From positions 310,001-374,000 of the forward strand of contig NZ_JACYOT010000005.1 in NCBI RefSeq assembly GCF_014858005.1: a stretch of DNA of 64,000 bases, read 5' to 3'. This document shows positions 1 to 64,000 of the stretch, in pieces. Position 1 is the stretch's first letter. Each line of letters opens with the position of its first letter. The notes beneath the pieces were generated by a model, which was not told the origin of the DNA, made no database searches, and was given only the letters and a program-made list of their open reading frames with translations. Origin of the DNA: Propioniciclava soli (GTDB lineage Bacteria > Actinomycetota > Actinomycetes > Propionibacteriales > Propionibacteriaceae). The position numbers and the translations under genes were made by a program.

Positions 1-1028
1 CCCAGCTCGGAGGTCGGGAACGGCGCGTCCGCGTCCAGCTGGGCCAGCAACGCGTCCAGCTCGGCGAATGAGGAGATCGACGCCAGCCCCCGCCGGAGGT
101 CACCGCCCACCGGGAAACCCTTGAAGTACCAGGCCATGTGCTTGCGCAGGTCGGTGCAGCCGTGGCGCTCGCCGTGGATCTCCGCGAGCAGCTCGGCGTG
201 CCGACGCACCATGGCGGCCACCTCGCCCAGCGTCGGGAGGTGCCGGGTGTCCCGGCCGGCGAACGCGTCGGCCAGGTCACGGAACAACCACGGGCGGCCC
301 AGACAGCCGCGTCCGATCACGACGCCGGCACAGCCGGTCTGCTCGACCATGCGGAGCGCGTCGGACGCCTCCCAGACGTCGCCGTTGCCCAGCACCGGGA
401 TGTCGAGCGCGTCGGCCAGGGTGCCGATGGCGTCCCAGTCGGCCTGCCCGGCGTAGGCCTGCTGCACCGTGCGCCCGTGGAGCGCGACCGCCGCGATGCC
501 GGCATCCTGCGCGATGCGGCCGGCGTCGAGGTACGTGAGGTGGTCGGCGTCGATGCCCAGCCGCGTCTTCATGGTGACCGGGACGCCGTGGGCGTCCGCG
601 GCCGCGACGGTCTGCTGCAGCAGGGCGGCCAGCCGGTCCCGCTTCCAGGGCAGGACGCCGCCGCCCCCGCGCCGCGTGACCTTGGGCACCGGGCAGCCGA
701 GATTGATGTCGATGTGGTGGACGCCGAAATCCGTGGCGAGGATCGCGGCGGCCCGCGCCATCGTCGCCGGGTCGACGCCGTAGAGCTGCACCGACCGGGT
801 CGTCTCCCCCGGCGCGAACCGGAGCATCGCGTGGGTTCGCGGGTTGCGTTCGACGATGCCGCGGCTGGTGATCATCTCGCACACGTACAGCCCGGCGCCC
901 TGCTCGAGGCAGAGCTGGCGGTAGGCCGGATTCGTGATGCCGGCCATCGGAGCCAGGACGACGGGGGTCGCGACCTCCACCGTCCCCCCGGACGGGGCGG
1001 TCAGACGCAGCGGCAGATGAACGGGCAC
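1..1028 (-). CDS. dusB: tRNA-dihydrouridine synthase, DusB type (3' end outside window)
   Basis: FMN- and NADPH-dependent enzyme that reduces uridines in the D-loop of tRNA. About 342 codons are visible and the frame is still open at the left edge, so the C-terminus is missing. The N-terminus has the Dus barrel opening [14 protein letters not shown]; then come the active-site segment [13 protein letters not shown], with the catalytic Cys near residue 112, and the phosphate-binding segment GRGCLGRPW. The GTG at 1028 fits the family start. It has no Shine-Dalgarno, but a TAGGAT box ends 8 nt upstream, suggesting a leaderless mRNA. It is divergent from the SDR gene at 1067. Confidence 0.93.
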
Positions 1029-1036
1029 GAGGGACA

Positions 1037-1042
1037 ATCCTA
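1037..1042 (-). promoter_or_regulatory. Putative -10 box TAGGAT of dusB (leaderless)
   Basis: TAGGAT on the minus strand, 8 nt before the GTG of dusB, which has no Shine-Dalgarno. The spacing would place transcription initiation at or next to the start codon. No clear -35 is visible. Confidence 0.5.
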
Positions 1043-1054
1043 CCCGCGGCCCGG

Positions 1055-1060
1055 TAGGGT
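1055..1060 (+). promoter_or_regulatory. Putative -10 box TAGGGT of the SDR gene (leaderless)
   Basis: TAGGGT lies 6 nt before the ATG at 1067. It is back to back with the dusB box, so the two divergent promoters fit in under 40 bp. Confidence 0.5.
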
Positions 1061-1066
1061 CGAAGA

Positions 1067-1924
1067 ATGAGTGCAGACCTGAGCAAGATTCCCAGTCAGA
1101 CCCAGGATTGGCCTGGCACCGTCGCCGACCTGAAGCCCTCCCCCGACCACGGTGAGACCTCGTGGGTCGGTCGCGACCGGTTGAAGGGCAAGCGCGCCCT
1201 CATCACCGGTGGGGACTCCGGCATCGGCCGGGCCATCGCGATCGCCTTCGCGAAGGAGGGTGCCGATGTCGTCATCGCCCACCTCCCCCAGGAGCAGGCC
1301 GACGCCGACGAGACCGTGCGGCTCGCATCGCAGGCCGGCGGCAAGGTCACGGCCATCGCCGGCGATCTGCGCACCGCCGAGGAGAACCGTCGCCTGGCCG
1401 CGGAGGCCGTGGAGTTCCTCGGGGGCCTCGACGTGCTGATCCCCAACGCCGCGTACCAGATGACCCACCCCGCGCTCGAGGAGTTCCCCGAGGACCAGAT
1501 CGTCCGCACCTACGAGACCAACGTGTTCAGCCCGTTCTGGCTGGTGCGCGCCCTCTCGGACGAGCTCGCCGACGGCGGAGCGGTGATCATCACGACCTCG
1601 GTGCAGGCCTACTCCCCCTCGGAGCACCTGCTCGACTACGCGTCCACCAAGGCGGCGTTGAACAACCTGACGGTGAACCTGGCCGCCGAGCTGGGCGGTG
1701 ACGGCATCCGCGTGAACGCCGTGGCGCCGGGCCCGATCTGGACGCCGCTGATTCCCGCCACCATGGCCAAGGAGAAGGTGAAGGGCTTCGGCTCCGACAC
1801 CCCGCTCGGCCGCGCCGGCCAGCCCATCGAGGTGGCCGCCGCGTTCGTGTTCCTGGCCTCCGACGAGGCGAGCTACGTCTCCGGCGCCGTCCTCGGCGTG
1901 ACGGGCGGCAAGCCTACGTTCTGA
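1067..1924 (+). CDS. SDR family oxidoreductase (general-stress/YghA-like)
   Basis: 285-residue short-chain dehydrogenase/reductase using NAD(P)H; the substrate is unknown. The cofactor motif GGDSGIGR is at residues 48-55, NAA at 127-129, the catalytic Ser near 178 and YASTK at 191-195. A 40-residue N-terminal extension (QTQDWPG, then [18 protein letters not shown]) is typical of the long SDRs related to Bacillus general stress protein 39 and E. coli YghA, which act on small aldehydes or alcohols. A TAGGGT box sits 6 nt before the ATG. The 3' end overlaps the convergent alpha-galactosidase gene by 11 bp. Confidence 0.88.
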
Positions 1925-4064
1925 CGGCGTCCACCAGGACGGTGTGGTCTGGCGCCATCGCCGGGAATCGGACGCCCACGCTCGCCAGCGCGCGCCCCGA
2001 CAGCCGGACGCCGCCGAACCACGCCGGCGCGCCCCACACCGGTGGCTCGGCCCCGACGCGCACGACGCTCACGTCGTAGTCCGCGTCCGGGTCGAGCCCC
2101 GGCAGCACCACGTCCCCGAGGTTGGTGACGGCGTCGATCCGCCCCGGGGTCACCGCGAACACCCCGCGCTTCGGCGTCACCACGCCGTGGATCCACACGT
2201 CGGCGTCCGGGGTGTCGACGCGCACCAGGTCGCCGCCGAGCAGGTGCTCGCGGTTCGCCTTCCACCAGCTGATCCAGGCTCCGAGCTCGGCGATCTCGTC
2301 GTCGGACGCCTGCGCGAGGTCCCACTCGACGCCGAGGTGGCCGAACACCGCCGTCGCCGCCCGGAACGACAGGTCGTGGACCCGTCCCGTGGTGTGCGAG
2401 CGGCCCGAGGCGATGTGGGAGCCCAGCAGCTCGGGCGGGAGCAGCTGGCCGGTCCAGCGGAGCATCGTCTGGCGCTCCAGCGGGTCGATGCAGTCGGACA
2501 CCCAGACGCGGTCGCAGCGTTGCAGCACCTCGAGATCGACGCGGGCGCCACCCGAGGAGCACGCCTCGATCTCCAGGCCGGGGTGCGCCGCCTTCAGCTC
2601 GTCCATCAGCCGGTAGGCGGCCAGCGTCTGGGCGCGGACGCCCGGAGCGCCGCCCGGCGCGGTGCCGGCCTCGACGAGGTCACGGTTGTGGTCCCACTTG
2701 AGATACGCGATGGCGTACTCCCCCAGCAGCGCCATCAGCTGATCGCGCACGTGGGCGTACGCGGCGGGAATGCCGAGGTTGAGCACCTGCTGGTGGCGCG
2801 CCTCGACCGGCAACCGGCCGTGGCCCGGCTGGAGCAACCACTCCGGATGGGCGCGAGCGACGTCGGAGTCGGGGTTGACCATCTCCGGCTCCACCCACAA
2901 CCCGAACTGCAGGCCGAGGCCCGTCACGTGGTCGACCAGCGGGCCGAGGCCGTCCGGCCACACCTGTGCGCTGACCACCCAGTCGCCCAGCCCGGACGTG
3001 TCGTCGCGCCGCGAACCGAACCAGCCGTCGTCCAGCACGAAGCGTTCGATGCCCAGGGCGGCGGCGCGGTCGGCGAGGTCGCGGAGTCGGTCGAGATCGT
3101 GGTCGAAGTACACCGCCTCCCACACGTTGAGGGTGACGGGGCGGGCGCGATCGGGGTGCTGGGGCCGCGCCCGCAGCCAGCGGTGGAAGCGGCGGGCGAC
3201 GGCGTCCAGCCCCACGCCGTGGCTGAAGTAGACCCACGGCCCCCGGTGGGACGCCCCGGGCCCCAGCCGACCCTCACCGGGCAGCAGCAGTGCGCCTCCG
3301 CCGATGAGCTGGTGGCCCGAGGCGTCGCGTTCGGCGTAGTGGACGTGGTTGCCGCTCCACGCGGTGTGGACGCCCCACACCTCGCCGCGGGCGAAACCGA
3401 ACCCGGGCTCGCCGACGTGCAGGATGGTCGCGGCGTCCGCGCCGGTTCGGCCGTGTCGTCCCTCGCGGAGATGGACGCCGACGGTGAGCGCCCGCCGCTG
3501 CGGATGCCGCTCGGCGCCCCAGGAGCCGGCCAGGTCGAGGATCTCGCGGGCCCGCCGCGGCACCGGGAAGGTCACGAGGAGCTCGCCCACGTGGTAGTCG
3601 GTGGCCGCGTCGTTCGCCACCGAGGCCCGGGCGCGCGCCAGGCCCTGCGGGGTCAGCTCGACCTCGAGGGTCAAGATCAGCCCCGCCTCGGCGTCGGACG
3701 CGGTGACCGTGACGGCCGCCGCGCCGAGGTCGGCGCCGTCGCGGATCGGCGTGCCTTCGCTGGCGACGTCCGTGACCCTCCAGCGAGGCGACCAGTCGAC
3801 GCCACCGTCGCGCCAGCCCGTCAGACCCGGACGCCCCACCCACCCGCTGGCCTGCTCGGGCACCAACGCCACGCGCACCGGGGCGTCCGGACCGTTCGGC
3901 AGCGGCGTGGGCGCCACGGCCGCCGCGAGCTGGGCCAGGGCGTCGGCGTCCTGGGCGCCGAGGTCGGCACCCCAGTGCAGGACCGTGGGCAGGTGGCCGT
4001 CGGAGGCGTCCAGCACGAGGCTGACGCCGGCGGCCCGCAGGGTGAAGCGCAGCGGTGAGGTCAC
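1914..4064 (-). CDS. Alpha-galactosidase, GH36 family
   Basis: 716-residue retaining glycosidase predicted to release terminal alpha-1,6-galactose from raffinose, melibiose or galactomannan oligosaccharides. It shows the GH36 order: N-terminal beta-supersandwich, TIM barrel and small C-terminal beta domain. FVLDDGWFG opens the barrel. LKWDHNRD near residue 457 carries the nucleophile Asp, and SDCIDPLERQ near residue 523 carries the acid/base Asp. No signal peptide, so the enzyme is cytoplasmic and needs imported substrate. The start is GTG with a TAGGGT box 6 nt upstream and no Shine-Dalgarno. It is not next to a transporter; galM and araBDA lie 16-20 kb away. Confidence 0.94.
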   Translation of the reverse strand: MTSPLRFTLRAAGVSLVLDASDGHLPTVLHWGADLGAQDADALAQLAAAVAPTPLPNGPDAPVRVALVPEQASGWVGRPGLTGWRDGGVDWSPRWRVTDVASEGTPIRDGADLGAAAVTVTASDAEAGLILTLEVELTPQGLARARASVANDAATDYHVGELLVTFPVPRRAREILDLAGSWGAERHPQRRALTVGVHLREGRHGRTGADAATILHVGEPGFGFARGEVWGVHTAWSGNHVHYAERDASGHQLIGGGALLLPGEGRLGPGASHRGPWVYFSHGVGLDAVARRFHRWLRARPQHPDRARPVTLNVWEAVYFDHDLDRLRDLADRAAALGIERFVLDDGWFGSRRDDTSGLGDWVVSAQVWPDGLGPLVDHVTGLGLQFGLWVEPEMVNPDSDVARAHPEWLLQPGHGRLPVEARHQQVLNLGIPAAYAHVRDQLMALLGEYAIAYLKWDHNRDLVEAGTAPGGAPGVRAQTLAAYRLMDELKAAHPGLEIEACSSGGARVDLEVLQRCDRVWVSDCIDPLERQTMLRWTGQLLPPELLGSHIASGRSHTTGRVHDLSFRAATAVFGHLGVEWDLAQASDDEIAELGAWISWWKANREHLLGGDLVRVDTPDADVWIHGVVTPKRGVFAVTPGRIDAVTNLGDVVLPGLDPDADYDVSVVRVGAEPPVWGAPAWFGGVRLSGRALASVGVRFPAMAPDHTVLVDAVRT

Positions 4065-4070
4065 GGCTCC

Positions 4071-4076
4071 ACCCTA
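4071..4076 (-). promoter_or_regulatory. Putative -10 box TAGGGT of the alpha-galactosidase gene
   Basis: TAGGGT on the minus strand ends 6 nt before the GTG start at 4064; leaderless arrangement. Confidence 0.5.
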
Positions 4077-4088
4077 CGGGCGGGCGGC

Positions 4089-5468
4089 TCAGCAGCCGAT
4101 GAGGCGTCCCGCGAGGTAGCCGGCGACCTGCTCGAGCGAGACCCGCTCCTGGGCCATCGTGTCGCGCTCGCGGATCGTCACCGCGTTGTCCTCCAGGGTG
4201 TCGAAGTCGACCGTCACGCAGTACGGGGTGCCGATCTCGTCCTGGCGGCGGTAGCGGCGTCCGATCGCCTGGGCGTCGTCGAACTCGACGTTCCAGTGCT
4301 TGCGGAGCTCGGCGGCCAGGTCGCGCGCCTTGGGTGACAGCTTCTCGTTGCGCGAGAGCGGCAGGACGGCCACCTTGACCGGCGCGAGGCGCGGGTCGAG
4401 GCGCAGGACCGTACGGGTGTCGGTGCCGCCCTTGGCGTTGGGGGCCTCCTCCTCGGTGTAGGCCTCGACGAGGAAGGCCATGAGCGAGCGCGTCAGCCCG
4501 GCCGCCGGCTCGATGACGTAGGGCAGGTAGCGCTCGTTCTTGGCCTGGTCGAAGTAGGAGAGGTCCTGCCCCGAGTGCTCGCTGTGCGTGCCGAGGTCGA
4601 AGTCGGTGCGGTTCGCGATGCCCTCGAGTTCGCCCCAGCCGTCGCCGCCGGTGAACCCGAAGTCGTACTCGATGTCGACCGTGCGCTTGCTGTAGTGGCT
4701 GAGCTTCTCGGCGGGGTGCTCGTAGAGGCGGAGGTGCTCGGGGTCGATGCCGAGGTCGACGTACCAGTCGCGGCGGGCGTCGATCCAGTGTTGGTGCCAC
4801 TCCTCATCCGTGCCCGGCTCGACGAAGAACTCCATCTCCATCTGCTCGAACTCGCGGGTGCGGAAGATGAAGTTGCCGGGCGTGATCTCGTTGCGGAAGC
4901 TCTTGCCGACCTGGCCGATGCCGAAGGGCACCTTCATGCGGCTGGTCTGCTGCACGTTGGCGAAGTTCACGAAGATGCCCTGCGCGGTCTCGGGGCGCAG
5001 GTAGTGCAGCCCCGACTCGTCCTCGATGACGCCGAGGTACGTCTTGAGCATCATGTTGAAGTCACGCGGCTCGGTGAACTGGCCGAGGGTGCCGCACTCG
5101 GGGCAGTTGATCTCGGCCAGCGACTCCGGCGCACGGCCCTTCTTGAACGCGAAGGCGTCCTCGAGCTGGTCGGAGCGGCAGCGCTTGTGGCAGCTCTGGC
5201 ATTCGGTCAGCGGGTCGGAGAAGACCCCGACGTGGCCCGAGGCGACCCACACCTGGCGGGGCAGGATGATCGAGGAGTCGAGCCCGACCACGTCCGGCCG
5301 GTTCTGCACCACGGCCTTCCACCACTGCCGCTTGATGTTCTCCTTGAGCTCGACGCCATAGGGCCCGTAGTCCCACGCCGCGCGCGTCCCGCCGTAGATC
5401 TCACCGCACGGGTACACGAAGCCGCGGCGCTTCGTGAGGCTGATGACGTTGTCGAGCTTGCTGGCCAC
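4089..5468 (-). CDS. glyS: Glycyl-tRNA synthetase (single-chain, dimeric class II)
   Basis: Charges tRNA-Gly with glycine using ATP. At 459 residues it is the one-chain eukaryote/archaea-like type used by Actinobacteria, not the alpha2beta2 bacterial type. The N-terminus [18 protein letters not shown] is characteristic. Motif 2 reads FRNEITP...[10 protein letters not shown], and motif 3 ([14 protein letters not shown]) is followed by the anticodon-binding domain. The GTG at 5468 is preceded by a perfect AGGAGG with 7-nt spacing, so the longer open frame upstream, which runs through repeat DNA, is not part of the protein. In many actinobacteria it lies near zur, recO and uppS. Confidence 0.96.
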
Positions 5469-5600
5469 TGCTGTGCCTCCTGGTCGGCCGGGGATGCCCG
5501 GCTGGCACCCACCCCGGCGCGCAAGCCTACCGGTGCGCCGCGTCCGGGCCACCATCGTGGACGCCCCGCGATCGCGCTCGAAGCCGCCGACCCCGGGCGC

Positions 5601-5819
5601 CGCCACCCTGTCGGTGGTGCCACCTCCCTGCCGTTGGTGCCGCGTCCCTGCCGTTGGTGCCGCCACCCTGTCGGCGTCCCACTTCCCCAGCGTTGCAGCA
5701 GCAGGGTGGTGGGTTGCGGGCAGGGTGGTGATCGGAGGGGCAGGGTGGTGTTCGGAAGGGCAGGGTGGCGGCACCCATGGCAGGGTGGCGCCGCCAACGG
5801 CAGGGACGCCGCGAGCTCA
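5601..5819. repeat. Inverted array of degenerate 20-bp repeats
   Basis: Left arm: four in-phase 20-bp units from 5601 to 5680 (consensus near CGCCACCCTGCCGTTGGTGC) plus a decayed fifth. Right arm: six units of 19-20 bp from 5701 to 5819, each opening with GCAGGG. The right-arm units are the reverse complement of the left-arm type, so the array could form a long imperfect hairpin. It fills most of the 348-bp gap upstream of glyS and runs into the stop codon of the CDF gene. The rest of the gap (5469-5600) holds the glyS ribosome-binding site and nothing else I recognise. Confidence 0.8.
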
Positions 5820-6815
5820 GGACTCCGTTGCCGCCCGGGGACGCGTCCGCACGCCGGGGGGCAACGCGCCGACGGGGGCGACGACCACGTCGTCGAGCTT
5901 CCAGTCCAGGCGGCCGATGGCCTCGGCCAGCTCGTCGCACTGCTCGGCGCCAAGCGGCCCGACCGGCACCACGAACACCTCGGTGTGGAACACGTGGCCC
6001 TGGTCGCGGACGCGGCAGCCCGCCCGATCCACCCACGCCCGGGAGTGGGCCGCCTCGAGGATGTCGTCGACCACCGGGTGGACGTCGGAGTCGTCGAAGG
6101 TGCGGGCCTCGCCGTCCAGCAGGTCGCGGACCGCCCCGCGCAGCTGGGAGACCCCGTCGTGCAGGATGCTGCCGGCGATCACGAGCGCGGCCACGGCGTC
6201 CAGCCACCAGACGCCGTAGGCGATGCCCAGCACGCCCACGATGGCGGCCGCCGCGGTCATCCAGTCGGCCTTGTTCATGTCGGCGTCGGCGTAGAGCACC
6301 TTGTCGTGCAGGTCCCGCGCCAGCGGCAACTTCCGACGGCCCAGGATCACCGGGAAGACGCCGGTGTAGACCATCGCGGCGATCATCAGCCACCCGGTCC
6401 ACACCGTCTGCCCGAACAGCTGCACCGTGCCGATCGGCGGGTGCTCGCCGGCGAGCAGCCCCGAGCCCGAGTCGAACACCAGGAACAGCCCCATGCTGAG
6501 CAGGGCGACCGCCGCCGTCAGGTGCGCCGAACCCACGACCCGGTGGTGACCGTACGGATGGCTGACGCTCGGACGCCGCCCCGCCCGTCTCGTCGCGAGC
6601 AGGAAGGCGAGGGGCGGGATCAGGGAGAGCAGGTCCTCGATCCAGGCCACCTTCATCGCCTGGCTGTTGCCCATGACGAGGTAGACCACCACGACGCCGC
6701 TGGTCAGGAACGCCAGGCTCACCCACTCCAGCCGCCGGGCGCGCCGCAGCGCCGCCTCCTGCTCCGGTGGCAGCTCGGTGTTGCCGAAGCGGGCGACCCT
6801 CGACGGCCCGCTCAC
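5817..6815 (-). CDS. Cation diffusion facilitator (CDF) family transporter
   Basis: 332-residue inner-membrane protein with about six hydrophobic segments and the family signature HPYGHHR after the second helix. CDF proteins exchange divalent metal ions for protons. The metal-site residues are unusual: the helix-5 HxxxD pair reads MNKAD, and helix 2 has EDLLSL where DxxxD is expected, so zinc transport should not be assumed. The GTG at 6815 overlaps the stop of the upstream lipoprotein gene in a GTGA tetranucleotide, indicating translational coupling; the open frame further upstream is only a shadow of that gene. Confidence 0.82.
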   Translation of the reverse strand: MSGPSRVARFGNTELPPEQEAALRRARRLEWVSLAFLTSGVVVVYLVMGNSQAMKVAWIEDLLSLIPPLAFLLATRRAGRRPSVSHPYGHHRVVGSAHLTAAVALLSMGLFLVFDSGSGLLAGEHPPIGTVQLFGQTVWTGWLMIAAMVYTGVFPVILGRRKLPLARDLHDKVLYADADMNKADWMTAAAAIVGVLGIAYGVWWLDAVAALVIAGSILHDGVSQLRGAVRDLLDGEARTFDDSDVHPVVDDILEAAHSRAWVDRAGCRVRDQGHVFHTEVFVVPVGPLGAEQCDELAEAIGRLDWKLDDVVVAPVGALPPGVRTRPRAATES

Positions 6816-7282
6816 GGCGTGGCCCGGTCGAGGTAGGTCTCCAGCGCGACGAGCAGGGCGTTCTCCCCCAGGGGAACGGCCAACACGCGCCCGACGTCGT
6901 CTCCGCCCACCTTCCCGGCACCGTAGACCCGGGTCACCGCCACCGTGTCGGCCCACGGCGTGTCGTCGGCGAACCCGGCGGCCAGGACGTCCAGCTCGCC
7001 GTCCTCCATCGCCGCCACGAGTTCCTGCTCCCCGCCCGGGCGCCACTCGACGCGCACGCCCAGAGAGTCGGCGAAACCCTCGACCAGGTCGGCCTCCGGG
7101 CCGGACACCCGGCCGTCCTTCACGACCACCGCGCCCTCGCTCCCGGACGCCCCCGCCCGCAGCACGCCGGTGGAGCGCACGCGCTCCAACGTGCCGTCCG
7201 GGTCACGGGGCAGGTCGGAGCACCCGGCCAGCAGGAACACCCCCACGACCACGGCGAACACCCGCACGATCCAGCGCTTCAC
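6812..7282 (-). CDS. Short solute-binding-like lipoprotein
   Basis: 156 residues with a lipoprotein signal peptide (hydrophobic stretch, then LLAGC with Cys21). The mature part resembles the family 3 amino-acid-binding fold: LERVRSTGVLRAGASG, then SGPEADLVEGFADSLGVRVEW, then MEDGELDVLAAGF. Complete family members have about 230-280 residues; here the second lobe is largely missing, so it is a minimal or truncated domain. No permease or ATPase is nearby; the only partner is the overlapping CDF transporter, so a metal- or ligand-sensing role is possible but unproven. A TAGTGT box lies 6 nt before the GTG. Confidence 0.72.
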   Translation of the reverse strand: MKRWIVRVFAVVVGVFLLAGCSDLPRDPDGTLERVRSTGVLRAGASGSEGAVVVKDGRVSGPEADLVEGFADSLGVRVEWRPGGEQELVAAMEDGELDVLAAGFADDTPWADTVAVTRVYGAGKVGGDDVGRVLAVPLGENALLVALETYLDRATP

Positions 7283-7288
7283 GGCCGC

Positions 7289-7294
7289 ACACTA
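7289..7294 (-). promoter_or_regulatory. Putative -10 box TAGTGT of the lipoprotein-CDF operon
   Basis: TAGTGT on the minus strand ends 6 nt before the GTG at 7282; leaderless arrangement. Confidence 0.4.
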
Positions 7295-7336
7295 CACCCG
7301 GCTCGTCAGCCCGCCCGCCCACCAGGGGGCGGCTGC

Positions 7337-8350
7337 TCAGGCGTCCGGGGAGGGCCCCGTCGACTCGCGCACGACGAGCTGGACGGGGAAGAACTGGCGC
7401 TTCAACCCGCCGTTCTCCTCCGCGAGAGCCAGGCGCAGGGCGGCGCCGCCCATCTCCTCCAACGGGATGTGCACGGTCGTGAGCGACGGGGTGAGGTCAC
7501 GGGCCACCCAGATGTCGTTGCAGCCCGCCACCGACATGTCGGTGGGCACCGCGAGGCCGTGGTCGCGACAGTAGGCGAGGGCGCCGATGGCCATCTGATC
7601 CGCGGTGGCGACCACCGCGGTGAGGTCGGCGTCCAGGGCGAGCAGCTGGGACATGCCGGCGTACCCCCCGTCACGCGTCTGCGGCACCTGCACCACGGTC
7701 GGTGCCCGCCCCAGCCCGTCGGCGACCCCGCGCACGCGGTCCACCGTGGACGTCACCACCCCCGAGCCCGAGAGCACACCGACGCGGGTGTGCCCGAGGC
7801 GGCGCAGGTGGGCGCCCAGGGCGTGGCCGGCACCGTGGTTGTCCGCCTCGACGCGCACCGCGGGCACGCCCGCGTCCAGCTCGTGACGCCCGAGCAGCAC
7901 CACCCGACCGGTCTGGGAGAACGACGCCACCCGCGCCGCCAGGCCCACGCGGTACTCCTCGTCGTCGAGGCCGGACCCGGCCACGATGATGATGCTCGCT
8001 CCGTGGGACTGCAGCTGGCGAAAGCTGGCCAGCTCCCGCTCCGGGTCACGATCGGTGCTCACGACGGTGACCAGGCACGACTCCTCGGCCGCGACACGGC
8101 GGACGCCGTCGACCAGCGCGTCGAAGTAGTGGTCGCCGACCTGGCCCACCAGCACCCCGACGGTGCGCGCGTTGCCGGTGATCAGGGCGCGCGCCTGCGC
8201 GTTGGGCACGTAGTCGAGCCGTGCGGCGACCTCGACGACGCGCTCGCGCAGCTCGGCGCTCACGGGGTAGCTGCTGCCCGACAGCACGCGTGAGGCCGTC
8301 GCCAGCGAGACTCCCGCCTCGCGGGCGACCTGCTTGAGGTTGCCACCCAT
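7337..8350 (-). CDS. LacI family transcriptional regulator of the catabolic island
   Basis: 337 residues: an N-terminal helix-turn-helix (LKQVAREAGVSLATASRVL, residues about 5-23) with the LacI hinge, then a periplasmic-binding-like effector domain (GVLVGQVGDHYFDALVDG... to CNDIWVARDLTPSLTTV). It probably binds a sugar-type effector. It lies 10 bp downstream of the Gfo/Idh oxidoreductase on the same strand. The likely targets are the two ACGTTT-centred elements at 9224-9250 and 17296-17323. A TAGAGT sequence 7 nt before the ATG overlaps the preceding stop codon and may be coincidental. Confidence 0.9.
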   Translation of the reverse strand: MGGNLKQVAREAGVSLATASRVLSGSSYPVSAELRERVVEVAARLDYVPNAQARALITGNARTVGVLVGQVGDHYFDALVDGVRRVAAEESCLVTVVSTDRDPERELASFRQLQSHGASIIIVAGSGLDDEEYRVGLAARVASFSQTGRVVLLGRHELDAGVPAVRVEADNHGAGHALGAHLRRLGHTRVGVLSGSGVVTSTVDRVRGVADGLGRAPTVVQVPQTRDGGYAGMSQLLALDADLTAVVATADQMAIGALAYCRDHGLAVPTDMSVAGCNDIWVARDLTPSLTTVHIPLEEMGGAALRLALAEENGGLKRQFFPVQLVVRESTGPSPDA

Positions 8351-8360
8351 GGCCCGGACT

Positions 8361-9164
8361 CTAACGCCCCGGGCAGGCCTCGGCCCGCAGCGCGGCCTCC
8401 AGCAGCCGGACGCCGTCGAGCACCTCGGCGTGGGCCACGGGCGACGGTCCCCCGGCCAGGAAGCGCATGATCGCCGCCGCGGCGGGGTCGAAATAGTCCG
8501 GGCCCAGGGGCAGCTCCGCCTGCCGGGCCCCCGACGGTGTGGTGACGCGGGCGCGAAACGGCGCTTCTTGCCCGAGCAGTCGAATCTCGATGGGGCAGGA
8601 GGTACGGCAGCGCAGCACCACCCCCTCCCGCGTGGGGTGGGCGCTGAGATCGCGCACGGGGCCTGGGGCGAGCGCCAGGGCCAGCTCGATGGCGTGCGGG
8701 GCGTAGAAGGCGCGGCCACCGTGGGGGGACGCCGGGTCCGTCGGTCCGCTCACCCGGACGACGCGCACGTCATCTGGGCGGGCCGGCGACACGCCGGCCA
8801 CCCCCCGGTGCCACCGCAGGGCGGAGAAGCTCGTCACCCGCCCGCCCGCCGCCCGAGCTTGGGCGATCAGCGCGGCGGCGTCCCGGCTCGTCAGCGCGAA
8901 GGGCTTGTCGACGAACACGCTCAAACCGGCACGCAGGAGCGGTTCGGCGGCGCCGCGGTGGTGCGATCCGTCGCGGCCCAGGACGACGGCGGCGTCCACC
9001 AGCCCCACGAGATCGGGCGGCTCGGCGACAACGTCGAGGCCCTCCCAGCCCCGCGTGGGGGCGACCACGGCGGTGAGACGGGCCCCGGCATCCGGATGCC
9101 GGGCCAGCCACCCCGCCAGCGCGTCGGCGTGGCTGCTCTCGTCACCCACCAGGCCGATCCGCAC
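8361..9164 (-). CDS. Gfo/Idh/MocA family oxidoreductase
   Basis: 267 residues, about 60-100 shorter than usual for the family. The N-terminal Rossmann start VRIGLVGDESSHADALAGW has a variant dinucleotide motif (GLVGDE instead of GxGxxG). VDKPFALT matches the conserved EKPxA segment that carries the catalytic Lys, and SALRWHRGV follows. Members oxidise or reduce sugars, inositols or sugar acids with NAD(P). The GTG at 9164 has AGGGAGG about 6 nt upstream; the longer upstream frame lacks a credible start. It is the first gene of a two-gene unit with the LacI regulator and divergent from the importer operon. Confidence 0.82.
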   Translation of the reverse strand: MRIGLVGDESSHADALAGWLARHPDAGARLTAVVAPTRGWEGLDVVAEPPDLVGLVDAAVVLGRDGSHHRGAAEPLLRAGLSVFVDKPFALTSRDAAALIAQARAAGGRVTSFSALRWHRGVAGVSPARPDDVRVVRVSGPTDPASPHGGRAFYAPHAIELALALAPGPVRDLSAHPTREGVVLRCRTSCPIEIRLLGQEAPFRARVTTPSGARQAELPLGPDYFDPAAAAIMRFLAGGPSPVAHAEVLDGVRLLEAALRAEACPGR

Positions 9165-9223
9165 GCCGCACCTCCCTTCCGAAACGCGCCGAGACCGCTT
9201 CCCACCGGGCCTGGGCAGCGCTA

Positions 9224-9250
9224 TTGTCACCGCCATAGTAAACGTTTCCT
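9224..9250. promoter_or_regulatory. Putative LacI-type operator/promoter of the importer operon
   Basis: The segment has TTGTC at 9224-9228 and GCCATAGTAAACGTTTCC at 9232-9249, with the palindromic core AAACGTTT. It lies in the divergent region between the Gfo/LacI genes and the binding-protein gene. A closely similar sequence occurs at 17296-17323 and nowhere else that I noticed. AACGTT cores are typical of LacI-family operators. Confidence 0.6.
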
Positions 9251-9310
9251 GCCGCAGGAGGCGTCGGAGCCGGATTGTCACCCGGGCAGTCCCACGTCAG
9301 GAGGTTCCCC

Positions 9311-10570
9311 ATGAAGTCACGACTCGTGGCCAGTGCCACGCTCCTCACCCTCGCGTTCGCCGGCTGCTCGGGGAACGCCGCAACACCCGGCACCACGGCC
9401 GGCACGGACACCGCCGGCGGTGAGCCCAGCGGCGACGTCACGGTGTGGATGTACCCGGTCATCGCCGACGACGCGGCCTCCCAGACCTTCTGGGCGGACG
9501 CCGAGAGCGCCTTCGAGGCGGACCACCCGTCCATCGACCTCACGATCGAGCTGCAGCCGTGGGCCGGCCGCGACGAGCAGGTGGCGACGGCGATCGCGTC
9601 CAACACCGGGCCCGACCTGGTGCTCCTCACGCCCGACTCGCTGCCCGGCTTCGTCGACAACGGCGGCCTGAAGTCGCTGGCGGACGCCCAGGATCCCGCG
9701 TTCCTGGAATCCGCCGTCACGGCCGCCACGGTCGACGGCGAGATCTACGCGGTGCCGCTCTACCACACGGTGATCGCGCCGGTGTACAACCAGCCGCTCT
9801 TCGAGGCGGCGGGCATCACGGAGCTGCCCGAGACCTGGGACGACCTCACCGCGGCCGCGCCGGCCCTGGCCGCCAACGGCATCACCCTCATGGACTACTC
9901 CGGCGTCGCCACCCTGAACATGACGTACTACCCGTTCCTGTGGCAGGCCGGGGGCTCGGTGTTCGCCGACGACGGGGAATCCGTGGCCTTCAACTCCGAC
10001 GAGGGCCGCGCCGCGCTGCAACTGCTCGTCGACCTCAAGAACGCCAACGCCCTCCCGGCCGACGCCGCCACCAAGGAGAACACCGTCGAGGGGTCGGGCC
10101 TCACCAACGGCACGATCGCGATGACCCCGATGGCCGTCAAGGCGGACGCCGTGACCCTGCAGACCGCCCTCGGCGAGGACGCCGTCGCCGTCGGCGCACC
10201 CCTCACGGGTGAGGAGCAGGTCACGTTCGGCCTGCCCGGCCTGCTGGCGCGGACGTCCATCAGCGATGATGACGGCACCGCCGAGGTGGTGGCGCGCTAC
10301 CTCTCCTCCGCGGAGTTCCAGACCAGCCTGTCGGAGGCGTCCGGCTACTTCCCGGCCCGCACCGACGCCACGGCGGACAGCTCCGACCCGCTCAACGAGC
10401 CGTTCCAGGCGGCGCTGCAGTACGCCCGCCCCGGTGAGGTCAACCCGCACTCGCGCCAGGTGATGGCTGCGCTGTCCGCGCACATCCAGGCGGCGCTCCA
10501 GGGCACCAAGACGGTGGAGCAGGCGCTCGCCGACGCCGAGACCGAGTGCAACGCCATCCTGCAGAGCTGA
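9311..10570 (+). CDS. Carbohydrate ABC transporter substrate-binding lipoprotein (family 1)
   Basis: 419-residue extracellular binding protein of a CUT1-type importer. The lipoprotein signal ends in LAFAGC with Cys19, then a low-complexity Thr/Gly/Ala linker, then the type I fold (VTVWMYPVIADD, IASNTGPDLVLLTPDSLPGF, EIYAVPLYHTVIAPVYNQ, VARYLSSAEFQTSLSEASG). The ligand cannot be read from the sequence. AGGAGG lies upstream of the ATG at good spacing. A strong stem-loop follows the stop and separates it from the two permease genes. Confidence 0.93.
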   Translation: MKSRLVASATLLTLAFAGCSGNAATPGTTAGTDTAGGEPSGDVTVWMYPVIADDAASQTFWADAESAFEADHPSIDLTIELQPWAGRDEQVATAIASNTGPDLVLLTPDSLPGFVDNGGLKSLADAQDPAFLESAVTAATVDGEIYAVPLYHTVIAPVYNQPLFEAAGITELPETWDDLTAAAPALAANGITLMDYSGVATLNMTYYPFLWQAGGSVFADDGESVAFNSDEGRAALQLLVDLKNANALPADAATKENTVEGSGLTNGTIAMTPMAVKADAVTLQTALGEDAVAVGAPLTGEEQVTFGLPGLLARTSISDDDGTAEVVARYLSSAEFQTSLSEASGYFPARTDATADSSDPLNEPFQAALQYARPGEVNPHSRQVMAALSAHIQAALQGTKTVEQALADAETECNAILQS

Positions 10571-10582
10571 CCCGTCCCTGCA

Positions 10583-10618
10583 GAGGACCCGGCCCGTCGC
10601 CAGGCCGGCCGGGTCCTC
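10583..10618 (+). terminator. Perfect 12-bp stem-loop after the binding-protein gene
   Basis: GAGGACCCGGCC (10583-10594) pairs perfectly with GGCCGGGTCCTC (10607-10618) across a 12-nt loop. No U-tract follows. In ABC importer operons such a hairpin usually protects the abundant binding-protein mRNA or partly terminates before the permeases. Confidence 0.75.
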
Positions 10619-10667
10619 CCCCCGCCACGGATCCCCACCCGAGGATCCCCACCCAGGAGGGAGCACC

Positions 10668-11615
10668 ATGGCGTCCGTCATCGCGGCCGACGTGCCGGCT
10701 GACCCCCGTCGAACACGCACCGGCTCCGCCCCGCGCGTCCCCGGCCGTGCCGCGCGTCGCCGGGACATGACCGCCGGGCTGTTGTTCGTGCTGCCCATGC
10801 TGGTGCTGTTCGTCATGTTCCGCGCCTTCCCGGCGCTGGGGGCCATCGGGCTGAGCTTCACCAACTACAAGCTCTCCGGGGACTTCGACGTCGTGGGCCT
10901 CAAGAACTACGCCGACTTCTTCACCAGCGAGGTGGCCCGCAACGCCCTGGCCACGACCCTGCTCTACGCGGTGATCTACGTGCCGCTCGTGCTCGCCGTG
11001 GCGCTGGGCATCGCGCTGCTGCTCAACCACATCGTGTGGGGCTCCGGTCTGTTCCGCTCCATGATGTTCCTGCCGTACGTCACCTCCTTCGTCCTCGCCG
11101 GCATCATCTGGACGTGGCTGCTCTCCCTGGAGGGGCCGATCAACGCGGTCGTGGGCGCCCTCGGCCAGGCACCCATCCCGTTCCTGTCCGGAGCCCAGCC
11201 GCTGATCCTGACCTCCATCGCGTCGGCGTCGGTGTGGCACGGCTACGGCTACTCGATGCTGATCCTGCTCGCCGGCCTCAAGACGATTCCCGAGGAGCTC
11301 TACGAGTCGGCCCGCATCGACGGCGCCACCGCGTGGCGCCAGTTCCGCCACATCACCCTGCCCCTCCTGCGCCCCAGCCTGTTCTTCGTTCTCGTCATCG
11401 AGACCATCGCCGCGTTCCAGGTGTTCGACACCGCCTACGTCATGACCGGCGGCGGCCCGGCGCGGGCGTCCTACTCGCTCGTGTACTTCCTCTACGACTC
11501 GGCGTTCCGGTACTTCAACTTCGGTCAGGCCGCGGCCGTCGGCGTCGTGCTGTTCGCGATCGTGCTGGTTCTCTCGCTGGTGCAGCGCCTCGTGCTCGAC
11601 CGGGAGACGGCATGA
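10668..11615 (+). CDS. Carbohydrate ABC transporter permease, MalF type
   Basis: 315 residues. A polar Arg/Pro-rich N-terminus of about 30 residues precedes six predicted membrane helices. The EAA loop ELYESARIDGATAWRQFRHI, which contacts the ATPase, is intact. It forms a heterodimeric channel with the next gene. The ATG has AGGAGGG upstream, and the stop overlaps the next start as ATGA. No ATP-binding subunit is encoded in the operon; in Actinobacteria such importers commonly share a housekeeping MsiK-type ATPase. Confidence 0.93.
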   Translation: MASVIAADVPADPRRTRTGSAPRVPGRAARRRDMTAGLLFVLPMLVLFVMFRAFPALGAIGLSFTNYKLSGDFDVVGLKNYADFFTSEVARNALATTLLYAVIYVPLVLAVALGIALLLNHIVWGSGLFRSMMFLPYVTSFVLAGIIWTWLLSLEGPINAVVGALGQAPIPFLSGAQPLILTSIASASVWHGYGYSMLILLAGLKTIPEELYESARIDGATAWRQFRHITLPLLRPSLFFVLVIETIAAFQVFDTAYVMTGGGPARASYSLVYFLYDSAFRYFNFGQAAAVGVVLFAIVLVLSLVQRLVLDRETA

Positions 11616-12421
11616 CCAAGCGACGCCTCACCCCCGCGCACCTGCTCGCCGGCCTCCTGGCGCTCGGCACCGTCACACCGTTCCTCATGGTCGTCGTCCT
11701 CGCCCTGAGCCCGCCCTATGCACCGACGATCCCGCAGACGTGGCCGGCGTCCCTCACCCTGGACAACCTTCGCGCCACGCTGGCGTCCGGCAACTTCGTG
11801 CGCTGGACGTGGAACAGCCTGGTCTACTCCGTCGTGAGCGTCGTGATCGTGCTGCTCACCGCCGCCATGGCGGGGTACGCCTTCGCGAAGAAGCGGTTCC
11901 CGGGGCGGGAGATCCTGTTCTGGTCGTTCCTCGCCACGCTCATGGTGCCCTTCCAGGCCATGCTGATCCCGCTCTTCATCCTGATGGCCCGGCTCGAGGG
12001 CGTGAACACGTTCTGGGGTCTTATCGTGCCGACGCTGGCCAACAGCCAGGCGGTGTTCCTCATGCGCCAGTTCATCCGCGACCTGCCCGACGAGCTCTTC
12101 GACGCCGCCCGCGTCGACGGTGCCGGCGAGTGGCGCACCTTCTGGCAGATCGTGCTGCCGCTCACCAAGCCGATCCTGGCGACGCTGGGCATCTTCGTCT
12201 TCCTGTGGCACTGGAACGACTTCCTCTGGCCGCTCGTCATGGCGCAGTCCAACGCCATGCGGACGCTGACCGTCGGCCTCGCGACGTTGCAGAGCGAGCA
12301 GGTTGCCCGCTCGGAGGTGATGGCCGGGGCGCTGATCACGGTCATCCCCTGCCTCGTCATCTTCTTCCTGCTGCAGCGGCACCTCGTCAACTCGATCGCG
12401 TCCACCGGAATCAAGGGCTGA
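11612..12421 (+). CDS. Carbohydrate ABC transporter permease, MalG type
   Basis: 269 residues with six predicted membrane helices and the EAA loop ELFDAARVDGAGEWRTFWQI. FLWHWNDFLWPLV is a hallmark of the MalG-type subunit. The ATG overlaps the stop of the partner permease by 4 bp, so this start is preferred over the longer upstream frame. It ends just before the epimerase gene, whose ribosome-binding site (GAGGAGG) straddles this stop codon. Confidence 0.93.
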   Translation: MTKRRLTPAHLLAGLLALGTVTPFLMVVVLALSPPYAPTIPQTWPASLTLDNLRATLASGNFVRWTWNSLVYSVVSVVIVLLTAAMAGYAFAKKRFPGREILFWSFLATLMVPFQAMLIPLFILMARLEGVNTFWGLIVPTLANSQAVFLMRQFIRDLPDELFDAARVDGAGEWRTFWQIVLPLTKPILATLGIFVFLWHWNDFLWPLVMAQSNAMRTLTVGLATLQSEQVARSEVMAGALITVIPCLVIFFLLQRHLVNSIASTGIKG

Positions 12422-12432
12422 GGAGGCCACCC

Positions 12433-13461
12433 GTGACCGACATGCCCACCACCGAGGCGGCCCTCGAGGAGCAGCTCTCGGCGCCGTCGGACGCCGTGGC
12501 CGCGGCGTTGGCGTCCACCACCGGCGACATCGTGGTGCTCGGGGCGGGCGGCAAGGTGGGCCCCACCCTGTGCCGCATGCTCCGGCGGGCGCTGGACGCC
12601 GCGGGCTCGCCGCGGCGGGTGCTGGCGATCAGCCGGTGGTCCGACGCCGACGTGCGCGACCGGCTGATCCGCTGGGGCGTCGAGCCGGTGACCGCCGACC
12701 TCGCCGATCCCGATGCCTGGGCCGGGCTGCCCGACGCCGGGGCGGTCTTCTTCCTGGCCGGGAACAAGTTCGGCTCGACGGGCAACCAGCACCTCACGTG
12801 GTGGATGAACGCCGTGGTGCCCGGGTTGGCCGCGTCGCGCTACCGGGGCGTCCCGACGGTGGTCTACAGCTCCGGGAACGTCTACCCGTTCGTGCCACCG
12901 CACTCGGGGGGCTGTTCCGAGACCGATCCGGTCGGACCCGTCGGCACCTACGCCCAGAGCTGCCTGGCCCGGGAGCAGGCCTTCGCCCACGCCGCCGCGC
13001 AGTGGGGCACGCCGGTCGCGATCTACCGCCTCAACTATGCCGTCGAGCTGCGCTACGGCGTGCTCGCCGACATCGCGGGCAAGGTGGCCTCCGGTGCCGA
13101 GGTCGACGTGACCATGGGGGCGGTGAACGTCGTGTGGCAGCGCGACTCCACCGACTGGAGCATCCGGCTCCTGGAGCACGCCGCACCGGAACCCTTCGTC
13201 CTCAACGGGACCGGCCCGGAGAAGGCCTCCACCCGCCGCCTCGCCGAGCAGTTCGCCGCCCTGCTCGGGCGCGAGGCGCACATCGTCGGGGCGGAGGCGC
13301 CCGAGGCGCTGCTCTCGGACGCGTCGCGCTGCCACGCCTTGTTCGGCTACCCCACCGTGGGGCTGGCCCAGGCCCGGGCGTGGACGGCCGCGTGGATCGC
13401 CGCCGGGGGGCGCCAGCTCGGCAAGGCGACCAAGTTCCAGACCCGAGACGGGAGATTCTGA
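12433..13461 (+). CDS. NAD-dependent epimerase/dehydratase (extended SDR)
   Basis: 342 residues. The Rossmann motif reads VVLGAGGKVGPTLCRML (near residues 36-52), a GxGGxxG variant. AVFFLAGNKFGSTGNQHLTWWMNAVV and YSSGNVYPF follow. The active-site Tyr is expected in GTYAQSCLAREQ, but the family YxxxK is altered: Tyr-Ala-Gln-Ser-Cys has no Lys four residues on. The enzyme may oxidise or epimerise a sugar or sugar acid, or have changed chemistry. GTG start with AGGAGG 7 nt upstream. It sits inside the importer operon, so it probably acts on the imported compound. Confidence 0.8.
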   Translation: MTDMPTTEAALEEQLSAPSDAVAAALASTTGDIVVLGAGGKVGPTLCRMLRRALDAAGSPRRVLAISRWSDADVRDRLIRWGVEPVTADLADPDAWAGLPDAGAVFFLAGNKFGSTGNQHLTWWMNAVVPGLAASRYRGVPTVVYSSGNVYPFVPPHSGGCSETDPVGPVGTYAQSCLAREQAFAHAAAQWGTPVAIYRLNYAVELRYGVLADIAGKVASGAEVDVTMGAVNVVWQRDSTDWSIRLLEHAAPEPFVLNGTGPEKASTRRLAEQFAALLGREAHIVGAEAPEALLSDASRCHALFGYPTVGLAQARAWTAAWIAAGGRQLGKATKFQTRDGRF

Positions 13462-14519
13462 TGACCTCCGCCACCTCGAGCGGGCCCGGCGCGCTGGCGA
13501 CGGCGCGGCCACCCGCGCTCGGCGGTGCGATCCCCGCCATGCCGCTGCTGCTCGGAGCCGACGGGCGCATCGACTGGCGCGCCCAGCGCGCGGTGGTCCG
13601 CTACCACCTGGCCGCCGGTGTCGCCGGGCTGGCGGTCGGAGTCCACACCACGCAGTTCGAGCTGCACGACGACCGCGCGCTGCTGTGCGACGTCTGGGAG
13701 CTCGTCCACGACGAGCTGGCGGCCTCCGGTCTGGATGCGACGCTGGTCGCCGGGGTGAGCGGGGACACCGACCAGGCGGTGGCCGAGGCCGAGGCGGCGG
13801 CGTCCCTGGGCTACCGGGCCGTGCTGCTGAGCAGCCGTGGCGCCCCCGACGCGGGCGAGGACGCGATCCTGGACCGGGCCGCGGCCGTCGGTGCCGCGCT
13901 GCCGACCATCGGGTTCTACCTGCAGGAGTCGGTGGGCGGACGCTACCTTTCACCGCGGTTCTGGCAGCGGCTGGTCGAGCAGCCGACGTGCATCGGGGTC
14001 AAGGCCGCGCCGTTCGACCGCTACCGGACGCGGGACGTCGCGTCGGCGATCCTCACGTCCGACCGGTGGCGCGACGTGGCGCTCCTGACCGGCAACGACG
14101 ACGCCATCGTCGCCGACCTCGTCACCCCGCACCGCCGCGTCGTGGGCGGTGTCGAGCGCGAGCTGCGCTGCGCCGGCGGTCTCCTCGGGCAGTTCGCCGT
14201 CGGCACCCGGGCGGCCGCGCAGCTGACGCAACGTTGCCTGGCGGCCAGCGACGCGTCGCCCGATCTGCTCGCCCTGGGCCAGGACCTCACTGAGGTCAAC
14301 GCCGCGGTCTTCGACGTGGTCCACCAGTTCGCCGGCTGCGTGGCCGGCGTCAACGAGGTGCTGCGCCAGCAGGGCCTGGCCCCCTCGGCGCGCTGTCTGG
14401 CGCCGACCGAGCGGGTCTCACCGGGGCAGGCCGACCTCATCGCGGCGGCCCGCCGCCGGTTCCCCGACCTGCTCGATGAGGACTTCATCGCCGAGCACCG
14501 GGACGCCTGGCTGTCCTGA
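13461..14519 (+). CDS. Dihydrodipicolinate synthase (DapA) family aldolase/lyase
   Basis: 352-residue (alpha/beta)8 class I lyase. The Schiff-base Lys is kept in CIGVKAAPFDRY and the catalytic Tyr in TIGFYLQES. The usual GTTGE loop is replaced by VGVHTTQFEL, so it is not a lysine-pathway DapA; related catabolic members cleave or dehydrate 2-keto-3-deoxy sugar acids. Its start overlaps the preceding stop (TGATG). As the last gene of the importer operon it probably performs the carbon-carbon cleavage or dehydration step. Confidence 0.85.
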   Translation: MTSATSSGPGALATARPPALGGAIPAMPLLLGADGRIDWRAQRAVVRYHLAAGVAGLAVGVHTTQFELHDDRALLCDVWELVHDELAASGLDATLVAGVSGDTDQAVAEAEAAASLGYRAVLLSSRGAPDAGEDAILDRAAAVGAALPTIGFYLQESVGGRYLSPRFWQRLVEQPTCIGVKAAPFDRYRTRDVASAILTSDRWRDVALLTGNDDAIVADLVTPHRRVVGGVERELRCAGGLLGQFAVGTRAAAQLTQRCLAASDASPDLLALGQDLTEVNAAVFDVVHQFAGCVAGVNEVLRQQGLAPSARCLAPTERVSPGQADLIAAARRRFPDLLDEDFIAEHRDAWLS

Positions 14520-14545
14520 CCGCAGGCGCCGGTTGGGGGGCGGGG

Positions 14546-15271
14546 TCAGAGCCCGAGGAGGTCGGCGGCGTTGCCGGCCATCACCGCGGCGCGCTCACTG
14601 TCGGAGAGCCTCGCAGCGTGGACCGCCCCGAAGGTGACCGACGGATCGATCAGCGTGGCGTCGGTGCCGAACACCAGCCGGTCGGCGCCGATGGCGTCCA
14701 AGACCCAGCGGATGCGGTGCGCCTCGGGCTGGGACCAGCACGGCTCGAACCAGATCCGGTCGGAGCGGCGCCGCGCGTCGGGCACCAGCCGCCACGCGTT
14801 GGCCCCCATGTGGCCGGCGATGAGGCGCGCCCCGTCGATGGCCGCCGCCTGGTCGGCGAGGTCGACCACGTCCCCACCCCACGTGTGCACGAGGACCGGC
14901 AGGCCGGCGTCCGTGGCGAGCCGCAGCGCGTCCCGCATCGCGCCCGACGCGATGGGGGTGGCCGTGTAGTGCGTGTGGATCTTGACCCCCACCCAGCGCG
15001 GCCGGGTGAGCCGACCCAGATCCCGTTCGGCGGCCGCCAGGTCGCGGGGGTCGATGGTGACGTAGCCCCGCAGGCGGGGGTCGTCGGCGTTCGCGAACTC
15101 CCGCTCCAGCGCCGCGTTGCCGCTGACGGGGTCGTAGGTGATCGCCTCGATGGCGCTCACCACCTGCACGTCGATGCCGAATCGGTCGAGCAGCGCGCGG
15201 TTGAGCGCCAGCGAGCCGGTCTCCATCGAGAAGAACCAAGGGCCCCAGTGGGCGTGGGCGTCGACGATCAT
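14546..15271 (-). CDS. Amidohydrolase family protein (TIM-barrel, metal-dependent)
   Basis: 241 residues of the amidohydrolase-2 type. The metal ligands are complete: HAH near residues 6-8, His in VLVHTWGG, His in IAGHMGAN and Asp in FGTDATLID. Family members hydrolyse lactones or decarboxylate; a sugar-lactonase role would suit the gene set. The ATG overlaps the upstream amidohydrolase gene in ATGA. It is the third gene of a minus-strand operon (aminotransferase, amidohydrolase, amidohydrolase) converging on the importer operon. Confidence 0.85.
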   Translation of the reverse strand: MIVDAHAHWGPWFFSMETGSLALNRALLDRFGIDVQVVSAIEAITYDPVSGNAALEREFANADDPRLRGYVTIDPRDLAAAERDLGRLTRPRWVGVKIHTHYTATPIASGAMRDALRLATDAGLPVLVHTWGGDVVDLADQAAAIDGARLIAGHMGANAWRLVPDARRRSDRIWFEPCWSQPEAHRIRWVLDAIGADRLVFGTDATLIDPSVTFGAVHAARLSDSERAAVMAGNAADLLGL

Positions 15272-16005
15272 GCGCGCCCCACCAGACGGGCGAGATTCCC
15301 GGACGCCGCGGCGCGCCGCGCCTCGTCGTCCAAGGTGGACGTCAACAGCCGCTCGACCGCGGAGCGCCCCTCGTGGAAGCCGGCGCGGGAACCGAACACC
15401 AACCGGTCCGATCCGAGCTCGTCGACCACGATCTCGAGGGAGTCCGGCCCGTTCAGCAGCCGCGTCGACACGTGGAACCCCGGCTCGTCGGCGGCCAGCG
15501 CCACGAGGTCGCCCAGATGGTAGAAGTGGGCGTCGAGGAACACCACGCGCAACCCCCGGCCGGCGTAGGCGGGCCCCCACACCCGGACGTCACCCTCGGC
15601 GAACACGACGAGATCACGCTCCGCGCAGGCCCGGACGATCGCGGCGAACCCCGGATGGGTGGGCAGACAGTCCTGCCGCTGCGGCGCCAACCGAACCACC
15701 GTGCCGTCCGGGGCCGCCGCCAGCGCCGCCCTCGCCCCCAGCCAGTCGCGCGTCTCCAGGGTGAGGGAGGGCACCAGGCCGAGCGTGCGTGCGGCCTCGA
15801 CCGCCTCCGCGTTGCCGGACGCGGCGTCGAACGTCATCGCCCGCAGGGAGCCCAGCACGCCGCCGACGATCGGGACGCCGGCCCCCGCCGCCAGCCAGGC
15901 GGCCAGATCCGGCACCGCGGTGCGCACGGCGGTCACCGGGTCGCGCCCCACCAGCAGGTCGGCGTCCCACACCTGCAGGGCCGCAGCGTTTGTGCCGGCG
16001 CTCAC
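15268..16005 (-). CDS. Amidohydrolase-like protein lacking metal ligands
   Basis: 245 residues, similar in length and layout to the next gene. The N-terminal HAH is replaced by WDAD, and the C-terminal FGTDA by FGSRA, so at least three metal ligands are gone. Other barrel segments (LVVFAEGDVRVWG, VVFLDAHFYHLGDLV) remain. It could be a regulatory or structural partner of its paralogue, or use different chemistry. The GTG start overlaps the aminotransferase stop in GTGA, and its own stop overlaps the next start. Confidence 0.78.
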   Translation of the reverse strand: MSAGTNAAALQVWDADLLVGRDPVTAVRTAVPDLAAWLAAGAGVPIVGGVLGSLRAMTFDAASGNAEAVEAARTLGLVPSLTLETRDWLGARAALAAAPDGTVVRLAPQRQDCLPTHPGFAAIVRACAERDLVVFAEGDVRVWGPAYAGRGLRVVFLDAHFYHLGDLVALAADEPGFHVSTRLLNGPDSLEIVVDELGSDRLVFGSRAGFHEGRSAVERLLTSTLDDEARRAAASGNLARLVGRA

Positions 16006-17174
16006 GCCGCACCCCTGTTGCAGGCCTCGGTGATGGCCGCCGCGATGGCGTCGGTGTCGGCGTCGGTGAGGTGCTCGTGAATCCACACCACCACCACCCG
16101 GTCCAACGCCGCTCGGGCGTGAGGCACCGCCACGTCGGCATACGAGAAGCCCTCGCCGGCCAGGGGGAAGGGGTGGCCCGAGGAACCGAACGTGCGCTGC
16201 TCGTGGGTCGCGGCCAGGCACTCGAAGATCGGCGCGCCGATGTAGCCACCCGTGACGGGCACCCCCGCCTCGCGCAGCGCCGCGGCCACGGCGTCGCGGC
16301 GTTCTGGGGCCACGTAGAACGGGTAGCACCAGTACGACGCCGGCCCGCCGGGAGGTGGCTGCCAGACCGTCGCGCCGGGCGCCTGCGCGACGGCCTCGTC
16401 CAGCCGGGCCGCGATCGCTCGGCGCCGCGCGACGACGGCCGGCAGCGTCGCGAGCTGGGGCAGGGCGACGGCGGACTGCAGCTCGGTGATGCGGTAGTTG
16501 AGCCCGAGGTGGGGGTAGGCGCGGGCGTGCGGGGAGGACCGGTCCCAGCCCTTGTCGCGGAACAGCCGCATGCGCGCGGCGAGCTCGTCGTCATCGGTGA
16601 TCACCACGCCGCCGTCGCCGCTGGTCATGTGCTTGGTCTGCTGCATGCTGAACGCGCCGAGGTGCCCGAAGGTGCCGACGAAACGGTCACCCAGGCGCGT
16701 GGCGTGCGCCTGGGAACAGTCCTCGATGAGGAACAGGCCCCGCTCGTCGGCGAGCCGGCGGAGCGCCGCCGCGTCCGACACGCCCCCGAACAGATGAACG
16801 AGCATGATGGCGCCGGTGCGTTCGGTCAACGCCGCCTCGACGCCCTCGACCGTCATGGCGAGGTGCTCGTCCACGTCACAGAACGTCGGGATGAGACCCT
16901 CGTACAGCAGGGGCACCACCGAACCGGCGTCGGTGATCGGCGCCACGACCACCTCGGTGCCGGGTTCGAGACGCAGGGACGCGACGGCGGTGTGGAGCGC
17001 CGCGGTGCCGGAGGAGGCCGCCACCGCGTGGGCCGCGCCGTAGAAGGACGCGAACCCCTCCTCCAACCGCGCGGTGAACGGCCCGTTCACGCTGGACAGG
17101 CTGCCGGACGCCAGCGCGGCGGCGCAGTTCTCGAGCGCCTCGGCGCCGAACGGTTGTCGCTGGGTGAGTTCCAC
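16002..17174 (-). CDS. DegT/DnrJ/EryC1/StrS family aminotransferase
   Basis: 390-residue PLP enzyme of the sugar aminotransferase family. The PLP-binding Lys is in SMQQTKHMTSGDGG, preceded by LFLIEDCSQAHAT (cofactor ring contact) and ASSGTAALHTAV (phosphate loop). These enzymes usually add an amino group to keto-sugars or keto-cyclitols in biosynthesis; in a cluster with an importer and lyases it more likely deaminates an amino-sugar or aminocyclitol. First gene of the minus-strand operon and divergent from the secreted propeller protein. Confidence 0.9.
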   Translation of the reverse strand: MELTQRQPFGAEALENCAAALASGSLSSVNGPFTARLEEGFASFYGAAHAVAASSGTAALHTAVASLRLEPGTEVVVAPITDAGSVVPLLYEGLIPTFCDVDEHLAMTVEGVEAALTERTGAIMLVHLFGGVSDAAALRRLADERGLFLIEDCSQAHATRLGDRFVGTFGHLGAFSMQQTKHMTSGDGGVVITDDDELAARMRLFRDKGWDRSSPHARAYPHLGLNYRITELQSAVALPQLATLPAVVARRRAIAARLDEAVAQAPGATVWQPPPGGPASYWCYPFYVAPERRDAVAAALREAGVPVTGGYIGAPIFECLAATHEQRTFGSSGHPFPLAGEGFSYADVAVPHARAALDRVVVVWIHEHLTDADTDAIAAAITEACNRGAA

Positions 17175-17295
17175 CGGTCGCTCCTGCCCCCTGCGTCTTG
17201 AGACGAGGCCGCCCGGCCCCGGTGCTCCACGCTAGCGCCCGGGCCGCACAGGGAGCAAAGCTTTTCTGCGCCTCGGAACAGGCCCGCGCGACCCC

Positions 17296-17323
17296 TTGTC
17301 GGACGCCGTAGAATACGTTTACC
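17296..17323. promoter_or_regulatory. Second copy of the island promoter/operator element
   Basis: TTGTC at 17296-17300 followed by GCCGTAGAATACGTTTACC at 17305-17323. Aligned with 9232-9250, 14 of 19 positions match, and TTGTC sits 3-4 nt upstream in both. It lies between the aminotransferase operon and the secreted propeller gene, so it could control either or both. Confidence 0.6.
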
Positions 17324-17370
17324 GTGGTGTCCAGACCAAGTCACCGGTGACCACATCCCCTGGAGGAACC

Positions 17371-19695
17371 ATGGCCCTGCGTTCTGCTCGACGGCCCCTG
17401 TTCGGCGTCCTCGCCGCCGCCCTCGCGGCGTCCGTCTGTCTCGTGGCACCCGCCCACGCCGCGGAGAATCCCCTGCCCGCCAGCTACACCGCTCCCCCGG
17501 CGCCCGGGGGTGCCCTCACCGACCTCGGCTCGCCGATCAGCTCCCTCACGGTCGTGGAGGGCGACTTCGGGCACCTCCCGGACGGCACCTTCGTCGCCTA
17601 CGCGGCCCCCATGGGTGAGGACGCCGCGCTCAACGTGTCCACCGCGACCTCGGGCACGAACACCCTGCTGGGCCAGTACCCCATGGTGGGCGCATCCGGC
17701 GCCCCCATGGTGCAGGTGGCCCCGGACGGCCGCGTGTACGCCGCCACCTACACCGACGGCCACCTCTACCGATGGGATCCGGCGACCGCCGAGATGACCG
17801 ACCTGGGTCAGGCCCCGGGCGGGGCGACCTACCTCTACGGCCTCTCGTTCGCCCCCGACGGCACGGTCTACGGCGGCTCCTACCCCCAGGCGACCGTGTG
17901 GTCGTACGCCGACGGCGTCGGTTTCACCGACCTGCAGGTGCCCATTCCGGACGCCTCCGTCCAGTACACACGCACGGTCTATGACCCCGACCGCCACGCC
18001 CTGTGGATCGGCACGCAGGCCACCGCCCACCTCTACCGGTTCGACCTCACCACCGGTGCGCTGGCCGAGGTCACCCTGGCCGCCGCCCCCAAGGCCGTCA
18101 GCTCCGTCTCTGACCTCGACTACGCCGAGGGAAGGGTGTTCGTGAACTGGGGCGGGTACGTCCGGGTCGTCGACGCCGAGTCATTCACCGAGGTCGCCTT
18201 CACCGACGTGTCCGCCAGCCTCCCCTTCACCGCTTACCCGCTCAGCGCCCGCGGCGTCTCCGAGGCCAAGCAGGGTGGCGTCTACTTCTCCAGCACCCAG
18301 GTGGTGAACGGCCGCAACAGCGTCGAGGTGGTCCGCTATGACCTCGCCACCGACACCGTCGCGCGCACCGGGGCCAACACCACCGTGCGCGGGGCCCTGA
18401 TCGGGTACGGCTGGACGGTGGAGAACGGCCAGGACGTCCTCTACGCCCTCGCCGGCAACTACTCCGGCGGCGGCTTCATGCTCAACATCGACAGCGGTCG
18501 TTGGCAGCGGCTGCAGTACGACATCCCCCGCGTGCCGTCCCCGCTGCAGCACGTCCTCCCCAACGCCGACGGCAGCCAAGTGCTGGTCAACGCGTTCCTC
18601 AATGGGGACACGAGCCGCTGGGACGTGGCGCGCGGAACCGCCACGCCGTTCACCCGCTTCGGGCAGGTGGAGGACTGGACGCTGGTCGACGGCGTCATCC
18701 ACGCCGGGGTCTACCCCAACGGCACGCTGGTCAGCGCACCCTTCTCGTCCTCCTCCTCGCCCACCCTGACGACCCACGCGACGCTGAAGGACTCCCACCA
18801 GCAGATTCGCCCCATCGAGGCGAAGGAACACGAGGGCCGGATCTGGTACGGCACCAACCCCGACTACGGGCTGCACGGCGGGGCCATCGCCGTCCTCGAC
18901 CCCACCACCGGGGCCGTCGACGTCACCGTCGACGTGGTGCCCGACCACACGATCGCCGCGCTCGCGTTCGTCGGCTCGCGGGTGTTCGCCGGGTCGTCCA
19001 CCGTGGGCGGCACCGGAACGCAACCCGTGCCCGGCTCCGGCACCCTCATCGCGTGGGACGCCGCAACGAAGTCCGTCGTCGCGTCGGTCACCCCGGTGGA
19101 GGGCGCCCGCAGCGTCAACGCGCTCGTGGAGCACCACGGACTGCTCTACGGCCTGGCCGACCACACGCTGTTCGAGGCCGACCCGGACACGCTCGCGGTG
19201 ACCCGGACGCTGCACCTCGGCACCTCCGGGCCCGTCCAGCCCGGTGAGGGCGAGCTCGTCTTCCACCCCAACGGCTACCTGTACGCCAGCGTCGACGACG
19301 CCGTCGTCGTGGTCGATCCGTTGGTCTTCGTCGCCACCACCCTGCTCAGCGAGGGGACGCAGCGGTGGGAGCTCTCCCCCGACGGCTCGTTGTGGACGAC
19401 CGTGCGCCCCGAGGGTGCCCGGAGCTTCACGCACCTGGGTCAGTACGGGCCGGCCGCCACCGACTGCGCCGCGCCGGACACGCGGCCGTACGTGACGCTG
19501 CTCGGCCGCACGACCACCGTGCGCAACCGGTTCCTCACCACCGGCTGCACGCTGCAGGATCTCATCCCCACCCAGGGCGTCCCCCCACGCCGATACGAGG
19601 CGGTGCTCCAACCGTGGTTGAGCGCTCGGGTCGCGGCCGGGCAGCTGAGCCCGATCGAGCGACGGCTGCTGTGGGACGCGGCCCGTGGGCGCTAG
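17371..19695 (+). CDS. Large secreted beta-propeller protein of unknown function
   Basis: 774 residues with a Sec signal peptide (cleavage predicted after AHA, residue 30) and no membrane anchor. The mature protein is a string of WD/NHL-like blades (for example VYAATYTDGHLYRWDPATAEMT, YGLSFAPDGTVYGGSYPQ, RIWYGTNPDYGLHGGAIAVL, LVFHPNGYLYASVDDAVVVV), enough for two propellers. A short helical C-terminus (YEAVLQPWLSARVAAG...) follows. I see no catalytic signature. TGGAGG precedes the ATG. Sharing an operator with the importer suggests it binds or processes the same polysaccharide or glycoconjugate outside the cell. Confidence 0.85.
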   Translation: MALRSARRPLFGVLAAALAASVCLVAPAHAAENPLPASYTAPPAPGGALTDLGSPISSLTVVEGDFGHLPDGTFVAYAAPMGEDAALNVSTATSGTNTLLGQYPMVGASGAPMVQVAPDGRVYAATYTDGHLYRWDPATAEMTDLGQAPGGATYLYGLSFAPDGTVYGGSYPQATVWSYADGVGFTDLQVPIPDASVQYTRTVYDPDRHALWIGTQATAHLYRFDLTTGALAEVTLAAAPKAVSSVSDLDYAEGRVFVNWGGYVRVVDAESFTEVAFTDVSASLPFTAYPLSARGVSEAKQGGVYFSSTQVVNGRNSVEVVRYDLATDTVARTGANTTVRGALIGYGWTVENGQDVLYALAGNYSGGGFMLNIDSGRWQRLQYDIPRVPSPLQHVLPNADGSQVLVNAFLNGDTSRWDVARGTATPFTRFGQVEDWTLVDGVIHAGVYPNGTLVSAPFSSSSSPTLTTHATLKDSHQQIRPIEAKEHEGRIWYGTNPDYGLHGGAIAVLDPTTGAVDVTVDVVPDHTIAALAFVGSRVFAGSSTVGGTGTQPVPGSGTLIAWDAATKSVVASVTPVEGARSVNALVEHHGLLYGLADHTLFEADPDTLAVTRTLHLGTSGPVQPGEGELVFHPNGYLYASVDDAVVVVDPLVFVATTLLSEGTQRWELSPDGSLWTTVRPEGARSFTHLGQYGPAATDCAAPDTRPYVTLLGRTTTVRNRFLTTGCTLQDLIPTQGVPPRRYEAVLQPWLSARVAAGQLSPIERRLLWDAARGR

Positions 19696-19702
19696 GGCCG
19701 GC

Positions 19703-20011
19703 TCAGCTGCCCCGGGGGACGTTGAACCCGACGTCGGCGGGGTCGGCGTAGGCGCTCGGCTCGTCGATGGCCTCGCCGAGCAGCGGCATGAGGGCCATCT
19801 TGGCCTCGTAGCCGTTGAAGGAGCGGCGGTAGGAGCCGACGTCGGCCCAGCGCGTCACGATCGCCCACAGCTCGGGGTCGTCCAGGTTGCGCACCACCTC
19901 GGCGCCCTCACAGCCCGGGCACGACCCGAAGAACGCGGCCACCGCGTCCGCCCGCCCCGAGAAGGAGGCGGCGGCGTCCTGCGCCACGCGGAACCGGTTG
20001 ACCACGACCAT
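19703..20011 (-). CDS. Antibiotic biosynthesis monooxygenase (ABM) domain protein
   Basis: 102-residue ferredoxin-like fold protein: VVVNRFRVAQ, then a helix, then DPELWAIVTRWADVGSYRRSFNGYEAK. The ABM family includes small cofactor-free oxygenases and heme-degrading enzymes; the heme-binding residues of IsdG-type proteins are not evident, so only the fold can be called. A TAGGGT box lies 7 nt before the ATG. Convergent with the propeller gene (7 bp gap) and divergent from zur. Confidence 0.8.
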   Translation of the reverse strand: MVVVNRFRVAQDAAASFSGRADAVAAFFGSCPGCEGAEVVRNLDDPELWAIVTRWADVGSYRRSFNGYEAKMALMPLLGEAIDEPSAYADPADVGFNVPRGS

Positions 20012-20018
20012 GGCCGTC

Positions 20019-20024
20019 ACCCTA
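20019..20024 (-). promoter_or_regulatory. Putative -10 box TAGGGT of the ABM-domain gene
   Basis: TAGGGT on the minus strand ends 7 nt before the ATG at 20011; leaderless arrangement. Confidence 0.45.
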
Positions 20025-20079
20025 GCTGCCACGCCGCCCGCAAGGACGTCCGGGTAGGCTCCCCCGCGAGGAGGTTGCC

Positions 20080-20481
20080 ATGACGCAGACACCGCAACGC
20101 CGCACCCGGCAGCGGACGGCCGTCGCCGAGGCCCTCGACGGTCTGGCGGAGTTCCGCACCGCCCAGGACATCCACGACCTGCTCCGCCACGCCGGTGAGA
20201 GCATCGGGCTGGCGACGGTGTACCGGAGCCTCCAGTCGATGGCCGAGGCCGGCGAGGCCGATGTCATCCGGACGCCCGACGGCCAGGCCGCCTACCGTTC
20301 CTGCGGGCAGGGCACCGGCCACCACCACCACCTGATCTGCCGCTCCTGCGGCAGAACCGTGGAGTTCGAGCTCGATGACTTCGAGTCCCTCGTCGGCACG
20401 ATCGCCGCGCGGCACGCGTTCATCGACGTCGACCACGAGCTCGAACTGTTCGGCACCTGCGCGGCCTGCGCCGCGTCGTGA
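20080..20481 (+). CDS. zur: Fur family metalloregulator, probably the zinc regulator Zur
   Basis: 133 residues: a winged helix (TAQDIHDLLRHAGESIGLATVYRSL) and a dimerisation domain with HHHHLICRSCGRTVEFE. Two CxxC pairs (Cys87/90 and Cys127/130) form the structural zinc site. Fur proteins repress uptake genes when metal-loaded. Zur rather than iron-Fur is inferred from the usual actinobacterial grouping of zur with recO, uppS and glyS, all present in this window. GAGGAGG precedes the ATG. Confidence 0.87.
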   Translation: MTQTPQRRTRQRTAVAEALDGLAEFRTAQDIHDLLRHAGESIGLATVYRSLQSMAEAGEADVIRTPDGQAAYRSCGQGTGHHHHLICRSCGRTVEFELDDFESLVGTIAARHAFIDVDHELELFGTCAACAAS

Positions 20482-20505
20482 GAGCCCCGCGCTGACGCTG
20501 CCCCC

Positions 20506-22005
20506 TCAGAACCCCATGGCCAGGCGGTGGTAGGCGTTGTTCCACCGCAGTTCCTTGGCGAACTGTTCGGTCTCGGTCCGGCCCGTGATGGAGACGAGCT
20601 CCACGTCCAGCATCGTCGCCAGGTTCGCGAGGTGCTCGCGCCGCAACGAGGTCGACAACACCGTGTGGTGTGGCCCACCCGCGAGCAGCCAGCACTCCGT
20701 CGAGGTGCTGAAGTCGGCGTCCGCCCGCCACACCGCACGCGCGACCGGCAGGTTCGGCAGGTCCTCCAGCGGCTCGACCAGCTCGACGTCGTTGCTCACC
20801 ATGCGGAACCGGTCGCCCAGGTCGCACAGGCCGAGCACCACGGCCGGCCCGGTCGCGGCGGTGAACACCATGCGCACCGGGTCCTCCCGGTCGCCGATGC
20901 CCAGCGGGTGCACCTCGATGCGCGGCTTCTCGCCGGTGATGGAGGGATCCACCTCGAGCATGTGCGCCCCCAGCGAGAGCTCGCGTCCGGGTTCGAGGTG
21001 GTAGGTGTAGTCCTCCATGAACGAGCTGCCGCCCGGCAGGCCGACCTCCATCGTCTTCAGGACGCGGCCCAGCACCGCGGTCTTCCAGTCGCCCTCGCCG
21101 GCGAACCCGATGCCGTCGGCCATGAGCCGCTGCACCGCCAGGCCGGGGAGCTGCTTCAGCCCGCCGAGGTCCTCGAACGTCGTCGTGAACGCCCCGAAGC
21201 CGCCGTCGACGACGAAGCGCCGCAGCGCCACCTCCTGGCGGGCGCCGTAGCGCAGCGACTCCGCTCGGTCCCCACCGGGGCGCAGCTCGGGGGCCACGTC
21301 GTACAGGTCGAGGTACTCCTCGACGACCGCGTCCACGTCGGCGTCCGCCACCGCGTCCACGACCGCCACGAGGTCGTTGACGCCCCACGTGTTCACGCTG
21401 ACGCCGAACGTCAGCTCGGCGGCGACCTTGTCGCCCTCGGTGACGGCCACCGAGCGCATGTTGTCGCCGAAGCGGCAGACGCGGAGCTGCGCCAGCTCGG
21501 CCGCACCCAGGCAGGCGCGGGCCCAGGTGGCCACGCGCTCCACCACCAACGGGTTCGAGACGTGCCCGGCCACCGTCGTCCGGTTCTTGCCCAGCCGCGT
21601 CTGGATGTAGCCGAACTCGCGGTCGCCGTGGGCGGCCTGGTTCAGGTTCATGAAGTCCATGTCGATGGTGGCCCACGGCAGGTCGCGATTGGCCTGCGTG
21701 TGCAGGTGCAGCAGCGGCTTGGCCAACAGGTCGAGCCCCGTGATCCACATCTTCGCCGGGCTGAACGTGTGCATCCAGGCGATGACGCCCACGCAGGCGT
21801 CGTCGGAGTTCGCGTCGATCATCACGCGCCGGATGCCGGCCGTGTCGGTCAGCACCGGCTTGGCGACCACCTCGACCGGCATCTGCTCGGCGGACGCCAG
21901 CGCGTCCGACACCGTCCTACTCTGGTCGGCCACCTGCGTCAGGACGTCCTCGCCGTACAACCCCTGGCTGCCGGTCAGGAACCACACCTGCTTGCGCTCA
22001 CTCAT
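20506..22005 (-). CDS. araA: L-arabinose isomerase
   Basis: Converts L-arabinose to L-ribulose with Mn2+. At 499 residues it has the family length, with the typical N-terminus [48 protein letters not shown] and the metal-site region [11 protein letters not shown]...[12 protein letters not shown]. The active-site Glu residues fall in GEGDW and MEDY. Last gene of araB-araD-araA; the ATG is preceded by GGGAGAAC on the minus strand. Confidence 0.97.
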
Positions 22006-22033
22006 CTTGTTCTCCCTTGGTTGGTGGGCCGCG

Positions 22034-22714
22034 TCACTGCCCGTAGACGTTCTGGTACCGGTCCCACAACCGGTCGATGTCGGCCTGGTCGATCCGCTGC
22101 GGCTCCCCGAGCAGCCGCGCGGTGTGGACGGTCCGCGCCACCTCCTCGAGCATCACCGCCGCCTTCACCGCGTCCAGCCCCGAGGAGCCGATGGTGAAGG
22201 GGCCGTGGTTGGCCATGAGGACGGCCCGCGAGCGCGAGTCGCGCAGCGTCTCGACGATGCCGCGGCCGATCGAGTCGTCGCCGATCAGCGCGAACGGGCC
22301 GACGGGGATGTCGCCGCCGAACTCGTCGGCCATCATCGTCAGCACGCACGGGATCGGCTCGCGCCGGGCCGACCAGGCGGTCGCGTAGGTCGAGTGGGTG
22401 TGCACCACGCCCTGCACCTGCGGCATCGCCCGGTACACGTAGGCGTGGGCCGCAGTGTCGGAGGACGGCTTGCGCTCCCCCTCCACGCGGTTGCCGTCGA
22501 GGTCGCACACCACCATGTCGTCGCTCGTCAGGGTGTGGTACCGGGCCCCCGACGCCTTGATGACGAACAGGTCGACCCCCGGCACGCGCTCGGACACGTT
22601 GCCGGCGGTCCACGTCACGAGGTCGTTGGCGGGCAGCTCGGCGTGCAGGTCGGTCACCACCTGCTTCACGCGGTCAATCTCGGCGCGAAACTCGGCCAGG
22701 CGCGGGTCGGTCAT
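22034..22714 (-). CDS. araD: L-ribulose-5-phosphate 4-epimerase
   Basis: 226-residue class II aldolase/epimerase family enzyme giving D-xylulose 5-phosphate. The zinc-binding pair is in [13 protein letters not shown], and a further His lies in [24 protein letters not shown] is the substrate phosphate loop. It lies 41 bp downstream of araB and 28 bp upstream of araA on the same strand, so the three genes are almost certainly one operon. Confidence 0.96.
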
Positions 22715-22755
22715 CGGGGTCCTCTCAGGTGGTGGCAGACGGGAAACGAACGTGC

Positions 22756-24381
22756 TCAGGACGGCAGGGCGTCGACGGCCGCACGCTCGATGGCGAGCCC
22801 GGCGCGGTAGCGCGCCATGAAGGTGTCAAAACCGGCGACGTCGGCCGCATCCGGGGTCACGGTCTCGACCGCGGCGTCGCCGAACACCTCGGACGCCAGC
22901 CACGCGGCCAGGTCGCCGCCACCGGCGCGCAGGAACGACACGAGCAACGCCATGCCCCAGGCGCCGCCCTCCGCGGCCGTGGCACCGACCGACACCGGCG
23001 TCCGCATCGCCGCCGCGAGGAAGCGCTGCGCCACCTGCTTGGTGGCGAACACCCCGCCGTGGGCGATCATCTCGTCCACCTCGACGCCCTCGGCGTCGAG
23101 CACGTCCATGCCGATCCGCAGCGCGCCGAAGGCCGCGTACAGGTGCGTCCGCATGACGTTGGCCAGGCTGAACGAGCTCCCCGGCGTCCGGACGAGGAGC
23201 GGACGCCCCTCCTCCAGCTCGGTCACGTGCTCCCCGGCGACGTAGTTGTAGGCGAGCAGGCCGCCGCCGTCGGCGTCCGCCCCCAGCGCGGCGGTGTAGA
23301 GCAGCTCGAACGCCCGGGTCTCGTCCACCTCGGCCCCCAGGAGCCCGGCCGCCTCGCGGAACAGCGCCACCCAGGCGTTCAGGTCGAGCGTGCCGTTGAT
23401 GCAGTGGACCATCGCCACGGGGTCGCCGGCCGGCGTCGTGACGAGGTCGACCTCGGCGTGGGCCTGCGACAGCGGCCCCTCCAGCACGACCATCGCGAAG
23501 ACCGAGGTGCCTGCGGACACGTTGGCGGTGCGCGGGGCGACCGCGTTCGTCGCGACCATGCCCGTGCCCGCGTCGCCCTCCGGTGGGGCGACGGGACAAC
23601 CGGGCGCCAGGGCGCCGCTCGGGTCGAGCAGCCGGGCGCCCGCCTCGGTCAGCGTGCCGGCCTGTTCACCGGCGGGCAGGACGCGGGGAAGGAGGTCCGC
23701 GAGCCGCCACGGCACGTCACGCTCGGCCACGAGCGCATCGAACTGCTCGATCATGCGGGCGTCCCACGTGCCGGTGGCCGGGTCGATGGCGAGGATGCCG
23801 GAGGCGTCCCCCACCCCCAGGACGCGCTCCCCGGTGAGCAGCGTGTGGACGTGCCCGGCGAGCGTGGTCAGGGCGGCGACGCGGCTGACGTGTTCCTCCC
23901 CGTCGAGCACGGCCTGGTAGAGGTGCGCGACGCTCCAGCGCTGCGGGATGGGGTGTCCGAAGAGCGCGGTGAGCTCCTCCGAGGCCTGCCCCGTCGTGGT
24001 GTTCTGCCAGGTGCGGAAGGGCACGAGCAGCTCGCGGTCGGCGTCGAAGGCGAGGTAGCCGTGCATCATCGCCGAGACGCCGACGCCGCCGACGCGCTCC
24101 CAGCGGACGCCGTGGGTGCGCTCGACCGCGGCTGCCAGGTCGGCGCAGGCGGCCTGCAGTCCGGCGACGACGGCGGCCAGGTCGTAGGTCCAGTGCCCGC
24201 CGTCGCGGGTGGACGCCCACGCGTGCGATCCGCTGGCAAGAGGCTGGTGATCGGGCCCGATGAGGACGGCCTTGATGCGCGTCGAGCCGAACTCGATGCC
24301 GAGGCTGGTCTCGCCGTCGACGATGGCCTGCCGGCCCCGCTCCTGGTCCGCGCCCACCGCGGGCTGCTCCGTCTGCGTCAC
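22756..24381 (-). CDS. araB: L-ribulokinase (FGGY family)
   Basis: 541-residue carbohydrate kinase, assigned to L-ribulose by its place in the ara operon. The N-terminal ATPase-fold motif reads [16 protein letters not shown]; the FGGY C-terminal domain includes [19 protein letters not shown]. The GTG at 24381 is chosen because GGAGGG lies about 8 nt upstream; a GTG at 24411 would add ten residues without a ribosome-binding site. Divergent from the LacI-type regulator, with an operator-like palindrome between them. Confidence 0.9.
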
Positions 24382-24429
24382 CTCTGCTCCCTCCGCCCGA
24401 TTGGATCCCACCCATCTCCGTCGCCGGGA

Positions 24430-24443
24430 TGTTAGCGTTCACA
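24430..24443. promoter_or_regulatory. Putative arabinose operator
   Basis: TGTTAGCGTTCACA is a pseudo-palindrome: 10 of 14 positions equal its reverse complement, centred on CG as in LacI-family operators. It lies in the 112-bp region between araB and the regulator. A TAGACT box for the regulator gene follows at 24455-24460. Confidence 0.55.
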
Positions 24444-24493
24444 CGGGCTGGCTCTAGACTAGCAGCCAAAACTGACCCGAGGGGGTGGCGGCG

Positions 24494-25501
24494 ATGACCA
24501 CGACGACCGGGGGCGGCCGGTCCCGGCCCGCCGGCATGGGCGATGTGGCGGCCCTGGCCGGCGTCTCCCACCAGACCGTCTCCCGCGTGCTGAACGGCTC
24601 CCCCCACGTGCGCGAGGCGACCCGCGACCGCGTCCGGGCCGCCATGGCCACCCTGGACTACCGCCCCAACCTCGCCGCCCGCGCCCTCGTCACCCGCCGC
24701 TCGGGCCTGCTCGGCGTGCTGGCCACCGGGCTGCCCCACCTCGGCCCGTCCGCGGTGCTCGCCGGCATCGAGACCGCCGCGCGCGCGGCCGGCTTCACCG
24801 CGCTGGTCGGGGTGCTGGACGACGACGCGTCGCAGGTCGACCCCATCCTCACCTCGTTCGCCGCGCATCGCGTGGACGGGATCGCCGTCATCGCCCCCTA
24901 CCCCTGGCTCGTGGACGCGGCCCGCGCCGCCGGGGACGCCGGCCCGGTCCTCGTGGTGGCGGATGCCGCCACCGGCGCGGTGGGCAGCGTCGGCGTCGAC
25001 CAGGCGGCCGGCGCCCGCGCCGCCGTCTCCCACCTCGTGGCGCGCGGGCTGACCGACATCGCCCACCTCAGCGGGCCGCCGGGGTGGATCGACGCCGAGC
25101 GCCGCATCGCCGGGTGGGCGGACGCCCTCGGCGCCGCCGGCCTGCCCCGCGGCCGGCTGGCCGAGGGTGACTGGAGCGCCGAGTGCGGGCACGCCGTGGG
25201 CCGGGCGTGGATCGCCGACGGGGTGCCGCAGGCGATCTTCTGCGCCAACGACGTCATGGCGCTCGGGTTGTTGGCCGCGCTGCGGGAGGCCGGCGTCCGG
25301 GTGCCCGAGGACGTCAGCGTCGTTGGTTTCGACGACATGGTGGGTGCCGCCCACCTCGCCCCCGCCCTCACCACGGTGCGCCAGCCGTTCGCGGTCGTGG
25401 GCTCGCGGGCCGTCGCCGCGCTGCTGGCCGCCGTCGACGGGGGCCCCGCCGAGCACCACACCGTCACCGCAGAACTCGTCGTCCGCGCCAGCACCCGCTG
25501 A
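24494..25501 (+). CDS. LacI family regulator of arabinose use (AraR-like)
   Basis: 335 residues: the [22 protein letters not shown] with hinge [13 protein letters not shown], then a sugar-binding effector domain ending in [22 protein letters not shown]. It is divergent from araBDA and immediately upstream of galM, so it probably represses both with an arabinose-related effector. The ATG at 24494 has GAGGGGG 8 nt upstream; a GTG at 24485 would overlap that site. Confidence 0.88.
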
Positions 25502-25526
25502 CGCGTCCCCCACCAGGAAGGCCATC

Positions 25527-26507
25527 ATGGACCACCACACCCTCAGCAACGATCTGTTCACCGTCGAGGTGCGTGCGCTCGGCGCGGCGCTCAACCGGGT
25601 CGTCGCGCACACCGACGACGGCGACGTCGATCTCGTGCTCGGCCACGCCGAGGACGCCGCCCGCGCCGAGGGAGAGTTCTACCTCGGCGAACTCGTCGGG
25701 CCGACCGCCAACCGCATCGAAGGCGGCCGGTTCACCCTCGACGGCACCGATCACGCGATGGCCGTGAACGACCGCGGCAACACCCTCCACGGCGGGCCGA
25801 ACGGCTTCTCGACCAAGACGTGGGACATCACCGAGGCCACCGACGACCGCGTCACCCTGGCGCTTGAGTGGTCGGACGCCCCCGGCGGCCTGCCCGGCGT
25901 GCTCACCACCACGGTGACCTACACCCTGGACGGCGCCGAGCTCACCCACGTCATCACCGTCACCACCACCGAGGTCACGCTCGCCTCGCCGTGTTCGCAC
26001 CCCTACGTCAACCTCGCCGGCTCCGGCACGATTCTCGACCAGGTGCTCACCGTGCGTGCCGGCCGCGTCCTGTTCACCGACGAGACGGGCATCCCCACCG
26101 GCGACCCCCAGGACGTGACTGGCACCCCGTTCGACCTGCGCGGCGGCGTCCGCCTGGGTGACGCGATGGCCGCGGACCACCCGCAGGTGCGGGCCGTCGA
26201 CGGCCTCGACCACGCGTTCGTGCTGGACGCCCCGGGCCTCGACGGCGAGCCCGTCGCCGAGCTGGCGGATCCGGCGTCCGGCCGCAGCCTGGCGATCTGG
26301 ACCGACCAGCCGAGCCTGCAGGTGTTCACCGGCGCCGGGCTGCAGCGGTGCACCGCCGGGTTGCACCGGCCCTACCCCGACCACGCCGGCGTCGCCCTGG
26401 AGACCCAGCAGTTCCCCAACGCCGCCAACCGGCCGGACTACCCGTCGATCCGGCTGGAGCCCGGGCAGTCGTACACCTCGACGACGCGCTGGCGCCTGTC
26501 GCTCTGA
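25527..26507 (+). CDS. galM: Aldose 1-epimerase (mutarotase)
   Basis: 326 residues. It interconverts alpha and beta anomers of aldoses, feeding arabinose or galactose into the isomerase or kinase. Family motifs: GPTANRIEGGRF (substrate Arg), NTLHGGPNGFSTKTW (catalytic His), SHPYVNLAG (second His) and LETQQFPNAANRPDYP (catalytic Glu). It lies 25 bp after the LacI-type regulator, with AGGAAGG before the ATG, so it is likely co-transcribed with it. The open frame upstream of this ATG is a shadow of the regulator gene. Confidence 0.94.
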   Translation: MDHHTLSNDLFTVEVRALGAALNRVVAHTDDGDVDLVLGHAEDAARAEGEFYLGELVGPTANRIEGGRFTLDGTDHAMAVNDRGNTLHGGPNGFSTKTWDITEATDDRVTLALEWSDAPGGLPGVLTTTVTYTLDGAELTHVITVTTTEVTLASPCSHPYVNLAGSGTILDQVLTVRAGRVLFTDETGIPTGDPQDVTGTPFDLRGGVRLGDAMAADHPQVRAVDGLDHAFVLDAPGLDGEPVAELADPASGRSLAIWTDQPSLQVFTGAGLQRCTAGLHRPYPDHAGVALETQQFPNAANRPDYPSIRLEPGQSYTSTTRWRLSL

Positions 26508-26525
26508 GTCCTTTCCCCGCCCTGC

Positions 26526-26531
26526 GACAAT
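26526..26531 (+). promoter_or_regulatory. Putative -10 box GACAAT of recO
   Basis: GACAAT ends 6 nt before the GTG at 26538 with no Shine-Dalgarno; leaderless arrangement, weaker match than the TAGGRT boxes. Confidence 0.35.
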
Positions 26532-26537
26532 GGGCGG

Positions 26538-27278
26538 GTGCCGACCTACCGTGACGAGGCGGTCGTCCTCCGCACCCACAAGCTGGGCGAGGCCGACCGC
26601 ATCATCACCGTGCTGTCACGCCGCCACGGCAAGGTGCGCGCCGTCGCGCGCGGCGTCCGGCGGACGTCGAGCAAGTTCGGCGCCCGGCTCGAGCCGTTCA
26701 GCCACGTCGACCTGCAGTTCGCCACCGGGCGCACCCTCGACGTCATCACCGAGGCCGTCACACTGCACCCCTGGTCGCAGCCGCTCGGCGCGGACTACCC
26801 CCGCTACACCGTCGGCCAGGTGCTCCTCGAGACCGCCGACCGCCTGGTGGGCGTGGAGGGCGAGCCTGCGCTGGCGCAGTTCCGGCTGCTGGCCGGCGGG
26901 CTGCACGCGCTGACCGCGGGCACGTCCGACGGCGAGCGGCCGCCGACCATGGTCATGGACTCCTACCTCCTGCGCGCGGTCGCCACCGCCGGCTTCGCGC
27001 CCAGCCTGGGCGACTGCGCGTCCTGCGGGGACGCCGGCCCCCACGAGGCCTTCTCCCCCGCCGCCGGTGGCACGGTCTGCCCGCGGTGCCGGCCGCCGGG
27101 GACGCCGCTGCTGCGGCCGGGCGCCCTGGCCTACCTGCAGGCCCTCATCAGCGGCTCGTGGGAGGCGACACGGACGGTGGACGCCGGCGTCCAGCGCCAG
27201 GCGTCCGGGCTGATCGCCGCCTTCGTGGGCTGGCACACCGAGCGCGGCCTGCGCACGCTGGGCCTGGTCGAGCGCTGA
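26538..27278 (+). CDS. recO: DNA repair protein RecO
   Basis: 246-residue recombination mediator that helps load RecA via RecR. It has an N-terminal OB fold (YRDEAVVLRTHKLGEADRIITVLSR, then GKVRAVARGVRR) and a helical C-terminal domain with a zinc site (DCASCGDAGP, then CPRCRPPG). In most actinobacteria uppS is the next gene; here uppS is 8.1 kb away and the gap is filled by minus-strand genes. The last 17 bp, stop included, are duplicated immediately downstream. Confidence 0.95.
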   Translation: MPTYRDEAVVLRTHKLGEADRIITVLSRRHGKVRAVARGVRRTSSKFGARLEPFSHVDLQFATGRTLDVITEAVTLHPWSQPLGADYPRYTVGQVLLETADRLVGVEGEPALAQFRLLAGGLHALTAGTSDGERPPTMVMDSYLLRAVATAGFAPSLGDCASCGDAGPHEAFSPAAGGTVCPRCRPPGTPLLRPGALAYLQALISGSWEATRTVDAGVQRQASGLIAAFVGWHTERGLRTLGLVER

Positions 27279-27295
27279 GCCTGGTCGAACGCTGA
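27262..27295 (+). repeat. 17-bp tandem duplication at the recO 3' end
   Basis: GCCTGGTCGAGCGCTGA (27262-27278, ending in the recO stop) is repeated as GCCTGGTCGAACGCTGA (27279-27295), one mismatch in 17. It sits exactly at the junction between recO and the inserted minus-strand block. Confidence 0.85.
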
Positions 27296-27302
27296 GCCGG
27301 GC

Positions 27303-27965
27303 TCACCCGCGCGGTGCCGCGATCTGCGCGGCGAGGTGGCCGGCGCCGTAGCCGTTGTCGATGTTGACCACGCCGACCCCGGGCGCGCAGGCGTTGAGCA
27401 TGGTGAGCAGCGGGGCGATCCCGCCGAACGCGGCGCCGTAGCCCACCGACGTCGGCACCGCGACGACCGGGCACGCGACGAGCCCGGCGATCAGCCCCGG
27501 CAGGGCGCCGTCCATGCCCGCGACGACCACGACCACGCCGGCCGAGCGGAACAGCTCCAGGCGGCTGAGCGTGCGGTGCAACCCCGCGATGCCGACGTCG
27601 ACCACCAGCTCGGCGCGCCGGCCGAGGTGGCGGGCGGTGAGGAGGGCCTCGCGGGCCACCGGCAGGTCGGACGTGCCGGCGCACGCCACGACCACGAGCT
27701 CGCCGGACGCCTCGGGCTGCCGCGCCGGCCACACCAGCAGCCGGGCCACCGGGTCGTGGAAGGCGTCGGGCAGCACGGTGAGGATGGCGGCGGCGCGGTC
27801 GGCGTCCGCGCGGGTGAAGATCGTGACCACGTCGGCCCGCGCACCCACCCGGCGGGCGATCTCGGCGCACGCCTCGACCGACTTGCCCTCGCAGTAGACG
27901 GCCTCGGGGTAGCCGCGGCGCTCGCCGCGGCCGAGATCGAGGTCGGCGACGTCGTCGTCAGCCAC
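27303..27965 (-). CDS. larB: Pyridinium-3,5-biscarboxylic acid mononucleotide synthase LarB
   Basis: 220 residues. Carboxylates and hydrolyses nicotinic acid adenine dinucleotide in the first step of nickel-pincer nucleotide (NPN) cofactor synthesis. It has the LarB N-terminus LDLGRGERRGYPEAVYCEGK and the PurE-like core (VACAGTSDLPVAREA, VVVAGMDGALPGLIAGL, PTSVGYGAAFGG, NIDNGYGAGHLAAQI). The GTG start overlaps the larE stop by 8 bp. Convergent with recO; last gene of the minus-strand run. Confidence 0.94.
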   Translation of the reverse strand: MADDDVADLDLGRGERRGYPEAVYCEGKSVEACAEIARRVGARADVVTIFTRADADRAAAILTVLPDAFHDPVARLLVWPARQPEASGELVVVACAGTSDLPVAREALLTARHLGRRAELVVDVGIAGLHRTLSRLELFRSAGVVVVVAGMDGALPGLIAGLVACPVVAVPTSVGYGAAFGGIAPLLTMLNACAPGVGVVNIDNGYGAGHLAAQIAAPRG

Positions 27966-28827
27966 GCGAGCGCACCACCTGCAGCGTGAACGCGCCGGAC
28001 TGGATGCCCGCGAGATCGACCGTCACGTGCCGGAACCCCGCCGCGCGGATGCCCCCGAGCGCTTGCTCGCGCACGCCGGCGTCCGCCAGGCGCGCCAGCT
28101 CGGCGACCGGCACCTCGATGCGGGCGATGTCGCCGTGGTGGCGCAGCCGCGCGTCGGTGAAGCCCAGCGCGCGCAGCACCTCCTCGCCGGCCTCGATCTG
28201 GCGCAGCTTCGCCGGCGTGACCTCCTGGCCGTGCGGGATGCGGCTGGCCAGGCAGGGCGCGGCCGGCTTGTCGGCCACCCCCAGCCCCAGCGCGCGGGCA
28301 AGCGCGCGGACGCGCTCCTTCGTCAGCCCGGCGGTGGCGAGCGGACGCAGCACCGCGTGGTTCGTCGCCGCCTGGGCACCCGGCCGGTCGGGCCGCACCG
28401 CGTCGTCGGCGTTCTCGCCGTAGGCCACCGCGCCCAGCGCGTGCTCGGCGACGAGCGTCGCGTCGATGACGGTGAACATCTCGTCCTTGCAGTGGAAGCA
28501 CCGGTCGACGCCGTTGGCGCGATAGGCGGGGTTGGCGTCCTCGTGGGTGGCGAACTCGGCCAGGCGGGCGCCCATCTCGGACGCCGTCGCCCGCGCCCGC
28601 GCCAGCTCGTCGCGGGCCAGCGACGGCGACACCGCCAGCAGGCCCAGCACGGCGTCCGGCCCCAGCGCGCGGACGCCCACCGCGAGCAGCACCGCGGAGT
28701 CGACCCCACCGGAGAACGCCACCCCGACGCGACCGTGGCCGGCCAGCAGCGCGGCGACGGCGTCGGCGTCGGCCCGTGGCCCCTCCGGCAGGGCGGCGAA
28801 CGGGGCGGTGGCTGGGGCAGATGTCAT
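27958..28827 (-). CDS. larE: ATP-dependent sulfur transferase LarE (three-cysteine type)
   Basis: 289 residues. Converts the carboxylates of the LarB product to thiocarboxylates. The PP-loop SGGVDS is at residues 39-44. Three cysteines are conserved: Cys110 and Cys113 (RCFHCKD) and Cys192 (PCLASRIPHG). LarE proteins with one Cys sacrifice its sulfur; three-Cys forms are reported to carry a [4Fe-4S] cluster and act catalytically, so this one is predicted to be of the cluster type. The start at 28827 excludes a low-complexity upstream frame. Confidence 0.93.
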   Translation of the reverse strand: MTSAPATAPFAALPEGPRADADAVAALLAGHGRVGVAFSGGVDSAVLLAVGVRALGPDAVLGLLAVSPSLARDELARARATASEMGARLAEFATHEDANPAYRANGVDRCFHCKDEMFTVIDATLVAEHALGAVAYGENADDAVRPDRPGAQAATNHAVLRPLATAGLTKERVRALARALGLGVADKPAAPCLASRIPHGQEVTPAKLRQIEAGEEVLRALGFTDARLRHHGDIARIEVPVAELARLADAGVREQALGGIRAAGFRHVTVDLAGIQSGAFTLQVVRSRG

Positions 28828-28838
28828 CGGGCGGCAGT

Positions 28839-29819
28839 CTAGCCGCGGGGCGCGCCGGCCGGCGCGGCGGCGTCCCACCACTGCAGGACGCGCTCGGCAT
28901 GGAAGGTGAGCCAGCGGGACGGCTCGCCCGCATCGGCGTCCACGAGGAACCAGACGGCACCGGGGTCGCGGCGGCCCTGCAGCCACCGGCCGTCGCCGGT
29001 GCGCTGCGCGCGCAGCGCGTCGATGGCGGGGGCCAGCCGGGGGTCGGGTGGGGTGCCGTCGAGCAGGGCCGCCGCGCGGACGTGGTCGAGCGCGCGGAGC
29101 ACCGAGTAGCGCCAGCGGAAGGGGTACTCCAGGGCGTCCACCCAGTCCCCCACCGGCTCACCGGTGGAGGCGCGCAACCGCAGGCCGCGCGAGAGCTGGT
29201 ACTCCTCGGCGGGGGCGCGCAGCTCCCGCGTGGAACCGCCGCCCAGCTCCTCGAACTGGCGCAGGCCGATCAGCGCGTTGAGCGTCGAGTGGAACGAGCT
29301 GCGCGTGTCACCGCTGACCCACTCGCAGTTCCAGCCGCCGTCGGCCATGCGGTGCTCGGCGAACCAGGCGAGCAGACCACCGACGTCCGCGCCGAGCCAC
29401 TGGCCGTTCGCGAGGGTCCAGGCGTTGATGCAGGCGTCCACCTCCCCGCCCCAGTAGGGCAGGTCGTCGTACTCCCAGCGGGAGTTCGCCGCCAGCTGGT
29501 CGGCCGTGCCCGCCAGGACGCCGGCGTCCACCCCCCACTCGCGCAGGCTGTTCAGCGCCCAGGTGGTGGCGAGCCACGGCTGGGACTCCCGATCCCCCCA
29601 CTCCACGGGGTGGGTGATCGTCGTCGGGAAGTAGGCGCCGCCGGCCCACTGGCCGTCGTCGTCCTGCAGCGCGAGCAGCCGCGCGCCGAACCCCTCGGTC
29701 GCGACCCGGGCGCGGGTCGCCTGCCACGTGACCTCGTCGGCCCCGGCGAGATCACGCTCGACCTGCCAGCGCAGGGCCGGGTCGGAGTCGAGCAGCCAGT
29801 CGAGCACTGCGGTGTCCAT
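28839..29819 (-). CDS. Squalene-cyclase/prenyltransferase-repeat protein of unknown function
   Basis: 326 residues with an alpha/alpha-barrel signature: repeats containing QDDDGQWAGG (residues 52-61), WALNSLREWGVD, CINAWTLANGQW, MADGGWNCEW and FHSTLNALIGLRQFEE. These QW-like motifs occur in terpene cyclases, prenyltransferase beta subunits and related folds, but no DxDD catalytic motif is visible. It sits between larC (9 bp upstream) and larE (11 bp downstream) on the same strand. Whether it takes part in cofactor chemistry is unknown. Confidence 0.75.
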   Translation of the reverse strand: MDTAVLDWLLDSDPALRWQVERDLAGADEVTWQATRARVATEGFGARLLALQDDDGQWAGGAYFPTTITHPVEWGDRESQPWLATTWALNSLREWGVDAGVLAGTADQLAANSRWEYDDLPYWGGEVDACINAWTLANGQWLGADVGGLLAWFAEHRMADGGWNCEWVSGDTRSSFHSTLNALIGLRQFEELGGGSTRELRAPAEEYQLSRGLRLRASTGEPVGDWVDALEYPFRWRYSVLRALDHVRAAALLDGTPPDPRLAPAIDALRAQRTGDGRWLQGRRDPGAVWFLVDADAGEPSRWLTFHAERVLQWWDAAAPAGAPRG

Positions 29820-29828
29820 GCCGCAACG

Positions 29829-31151
29829 CTACTGCGGGTGACGGACTCCCGGCATCAGCCCCGCGGCGACGATCGCCGCCGCGGCCCGCTGGGCCACCTC
29901 GGCCTCGGGGACGCCGAGCGCCCGCGCGGCGTCGACCACGGACGCGAACTCCGCGGCGGCGTGCAGCACGCGGCCCCCGCGCGCGCCGACCTTGACGCGC
30001 ACCGACTGGCCGAGGACGTCGACGTCGGTCCAGGACCGGTCGAGCACGGTGCGCGTCACGGGCGACTCGCGGACGCCCAGGGTGGTCGTGTGCGACAGCA
30101 ACACGTCGATGATCCGCGGCCGGGACGCCGCGTCGGCGAGGGCGTGCACGGTGAACGCGGGGCGTCCTTTCTTCATCTGGATCGGGACGAGCCACGCGTC
30201 GGCGGCACCGGCGGCCAGGCAGGCGTCCAGCACCCCGGGCCACAGGCGGGGGTCGAGGTCGTCGACGTTGGCGCGGAGCTCGGCGAGATCGGTGGCCGGG
30301 TGGTCGGCCACCGACTCGCCAAGCATCACGCGGACGACGTTGGGCCGGCCCGGGGTGTCGCGGCCGCCCGCTCCCACGCCGAGGCCGGTCACCAGCAGGG
30401 GCGGCAGCGCCTCGCAGACGTCGGCCAGCGCCCGGATGAGCGCGACCCCCGTCGGGGTGGCCAGCTCACCCGGTTCGCCGGGGGGCAGCACCTCGGCGGG
30501 GGTGTCGTGGGCTCCGGTGGCAGGGTCGTCTTGGTGGCCGTGCGGGTACGGATGCGCGTGCGGGTGCGCGTGCCCGGGTGCGTGGGCTCTGGGCGTGCCG
30601 GCGGACGCCAGGGTCCGCCAGCCCACCACGAGGCGGGCGACCGCGGGCACGGGGACGGGGATGTCGCCGTGGGCGGCGCGGACGCGTCCGGAGCCGAGCG
30701 CCACCGGGGAGGCCGACACGCTGGTGACGCCCAGCAGCCGCAACGCCTCGCACGAGCCGACGACGTCGGCGATCGAGTCGAGCGCGCCCACCTCGTGGAA
30801 GTGGACGTCGTCGGGGGCGATGCCGTGGGTGGCGCCCTCGGCGTCCGCCAACCGGCCGAAGACGGCCAGGGCCCGGTCACGGGTGGTCGGATCGAGGTCG
30901 GCCTCGGCCAGGCGGGCCCGGATCGAGCGCCACGTGCGGTGCGGCGGGTCGTCGGTCAGGACGCGGACCCGCGCCTTGGTGCCGCGTTGACCCGCCCGGT
31001 CGACCACCTCGGTCTCGAGGCGCACCGAGCCGGGCGCGACGGCGTCCAGCGCCTGTTGCACGGCGGCCACGTCCGCGCCGGCGTCCAACAGACTGCCGAG
31101 CACCATGTCGCCGGCGACCCCGGCGGTGACGTCGAACCACGCGTGAACCAT
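29829..31151 (-). CDS. larC: Nickel-insertion protein LarC (single ORF)
   Basis: 440 residues. A CTP-dependent cyclometallase that inserts nickel into the pincer nucleotide. The N-terminus VHAWFDVTAGVAGDMVLGSLLDAGAD matches the family, followed by VHFHEVGALDSIADVVG and the C-terminal domain with NVDDLDPRLWPGVLDACL and PIQMKKGRPAFTV. Lactobacillus makes this protein by ribosomal frameshifting; here it is one uninterrupted frame. A His-rich segment (seven His in residues 190-206) suits nickel storage or delivery. The ATG at 31151 has CAGGAT 7 nt upstream. Confidence 0.95.
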   Translation of the reverse strand: MVHAWFDVTAGVAGDMVLGSLLDAGADVAAVQQALDAVAPGSVRLETEVVDRAGQRGTKARVRVLTDDPPHRTWRSIRARLAEADLDPTTRDRALAVFGRLADAEGATHGIAPDDVHFHEVGALDSIADVVGSCEALRLLGVTSVSASPVALGSGRVRAAHGDIPVPVPAVARLVVGWRTLASAGTPRAHAPGHAHPHAHPYPHGHQDDPATGAHDTPAEVLPPGEPGELATPTGVALIRALADVCEALPPLLVTGLGVGAGGRDTPGRPNVVRVMLGESVADHPATDLAELRANVDDLDPRLWPGVLDACLAAGAADAWLVPIQMKKGRPAFTVHALADAASRPRIIDVLLSHTTTLGVRESPVTRTVLDRSWTDVDVLGQSVRVKVGARGGRVLHAAAEFASVVDAARALGVPEAEVAQRAAAAIVAAGLMPGVRHPQ

Positions 31152-31181
31152 GGGCCCCATCCTGCCCGGTCCGAGGAAGCG

Positions 31182-32414
31182 TCAGGCGCCCGCGCCGCCC
31201 CGCCGCTTGCTGATGAGGTCGAACGCCACGGCGCCGAGCAGCACCAGTCCCTTGATGGCCTGCTGCCACGCGGGGTCGACGGACAGGATCGACAGGCCCA
31301 TGTTGAGCACGCCCATGATGAGGGCGCCGATGATCGCGCCGGAGACCCGGCCGATGCCGCCCGTCACCGCGGTGCCACCGATGAAGCAGGCGGCGATGGC
31401 GTCCAGCTCGAAGTTGACGCCCGCCGCGGCGATGCCGGCGCCCGCGCGCGAGGTGGTGACCACGGACGCCAGCGCCGCGAGCACGCCCATGTTGACGAAG
31501 ATCCAGAAGTTGGTCTGCCGCACGTTGACACCCGAGAGCCGCGCCGCCGCGACGTTGCCACCGATGGCGTAGATGTGCCGCCCGAAGACGGTGCGGTTCA
31601 TCACGAAGGCGTAGACGAGGATCAGGGTGGCGCAGAGGATGAGCACGAACGGGGTGCCGATGGAGCTGTTTGCCAGCGTCCAGGTGAAGAAGAGGATGAG
31701 CGCGACGATCAGGCCGTTGCGGATCCAGAACATCGCGGCTCCCTCGGGTGCGAGCCCGTGGCGGGTCATCGTGGCCCGGTTGCGCAGCTGGGACACGACG
31801 AGACCGACGGCGGCGACCACGCCGATGACCACGGTCAACACGTCCAGGTTGCCGACGTAGCCGAGCCAGCCCAGCGCGCCCCGGTTGCTGATGGCGATGA
31901 ACCCGGCGGGCAGCCCCGCGATGGTCTCACCGACGATGACGATCGCCAGACCGCGGAAGAGCAGCATGCCGGCCAGCGTCACGATGAACGCCGGGACGCC
32001 CATGAAGGCGACCCAGAACCCCTGCCAGCAGCCGATCAGCGCGCCGACGACCAGGGCCAGGAGCACGGCCAGCGGCCAGGGCAGGTTCCACTGCATCATC
32101 GAGATCGCCAGCACGCCGCCGATGAACGCGACGACCGACCCGACGGACAGGTCGATGTGCCCGGCGACGATGACCATGAGCATGCCGATGGCCAGGATCA
32201 TCACGTACGCGTTCTGCTGCAGCAGGCTGGCCACGTTGTTGGGCATCAGCAACCGGCCGCCGGTGAGGAACTGGAACAACAGCACGATCGCGACGAGCGC
32301 GCCGAGGATGCCGTACTGCCGCAGCGCCGACGCGCGCTGGGTCGCCGACTTCGGCGCGGCCGGCTGGGGCTCGGGCGCGGCGGCGGCAGGGGTTGTGGAG
32401 GCGGACGCCGTCAT
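31182..32414 (-). CDS. mmsB: Multiple-sugar ABC transporter permease, MmsB/GguB type
   Basis: 410 residues with about ten predicted membrane helices after an Ala/Pro-rich N-terminus. CUT2-type features: MLMVIVAGHIDLSVGSVVAF and ISRVRQ-like region GGNVAAARLSGVNVRQTNFW, then FIGGTAVTGGIGRVSGAIIG. It works as a homodimer with the MmsA-type ATPase encoded 4 bp upstream. The chvE/mmsA/mmsB (gguAB) set typically imports arabinose, xylose, galactose or glucose. Next downstream is larC, 30 bp away on the same strand. Confidence 0.92.
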   Translation of the reverse strand: MTASASTTPAAAAPEPQPAAPKSATQRASALRQYGILGALVAIVLLFQFLTGGRLLMPNNVASLLQQNAYVMILAIGMLMVIVAGHIDLSVGSVVAFIGGVLAISMMQWNLPWPLAVLLALVVGALIGCWQGFWVAFMGVPAFIVTLAGMLLFRGLAIVIVGETIAGLPAGFIAISNRGALGWLGYVGNLDVLTVVIGVVAAVGLVVSQLRNRATMTRHGLAPEGAAMFWIRNGLIVALILFFTWTLANSSIGTPFVLILCATLILVYAFVMNRTVFGRHIYAIGGNVAAARLSGVNVRQTNFWIFVNMGVLAALASVVTTSRAGAGIAAAGVNFELDAIAACFIGGTAVTGGIGRVSGAIIGALIMGVLNMGLSILSVDPAWQQAIKGLVLLGAVAFDLISKRRGGAGA

Positions 32415-32418
32415 CGGG

Positions 32419-33957
32419 TCACCTTTCCTTGTGCTGGGTCATGAGGGCCATGAGGCTCTCCTGGTCGGCGTCGGCGCGGTCGAGTTGGCCGGTGATGCGG
32501 CCCGCCGACAGGGTGAAGATGCGGTCGCAGATGCCGAGGAGCTCGGGCAGCTCCGACGAGATGACGACCACGGCCTTGCCGGCGTCCGCCAACGCGTTGA
32601 TGTGGGTGTAGATCTCGTACTTGGCCCCCACGTCGATGCCGCGCGTGGGTTCGTCGAGGATGAGGACCTCCGGCTCGCTGAACATCCACTTCGCCAGCAC
32701 GACCTTTTGCTGGTTGCCGCCCGAGAGCTGCCCGACGACGGTGTCCACCGACGGGGCGCGCGTGTTCAGCTTGGTGCGGTAGCCGTCGGCGACGACATAC
32801 TCCTTGGGGTTGTCGACGACGCCTGCCGTGGACACCTTGTCCAGCGCGGCGGAGGTCGTGTTGTGCTTGATGTCGTCGATGAGGTTCAGCCCGTAGCGCT
32901 TGCGGTCCTCCGACGCGTAGGCGAACCCGAGCTGGATCGCGCGGTCCACCGTGGCGGGCTGCACCTCCTCGCCGTGGAGGAACACCCGCCCGCTGATGCG
33001 CGTGCCCCACGAGCGTCCGAACAGGCTCATGGCGAGCTCCGTCCGGCCAGCGCCCATGAGCCCCGCGATGCCGACGATCTCGCCGGCCCGCACGTCCAGG
33101 TTCGCCCCGCGGACGACGGCCCGCTCGGGGTCGAGCGGGTGGTGCACCGTCCAGTCCTCGACGCGCAGCACCTCGGCGCCGAGGCGGGGCGTCCGCTCGG
33201 GGAACCGGTGGTCGAGGCTGCGGCCCACCATCGCGCGGATGATGCGGGCCTCGGTGACCGGCTCGGCGCCGTGCATGTCCATCGTCTCGATGGTCTGGCC
33301 GTCACGGATCACCGTCGTCGTGTCCGCGATGGCCTCGATCTCGTTCAGCTTGTGACTGATGATGATGCAGGTGATGCCCTCGGTGCGCAGCCCCCGGATG
33401 AGGTCGAGCAGATGCGCGGAGTCGTCGTCGTTGAGCGCGGCGGTCGGCTCGTCCAGGATCAACAACCGGACGTCCTTGCTGAGCGCCTTGGCGATCTCGA
33501 CGAGCTGCTGCTTGCCGACGCCGAGGTGCATCACGACCGTCTCGGGCGCCTCGGCGAGGCCGACGCGGGTGAGGAGGGCCGAGGCCTGCGCGTTGGTGGC
33601 GTTCCAGTCGATGACGCCGCCCCGGGCACGTTCGTTGCCGAGGAAGATGTTCTCCGCGATCGAGAGGAACGGGCTCAGCGCCAGCTCCTGGTGGATGATG
33701 ACGACCCCGTCCCGTTCGGAGTCGCGGATGCCGCGGTAGCGCACCTCCGCGCCGTCGATGAGGATCTGACCGTCGTAGCTGCCGTGGGGGTACACCCCGG
33801 ACAGCACTTTCATCAGCGTCGACTTGCCGGCGCCGTTCTCACCACAGATGGCGTGCACCTCGCCCCGGCGCACCCGCAGATTCACGTTGGACAGCGCCTT
33901 GACGCCGGGGAACGTCTTCGTGATGTTCCGCATCTCGAGAATGGTGTCGTCGCTCAC
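32419..33957 (-). CDS. mmsA: Multiple-sugar ABC transporter ATP-binding protein, MmsA/GguA type
   Basis: 512 residues: two tandem ABC ATPase domains, as in all CUT2 importers. Domain 1 has Walker [10 protein letters not shown], signature [15 protein letters not shown] and Walker [12 protein letters not shown]. Domain 2 has a degenerate Walker A (GLMGAGRTE), signature [14 protein letters not shown] and [14 protein letters not shown]. The GTG at 33957 follows GGAAGG by 7 nt; the longer upstream frame crosses the stem-loop and is not coding. Confidence 0.94.
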
Positions 33958-34023
33958 AGCGCGCCTTCCTGCTCCGCGCGACGAGATCTCGTCCGCACGA
34001 GCTGGTTGTGGTCGGGGCCGGGC

Positions 34024-34055
34024 GGTGGGGGACGCCCGCGTCGGCGTCCCCCACC
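34024..34055 (-). terminator. Perfect 13-bp stem-loop between binding protein and ATPase genes
   Basis: GGTGGGGGACGCC (34024-34036) and GGCGTCCCCCACC (34043-34055) pair perfectly with a 6-nt loop. It lies 7 bp after the chvE-like stop and 66 bp before the ATPase start. No U-tract, so it is more likely an mRNA-stabilising or partial-termination hairpin. Confidence 0.78.
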
Positions 34056-34062
34056 CCACGGG

Positions 34063-35190
34063 TCAGATCCCGAGGTCGGCCTTGGTGTAGAACCCGGACT
34101 CCACGAGGGTGTCCTCGATGTTGTCCTGCGTCACCACGACGGGCTCCAGCAGGTAGGTGGGGACCACCTTCTCGCCGTTGTCGTAGGTCTCGGTGTCGTT
34201 CACGTCGACCTCCTCGCCCTTGACGACCTGGTCGACCATGGTGGCCACCTGGTCACCCAGCTCGCGGGTGTCTTTCCACACCGTCATCGACTGCTTGCCG
34301 GCGATGATGTTCTGCACGTTCGCCTTGTCGGCGTCCTGGCCGGTGAGGATCGGGTAGCCCTCACCCGGGGTGTAGCCGGCTCCCTCGAGCGCCTGGGCGA
34401 TGCCGAGGGCCAACGAGTCGTTGGGGCTCAGCACGACATCGACCTTCTCGCCGCCGGCGTAGAAGGTGTTGAGGCGGTTCTGCATCTCGTCCTGGGCGTC
34501 CTTGCTGCCCCAGCCGAGGATGCCGATGCTCTGCCACTCCTCATCGGTCGCCGGCGCCTTGCCGGAGGGGACGGTGATCTGGCCCGACTGGATCAGCGGG
34601 TTGAGCACGTCCCACGCCCCGGAGAAGAAGAACTTGGCGTTGTTGTCGTCGGGTGAGCCGGCGAACGGTTCGAGCGTGACCTGGTCGCTGCCGATCTGCT
34701 CGGTGATGTACTCCCCCTGCAGCTTGCCGACGAGGTAGTTGTCGAACGTCGCGTAGTAGTCGACGTCGGGCGTCTCGTTGATGAGCCGGTCGTAGGCGAT
34801 CACCGTGATGTCGCGGCTCTTCGCGGTGGCCAGCACGGGCGCCAGCGCGGTGCCGTCGATCGAGGCGATGACCAGCACCTCCGGATCCTGGTTGATCATG
34901 TTCTGGATCTGGGTGATCTGCTGGTCGACCTTGTTGTCGGCGTACTGCAGGGTGGTCTCGTACCCCATCCCCTGCAACAGGGATTCCAGGTGGGCGCCGT
35001 CCTTGTTCCAGCGCTCGAGGCTGCGGGTCGGCATCGCGATCCCGATGAGGCCACCCTCGGCGGCGGCCGTGGTACCACCCGCGGTGGTCTCGCCCGTGGT
35101 CGTGGTTCCGGCACGCTCCGAGGAGCACCCGCCGAGCGCGAGGGCGAGGGCCAGGGCACTGGCCCCGATCGCCGCTGAGATGCGTCGCAT
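34063..35190 (-). CDS. chvE: Multiple-sugar-binding lipoprotein, ChvE type
   Basis: 375 residues. The lipoprotein signal peptide ends in LALGGC (Cys22), then a Thr/Gly/Ala linker, then the CUT2 binding fold: GIAMPTRSLERWNKDG, QYADNKVDQQITQIQNMI, VLVIASIDGTALAPVL, ITVIAYDRLI, SPNDSLALGIAQAL and LTGQDADKANVQNII. ChvE relatives bind aldopentoses and aldohexoses; the nearby araBDA and galM genes favour arabinose or galactose. AAAGGAA precedes the ATG. First gene of the importer-lar run and divergent from uppS. Confidence 0.93.
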   Translation of the reverse strand: MRRISAAIGASALALALALGGCSSERAGTTTTGETTAGGTTAAAEGGLIGIAMPTRSLERWNKDGAHLESLLQGMGYETTLQYADNKVDQQITQIQNMINQDPEVLVIASIDGTALAPVLATAKSRDITVIAYDRLINETPDVDYYATFDNYLVGKLQGEYITEQIGSDQVTLEPFAGSPDDNNAKFFFSGAWDVLNPLIQSGQITVPSGKAPATDEEWQSIGILGWGSKDAQDEMQNRLNTFYAGGEKVDVVLSPNDSLALGIAQALEGAGYTPGEGYPILTGQDADKANVQNIIAGKQSMTVWKDTRELGDQVATMVDQVVKGEEVDVNDTETYDNGEKVVPTYLLEPVVVTQDNIEDTLVESGFYTKADLGI

Positions 35191-35258
35191 CGCGTTCCTT
35201 TCTCTCCGCGGCCACTGCGCCGCGTCGCCGGGCGCCGCCACCACGCGCCACCCGGTGT

Positions 35259-35275
35259 TGTTGTTTCCCGCAACA
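35259..35275. promoter_or_regulatory. Possible operator upstream of chvE
   Basis: TGTTG and CAACA form a 5-bp inverted repeat around a 7-nt spacer in the chvE-uppS divergent region. Regulator unknown; it differs from both LacI-type elements described in this window. Confidence 0.3.
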
Positions 35276-35362
35276 TCGGGCTGGCGCACGGGCCACCGCA
35301 ATCACCACGGGGCGTGGCTGGACATCACAGTTTGGACACGGCCGGACGCCGCCCCCGGGGGG

Positions 35363-35368
35363 TAGCCT
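35363..35368 (+). promoter_or_regulatory. Putative -10 box TAGCCT of uppS (leaderless)
   Basis: TAGCCT ends 6 nt before the ATG at 35375 and there is no Shine-Dalgarno. A dedicated promoter would be expected if uppS lost read-through from recO. Confidence 0.45.
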
Positions 35369-35374
35369 TCGCCC

Positions 35375-36157
35375 ATGCCCGCGACGCCCCGACCGCCGAC
35401 CCCGCACCCCTCCGGAGCCCGTCCGCCGCGCCTGCCCCGCGCGGTCGTCCCCCAGCACGTGGCCGTCGTCATGGACGGCAACGGCCGGTGGGCCAAGGAG
35501 CGCGGTCTCCCCCGCACCGACGGCCACGCCCGCGGCGAGGCGTCCCTGCTCGACGTCATCCACGGCGCCATCGAGATCGGGGTGCCCTACCTCTCGGCGT
35601 ACGCCTTCTCCACCGAGAACTGGAAGCGGTCGCCCGACGAGGTGCGGTGGCTCATGGGGTTCAACCGCGACGTGATCCACCGGCGCCGCGAGGAGCTGAG
35701 CGCCATCGGCGTCCGCATCGTGTGGGCCGGACGCGCACCGCGGCTGTGGCGCAGCGTCATCAACGAGCTGAAGGTCGCGGAGCAGATGAGCGCGGCGAAC
35801 ACCACGCTCACGCTCCAGTTCTGCGTCAACTACGGCGGACGCGCCGAGATCGTGGACGCCGCCCGCCGCCTCGCGGCGGAGGCGCGGGCCGGTCGGCTCG
35901 ACCCGGAGAAGATCACCGAGAAGACGCTGCGCTCCCAGCTCTACTGGCCCGATGTGCCCGACGTGGACCTGTTCATCCGCAGCTCCGGTGAGCAGCGCAC
36001 GTCCAACTTCATGCTGTGGCAGTCCGCCTACGCCGAGATGGTGTTCCTCGACCGGCTGTGGCCCGACTTCGACCGGCGCGACCTGTGGGCCGCCGTCGAA
36101 CAGTACGCCCGCCGCGACCGCCGCTACGGCGGGGCGCTGCCCAACGAGAGCTCCTGA
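35375..36157 (+). CDS. uppS: Isoprenyl transferase (cis-prenyl diphosphate synthase)
   Basis: 260 residues. Condenses isopentenyl diphosphate units to polyprenyl diphosphate, the lipid carrier for cell-wall synthesis. Signature [19 protein letters not shown] carries the catalytic Asp and phosphate-binding residues; AFSTENWKR and [17 protein letters not shown](S)AYAE are the C-terminal signatures. A 30-residue Pro-rich N-terminal tail is specific to actinobacterial forms. Normally adjacent to recO, here separated from it by the importer-lar block. Confidence 0.96.
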
Positions 36158-36167
36158 CGCCGCCCCG

Positions 36168-37088
36168 TCACGCGGCCGCCACCCGGCGGTCGTCGGCACG
36201 GGTGACGATGACCGGGCACCGGGCTGCGCGCAACACCGCCTTGCTCGTGGAGCCGAGCAAGAGGCCGGCGAACCCGCCGCGCCCGCGCGAGCCCACGACC
36301 AGGAGGCTGGCCTGCTTGGACGCCTCGGCCAACAGGTGAGCGGGCTGCCCGGCCTCCACCTCGACGCGGGCCACGAGGCCCGGCTGCGCCGTCCGGTGGG
36401 GGGCCAGCTTCGCCTCCATGGCGTCACGCAGCGCGGACTCGAGGGGGACTGGGTCGAAGGCACCGGCACCGAGCGGACCCGGCAGCCAGGGCGTCAGGTC
36501 GAAGGCGTGCACGGCCACGAGCTCCACGCGGCGCTGCAGCGCTTCGGCCACCGCCAGCCGCAGCGCGGCCTCCGCTTCGGCGGAGTCGTCGAGACCGACC
36601 ACGACGGGTCCGTCCGGGGTGTCGTCCGCGAGGTCGGTGATGACCGCGACCGGTCCGCGCGCGTGGGCGACCACCGCGTCCGCCGTGCCGCCCAGCACGC
36701 GCACCGTGGCCGGGGCGTGCTCACCGCGGGCCCCCACGACCACGAGCTCGGCGGTCTTCGACGCCTGGGCGAGCGCGTAGGACGCCAGCCCTTCGTGGAG
36801 GTGCGTCTCCAGCGACACCTCAGGGTGATGGCCGCTGACCCGTTCGCGCAGCGCGTCCAGGCGTTCCGCGGCGGCCCGGTGGAGATGCTCGGGCCAGTCC
36901 GGCGTCGCCATCGCGTCGAACAGGCGAGAGCGCGGCGGTATCGGCACCTCGGGCAGCGCGAGCACGATCAGCAGGCGTGAGCCGCGCTCCGCGGCCCGCT
37001 CTGCGGCCCAGTCGACGGCCTGCTCGGCCCTGCGCGAGAGATCGGTCCCGACGACCAACGCATCGGTGGCATCGAACGAAATGGACAT
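36168..37088 (-). CDS. Universal stress protein with two UspA domains
   Basis: 306 residues made of two UspA domains (about 5-145 and 150-300). The second keeps the ATP-binding loop VGSRGRGGFAGLLLGSTS; the first has a degenerate loop (VGARGEHAPATVRVLGGTA). Tandem Usp proteins of Actinobacteria bind ATP and respond to hypoxia or stasis. The ATG at 37088 follows GAGGAGGAGG. Convergent with uppS (10 bp gap). Confidence 0.92.
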   Translation of the reverse strand: MSISFDATDALVVGTDLSRRAEQAVDWAAERAAERGSRLLIVLALPEVPIPPRSRLFDAMATPDWPEHLHRAAAERLDALRERVSGHHPEVSLETHLHEGLASYALAQASKTAELVVVGARGEHAPATVRVLGGTADAVVAHARGPVAVITDLADDTPDGPVVVGLDDSAEAEAALRLAVAEALQRRVELVAVHAFDLTPWLPGPLGAGAFDPVPLESALRDAMEAKLAPHRTAQPGLVARVEVEAGQPAHLLAEASKQASLLVVGSRGRGGFAGLLLGSTSKAVLRAARCPVIVTRADDRRVAAA

Positions 37089-37283
37089 GGCCTCCTCCTC
37101 ACTGAGTGGGCCCCGCCTCACCGGGTGGACCGCTCAGGCGTGGCCCAAGGTGTGCCTCCAGCCTACGCCCGACCCGGCTCGCCCACCGGAGAACGCCCGG
37201 AGAGGTTGCTTCCGGGCGGGTCATGGGGTGGTGTAGAGGGACGGGCGGGCATCCGCCGACACTGCACAACGAAGGAGATGGCT

Positions 37284-38045
37284 GTGAAGGGATTGGACCA
37301 GGACCGCGTGTTTTTGATCACCGGGGGGATCGGAGGGATCGGGCTTGGCGTGGCTCAAACGCTGCTGGAGTACGGCTCCCGCGTCGTGGTGACCGACGTG
37401 GTGGGCGAGGAGGGCGCAGACGAGGTGGCCCGGCTCGGCGCTGGGGATCGCGTGCGGTACGTCGACCTGGATGTCACCGATCCGGAGGCGGCCGAGTCCG
37501 TGGCGGATCAGCTGGAGGCCGACGGCTGGCCAGTGTTCGGGCTGATGGCCAACGCGGGGGTGGCGCCGACGTCGCCCACCGTCGACTACCCGGACGACAC
37601 GTGGCGCACGACGGTGGACATCAACCTCAATGGCGTCTTCTGGACGGTCCGCAGCTTCGGGCGGCGCATGGTGGAACGCGGCGAGGGGGCGATCATCCTC
37701 ACCTCCTCGATTGCCGGGCTGCGCGTCGTTTCCCCCGAGACGCACGTCGCCTACGGCGCGACGAAGGCGGCCGTGGCGCACATGGCGTCGCTGTTGGGCG
37801 TCGAGTGGGCGAAGGAGGGCGTCAGGGTGAACGCACTCGCGCCGGGCTACACCGACACCTCGATTCTCGACGCGATCCGCGAGGAGTCGCCGGAGACCAT
37901 CGAGGAGTGGAAGCACCGCACCCCGCTCGGCCGGCTCATTCAACCCGAGGAGATCGGGCAGGCGGCGGCGTTCCTGTTCTCCGATCTGGCGAGCGGCATC
38001 ACGGCCACCACGCTCAGCGTCGACGGCGGGTACGCCGCCCGCTGA
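37284..38045 (+). CDS. SDR family NAD(P)-dependent oxidoreductase
   Basis: 253 residues, classical short-chain dehydrogenase: GGIGGIG cofactor loop, ANAGVAP, catalytic Ser in LTSSIAG, YGATK and the C-terminal VDGGYAAR. The length matches FabG- or polyol-dehydrogenase-like enzymes; the substrate is unknown. The GTG at 37284 has GAAGGAG with 6-nt spacing; the ATG at 37278 would leave no space after that site. The 190-bp region upstream shows no other feature. Convergent with argG through a stem-loop. Confidence 0.85.
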   Translation: MKGLDQDRVFLITGGIGGIGLGVAQTLLEYGSRVVVTDVVGEEGADEVARLGAGDRVRYVDLDVTDPEAAESVADQLEADGWPVFGLMANAGVAPTSPTVDYPDDTWRTTVDINLNGVFWTVRSFGRRMVERGEGAIILTSSIAGLRVVSPETHVAYGATKAAVAHMASLLGVEWAKEGVRVNALAPGYTDTSILDAIREESPETIEEWKHRTPLGRLIQPEEIGQAAAFLFSDLASGITATTLSVDGGYAAR

Positions 38046-38059
38046 CGGCCGCTCGTGCC

Positions 38060-39858
<1,799 letters not shown>

Positions 39859-39900
39859 GTCGTCGACGTCCGCCACCCCGCCAGCCCGGACGCCACGCCC

Positions 39901-39906
39901 TACGAT
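39901..39906 (+). promoter_or_regulatory. Putative -10 box TACGAT of the KaiC-like/PPDK-like gene
   Basis: TACGAT ends 7 nt before the ATG at 39914 with no Shine-Dalgarno; the array ends about 40 bp upstream. Confidence 0.4.
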
Positions 39907-39913
39907 CGGGACC

Positions 39914-42517
39914 ATGACCAACAGCGCGCGCATCAGCACCGGGGTGCCGGGGTTGGACGCCGCGATCGACGGCCTGCGCATCGGCGACAACGTGGTGTGG
40001 CACTGCGCGTCGCTGGACGACTTCGCCCGGGTGCTGGCCCCCTTCTGGACGGCCGCCCGCGCCGACGGCCGTCGCCTGGTGTACGTGCGTTTCGCCGCCC
40101 ACCCGCCGCTCGTCGAGGGCGACGACGTCGAGACCCACCACCTCGACCCCACCGCGGGCTTCGAGCCGTTCGCCGTTGCCGTCCACGACCTCATCGCGGC
40201 GACCGGCCGCGAGGCCTTCTACGTGTTCGACTCGCTGGCCGAGTTGCGCGAGGCCTGGCACTCCGACTTGATGGTGATGAATTTCTTCAAGGTCACGTGC
40301 CCCTTCCTCTACGAGCTGGACACCCTCGCCTACTTCCCGCTGCTGCGCGACGCGACCACCCCGGCCACGCTCGCCGGCATCCGGGAGACCACGCAGGTGC
40401 TGTTCGACCTCCACGTCGTGGACGGCGCCACGTACGTCCACCCCCTCAAGGTCGACCAGCGCAGCTCGGCCACCATGTTCTTCCCGCACCTCGTGGCCGA
40501 CGGCACCGCCACCCCGGTCACCAGCTCCGAGGCGTCCGCCCGCCTCACCGCCGCCAAGGGGCGGGCGCGGCGGCGTCCGGACCACTGGACGCAGTTGCTC
40601 GACGATTGCTTCGATGCCCTCGATGCGGACGCCGACGCCCAGGCCCGCGCCCATGCGGTGCTCGCCGACGCCCTGCTCGGCCACCGTGGGCAGCGCATGG
40701 GTGAGCTGGCCCGCCGGCACCTCACGCTCGCCGACCTGCTCGTCGTCGCGTCCCGGGTGATCGGCACCGGCCAGGTTGGCGGCAAGGCCGTGGGCATGCT
40801 GACCTCGCGCGCCATCCTGCAGCACGACCCGCAGCGGCGCTTCGCGGAGCACCTCGAACCCCACGACTCCTTCCACATCGGCGCCGACGTCTTCTACACC
40901 TACCTCGTCACCAATGGCTGGTGGGAGCACCGCCTCGCCCAGCGCTCCGACGCGGGCTTTCTCACCGCGGGGGCCACGCTCCACGAGCTCCTGCGCCACG
41001 GCAACTTTCCCACCGCCATCCGTGAGGAATTCACCGCCCTGCTGGAGCACTTCGGACAGGCCCCGATCATCGTGCGCTCGTCCTCGCTGCTGGAGGACAA
41101 CTTCGGCAATGCCTTCGCCGGCAAGTACGACAGCTTCTTCCTGGCCAACCAGGGCTCCCCCGAGGAACGCCTCGCCGCCCTGGAGGGCGCCGTGCGGGCG
41201 GTGTACGCGTCCGCCATGAGCGAGGACGCGCTGCGCTACCGGCAGGTGCGCGGGTTGGCCGAGGCCGACGAGCAGATGGCGATCCTCGTACAGCGCGTCT
41301 CGGGCGACCACCACGACGGCCGCTTCTTCCCGCACGCCGCCGGCGTCGCCAATTCCTCCAACCTCTACACGTGGGACGCCAGCGTGGACGCCGACGCCGG
41401 CATGCTGCGCCTGGTGGTGGGCCTCGGCACGCGCGCCGTCGACCGGACGAACCTCGACCACGCCCGCATCGTTGCGCTCGACGACCCGCTGCGCGGCCGC
41501 CTCTCCGATCCCGACGACCTGTCGGAGTTCAGCCAGCGCCGCGTGGACGTGATCGACCTCGCGTCCGGCCTCGCCACGGTGCCGCTGGACTCCCTGGTGG
41601 GCACCGACGTCCGCGCCGACTGGTCGCTGTTCACCAGCCCCGACACCGCGGCCCTGCGCCGCCGCGCCGACCTCGAGCGCCGCACCGGACGCCCCCGCGG
41701 CACGTCCAAGCCCCTCGTCGTGGCCGACTTCCGCGGTCTGCTCGCGGGCACGCCCTTCCCCCCGCTCATGCGCGGGATGCTCGCGGCCCTGGCGTCCGCC
41801 TACGACTACCCCGTCGACGTCGAGTTCACCGTCAACATCACCGCCGAGGGTGCGGTGCGGGTGGGGGTCGTCCAGTGTCGGCCGCTGCAGACGCGCGGCC
41901 CGGGCGCCGCAGTGGCCATGCCGACGGTGCGCGACGAGGCGGGCGTCCTGTTCGCCGCGCACGGGGAATTCATGGGCGGCAACGTCCGCACGCCGATTCG
42001 TTACGTGGTGGCCGTCCGTCCCGAGCGCTACCTCCAGCTCGGCACCCCCGCCCGCCACGGCGTGGCCCGGCTCGTCGGGCAGGTGAACCGGGCGCTGGCG
42101 TCCGAGCCGTTCCTGCTGCTCGGCCCGGGCCGGTGGGGCACCTCGACCGAGGCCCTCGGCGTTCCGGTCCGCTTCGCCGAGATCAACCACGCCACCGCCC
42201 TCGTCGAGACGACCTACGCCGAGGGCGGCTTCCGGCCCGAACTGAGCTACGGCAGCCACTTCTTCCAGGATCTCGTCGAGACCGGCATCTTCTACGCCGC
42301 GGTGTTCGACACCCGGCCCGACGTGACGTTCCACCCCGGCCTCGCCGTCGAGCGGCCCAACCTCGTCTCCGACCTCGTGACGGACGCCGCGCCGCACCTG
42401 GCATCGGTGGTGCACGTCGCCGCGTTCGACGACCTCGAGCTCGCCAGCGACGTCGTCAGCCAACGCGTGCTCTGCGCGACCGCGGGGGCGCTGGACGGCG
42501 CCCCCTGCGCCCGGTGA
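39914..42517 (+). CDS. PEP/pyruvate-binding (PPDK N-domain) protein with KaiC-like N-terminus
   Basis: 867 residues. Residues about 5-200 look like a KaiC/RadA-type RecA fold: STGVPGLDAAIDGLRIGDNVVW, a Walker-B-like VFDSLAELR and a closing VDGATYVHPLKVDQRSS, but the Walker A loop is missing. From about residue 280 there is a PPDK/PEP-synthase ATP-grasp domain: GTGQVGGKAVGM, IIVRSSSLLEDNFGNAFAGKYDSFF and VEFTVNITAEGAVRVGVVQCRPLQTR. The phospho-His swivelling domain (TxxGGxxSHAA) and the PEP/pyruvate TIM barrel are absent, so it is not a complete PPDK or PEP synthase. Substrate and product are unknown. Confidence 0.82.
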   Translation: MTNSARISTGVPGLDAAIDGLRIGDNVVWHCASLDDFARVLAPFWTAARADGRRLVYVRFAAHPPLVEGDDVETHHLDPTAGFEPFAVAVHDLIAATGREAFYVFDSLAELREAWHSDLMVMNFFKVTCPFLYELDTLAYFPLLRDATTPATLAGIRETTQVLFDLHVVDGATYVHPLKVDQRSSATMFFPHLVADGTATPVTSSEASARLTAAKGRARRRPDHWTQLLDDCFDALDADADAQARAHAVLADALLGHRGQRMGELARRHLTLADLLVVASRVIGTGQVGGKAVGMLTSRAILQHDPQRRFAEHLEPHDSFHIGADVFYTYLVTNGWWEHRLAQRSDAGFLTAGATLHELLRHGNFPTAIREEFTALLEHFGQAPIIVRSSSLLEDNFGNAFAGKYDSFFLANQGSPEERLAALEGAVRAVYASAMSEDALRYRQVRGLAEADEQMAILVQRVSGDHHDGRFFPHAAGVANSSNLYTWDASVDADAGMLRLVVGLGTRAVDRTNLDHARIVALDDPLRGRLSDPDDLSEFSQRRVDVIDLASGLATVPLDSLVGTDVRADWSLFTSPDTAALRRRADLERRTGRPRGTSKPLVVADFRGLLAGTPFPPLMRGMLAALASAYDYPVDVEFTVNITAEGAVRVGVVQCRPLQTRGPGAAVAMPTVRDEAGVLFAAHGEFMGGNVRTPIRYVVAVRPERYLQLGTPARHGVARLVGQVNRALASEPFLLLGPGRWGTSTEALGVPVRFAEINHATALVETTYAEGGFRPELSYGSHFFQDLVETGIFYAAVFDTRPDVTFHPGLAVERPNLVSDLVTDAAPHLASVVHVAAFDDLELASDVVSQRVLCATAGALDGAPCAR

Positions 42518-42521
42518 GGCC

Positions 42522-43952
<1,431 letters not shown>

Positions 43953-43964
43953 TCACGGAACGGA

Positions 43965-43991
43965 CGGCCCGCCCGGCCACCGGGCGGGCCG
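43965..43991 (-). terminator. Terminator-like stem-loop after leuA
   Basis: CGGCCCGCCCGG (43965-43976) and CCGGGCGGGCCG (43980-43991) form a perfect 12-bp stem with a 3-nt loop directly downstream of the leuA stop on the minus strand. No U-tract, as is usual in Actinobacteria. Confidence 0.75.
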
Positions 43992-43998
43992 ACCGGGC

Positions 43999-45750
43999 TC
44001 ACAGCGCGGCGCGGCGGTTGACGGCGCTGAGCACCGCCTTCATGGACGCCGTGACGATCGAACTGTGCCGCCCGACGCCCCACAGGACGCGCGCGTCGTC
44101 GCCCTCGCCGACCTCGCACTCGACGTAGGCCGCGGCGAGGGCGTCCCCGCCGGCGGACAGGGCGTGCTCGGTGTAGTCGAGCACGCGCACCGGGTGGCCC
44201 GCCATGCCGAGGGCGTCCACGAACGCCGAGAGCGGCCCGTTGCCCTCGCCACCGACCTGCTTCTCGCGGCCGTGGACGCGCAGCGTGGCGTCCACGGTGT
44301 AGACGCCCTCCTCCGACTGCGAGCGGTACTGCAGCAGGTCGAGCGGGGTGTGCCGCGTCAGGTACTCGGACTCAAAGATCCGCCACATCTGCGCCGCGTT
44401 GACCTCGCCGCCGAGGGAGTCGGCCTGCTGCTGCACCACCCGGCTGAACTCGATCTGGAGGCGACGCGGCAGATCCATCGAGTGGTCGTTCTTCATGATG
44501 TAGGCCATGCCGCCCTTGCCGGACTGGCTGTTGACCCGGATGACCGCCTCGTACGTCCGGCCCACGTCGTGCGGGTCGACCGGCAGGTAGGGCGCCTCCC
44601 ACGGCACCTCGTGGATCGTCTGGCCGGCGTCGGACGCCTTCTTCTCCAGGGCCTCGAGACCCTTCTTGATGGCGTCCTGGTGCGACCCGGAGAACGCCGT
44701 GTAGACCAGATCGCCGGCGTAGGGGTGACGCGGGTGGACGCTGATGCCGGTGCAGTACTCGACCGTGCGGCGCACCTCGTCGATGTCGGAGAAGTCCACC
44801 TGCGGGTCGATGCCCTGGGTGAACAGGTTCATGGCCAGGGTGACCAGGTCGACGTTGCCGGTCCGCTCGCCGTGGCCGAACAGGCAGCCCTCGACGCGGT
44901 CGGCACCGGCCATCAGGGCCAGCTCGGTCGCCGCCACGGCGGTGCCACGATCGTTGTGCGGGTGCAGGCTGACGCAGACGTTCTCGCGGTTGCGGATGTG
45001 GCGTCCGAAGTACTCGATCTGGTCGGCGTACGTGTTGGGGGTGCTCATCTCCACCGTGGCCGGCAGGTTGAAGATGATCTCGCGGCCGGCCTCCGGCTGC
45101 CAGACGTCGGCCACCCGGTTGCAGATCTCGACGGCGAAGTCCGTCGGCGTCTGGGTGAAGATCTCGGGGCTGTACTGGTAGCCGAACTCCACGTCACCGA
45201 GGTGCTGTTCGGCGTATTTCATGACGAGCTCGGTGCCCCGGGTGGCCATCGCGATGCACTGCGCCTCGTCGATGCCGAACACGACGCGGCGGAAGAGCTC
45301 GGCCGTCGCGTTGTACAGGTGGATGTTGGCGCGGCGGGCGCCGGCGAGCGACTCCGCGGTGCGGGCGATCAGGTCCTCCCGCGCCTGGGTCAGCACGGAG
45401 ATCTGCACGTCGTCGGGGATGTGGTCGGCCTCGATGAGCTTGCGCACGAAGTCGAAGTCGGTCTGGGACGCCGACGGGAAGCCGACCTCGATCTCCTTGT
45501 AGCCCAGCTTGACGAGCAGGTCGAACATCTTCATCTTGCGGGCGGTCGTCATCGGATCGATGAGGGCCTGGTTGCCGTCACGCAGATCGGTGGACAGCCA
45601 GCGCGGGGCGTGGGTGATCTTGCGGCTGGGCCACGTGCGGTCGGGCACGTCGACGGGCTCGAACGCGGCGTAGCGGTGGAACGGCATGGGGCTGGGCTGT
45701 TGCACGGGCGCACCCTGCTGGGCGGCCGTACCGAAGGTGGTGGTGCTCAT
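43999..45750 (-). CDS. leuA: 2-isopropylmalate synthase
   Basis: 583 residues. First committed step of leucine synthesis: condenses acetyl-CoA with 2-oxoisovalerate. STDLRDGNQALIDPM carries the metal and catalytic Arg/Asp; VSLHPHNDRGTAVA has the HxHN-type metal ligands. The C-terminal LeuA dimer domain for leucine feedback is present (GEGNGPLSAFVDAL). The ATG at 45750 has GGAAAGAG upstream and matches the actinobacterial start; the frame upstream is the leader region. Confidence 0.96.
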   Translation of the reverse strand: MSTTTFGTAAQQGAPVQQPSPMPFHRYAAFEPVDVPDRTWPSRKITHAPRWLSTDLRDGNQALIDPMTTARKMKMFDLLVKLGYKEIEVGFPSASQTDFDFVRKLIEADHIPDDVQISVLTQAREDLIARTAESLAGARRANIHLYNATAELFRRVVFGIDEAQCIAMATRGTELVMKYAEQHLGDVEFGYQYSPEIFTQTPTDFAVEICNRVADVWQPEAGREIIFNLPATVEMSTPNTYADQIEYFGRHIRNRENVCVSLHPHNDRGTAVAATELALMAGADRVEGCLFGHGERTGNVDLVTLAMNLFTQGIDPQVDFSDIDEVRRTVEYCTGISVHPRHPYAGDLVYTAFSGSHQDAIKKGLEALEKKASDAGQTIHEVPWEAPYLPVDPHDVGRTYEAVIRVNSQSGKGGMAYIMKNDHSMDLPRRLQIEFSRVVQQQADSLGGEVNAAQMWRIFESEYLTRHTPLDLLQYRSQSEEGVYTVDATLRVHGREKQVGGEGNGPLSAFVDALGMAGHPVRVLDYTEHALSAGGDALAAAYVECEVGEGDDARVLWGVGRHSSIVTASMKAVLSAVNRRAAL

Positions 45751-45892
45751 GGCTCTTTCCTGTCGGTGGATGGGGGCTGCCAGGCGCGTGGAGAAACTCC
45801 GCAACGAGGAAGCCTGACGCCTCGCACGCCCACGGTGGGGCGGAGGTCTAGGCCTCGCTGCGGCGACCAAGAAGCAGGTACGCCCATGCCAT
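45751..45892 (-). promoter_or_regulatory. leuA leader (attenuation) region
   Basis: The 142 nt before leuA begin with the leader peptide (45848-45892) and continue with potential stems: CCCAC/GTGGG just after the peptide stop, CGAGG...CCTCG spanning about 45800-45820, and GGAG/CTCC. Leucine-responsive leader peptides with alternative RNA structures upstream of leuA are known in Actinobacteria; the exact switch is inferred, not modelled. Confidence 0.7.
45848..45892 (-). CDS. leuA leader peptide with three consecutive Leu codons
   Basis: 14 codons and a TAG stop: Met-Ala-Trp-Ala-Tyr-Leu-Leu-Leu-Gly-Arg-Arg-Ser-Glu-Ala. The Leu codons are CTG CTT CTT, two of them being rare CTT in this GC-rich genome, as expected where ribosome stalling senses leucyl-tRNA. 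TAGCAT ends 6 nt before the ATG, so it is probably translated from a leaderless transcript. It lies 97 nt upstream of leuA. Confidence 0.8.
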   Translation of the reverse strand: MAWAYLLLGRRSEA

Positions 45893-45898
45893 GGCGTC

Positions 45899-45904
45899 AT
45901 GCTA
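45899..45904 (-). promoter_or_regulatory. Putative -10 box TAGCAT of the leuA transcript
   Basis: TAGCAT on the minus strand ends 6 nt before the leader-peptide ATG, which would make that ATG the transcript 5' end. Confidence 0.5.
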
Positions 45905-45980
45905 CACATCCCTGCCGGCCCCGGTGCGCCGGCTTCCCGGGCGTCCACCCGTTGGTCATCTGGGTGTCACCCACGGTGCG

Positions 45981-45986
45981 TAGGGT
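45981..45986 (+). promoter_or_regulatory. Putative -10 box TAGGGT of the small acidic protein gene
   Basis: TAGGGT ends 6 nt before the ATG at 45993; leaderless arrangement. Confidence 0.45.
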
Positions 45987-45992
45987 CGATCC

Positions 45993-46295
45993 ATGAGCGA
46001 GGACCAGCAGAACTTCGATCCGTTCGCCGCCGGCGCGGGCCACGCCCACGCCCAGCGTGGGGAGCAGGCCACCGAAGAGCGCAACCACGACGCGGCAGAC
46101 GCCGACCCGTCGGGTGCGGACGCCCCGGAGCCCGGCCACCTGGGCAACGACCTCTCCAAGATGACGCTCCTGGACACCGATCTGGAAGAACTCGCCGCCC
46201 AGGAGGCGCCCGAGCCGGATGAGTCGATCCAGACCGCGATCCACGACCTCCAGGCCGTGACGGACAAGCACGACATTCCCGGCTCACTGCCCTGA
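45993..46295 (+). CDS. Small acidic protein of unknown function
   Basis: 100 residues, rich in Asp, Glu and Ala, with a probably disordered first half (FAAGAGHAHAQRGEQATEER) and a short helical second half (DLSKMTLLDTDLEELAAQ). No signal peptide, membrane segment or known motif. Codon use matches its neighbours, and a TAGGGT box precedes the ATG, so it is likely a real gene. Divergent from leuA and convergent with the CNNM gene. Confidence 0.65.
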   Translation: MSEDQQNFDPFAAGAGHAHAQRGEQATEERNHDAADADPSGADAPEPGHLGNDLSKMTLLDTDLEELAAQEAPEPDESIQTAIHDLQAVTDKHDIPGSLP

Positions 46296-46342
46296 CGGGC
46301 TCACTCTGACCGGCCCATGCTGGCGGTTCGGTCTGATCGGGT

Positions 46343-47398
46343 TCAGTGCTGGTCGCCCTCCTCGGGCACCCCGGACTCGACCATGGCCGAGGGCATGAGC
46401 CCCGGCAGGATGTCGGACAGGCTCAGGACGCCGACCTCGGCTCCCGACTCGGTGACGACGGCGAGCTGCGTCCGATGGCGCCGCAGCTCGGCGAGCACCG
46501 CGGTCAGCCCCGCGCCCGCGTCCACGACCACCGGGGTGCGTGCGAGGCTGCGCACCGGGGCGTCCGACGCCACGGCCAGGGTGTCGCGGACGTGCGCGAC
46601 ACCCACGGTGCGGTCGCCGTCCCGCACGAGGATGCGCAGGTGCCCACTCGCGCGGGTGGCGGCCTGGACGTCCGCGGCCGTGGCGTCCGCCGACACCGCG
46701 GTGAAGTGCTGCTGCTCGGCCAGCATCTCCCGCACGGTCTGGTCGCGCAGCCGCAGCACCGAGGTGAGCGAGCCGCGGTAGCGGACGTCGAGCGCGCCGA
46801 CGTTCGCGGAGTGCTCGACGAGCTCGCGCAGGCCCGCGACGTCCTGGCCCGCAGAGAGTTCATCCACGGGCTCGGCACCCGCCTTGCGCACCAACCAGTT
46901 GGCTGCGGCGTTCATGCCGACCAGCAGCGGCCGGACGACGGCCATGAATGCCCGCATCGGCAGCGCCAACAGCACCGAGGAGTCCTCCGGGTGGGCGATC
47001 GCCCACGACTTCGGGGCCATCTCCCCCACCACCAGGTGCAGGAACGTGACGACCACCAGAGCCAGCACGAAGGCGACCACGTCGGCCACCACCAGCGGGA
47101 GTCCGACCGCCTCCAGCGGCGCCATCAACCAGTGGTGCACCGCCGGCTTGGTGATGGCGCCCAGCGCCAGGGTGCAGACGGTGATGCCGAGCTGGGATCC
47201 GGCCAGGAGAAGGGTGATCTCGGAGGAGTTCTTGAGCGCGGCGCGGCCGGCGGCGGAGTCGGCACGCTCCTCGAGCCGGTGCTGCTTGGATGCCATGAGC
47301 GCGAACTCGGTGGCCACGAAGAAGGCGGAGGCAACGATGATGACGACGGTCAAGGCGATCACCGCGCCGGTGCTCAACGACGTCTCGAGCGGGGTCAT
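46343..47398 (-). CDS. CNNM/HlyC-CorC family membrane protein with CBS domains (short form)
   Basis: 351 residues: an N-terminal DUF21/CNNM region of three to four helices (ASAFFVATEFALMASKQHR, LHLVVGEMAPKSWAI), then a CBS pair (RSL...VVVDAGAGLTAVLAELRRH). The C-terminal CorC_HlyC domain of the longer paralogue is absent. CNNM proteins take part in magnesium homeostasis. The ATG at 47398 shares a base with the stop of the upstream paralogue; a GTG one codon earlier is equally possible. Probably a heterodimer with it. Confidence 0.85.
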   Translation of the reverse strand: MTPLETSLSTGAVIALTVVIIVASAFFVATEFALMASKQHRLEERADSAAGRAALKNSSEITLLLAGSQLGITVCTLALGAITKPAVHHWLMAPLEAVGLPLVVADVVAFVLALVVVTFLHLVVGEMAPKSWAIAHPEDSSVLLALPMRAFMAVVRPLLVGMNAAANWLVRKAGAEPVDELSAGQDVAGLRELVEHSANVGALDVRYRGSLTSVLRLRDQTVREMLAEQQHFTAVSADATAADVQAATRASGHLRILVRDGDRTVGVAHVRDTLAVASDAPVRSLARTPVVVDAGAGLTAVLAELRRHRTQLAVVTESGAEVGVLSLSDILPGLMPSAMVESGVPEEGDQH

Positions 47399-48783
47399 CA
47401 CGCACCCCCGTCCGCGGCCGGGCCTTCGGTGGCGGCGCCGTCCTCGGCCAGGGAGATGAGCACCCGGCCGGGCACGTGGCGCGCCACCTCGAGCACTTCG
47501 AGGGTGACATGCCGCGGCGGCGTGTCAGGGTGCAGGGCGAGCTGGGCGGGGGTGGGTTCGAGCCGCAGCGTGACGCTCTGCCCCACCTCGGGAAGGTCAC
47601 CGAACTCGCGGATGACGAGGCCGGCGATGGTCTGGAAGTCCCCCTCGGGCAGGGTCAGGCCGGTGCTGCGCTCCACCTCGTCCACGTGGACGTCACCCGC
47701 CACCTCCCACGGCCCCTCCGGCGCCCCCGGGGACGCGTCGGCCTCGACCGGGTCGTGCTCGTCGGCGATGTCGCCGATGATCTCCTCCACGAGGTCCTCC
47801 ACCGTGACGATGCCGACGAAGGCACCGAACTCGTCCACCACGCACGCGATCTCGGCGTGGGCGTCCGCCAGTGCTGCCTGCGCATCCGGCAACGGCATGA
47901 AGACGGGCACCACCAGCGCCTCGCGGGTGATGCGGGTCACCGAGAGATCCGCGTCGGCGGGCACCCCGAGCACGTCGACCAGGTCGACGACGCCGACGAC
48001 CCGCTCGCCGGCATCGAGGACCGGGTAGCGGGTGTGACCGGTCGCCATGAGCGCGCGCACCTCGGCGACGGTGACGGTGTCACGCACCGTGTCGACGCCG
48101 ACCCGCGGCACCATGGCGTGCTGGACGTCGCGGCGGGGGAAGTCGAGGATGCGATCAATGACCACCGCGAGGGTCGGCGCAAGGGTGCCGGCGTCGCGGG
48201 AGAGGGCGACGACGCGCTCGAGGTCCGTGGCGGACGCGGTGGCCTCGACGTCGTGCACGGGCTCGATGCGGAGCGCACGCAACAGCAGCTCGGCCGCCTT
48301 GTCGAACACCCAGATCACGGGGCCCAGCACGGTCAGGTAGATCCGGGTCGAGGGCGTCAGCGCGTCCGCCGTCTGCGCCGACCGCGCGATCGCGTAGTTC
48401 TTGGGGAACAATTCGCCGAACAGCATCTGCACCAGCGTGGAGAACGCCAGGGCCACGATGCCGCCGATCGTGACGCTGATGGCGGTGCTCGTGCCGCCGG
48501 TGACCAGGCTGGCAAACGCCTGACCGATGAGGGGCTCGGCAACGTAACCGACCAGCAGGCCGGTGACCGTGATGCCCAGCTGGGCCCCCGACAGCATGAA
48601 CGAGGTGCGTCGGGTGATGGTGAGCGTCGCCTCGGCGCGCTGGTCGCCGGCCGACGCGCGGCTGGCGAGCCGCGAGCGGTCCACGGCGACGTAGGCGAAC
48701 TCCTGGGCCACGAAGTAGGCCGTCGCGGCCGTGATGGCGAACACCACCACCACGCCGACCAGGAGGGAGACGATCGGGGTCAT
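47398..48783 (-). CDS. CNNM/HlyC-CorC family membrane protein (full-length)
   Basis: 461 residues: DUF21/CNNM helices (TAYFVAQEFAYVAVDRSRL, MLFGELFPKNYAIA), two CBS repeats (MVPRVGVDTVRDTVTVAEV, then VVDEFGAFVGIVTVEDLVE) and a C-terminal CorC_HlyC domain (DVHVDEVERSTGLTLPEGDFQTIAGL). Pairs of a long and a short CNNM gene are common in Actinobacteria. It overlaps the DUF1707 gene by 4 bp upstream, so the three form an operon. Confidence 0.9.
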   Translation of the reverse strand: MTPIVSLLVGVVVVFAITAATAYFVAQEFAYVAVDRSRLASRASAGDQRAEATLTITRRTSFMLSGAQLGITVTGLLVGYVAEPLIGQAFASLVTGGTSTAISVTIGGIVALAFSTLVQMLFGELFPKNYAIARSAQTADALTPSTRIYLTVLGPVIWVFDKAAELLLRALRIEPVHDVEATASATDLERVVALSRDAGTLAPTLAVVIDRILDFPRRDVQHAMVPRVGVDTVRDTVTVAEVRALMATGHTRYPVLDAGERVVGVVDLVDVLGVPADADLSVTRITREALVVPVFMPLPDAQAALADAHAEIACVVDEFGAFVGIVTVEDLVEEIIGDIADEHDPVEADASPGAPEGPWEVAGDVHVDEVERSTGLTLPEGDFQTIAGLVIREFGDLPEVGQSVTLRLEPTPAQLALHPDTPPRHVTLEVLEVARHVPGRVLISLAEDGAATEGPAADGGA

Positions 48784-49478
48784 CGGCCGGCCTCCAGTGC
48801 GGCCCGAACGGCAGCACTGCCGGCGTCGCGATCGCGCGTGAGCAGCCGCTCCGCCCGGCGCTCGTCCCCCCGCGTGGGCGTCCGGACGGTCACCGTGCCG
48901 CTCACCCGGCCGCGGACGACGAGGCGAGCGCCCTCAGCGCTGGGGCGGGTGGGCACGGTGCTCGTCACGCTGGAGCTGGAGTCGATCTGCAGACCCTGGG
49001 TGTCGACGCCCCAACTGGCAGGGACGACGAGGGTCGCCGCACCCCACCCACTCCCCACCAGCACGAGATCGATGATGGGCGCGAGCGCCTGGGCACGAGT
49101 GAAGTCCAGTGTCAGGCTGCCGATGCCGTACTGCGCCTCGAGGAAGGGCGGCACGTCCCACTCCCCCAGCACGCGCAACATGCGCCAGCCGCTGGATCGC
49201 AGCAACAGCGGCTCCTCGAAGCGCCATCCCGGCCCCGTCCCGGGAGTGGACTGCTCCCCCAACAGCGCCGCCAGCTCGGCCGCGGGCAGGAGGTCGTCCA
49301 ACACGGCGGCCAGGTCCCCCCGGGTGCGGGCGTTCACGGCCCGCGGGACGCGATCCTCGAGTTCGTCGAAGGTGATCCGGGCGTCGGCGGCCGCGTTGCG
49401 CAGCGTCTCCAGCGCGTGTTCGCGATGGACGGTGCCGACACGGAGTGTCGCCTCCGGCCCGGGGCTCCCAACTGTCAT
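48780..49478 (-). CDS. DUF1707 domain protein
   Basis: 232 residues. The N-terminal DUF1707 domain (VGTVHREHALETLRNAAADA, then DELEDRVPRAVNARTRGDLA) is found in many actinobacterial proteins of unknown role. The rest is a beta-rich region (EAQYGIGSLTLDFTRAQALA, LVVRGRVSGTVTVRTPTRG) resembling cell-wall-active antibiotic response proteins. No membrane helix. TAGGGT lies 7 nt before the ATG; the stop overlaps the CNNM start (ATGA). Confidence 0.82.
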   Translation of the reverse strand: MTVGSPGPEATLRVGTVHREHALETLRNAAADARITFDELEDRVPRAVNARTRGDLAAVLDDLLPAAELAALLGEQSTPGTGPGWRFEEPLLLRSSGWRMLRVLGEWDVPPFLEAQYGIGSLTLDFTRAQALAPIIDLVLVGSGWGAATLVVPASWGVDTQGLQIDSSSSVTSTVPTRPSAEGARLVVRGRVSGTVTVRTPTRGDERRAERLLTRDRDAGSAAVRAALEAGR

Positions 49479-49485
49479 GACGACG

Positions 49486-49491
49486 ACCCTA
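49486..49491 (-). promoter_or_regulatory. Putative -10 box TAGGGT of the DUF1707-CNNM operon
   Basis: TAGGGT on the minus strand ends 7 nt before the ATG at 49478; leaderless arrangement. Confidence 0.45.
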
Positions 49492-49514
49492 GTCCGACCC
49501 GGACGTTGATGCCC

Positions 49515-50123
49515 TCACCGTGAGGCTCGGGCTCCGTTCAGTGCGAGACTCACGAGGGTGGCCAAGCGTTCGGGGAGGGGACGCCAGGAGTCCATGCCCT
49601 GCCGGGCGCGGTTGAGTTCAACCAGACCGGCGGAGATCACCATGCGCGCGGCGGCCCGAGCGGCCTCAGGCGGGGCGTCGGCGCCGATGATGTCGGTGAT
49701 GCGGCGTTCGAGCTGGTCGACCTCGGCGAGGACGGCGTCCCGGTGCACCCCGTCTTGGCCGAACAGCAATTCCCGGGCCACCGCCATCGTGTTGGCGGGG
49801 TCGTGCGCCGACGCGGTCACGAATGGCTCGAGCAGGGCGAGGATGGCCTCGACCGGGTCATCGTGGCCGTCCGCCTGCTCCAGCACGTGCGGGAAGTCCC
49901 GACGCCACCGGTCCGCGACCACCATCATCAACAGCTCCGGCTTGCTGGCCGCGTACTGGAAGACCGTGCCCGCCGCCACGTCGGCCGCGTGGGCCACCGA
50001 CGCCATCGTCATCTTGTCGTAGCCGTCGCGCTCCAGCCCGGCGGACGCCGCGGCCAGGATCCGTGCCCGCTTGTCGGCCTTGCTGCGCTCGCGCCGCCCT
50101 CCTGCGATCGTGGTTGGTGTCAT
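49515..50123 (-). CDS. TetR family transcriptional regulator
   Basis: 202 residues: a TetR helix-turn-helix (RARILAAASAGLERDGYDKM, then VAAGTVFQYAASKPELL) and an all-helical ligand domain. It is divergent from the heme-peroxidase operon, with two operator-like direct repeats between them, so it probably represses that operon. A TAGGAT box lies 8 nt before the ATG at 50123. Confidence 0.88.
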   Translation of the reverse strand: MTPTTIAGGRRERSKADKRARILAAASAGLERDGYDKMTMASVAHAADVAAGTVFQYAASKPELLMMVVADRWRRDFPHVLEQADGHDDPVEAILALLEPFVTASAHDPANTMAVARELLFGQDGVHRDAVLAEVDQLERRITDIIGADAPPEAARAAARMVISAGLVELNRARQGMDSWRPLPERLATLVSLALNGARASR

Positions 50124-50131
50124 ACCTCCGC

Positions 50132-50137
50132 ATCCTA
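50132..50137 (-). promoter_or_regulatory. Putative -10 box TAGGAT of the TetR gene
   Basis: TAGGAT on the minus strand ends 8 nt before the TetR ATG. Confidence 0.4.
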
Positions 50138-50152
50138 CGCCGTGGCGACACT

Positions 50153-50200
50153 CGCTCAATGTTGATCTTCCTCATCTTTGACATCCGCTCATTTTTGAGT
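50153..50200. promoter_or_regulatory. Paired operator-like repeats of the heme-peroxidase operon
   Basis: CGCTCAATGTTGATC (50153-50167) and CGCTCATTTTTGAGT (50186-50200) are related 15-mers, each with an internal inverted repeat (TCAA/TTGA and CTCA/TGAG). Their 33-bp offset is about three helical turns, putting both on one face of the DNA. Expected binding protein: the adjacent TetR regulator. Confidence 0.5.
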
Positions 50201-50238
50201 AGCCTCAGATGTGTACCCAACGAAACCATGGAGGAACC

Positions 50239-51318
50239 GTGAACCACCTGCGCTACCGAGATGACCTCGAGACCATTCAGCCCAACGAGGAGCGCATCGC
50301 CCACGAGATCGTGGAGCACATGGGGCACACGCAGTTGGCGGCCGCCGGCCGCCACCGTCACGCCCACCGGGATGCCCACGCCAAGAGCCACGCACTGCTC
50401 ACCGGCACCCTGCGCGTCCTCGACAACCTTCCCGACGAGCTCGCCCAGGGCGCCTTCGCCAATGCTGGCGAGCACGAGGTCGTCGCGCGGCTGTCGTCCG
50501 CGCCCGGCGACATCCGCAGCGACGAGGTGCCGGCGCCGCGCGGGTTCGCGCTGAAGATCCTCGGCGTCGAGGGCGAGCGGATGCCCGACCACCCCGACTC
50601 CACGAACCAGGACCTGCTGATGGTCAACTTCCCCGTGCTGGCCTTCGGCACCGTCGCGCGCTACCAGGAGATGCTGGGGCTGCTCGAGTCGCAGGCCGAG
50701 CGGCCAGCGGCCGTGCAGCGGGGCGTCGCCGCCACCGCCCGCGCCGTCGAGAAGGGGGTGGAGCGCCTCGGCCGCACCCCGAGCGCCACCCTCCAGGGCC
50801 TGGCCCGCGACTACGCCCACCCGCTCGGTGAGACCTACCACACCCAAGGTGCGCTCCGGTACGGCGACGCCGTCGCCAAGCTCTCCCTCGCGCCGGTCGG
50901 GGCCGTCGCCGAGCTCACCGGCCGGCCGATCGAGCCCGACTTCGACAGCAACGCGGACGCCATCGCGCGCCACTTCCGCGACGCCGGCGCCGACTACGAG
51001 CTCCGCGTCCAGCTCTGCACCGACCTGGAGCGCATGCCGATCGAGGACGCCGCAGTGCTGTGGGATCCGGCCCTGTCGCCCCACCGCACCGTCGCGACCC
51101 TGCACCTGCCCCCGCAGGACCTCAGCTCGCCCGCGCGGCGGGTCCACGGTGACGACCACCTGTCGTTCAGCCCCTTCAACGGGCTGGCGGCCCACCGCCC
51201 GCTGGGCTCGATCATGCGCGTGCGTCGGCTCGCCTACGCCCAGTCCTCCGACCTGCGGCACCGCCTCAACGCGGTCGCCCCCGCCGAACCGATGTCGGCC
51301 TCCGACATCCCCGCCTGA
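50239..51318 (+). CDS. Catalase-family heme protein
   Basis: 359 residues with the catalase core fold but shorter than true catalases (about 480 or more). Recognisable segments are PAPRGFALKILGVEG (distal side), NQDLLMVNFPVLAF and, near the C-terminus, RRLAYAQSSDLR, where the Tyr is the expected proximal heme ligand. Related catalase-like proteins include peroxidases and fatty-acid hydroperoxide-converting allene oxide synthases. GTG start with GGAGGAACC upstream. First gene of a three-gene operon. Confidence 0.82.
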   Translation: MNHLRYRDDLETIQPNEERIAHEIVEHMGHTQLAAAGRHRHAHRDAHAKSHALLTGTLRVLDNLPDELAQGAFANAGEHEVVARLSSAPGDIRSDEVPAPRGFALKILGVEGERMPDHPDSTNQDLLMVNFPVLAFGTVARYQEMLGLLESQAERPAAVQRGVAATARAVEKGVERLGRTPSATLQGLARDYAHPLGETYHTQGALRYGDAVAKLSLAPVGAVAELTGRPIEPDFDSNADAIARHFRDAGADYELRVQLCTDLERMPIEDAAVLWDPALSPHRTVATLHLPPQDLSSPARRVHGDDHLSFSPFNGLAAHRPLGSIMRVRRLAYAQSSDLRHRLNAVAPAEPMSASDIPA

Positions 51319-51345
51319 GCACCACCTCCCGAAAGGAAACCCCCC

Positions 51346-52083
51346 ATGAACAACACGCAATCCCCCCACACCGGCAAGGATCTGCCCCGCCCGGGCAACC
51401 CCGACCCGCGGCTGTCCGACGAGTCCCGCCTGGAGGAGTTCCGCCGCGTGGCCGCCGAGGTCGCCGCAGACGCCCCCACCATCGCGCAGATCTCCATCAA
51501 CGCGCTGATCAAGGACCACAACCCGCTCTACGACGGCAGCTCGCAGTCCGCCGGGCGCGCTGGGCGCCAGTCCGGCAACGTCTCCGAACTCACCGCCATC
51601 GCCGAACTCAAGCCCGGCGGCGCTGATCGGCTGCGCCGGATCTTCAACCTCACCGGCGGCAACTTCGACGGCGCCCAGCGCGTCTCGACCCTGCACAACA
51701 TGCGCTTCGTCTTCTTCGACGACGACACCCGCATCATCTTCGCGACCGCCTACGACGGCGACTGGGACACCTACATCAACGACTTTGCGACCAAGATCCC
51801 CGAGCTGATGGACCTGCTGTTCGCGAACGTGGTCGGCTGGCCCGGCATCAGCTCCCCCGACGTCAAGGACTACATCGCCGAGCACCAGATCGACGCCGCG
51901 GGCTGGTTCGTCGCCAACCCGCAGGTGACCGTCGTCGACACCCGCCGCCTGCAGCGGACCGAGCAGGCGCTCGACACGTTCCTGGACACCATGGCCTCGA
52001 ACGATGCCGTCGACCCCACCACCCGGGAGGCGCTGCGCGTCCTCGCCGAGCAGGTCTCTGAGCCGACGGGGGTGGACTACTGA
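51346..52083 (+). CDS. Conserved protein of the heme-peroxidase operon, function unknown
   Basis: 245 residues, no signal peptide or membrane helix. The central part (TLHNMRFVFFDDDTRIIFAT, YDGDWDTYINDFATKIPEL, NVVGWPGISSPDVKDYI) suggests a ferredoxin-like alpha/beta fold similar to half of a DyP-type domain, but I see no heme-ligating His motif. GAAAGGAAA precedes the ATG. Its stop overlaps the DyP start (TGATG), so a shared complex or coordinated dosage is likely. Confidence 0.72.
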   Translation: MNNTQSPHTGKDLPRPGNPDPRLSDESRLEEFRRVAAEVAADAPTIAQISINALIKDHNPLYDGSSQSAGRAGRQSGNVSELTAIAELKPGGADRLRRIFNLTGGNFDGAQRVSTLHNMRFVFFDDDTRIIFATAYDGDWDTYINDFATKIPELMDLLFANVVGWPGISSPDVKDYIAEHQIDAAGWFVANPQVTVVDTRRLQRTEQALDTFLDTMASNDAVDPTTREALRVLAEQVSEPTGVDY

Positions 52084-53456
52084 TGTCCCCCACGCACCTG
52101 CTGCGCCGCTTCCGCCGCGAGAACGTGAGCCTGCAGCTCGACGACATCCAGGCGTTGATCCTGCGGGCGCGCCCCGAGCCCTACGTCGGGCTGCACGCCA
52201 TGGTCCACTTCGACGAGCCGGACGGCGGACGCGACCTCATCGCCCGGCTCGCCGAGCACATCCCCTCCGCGGACGACTGGGCCGAGGACCGGCACGCCTG
52301 GTCCGGTGTGGCCCTGAGCTTCGCCGGGCTGCGGGCGCTCGGCGTGCCCGACGCGTCGCTCGAATCGTTCCCGCTGCCCTTCCAACAGGGCATGGCCGCG
52401 CGCGCCGAACAGCTGCGCGACCACGGTGAGAACGCCCCCGAGGACTGGGAGGAGGCCTACCGCGACCAGCGCTGCCACCTGGCGCTGACCATCTATGCGG
52501 ACAACGAGGACGACCTCGCCCAGGCCGTCGCGACCGCCGAGCGCGAGCTCGAGGCGTCCACCGGGATCACCGTGGTGGGCACCCACACGTTCGGCGTCGA
52601 CGAGCGGGCCGAGAACCCGTTCGGCTACCGCGACTCGATCTCCCAGCCCACCGTCGCTGGCTCGGGCGTGGCTCCGCAGCCGGGACAGGAGCGGGCCATC
52701 GCCGCCGGGGAGTTCATCCTCGGCGAGAACAGCGAGACCGGTGCGCCGGTCGCCATGCCCTCCCCCGACGTGCTGGGCCGCAACGGCTCGTTCGTCGTGC
52801 TGCGCAAGTACGACAGCCGGGTGGGCGCCTGGAACGACTTCCTGCGCGACCACGCCGGTGACGAGGCGGCCCAGGACCGGCTGGGTGCGCAGATGGTCGG
52901 GCGATGGCGCTCGGGCGCTCCGCTCGTCCTGGCCCCGGAGGGCGACGACCCCGCCCTCGGCGCCGACCCGACGCGGAACAACGACTTCGACTACGCCGAC
53001 GACACCCGCGGCCTGGTGTGCCCGCACAGCAGCCACACGCGCCGGCTGAACCCGCGGTTCAGCGAGACCACCATCCTGAACGACGAGAACATTCACCGCA
53101 TCATCCGGCGATCGTCGACGTTCGGGCCGCGCTGGACGCGAGAACTCACCGCTGCCGATGACCACGACGACGAGCGCGGGCTGTTCTTCATCTTCATCAG
53201 CGCGCGCGCCTACGACACGATCGAGTTCCTGCAACAAGAGTGGATCAACCGCGGCAACTTCATCGACCTCGGCACCGAGCGCGATCCCGTTGTCGGCCTC
53301 CACGACGAACCGGGGACCTTCACCGTGCCCGCCGAGCCGGCCCGCCGCCGCGTCCCGGGGGTGACCACCTTCAACCGGCTCCGCGGCGGGGAGTACATGT
53401 TCATGCCGTCGCTCTCGGCCCTGGCCTGGCTCGGACGGGCGGGCTGGCAGGCCTGA
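52083..53456 (+). CDS. DyP-type heme peroxidase (divergent catalytic motif)
   Basis: 457-residue dye-decolourising peroxidase. PHSSHTRRLNPR supplies the proximal heme His, and the following Arg/Asn match the family. The distal GxxDG motif reads FGYRDSISQP: the catalytic Asp remains but the second Gly is Ser. No Tat or Sec signal, so it is cytoplasmic or encapsulated; no encapsulin gene is visible. The catalase-like and unknown partners lie immediately upstream. Confidence 0.9.
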   Translation: MSPTHLLRRFRRENVSLQLDDIQALILRARPEPYVGLHAMVHFDEPDGGRDLIARLAEHIPSADDWAEDRHAWSGVALSFAGLRALGVPDASLESFPLPFQQGMAARAEQLRDHGENAPEDWEEAYRDQRCHLALTIYADNEDDLAQAVATAERELEASTGITVVGTHTFGVDERAENPFGYRDSISQPTVAGSGVAPQPGQERAIAAGEFILGENSETGAPVAMPSPDVLGRNGSFVVLRKYDSRVGAWNDFLRDHAGDEAAQDRLGAQMVGRWRSGAPLVLAPEGDDPALGADPTRNNDFDYADDTRGLVCPHSSHTRRLNPRFSETTILNDENIHRIIRRSSTFGPRWTRELTAADDHDDERGLFFIFISARAYDTIEFLQQEWINRGNFIDLGTERDPVVGLHDEPGTFTVPAEPARRRVPGVTTFNRLRGGEYMFMPSLSALAWLGRAGWQA

Positions 53457-53459
53457 GGC

Positions 53460-54668
53460 TCAGCCCCACAGGGGCGAGGCCCCGTCGTCGCTCGCGTGGG
53501 GCCCCCGTTCGGGATCGTCGTCGGCGAACGGTCGACCCTCGGTCTCGGCCAGGGCCGCGCGGGCGGCGTCGCGCGACAGACCGGTCATCTGCAGCAGGTC
53601 GACGACCAGGGCGCGCAGCAGCACCATGAGCGCCACCGAGCGCCAGTAGTCGGCGCGCATCTGGGACGGCGCGAGCTGGGCCGCGGTGTCCAGCAGCAGG
53701 GCGCGGGCCCGGTCGGGCCGCGACCAGGTCCGCACCGCGTCGGCCAGCAGCCGGGCGGCCCGAGCGGTGTCGCTGACCAGCCCGCCCACCTCGGGCATCC
53801 AGCCGACCTCCTCGGTCATGCCCACCGCCTGGCGCTCCAGCAGCATCGCGCTGCGCACGGCCCGGCGCAGCAACCGGAACAGCCGGCCCAGCTGCGCCAC
53901 CTCGCCACGGTGCCGCCGCAGCGCCGGGTTGAAACCCACGACGTCGCGCGCCGTCTTGATCGTGCGCTCCCAGTCGTCGGACACGTCGGTCAGCACTCGC
54001 CGCTGGGCCTTGACGTCGCCCAGCACCTCACGGTCGCCGGTGGTGAGGCCCCGGCCGATCAGCTCCAACATCTCGGCCAGCGCGATGAGGGCCGACGTGG
54101 CGTAGCGGCGTGGCCGGCTGGTGGGGTGACGGGGCAGGAGCACCGCGATCACGAAGGCGACGCTCACCCCGATCAGCGCCTCCACCCACCGGCTCTGGAC
54201 GCCGCCGAGCGCGGCGTCCAACCACGACATGCCGACGATGACGATGCCGTTCACCCCGGCCTGCATGGTGGTGAGGTCACCGCGATCGATGAACCGCCCG
54301 AAGCACGCGGCGACGACGAGCACGACGCCGATCTGCCACCAGCCGGCGTCGAAGAAGTGCGTGAGCAGCTCGCCGATGAGCACGCCGACGGACGCCCCCA
54401 ACCCCAGCTCGGCGACCTTCCGCGGCTCCCGGTCCACCTTGAACCCCAGGCACACCCACGCCGCGATCGGCGCGAAGATCGGGCTGGTGTGCCCGAAGAC
54501 GCGCTCGGCGACCAGCCAGGCCAGAGACGCCCCGAACGCGGCCACCACGATCGGGAACAGCGACCCCCGGACGCGGCGGAACCCCTGCCGCACCGCCGAG
54601 CCGACGAAGACGCCCCGGCGCCGCAGGTCCAACCGCTCGGTGGTGCGGACGAGGAAGCTGTCGGGCAT
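53460..54668 (-). CDS. FUSC family integral membrane protein
   Basis: 402 residues. About six N-terminal hydrophobic segments (SLFPIVVAAFGASLAWLVAE, PIFAPIAAWVCLGFKV, VGVLIGELL, WWQIGVVLVVAACFG, VNGIVIVGMSWL, ALIGVSVAFVIAVLLP) are followed by a cytoplasmic helical domain. This is the FUSC/aromatic acid exporter architecture (efflux of aromatic or toxic organic acids); no substrate can be assigned. The ATG at 54668 follows GGAGGGGGT. Convergent with the DyP gene. Confidence 0.85.
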   Translation of the reverse strand: MPDSFLVRTTERLDLRRRGVFVGSAVRQGFRRVRGSLFPIVVAAFGASLAWLVAERVFGHTSPIFAPIAAWVCLGFKVDREPRKVAELGLGASVGVLIGELLTHFFDAGWWQIGVVLVVAACFGRFIDRGDLTTMQAGVNGIVIVGMSWLDAALGGVQSRWVEALIGVSVAFVIAVLLPRHPTSRPRRYATSALIALAEMLELIGRGLTTGDREVLGDVKAQRRVLTDVSDDWERTIKTARDVVGFNPALRRHRGEVAQLGRLFRLLRRAVRSAMLLERQAVGMTEEVGWMPEVGGLVSDTARAARLLADAVRTWSRPDRARALLLDTAAQLAPSQMRADYWRSVALMVLLRALVVDLLQMTGLSRDAARAALAETEGRPFADDDPERGPHASDDGASPLWG

Positions 54669-54684
54669 CGGTCACCCCCTCCGC

Positions 54685-55752
54685 TCAGAACCCCAGTCGG
54701 TTCAGATGCTTGGGGTCGCGCTGCCAGTCCGCGAGCACCTTGACGTGGATCATCAGGTGCACCGGCATGCCGAGCAACTGCTTGATCTGCAGGCGGGCAT
54801 CGGTGCCGACCTGCTTGAGCCGCTCCCCGCGATGCCCGATGATGATGCCCTTCTGGCTCGCCCGCTCGACGATCACCGAGGCGTAGATGTCCATCAGCGG
54901 CTTGTCGGCCGGACGCCCTTCCCGCGGGTTCATCTCGTCGATGACCACGGCGATCGAGTGGGGCAACTCGTCGCTGACGCCCTCCAGCGCCGCCTCGCGG
55001 ATCAGCTCGGCGATGCGGGTCTCGGTGGGCTCGTCGGTGATCTCCCCGTCCGGGTAGAGGGCTGGCCCCGGGGGCAGCAGGTTCACGATCTCGTCGACGA
55101 CCACGTCCACCTGGTCGCCCGCCACCGCCGAGACCGGCACGACGGACTCCCACCGCACCCCGAGCGATTCCTCCAGCGAGGCGATCTTGACGAGGTGCTG
55201 GCCGAGTCGCTCGCGGCTCACCAGGTCGGTCTTCGTGGCCAGCGCGATCAGCTTCGGACGCCGCGGCAGCTCCGCGATCTGGCGCACCAGGTACTCATCC
55301 CCAGGGCCGATCCGCTGTGACGCCGGCAGGCAGACCCCGATGACGTCGACCTCGCTCCACGTGTCGTGCACCAGGTCATTGAGACGCTCACCGAGCAGCG
55401 TCCGCGGCCGGTGCAACCCGGGGGTGTCGACCAGCACCAGCTGGGCGTCGTCGCGGTTCACGATGCCGCGGATGACCCGCCGGGTGGTCTGCGGCTTGGA
55501 CGACGTAATGGCGATCTTCTGCCCCACGATCGCGTTCGTCAGCGTCGACTTGCCTGCGTTCGGCCGCCCCACGAAGCAGGCGAAGCCCGACCGGAACCCC
55601 TCGGGAAAAACGAACGCGGACGCCGGCGCCGCGGCCGGCCCCCCGGCTCCCAAGGCCCGCTCGTCGTCGTCGAGGTCGTCGTCGACGTCCTCCGGGAGGT
55701 CGTCGGGGAGGTCGTCGGGAAGGCTGTCATCCATGTGGTCGGCTCCGTTCAC
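54685..55752 (-). CDS. era: GTPase Era
   Basis: 355 residues; binds 16S rRNA and matures the 30S subunit. G1 GRPNAGKST, switch region TTRRVIRGI, G3 DTPG, G4 TKTD, then a C-terminal KH domain (VERASQKGIIIGHRGERLKQ). An N-terminal extension of about 45 residues is almost entirely Asp/Glu/Pro (DDLPDDLPEDVDDDLDDDE) and absent from enterobacterial Era. The ATG overlaps the upstream CNNM stop by 4 bp, in a phoH-ybeY-corC-era operon. Confidence 0.96.
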   Translation of the reverse strand: MNGADHMDDSLPDDLPDDLPEDVDDDLDDDERALGAGGPAAAPASAFVFPEGFRSGFACFVGRPNAGKSTLTNAIVGQKIAITSSKPQTTRRVIRGIVNRDDAQLVLVDTPGLHRPRTLLGERLNDLVHDTWSEVDVIGVCLPASQRIGPGDEYLVRQIAELPRRPKLIALATKTDLVSRERLGQHLVKIASLEESLGVRWESVVPVSAVAGDQVDVVVDEIVNLLPPGPALYPDGEITDEPTETRIAELIREAALEGVSDELPHSIAVVIDEMNPREGRPADKPLMDIYASVIVERASQKGIIIGHRGERLKQVGTDARLQIKQLLGMPVHLMIHVKVLADWQRDPKHLNRLGF

Positions 55753-57119
55753 TGGTCACGTGTCCAGCTCGTGGCGCCCCGGTGACCGGCCTCGGCGCCG
55801 CTCTCGGCGGCCAGGCCGACGGCGGCGTCCACCGCGGCATCGGCGTGGCTGTCGTCGGCGATGAGGCCGGCCACCACCGTCTGGATGGCGTGGCGCCGCC
55901 CGGACGCCCGCTCGGCCACGAGCTCGAGGCCCTCCCACTCGACCACCGACCCGGGGATGGGCACCTTGTTGAGTTCCTTGGCCATCAGGCCCAACACCGT
56001 GTCCACGTCGTCGTCGTCGACCCGCAGCCCGAACAGTTCACCCAACTCGTCCACCTGCAGTCGCGAGTTGACCCGGAACCGCCCGTCGGCGAGCTGCACG
56101 TAGGGCGGGATCTCCCGGTCGTACTCGTCGACGATCTCGCCGACGATCTCCTCCAGGATGTCCTCGATGGTCGCGAGCCCGGCCGTGCCCCCGAACTCGT
56201 CCACCACGATCACCACGTGGCTGCGGGTGAGCTGCATCTCCTTCAGCAGGGCGTCCACGGGCTTGGAGTCGGGGCAGAACGTCGGCTTGCGCATGAGCGA
56301 GTCGACCGTCTCGGACGCCTGCGCCTGCGGGTTGTCGTAGCTGCGGCGGATCACGTCCTTGAGGTAGAGCACGCCGCGCACGTCGTCGACGTCGTCACCG
56401 ATCACCGGGATCCGGCTGAACCCCGAGCGGAGCGCGAGCGACAGGCCCTGGCGCAGCGTCTTGTCGGCCTCGATCCACACCATCTCGGTGCGGGGCACCA
56501 TCACTTCCTTGACGATGGTGTCGCCCAGCTCGAACACCTGGTGGATCATCCGGCGCTCGCCCGCCTCGATCAGGTCGGACGCCTCCGCCATGTCCACCAG
56601 CTCGCGCAGTTCGGCCTCGGAGGTGAACGGGCCGTCGACGAAGCCGCGGCCCGGGGTGATCCAGTTGCCGACGATGATGAGGATCTGGGGGAACCAGCCG
56701 AGCACGGTCGTCAGCCCACTGACCAGCCCCGACGTGCGCAGCGCGATGGAATCGGCGTGCTGGCGGCCCAGCGTCCGGGCCCCCACCCCGATGAGGATGT
56801 AGCTGATGAGAACCATCGGCACGGCCGCCCACAGCAGCTGCCCGCCGATGCTCCCGACGTGGTCGGCGACGACGGCCGTCACCAACACGATGGCGACGAT
56901 CTCGAGCACCATGCCGACGAACAACATGGTGTTGAGCGAGGGGGCGGGATCCTGCGTCATGGTCAGCAGCCGCTCGGCGCCGCGGCGTCCGTTCTTCACG
57001 TGCGCCTCGGCACGCGCCTTCGAGAACGACGTCAGCGCCGCCTGGATGGCCGTCGCCAGCCCGGACAGCAACACGCAGACAGCGGCAACCCCCAGCAGGA
57101 TCCACTCGAATTGGGTCAA
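55749..57119 (-). CDS. CNNM/HlyC-CorC family membrane protein of the era operon
   Basis: 456 residues: DUF21/CNNM membrane region, CBS pair (MVPRTEMVWIEADKTLRQGL, then VVDEFGGTAGLATIEDILE) and CorC_HlyC domain (GRFRVNSRLQVDELGELFGL). This is the conserved gene between ybeY and era in Actinobacteria, implicated in magnesium/cobalt handling. The C-terminal 40 residues are Ala/Glu-rich and variable. Third member of the family in this window. Confidence 0.92.
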   Translation of the reverse strand: MTQFEWILLGVAAVCVLLSGLATAIQAALTSFSKARAEAHVKNGRRGAERLLTMTQDPAPSLNTMLFVGMVLEIVAIVLVTAVVADHVGSIGGQLLWAAVPMVLISYILIGVGARTLGRQHADSIALRTSGLVSGLTTVLGWFPQILIIVGNWITPGRGFVDGPFTSEAELRELVDMAEASDLIEAGERRMIHQVFELGDTIVKEVMVPRTEMVWIEADKTLRQGLSLALRSGFSRIPVIGDDVDDVRGVLYLKDVIRRSYDNPQAQASETVDSLMRKPTFCPDSKPVDALLKEMQLTRSHVVIVVDEFGGTAGLATIEDILEEIVGEIVDEYDREIPPYVQLADGRFRVNSRLQVDELGELFGLRVDDDDVDTVLGLMAKELNKVPIPGSVVEWEGLELVAERASGRRHAIQTVVAGLIADDSHADAAVDAAVGLAAESGAEAGHRGATSWTRDQ

Positions 57120-57186
57120 CAGGGCACTACCGTTTCTGTGCGGCGACGGGTCGCGGCCATCCTACCCGTTGCGCATCGGGCGACCG

Positions 57187-57639
57187 TCAGGCGCCGGCCG
57201 CCGCCCAGGCGGCGATCACCTGGTCGTTGAGGCCGAACATGACCCGCTTCTCCTCCGGCTCGGCATGGTCGAAACCCAGCAGGTGCAACAGGCCGTGCAC
57301 GAGCAGGTAGTCGGCCTCCTCCTCGGGCGTCCGCTGGTGCTGCGACGCCTGCGCCGCCGTCACCGTCGGGCACAGCACGATGTCGCCGAGCAGCCCCAGC
57401 GGCGGCTCGTCGTCGTCGGACGGGGGCCGCAGCTCGTCCATGGGGAAGCTCAGGACGTCGGTGGGGCCGGGCAGCCCCATGAACCGCTCGTGGTAGTCAG
57501 CCATCGTGGTCTCGTCGACCAGCAGGATCGACAGCTCGGCCTGCGGATGGATCCGCAGCTGCTCCAGGGCGAACGCGGCGAGCCGGACGAGGCGCTTCTC
57601 GTCCACCTCGATGCCGGACTCGTTGTTCAGGTCGATCAT
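57187..57639 (-). CDS. ybeY: Endoribonuclease YbeY
   Basis: 150 residues. Zinc-dependent RNase for 16S rRNA 3'-end maturation and ribosome quality control. The metal motif [11 protein letters not shown] (H-x3-H-x5-H) is complete, preceded by [10 protein letters not shown]. An Asp-rich loop (PPSDDDEPP) interrupts the usual LGDI segment without breaking it. The ATG overlaps the phoH stop in ATGA. Confidence 0.96.
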
Positions 57640-58610
57640 GGCCTGCTCCTGCGGGTGGGTTCGGGACGGGTCGATTCGGGTCGGGTCGACTCGTACCGGT
57701 CGTACGCCTCGACGATGCGCCCCACCAGCCGGTGCCGCACCACGTCGTGGTTGGTGAGGCGGCAGAAGGCGATGTCGGTGACCCCGTCCAGGATCGACTC
57801 GGCCTCGCGCAGCCCCGATTTCGTTCCCGACGGCAGGTCGACCTGGGTGACGTCGCCGGTCACGACCATGCGGGAGTTGAACCCGAGCCGGGTCAGGAAC
57901 ATCTTCATCTGTTCCATCGAGGTGTTCTGGGCCTCGTCGAGGATGATGAACGCGTCGTTCAGCGTGCGGCCGCGCATGTAGGCGAGCGGCGCCACCTCCA
58001 CCGTGCCGGCGGTGAGCAGCCGCGGCACCTGGTCGGGGTCGAGCATGTCGTGCAGCGCGTCATACAGCGGGCGGACGTACGGGTCGATCTTGTCGTTCAG
58101 GGTGCCGGGCAGGAAGCCGAGGCGCTCACCGGCCTCGATCGCCGGCCGGGTCAAGATGATGCGGTTGACCTCCTTGGCCTGCAGCGCCTGGACGGCCTTG
58201 GCGACGGCGAGGTAGGTCTTGCCCGTACCGGCCGGCCCGATGCCGAACACCACGGTGTGGGCATCGATCGCGTCCACGTACCGCTTCTGGTTGAGCGTCT
58301 TGGGCCGGATCGTCTTGCCGCGCGCGGACAAGATGTTCTGGGTCAGCACCTCGGACGCGTGCAACTCGCCCGGCTCGGACGCCATCCCCACCACCCGCTC
58401 GACGGCGTCGGCGGTGAGACCCTGGCCGGTGCGGGCGATCGTGATGATCTCGGTGAGGGCGTCCGCAGCGGTGGCGACATCCGCGGCCGAACCCGTCAGG
58501 GTGATCTCGTTGCCGCGCACGTGGACGCCGGCGTCCACCGCCTGCTCGAGGATGCGCAGGAACTCGTCGCGGGGCCCCACGATGGTGACCATCGGGATGG
58601 AGGCCGGCAC
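57636..58610 (-). CDS. phoH: PhoH family ATPase
   Basis: 324 residues from the GTG at 58610. Walker [12 protein letters not shown], then Walker B IILDEAQN; family members are RNA-linked ATPases found with ybeY. The C-terminus ends in a short Ser-Thr-Arg-Pro-Glu repeat tail. The GTG has no ribosome-binding site, while a CTG 13 codons upstream (58649) has GAGGAG with ideal spacing and gives a family-like N-terminus, so the true start may be CTG. Confidence 0.94.
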
Positions 58611-58679
58611 CGTGATGCGGCGGGTGGCCTCGGTCAGCGGAGTAGTCAGGATCGCTCCTCGTCAGCGGCAGGTTGAGGG

Positions 58680-58697
58680 GCCGGCCCCACGGCCGGC
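58680..58697 (-). terminator. Stem-loop between the DUF5709 gene and phoH
   Basis: GCCGGCC (58680-58686) pairs with GGCCGGC (58691-58697) around a 4-nt loop, 13 bp after the DUF5709 stop on the minus strand. Possible terminator separating it from the phoH operon. Confidence 0.5.
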
Positions 58698-58709
58698 ACC
58701 CGGGTGATT

Positions 58710-59147
58710 CTACTGGACTTCGTCGTCATCCTCGGTGTCGATGACGTGCATCGCCGCCTCCTCCGCCGAGGCCGCCCCGCCGTCGATGCCCACCGAGAAC
58801 GCCACCGCGTCCTTCTCGTCGTCGACACCCGCCTCGCCGTGGCGGGCGTCCACGAGGCGTCCGGCGCGCTGGTTGCCCACCTGCCGCGACTCGCCGTCGG
58901 GGTTCCACGGGCGGTCATCCGGGCCGGACGACTCGGGCTCCTCCTGCTTGACGCGCATGGCGAGGGTCTCGCCCCGGCGCATTTCCGCGGCGGTGTTGCC
59001 GAAGCCCTGGGCCGGGGACCAGTCGTCCGGCGCGATGTACCCCTCGTCGAGCACGTCCGGGACGCCGCGATCCACCAGCGTGTCCGCCGGCTGCAGCTGC
59101 TCCAGGGAGTCGTCGAAGCCGTCCGCGATTCCGTTGTTCTCGCTCAT
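58710..59147 (-). CDS. DUF5709 family protein
   Basis: 145 residues, acidic and probably largely disordered. It matches the actinobacterial DUF5709 layout: DSLEQLQPADTLVDRGVPDV, LDEGYIAPDDWSPAQGFGNT and ETLAMRVKQEEPE. The function is unknown. Convergent genes are absent; it precedes phoH on the same strand. CAGGAT lies 6 nt before the ATG, so it may be leaderless. Confidence 0.85.
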   Translation of the reverse strand: MSENNGIADGFDDSLEQLQPADTLVDRGVPDVLDEGYIAPDDWSPAQGFGNTAAEMRRGETLAMRVKQEEPESSGPDDRPWNPDGESRQVGNQRAGRLVDARHGEAGVDDEKDAVAFSVGIDGGAASAEEAAMHVIDTEDDDEVQ

Positions 59148-59237
59148 GCACCGATCCTGCCACCAACGCCCGCGCCAGGCACGCCAATCACCGGGCCGCT
59201 GGGGTGGATCCGTGATCGCGGCGCGGGCGGCGGGGCG

Positions 59238-59243
59238 TAGGCT
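59238..59243 (+). promoter_or_regulatory. Putative -10 box TAGGCT of the queuosine precursor transporter
   Basis: TAGGCT ends 8 nt before the GTG at 59252. No preQ1 riboswitch-like structure is visible in the short upstream region. Confidence 0.4.
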
Positions 59244-59251
59244 GTGCGGCC

Positions 59252-59986
59252 GTGACCTCGACAGCGACCCGCACCGACCGGCCCACCGCCACCTACGCGC
59301 GAGGGACGCGCGGCGTCCACGACCTCGTGCTCATGTCCTTCGTCGCCGTGCTGCTCATCAGCAACATCGGCGCGACGAAGCTGATCCAGTTCGGGCCGGA
59401 CGTGGCGATCCTCGGCTTCCCGGTGCTGCCGATCATCACCGACGGCGGCGCGTTCCTGTTCCCCCTCGCCTACCTGCTGGGCGACGTGCTCGCGGAGGTC
59501 TACGGCATGCGTCGCGCCCGCCGGGCCATCGTCACCGGGTTCGTCTGGGCCGCGGTCATGAGCGTGACCTTCCTGGTGGTGGACGCCGCCCCGCCCGCCG
59601 TCGACTGGCCCAACCAAGAGGCGTGGAGCGCCGTCCTCGGCTTCGTGCCACGCATCGTGCTGGCCAGCCTGGTCGGATTCCTCGTCGGGCAGTTCCTCAA
59701 CGCGTGGGTGCTGGTGCGCATCAAGGACGCCTTCGGCGAGCGACGCCTGTGGGTGCGCCTCGTCACCTCGACCGTCGTCGGAGAGTTCGCCGACACAGTG
59801 CTGTTCTGCACCATCGCGTTCGGCCCGTTGGGGATGTGGCTCGGGGGCGGCTCGATCCCCCTGCCCCAGCTCGTCAACTACATCGTGGTGGGTTGGGTCT
59901 ACAAGGTGCTGGTGGAGGTGCTGCTGCTCCCGGTCACCTACCGGCTCGTCGCGGCGGTGAAGCGGCGCGAGCCCGACTACCACTGA
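59252..59986 (+). CDS. Queuosine precursor transporter (YhhQ/VUT family)
   Basis: 244 residues with about six membrane helices. Family segments: LLISNIGATKLIQFG, ITDGGAFLFPLAYLLGDVLA, VYGMRRARRAI and GEFADTVLFCTIAF. Members import preQ0/preQ1 or queuine for tRNA modification. No queuosine synthesis genes lie in the window. GTG start with a TAGGCT box 8 nt upstream. Confidence 0.9.
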   Translation: MTSTATRTDRPTATYARGTRGVHDLVLMSFVAVLLISNIGATKLIQFGPDVAILGFPVLPIITDGGAFLFPLAYLLGDVLAEVYGMRRARRAIVTGFVWAAVMSVTFLVVDAAPPAVDWPNQEAWSAVLGFVPRIVLASLVGFLVGQFLNAWVLVRIKDAFGERRLWVRLVTSTVVGEFADTVLFCTIAFGPLGMWLGGGSIPLPQLVNYIVVGWVYKVLVEVLLLPVTYRLVAAVKRREPDYH

Positions 59987-60025
59987 CTCTCCTCGGCGTC
60001 CGCGACCCCGCCGGTGGCTGGCGGG

Positions 60026-60850
60026 TCAGGCGGCGCGGGGGCGTGCGGGGACGCTGACCACCACGGCGTTCGACGCCAGGTCGTGCCAGCCGCGCCGCTC
60101 CGGCCCGAGCACCGACAGGTAGCCCAGACCGGCGGGCAATCCGAGCACGAACAGCATCGCCGCGCGCGCGAGGCCCCGGCTCCACCCGAGCCGCTCGCGG
60201 GTGCGATAGTGCACCACCCGCGTCCCCACCAGCCGCTTGCCGAGCGTCTGACCCCGCGCATTGCCGATCGTGAAGTACACCAGCGCCAGCAGCGAGACGC
60301 TCCCGAGCACGGTCGCCATCGCCGCCACGTAGGCGGCCAGGGCCTGCGGTGTCGTGGGCCGGGGCACGACGAAGCCGGTCGCGAACTGGGCCCCGAGCAT
60401 GACGGCGCTCAACAACAACCCGTCCAACAGCGCTCCGCCGAATCGCTGGCCAAGAGGTGCGAGATCGGGCGCCACCGTCGCCGCAGCCGGCGCGGGGCGC
60501 CGGGCCGGGTCGGATGCCCGGGTGGGGTCAGGTCGGCGAACCGGGTCCGGGACGACGGCGGGGCCACGAACCGGGCCCCCACCCGCCCCGCGCAGCGCCG
60601 CCCGGGCCACCGTGCGACCGTCCACGCCGTCTTCCGGAGCGGCCGGGTCGACTTCGTCCGGATGGCCCGCCCTGTCCGCACGGCCCGCCCTGTCCGCCCG
60701 GTGCTCACCGTCGCCGGTCCACGGTTCTGGACGCGGCCCGACGTGTCCGCTCTGCCGTGCTGCTGCAGTCGCGCCTCCCAACGGCGCGCCGCAGCGCGCG
60801 CAGCTGCGCGCCCCTGCGGTGTTGTGGTGCCGGCACAAGGAGCACTCCAC
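60026..60850 (-). CDS. RDD family membrane protein with N-terminal zinc ribbon
   Basis: 274 residues. N-terminal zinc ribbon with Cys3, Cys6, Cys17 and Cys20, then a Pro/Asp/Arg-rich linker of about 100 residues, then an RDD domain with three to four helices (LGQRFGGALLDGLLLSAVML, FTIGNARGQTLGKRLVGTRV). The function is unknown; RDD proteins are proposed small-molecule or ion transporters. GTG start preceded by GGAGG at about 10 nt. Confidence 0.82.
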   Translation of the reverse strand: MECSLCRHHNTAGARSCARCGAPLGGATAAARQSGHVGPRPEPWTGDGEHRADRAGRADRAGHPDEVDPAAPEDGVDGRTVARAALRGAGGGPVRGPAVVPDPVRRPDPTRASDPARRPAPAAATVAPDLAPLGQRFGGALLDGLLLSAVMLGAQFATGFVVPRPTTPQALAAYVAAMATVLGSVSLLALVYFTIGNARGQTLGKRLVGTRVVHYRTRERLGWSRGLARAAMLFVLGLPAGLGYLSVLGPERRGWHDLASNAVVVSVPARPRAA

Positions 60851-61049
60851 GGGCCGGGGCCTCCTTCGCGTCCGTCACCGGCTGAGCGCGGTGAGCACTG
60901 GAATCGTCGTGCCAAGCCTGCCAGAGCGAAGGGGGACTGTCGGTGGGGAGGACTCCCCATTCACATCGGGTGCCGGGAGCGGGCGAGTTGTCCACAGGCG
61001 GCACCGGTCGCGCTGGCGGCGCGAGGCGTCCACGCCGCAGGCTCGTCCC

Positions 61050-61538
61050 ATGACGGTTCCCGTGCCGGCCCTCGCGCCCCTCAGCCGCCCGGTGCTCATC
61101 CGACTGGTTCCACCCCTGCCCGCCGATGGCCCGGCGCAGCCGGAGCTGCCGTTCCGGGAGCCCCGGCCCGATCTCTGGCCCGCCCAGCCCTCCCGAACGG
61201 CGGAGGAACGGGTCGTGCGGGCGATCGCCGTCGCGCTCGTCGAGGTGCTCGCCGGGCGGCGTCCACCGAGCCAGGCCCACCCCATCGTGGCCGAGGAGGT
61301 GGGCAGCGTGGTCGGTCACGTGCTGCGTTCCCGCGTCGCGCACGGCCTGGTCGTGGCCTCGTTCCGCATGCAGGAGCCCCGACCCGGCGTCGCCGAGGTC
61401 ACGCTCCGGCTCGCCGACGCCCACCGCAACGCCGCGCTGGCGCTCCGCCTCGAGGGGCGCCGCACCCGCTGGCGCTGCACCGCCCTGGAGGGGAGCCTCG
61501 TCGAGGGGGCGACCCGCCCGTTCCGGAGCCACTCCTGA
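61050..61538 (+). CDS. Rv3235-like protein
   Basis: 162 residues. It resembles the mycobacterial Rv3235 family, usually found beside secA as here. Recognisable core: RTAEERVVRAIAVALVEVLA, then RVAHGLVVASFRMQEPRPGV, AEVTLRLADAHRNAALALRL and RRTRWRCTALE. No signal peptide or membrane segment; function unknown. The start is uncertain because no clear ribosome-binding site precedes the ATG at 61050 and the frame is open upstream. Convergent with secA (28 bp gap). Confidence 0.72.
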   Translation: MTVPVPALAPLSRPVLIRLVPPLPADGPAQPELPFREPRPDLWPAQPSRTAEERVVRAIAVALVEVLAGRRPPSQAHPIVAEEVGSVVGHVLRSRVAHGLVVASFRMQEPRPGVAEVTLRLADAHRNAALALRLEGRRTRWRCTALEGSLVEGATRPFRSHS

Positions 61539-61566
61539 CCGGTCCCGCCCGGGCAGAGCGCCCGCC

Positions 61567-64000
<2,434 letters not shown>

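Follow-up and report, generated by a model that had tools for sequence, protein, structure and literature searches.

The gene cluster at positions 7337-19695 of the window (the whole stretch of 64,000 nucleotides of Propioniciclava soli that was analyzed) is a real gene set and not a chance neighborhood. An accidental neighborhood was rejected, since the same gene families recur together in 80 named loci, all of them from Actinobacteria as judged by genus name. Within the cluster the genes for an SDR-fold "epimerase" (Epi) and a DapA-like lyase form a core unit, which was also found beside NagA-like, NagB-like or GH20 genes. Tentatively, we read the cluster as an amino-sugar utilization locus, in which a DegT-family aminotransferase and the amidohydrolase pair AH1/AH2 stand where sister loci hold Nag-like enzymes, and for which we infer the chemistry outlined below.

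Organization of the Gene Cluster

All genes named in the initial annotation were present on the strands given there, with a total of eleven instead of ten. On the minus strand, a LacI-family regulator (7337-8350; Pfam LacI over the gathering score, and Peripla_BP_3) lies next to a short Gfo/Idh/MocA oxidoreductase of 267 amino acids (8361-9164), whose GFO_IDH_MocA match (PF01408, 33.7 bits versus a cutoff of 24) covers the N-terminal part only, residues 39-111. A 72% ortholog of the regulator adjoins the same genes in genome G009 (locus L021). On the plus strand, a solute-binding protein (SBP; 9311-10570; SBP_bac_1, 106.5 bits) and two permeases (10668-11615 and 11612-12421; both BPD_transp_1), all over their gathering scores, make up a sugar ABC importer of the CUT1 type; no ATPase gene was seen among the importer genes of the operon. 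Epi (12433-13461) and the DapA-like class I lyase (13461-14519) follow on the same strand with a 1-base overlap. The minus-strand trio of the DegT-family PLP aminotransferase (16002-17174), AH2 (15268-16005) and AH1 (14546-15271) is tightly coupled, because DegT shares 4 bases with AH2, and AH2 another 4 bases with AH1. Candidate LacI operators were found by pattern match between Gfo and SBP (GTAAACGTTTCC, 9238-9249) and between DegT and the propeller gene (GAATACGTTTAC, 17311-17322), with a pattern derived from these two sites themselves, which makes the count post hoc; loci L021 and L103 yielded 0 matches each.

The last gene encodes a probably secreted tandem double beta-propeller (17371-19695, plus strand). 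The double propeller of the initial annotation agreed with the AF2 prediction (mean pLDDT 81.5, pTM 0.81), which is consistent with two tandem propellers, while "secreted" refers to a signal-like start read by eye. Y448, Q478, and R480 were invariant in 34 aligned sequences. Pfam matches were of propeller type plus DUF6923 only, and Foldseek and VIA-align returned many unrelated kinds of propellers, giving no function.

Conservation of the Gene Set in Actinobacteria

A scan seeded with AH2 kept 80 of 91 relatives with flanks of up to 10 kb, which were complete for 60 of the 80 loci. AH1 was present in 78 of these loci, DegT in 61, the permeases in 58-60, propeller relatives in 53, DapA in 32, and Epi in 22. 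Loci with strong AH2 orthologs contained both DegT and AH1 in all 14 cases fetched; four weaker AH2-like places outside these 14 (L083-L086) held related, less complete sets. Loci without most of the set were kept in all counts, namely two loci with AH2 only (L109, L166), four Streptomyces loci with AH2-AH1 without DegT, importer or propeller (L124, L132, L134, L165), and three loci with AH2, AH1, and a DapA2 match (L154, L120, L176; L120 and L176 with one incomplete flank). Gene lists of the loci came from a simple ORF caller, which mislabeled some antisense ORFs, and the tallies rest on homology instead; the window itself is part of neither the AH2-seeded tally nor the tally of Epi loci described below. 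No AH1 relatives were found in viral contigs from the 16 pattern stretches scanned. The initial proposal of a catabolic carbohydrate island was supported, and the co-conservation of the aminotransferase and the amidohydrolases with the importer, on which that proposal had been made to depend, was found in the AH2-seeded scan. The gene set has a wide distribution among soil Actinobacteria and among antibiotic producers of this group. No described pathway with this gene combination was found in the literature searched, as far as the available parts of these sources go, and the initial annotation knew of none.

An Intact and a Metal-Less Amidohydrolase

The assignment of two amidohydrolases held for AH1 only in full. 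AH1 (PF04909, Amidohydro_2, 79.2 versus 26.4 bits) carries the complete metal site with the HxH, H, H, and D ligands; H6, H8, K97, H129, H154, and D204 were kept in 17 of 17 sequences. AH2, in contrast, is a homologue under the gathering score (14.4 versus 26.4 bits) which has lost the metal ligands and shows D/L or F/R/(G,E,D)/D/R at their positions in 34 sequences. It retains the TIM-barrel fold of the Amidohydro_2 family and many invariant charged residues, and COG3618 amidohydrolases were among its structural matches. A frame error was rejected, as the reading frame is open and conserved in the 34 sequences. AH2 was located directly before AH1 in 78 of the 80 loci, with a gap of 0-27 nt. 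The pairing of an active with an apparently dead copy is repeated in a paralogous module b, AH2b-AH1b-DegT' (AH2b next to AH1b in 46 of 47 cases, AH1b next to DegT' in 45 of 47), and a second DegT module was detected in 46 of the 80 named loci. The two modules offer a recurring natural example of an enzyme that is coupled with an apparently dead relative.

Charged residues of AH2 may contribute in trans to the active site of AH1. A possible precedent, by analogy, is 4ifk, the title of which names arginines, one of them from the neighboring subunit, as essential in a zinc-dependent decarboxylase. The named solved sequence relatives of AH1 are decarboxylases (gamma-resorcylate, ACMSD, 5-carboxyvanillate), the rest being otherwise uncharacterized amidohydrolases; its 14 solved-relative matches included neither a deacylase nor a lactonase.

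Aminotransferase, Epi, and DapA

DegT (PF01041, 271.7 versus 19.8 bits) has the PLP-binding Lys181, invariant in 17 sequences, and is the sole match to the DegT profile in its own genome. The nearest named families were PseC, LegC, and ArnB (149-193 bits versus cutoffs of 420-631), all of them C4 amino-sugar aminotransferases. Epi reached the score of the extended SDR family (PF01370, Epimerase, 34.9 versus 20.9 bits), which agrees with its designation as epimerase, but it lacks the YxxxK catalytic pair: Tyr173 is kept and the SDR lysine is replaced by Cys177, both in at least 90% of 18 and in 15 of 15 aligned sequences. For DapA (PF00701, DHDPS, 25.7 versus 22.1 bits), alignment to DHDPS revealed the Schiff-base Lys181 and Tyr153, invariant in 14 sequences. 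GxxGE is the carboxylate-binding motif of DHDPS/NAL lyases and expected of 2-keto acid enzymes; here it is altered, the aligned stretch being HTTQF. Among the many hits of the DapA profile, a dihydrodipicolinate synthase was the best (8e-10), followed by an N-acetylneuraminate lyase (E 2.3e-8).

Epi-DapA Loci With DegT or With Nag-Like Genes

From 77 Epi loci L075 was dropped for want of Epi, leaving 76 (13 DapA-seeded and 63 from Epi searches); the Epi places G282:C1 and G506:C3 were left out of the tally. DegT only was found in 28 loci, NagA-like, NagB-like or GH20 genes only in 14, both in 0, and neither in 34. A Fisher test of this exclusion, which takes no account of relatedness and uneven sampling, gave p = 0.0013, and the exclusion was weaker for AH1/AH2 versus Nag/GH20 (p = 0.03); 10 of the 28 DegT-bearing loci showed no AH in the stretch fetched, some stretches perhaps being incomplete. 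NagB-like genes, NagA-like genes, or both stood in line with Epi-DapA in L187, L188, L190, L191, L192, L194, and L228, and GH20 genes (Pfam) occurred in its loci L193, L195, L215-L218, and L233, while genomes G173, G202, and G222 possess one locus of each kind (DegT; Nag/GH20). The best NCBIfam matches were nagB/glucosamine-6-phosphate deaminase for four NagB-like proteins and nagA for four NagA-like proteins. Their own substrates are unsure, because all tested proteins scored under the NCBIfam cutoffs (NagB-like 90-126 versus 237-326 bits; NagA-like 148-216 versus 226). In G009, a genome of the same genus, locus L021 kept LacI, Gfo, importer, Epi, and DapA, with module b in place of module a. 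Queries with nagA-like and nagB-like proteins gave no match in the window; the genome has true nagA and nagB elsewhere, both over the cutoff. Of the amino-sugar or aminocyclitol substrate suggested initially, the amino-sugar part gains a link through the sister loci, but nothing specific to aminocyclitols was observed.

Proposed Function and Alternative Explanations

In the tentatively favored amino-sugar utilization, the secreted double propeller would bind or trim an amino-sugar glycan outside the cell. The LacI-controlled sugar ABC importer would take up the product, which Gfo/Idh would oxidize. AH1 in complex with the metal-less AH2 may deacylate by hydrolyzing an amide, hydrolyze a lactone, or act as a decarboxylase, DegT would transfer the amine to a 2-oxo acid, and Epi and DapA would dehydrate the carbon skeleton or split it. 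DegT and AH1/AH2 would hence hold the place of the NagB-like and NagA-like enzymes of the sister loci. In favor of this reading stand the co-conservation of the genes, the mutual exclusion of DegT and Nag/GH20 genes, and a genome that has nagA and nagB elsewhere and no second DegT match. Two points in particular weigh against it and against its more far-reaching version given below: the Nag-like proteins stayed under their cutoffs, and the named solved relatives of AH1 are decarboxylases. Further counterevidence comes from the 34 Epi loci with neither gene set, the 10 DegT-bearing Epi loci that showed no AH, the four Streptomyces loci with AH2-AH1 but no DegT, importer or propeller, and the heparinase II/III-alginate lyase fusion in G054.

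A non-phosphorylating oxidative sugar-acid or uronate route, the scheme of the initial annotation, appears somewhat unlikely. There, Gfo/Idh or an LLM enzyme would form a lactone, AH1 would open it, an enolase-type enzyme or Epi would dehydrate, and a DapA-type enzyme would cleave the product, with DegT serving a nitrogen-bearing variant. Such a route would leave DegT in 61 and the second DegT module in 46 of the 80 loci unexplained, and it fits poorly with the altered GxxGE motif and with solved sequence relatives of AH1 that include no lactonase. It would, however, account for the MLE-type enolase found with DapA2 in 13 of the 80 loci (Streptomyces, Actinomadura, Kribbella, Actinacidiphila), in most cases alongside an LLM oxidoreductase, for a gluconolactonase-like gene before Epi-DapA in L184, a glucuronyl-esterase-like hydrolase in L187, and the COG3618 matches of AH2. 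Moreover, a heparinase II/III-alginate lyase fusion neighbors Epi-DapA in L030 (G054), pointing to uronates.

Breakdown of nonulosonic acids of the legionaminic/pseudaminic type, with DapA as lyase, AH1 as deacylase, and DegT taking the 4-amino group off the diamino sugar that is released, is improbable. The N-acetylneuraminate lyase as second-best hit of the DapA profile, the PseC and LegC matches of DegT, and the Epi-DapA neighbors in L187 (GlcNAc 2-epimerase-like, NagB-like, and NagA-like genes) would suit it, but dihydrodipicolinate synthase remains the better DapA match, GxxGE is altered, and Pfam gave no sialidase match for the propeller. It is very improbable that two DegT modules remove the two amino groups of an aminocyclitol or aminoglycoside: the solved relatives of DegT and DegT' include inosose aminotransferases, and many loci come from antibiotic-producing genera, but perosamine synthase-type enzymes score higher, the window and L021 have a single DegT each, and nothing cyclitol-specific was seen in the loci read. 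Amino-sugar biosynthesis is equally hard to credit, since beyond the roles of the named DegT relatives, which we take to be biosynthetic (PseC, LegC, ArnB, and perosamine synthase type), the operon is accompanied by an importer and LacI, and no nucleotidyltransferase or glycosyltransferase was noticed by eye in the starts of rough ORF calls from 43 fetched stretches. Surface-sugar synthesis by DegT in this genome was rejected indirectly, from the absence of a second DegT match and the importer in the locus.

Returning to amino-sugar utilization, a more far-reaching version of it is rather unlikely as a whole. It would be a novel breakdown in which a deaminating DegT and a two-part amidohydrolase, its active site completed by the metal-less partner, take over from the Nag-type enzymes of a modular pathway built on Epi-DapA. 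Cassettes a and b would be swapped for different amino sugars, and secreted double propellers with the invariant Tyr/Gln/Arg would act on the extracellular glycan and might be new carbohydrate-active enzymes. To our knowledge, DegT enzymes are at home in biosynthesis only; a catabolic role for them would follow, if this were true. The locus makes a nutrient still to be named accessible to simple growth and binding tests.

Comparison With Known Systems

The oxidative galacturonate route of Agrobacterium comprises SDR, amidohydrolase, enolase-type, and DapA-type steps and is not known to include an aminotransferase. Enzymes of the same superfamilies occur here, but together with an aminotransferase, and the SDR lysine and the GxxGE motif differ. 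GlcNAc catabolism via nagA-nagB resembles the window in the importer-fed locus for a probable amino sugar, and sister Epi-DapA loci hold nagA-like/nagB-like genes. The window, however, is without both, DegT is not the same type of enzyme as NagB, and AH1/AH2 belong to Amidohydro_2, whereas NagA-like proteins belong to Amidohydro_1. With the Amidohydro_2 decarboxylases and hydrolases (ACMSD, COG3618, PDC hydrolase) AH1 shares the sequence family and all ligand residues and AH2 the fold; here, however, AH1 has a neighbor without metal ligands. Finally, PseC, LegC, ArnB, and perosamine synthase are of the same Pfam family as the window DegT, which keeps the catalytic lysine but scores far under the cutoffs of PseC, LegC, and ArnB and resides in an uptake locus instead of a biosynthetic one.

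Organization of the island and candidate operators

Eleven island genes were found at positions 7337-19695, and their content, adjacency and kept residues were established directly. The genes for the LacI regulator and a short Gfo/Idh oxidoreductase run leftward, those for a solute-binding protein, two importer permeases, an epimerase-like protein of the SDR fold (Epi) and a putative lyase of the DapA type (DapA) rightward, with an overlap of 1 base between Epi and DapA. Convergent to the latter, the minus strand carries the DegT aminotransferase and the two Amidohydro_2-type proteins AH2 and AH1 (DegT/AH2 and AH2/AH1 overlaps of 4 bases each). The double-propeller gene is oriented divergently to DegT, and its product begins with a signal-like stretch. 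Candidate LacI operators were located between the Gfo and binding-protein genes (9238-9249) and between the DegT and propeller genes (17311-17322). Their common pattern matched three times in the 64 kb, both strands counted, versus 0.43 matches expected, and at least three times in 2 of 100 shuffles; as it was built from these two sites themselves, the statistics are suggestive only. The 64 kb held no third site beyond the two candidates, and the pattern was absent from L021, the locus of a same-genus genome, and from the Brachybacterium locus L103.

Next after the island, an L-arabinose-type set of araA-, araD- and araB-like genes with a second LacI (20506-25501) was named by reading translations. 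Close to two sugar loci lie genes (27303-31160) whose sequence starts resemble those of larB/larC, which belong to nickel-pincer cofactor synthesis. The protein of about 716 aa encoded at 1914-4064 presumably resembles GH36-type alpha-galactosidases.

Conservation of the gene set

Among 57 related genomes, DapA orthologs with at least 48% identity were present in 13, a figure that includes the genome of the window. A search of the class (345 genomes) with an AH2 alignment yielded 20 genomes at E <= 1e-8, 16 of them at E <= 1e-60, again including the window's own. Neighbourhoods were fetched for 14 of the 15 other genomes at the stricter threshold: DegT and AH1 occurred in all 14, importer permeases in 13, Epi with DapA in 12 and propellers in 12. 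The best 80 of 91 AH2 relatives from named genomes, judged by the genus names in record titles, were all from Actinobacteria (Jiangella, Nonomuraea, Micromonospora, Streptomyces, Kribbella, Brachybacterium and others). Within flanks of up to 10 kb, the co-conservation of aminotransferase and amidohydrolases with the importer anticipated in the initial annotation was borne out, with AH1 at 78, DegT at 61, permease G at 60 and permease F at 58 of the 80 loci. Also counted were DapA2, a further DapA-type profile (65), the regulator (57), propeller (53), binding protein (48), the paralogs AH1b (47), AH2b (47) and DegT' (46), DapA (32), Epi (22), an MLE-type enolase (13) and an LLM oxidoreductase (13). 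The 60 loci with full flanks gave AH1 58, permease G 50, DapA2 49, DegT 46, propeller 45, DapA 27 and Epi 17. By these counts, DegT, amidohydrolases, importer and propeller belong together as one co-occurring set, and Epi-DapA is a member of only part of the AH2 loci; it was not found in the 13 enolase-type loci (Streptomyces, Actinomadura, Kribbella, Actinacidiphila). Importer type is not fixed, since in L103 the DegT-AH2-AH1 trio is flanked by peptide-type ABC importer genes, as read from the gene list.

Cassettes and Nag-like loci

Many AH2 loci contain a second paralogous trio, AH2b-AH1b-DegT' (cassette b). The same-genus genome keeps LacI, Gfo, importer, Epi and DapA at 44-76% identity and carries cassette b where the window has DegT and AH1/AH2 (cassette a), so the two cassettes look interchangeable. 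Downstream of DapA in that genome, a 43-residue AH1-like match (L021:11731-11860, 58%) is perhaps a remnant of cassette a, replaced by cassette b.

Epi loci were gathered without requiring DegT and combined with 13 DapA-seeded loci, giving 76 with Epi. DapA was found in 73, a DegT-family match in 28, propeller in 22, AH1 in 18, GH20 in 7, and NagB-like and NagA-like genes in 6 each. NagA-like, NagB-like or GH20 genes were present in 14 loci, and none of these 14 contained DegT or AH1/AH2. For DegT versus Nag-like/GH20 the counts were 0 both, 28 DegT only, 14 Nag-like/GH20 only and 34 neither (p = 0.0013), for the amidohydrolases 0, 18, 14 and 44 (p = 0.03); both p values overstate the exclusion, because the loci are related and were sampled by family. 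Three loci (L191, L192, L194) showed the single-strand order Epi-DapA-NagB-NagA, and in four (L193, L195, L215, L218) GH20 lies directly 5' of Epi. Best NCBIfam matches were nagB or glucosamine-6-phosphate deaminase for NagB-like proteins (90-126 bits) and nagA for NagA-like proteins (148-216 bits), all below the curated cut-offs; the names GH20 and GlcNAc 2-epimerase were assigned by Pfam. Three genomes (G173, G202, G222) each hold one DegT-type and one Nag-like/GH20-type Epi locus, and 10 of the 28 DegT-bearing Epi loci had no amidohydrolase within the stretch fetched.

Judged from its genes, the island is not the GlcNAc pathway of its own genome, because nagA and nagB, both over cut-off and adjoining, are found there on another contig. 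The window DegT was the sole match of the DegT profile in this genome at E <= 0.001, with no sign of a second DegT for amino-sugar synthesis. About 6 kb from nagB-nagA, a DapA2-profile match marks what is perhaps a sialic-acid locus (G000:C1:171322-179785).

The amidohydrolase pair

All 17 AH1 sequences retain the metal-ligand positions H6, H8, K97, H129, H154 and D204, as do all 20 AH1b sequences. In the same order, the 34 AH2 sequences have D, L (replaced by F in one sequence), R, G/E/D, D and R, and in the 20 AH2b sequences H, either L or V, R, D, either N or S, and G predominate. AH1 and AH1b would be the active members of the two pairs, AH2 and AH2b the apparently dead ones. AH2 is confidently assigned an Amidohydro_2 barrel, with D14, D16, R55, R86, R105, D158, H160, E174, R182, E191 and R207 as invariant charged residues in 34 sequences. 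AH2 lies directly 5' of AH1 in 78 of 80 loci (gap 0-27 nt), AH2b directly 5' of AH1b in 46 of 47 and AH1b directly 5' of DegT' in 45 of 47; DegT is directly 5' of AH2 in only 23 of 80. A putative two-part enzyme of AH2 and AH1 is the simplest reading; a possible precedent is entry 4ifk, by its title a zinc-dependent decarboxylase that needs arginines, one supplied by the neighbouring subunit. The named solved relatives of AH1 by sequence are decarboxylases.

The pair may also function by itself. Four Streptomyces loci (L124, L132, L134, L165) hold an AH2-AH1 pair with 62-71% identity to that of L034, and no DegT, importer or propeller was found nearby; the surrounding genes read in L124 and L132 gave no hint of its role. 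In Sinosporangium (L154:4831-11241) the pair lies near a large gene, from its start presumably resembling alpha-L-rhamnosidase.

Proposed pathway and comparison with known systems

We favor an amino-sugar utilisation locus in which DegT and AH1/AH2 would stand in place of Nag-like enzymes. From the protein families, the importer would take up a glycan fragment, Gfo/Idh would oxidise the imported compound, AH1 would hydrolyse or decarboxylate, DegT would move the amine onto a 2-oxo acid, and DapA would cleave the carbon skeleton, along with a step on Epi. DapA retains the Schiff-base lysine and the tyrosine, with HTTQF at the glycine-rich motif of DHDPS; Epi, whose best solved relative is TerB, retains the SDR tyrosine, the YxxxK lysine being replaced by cysteine. 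Y448, Q478 and R480 of the propeller are invariant in 34 sequences, which would fit a putative binding or catalytic site.

A sugar-acid route is a less probable rival of the amino-sugar route, supported by a heparinase/alginate-lyase fusion, a glucuronyl-esterase-like hydrolase and a gluconolactonase-like gene, which point to uronates. Relatives of the glucuronyl-esterase-like hydrolase, that of locus L187, occur in the Brachybacterium AH2 loci L103 and L112, the L103 protein scoring under Pfam cut-offs.

For the amino-sugar route, the substrate is guessed to be a 4-amino sugar, since the named relatives of DegT are the C4 amino-sugar enzymes PseC, LegC and ArnB, and its solved-chain relatives perosamine synthase and 8-amino-octulosonate transaminase. 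No description of the gene combination, the paired amidohydrolases or the Nag-like position of DegT was found in the literature searched, most subscription journals lying outside its coverage, which is not proof of novelty; all parts of the island are members of known superfamilies.
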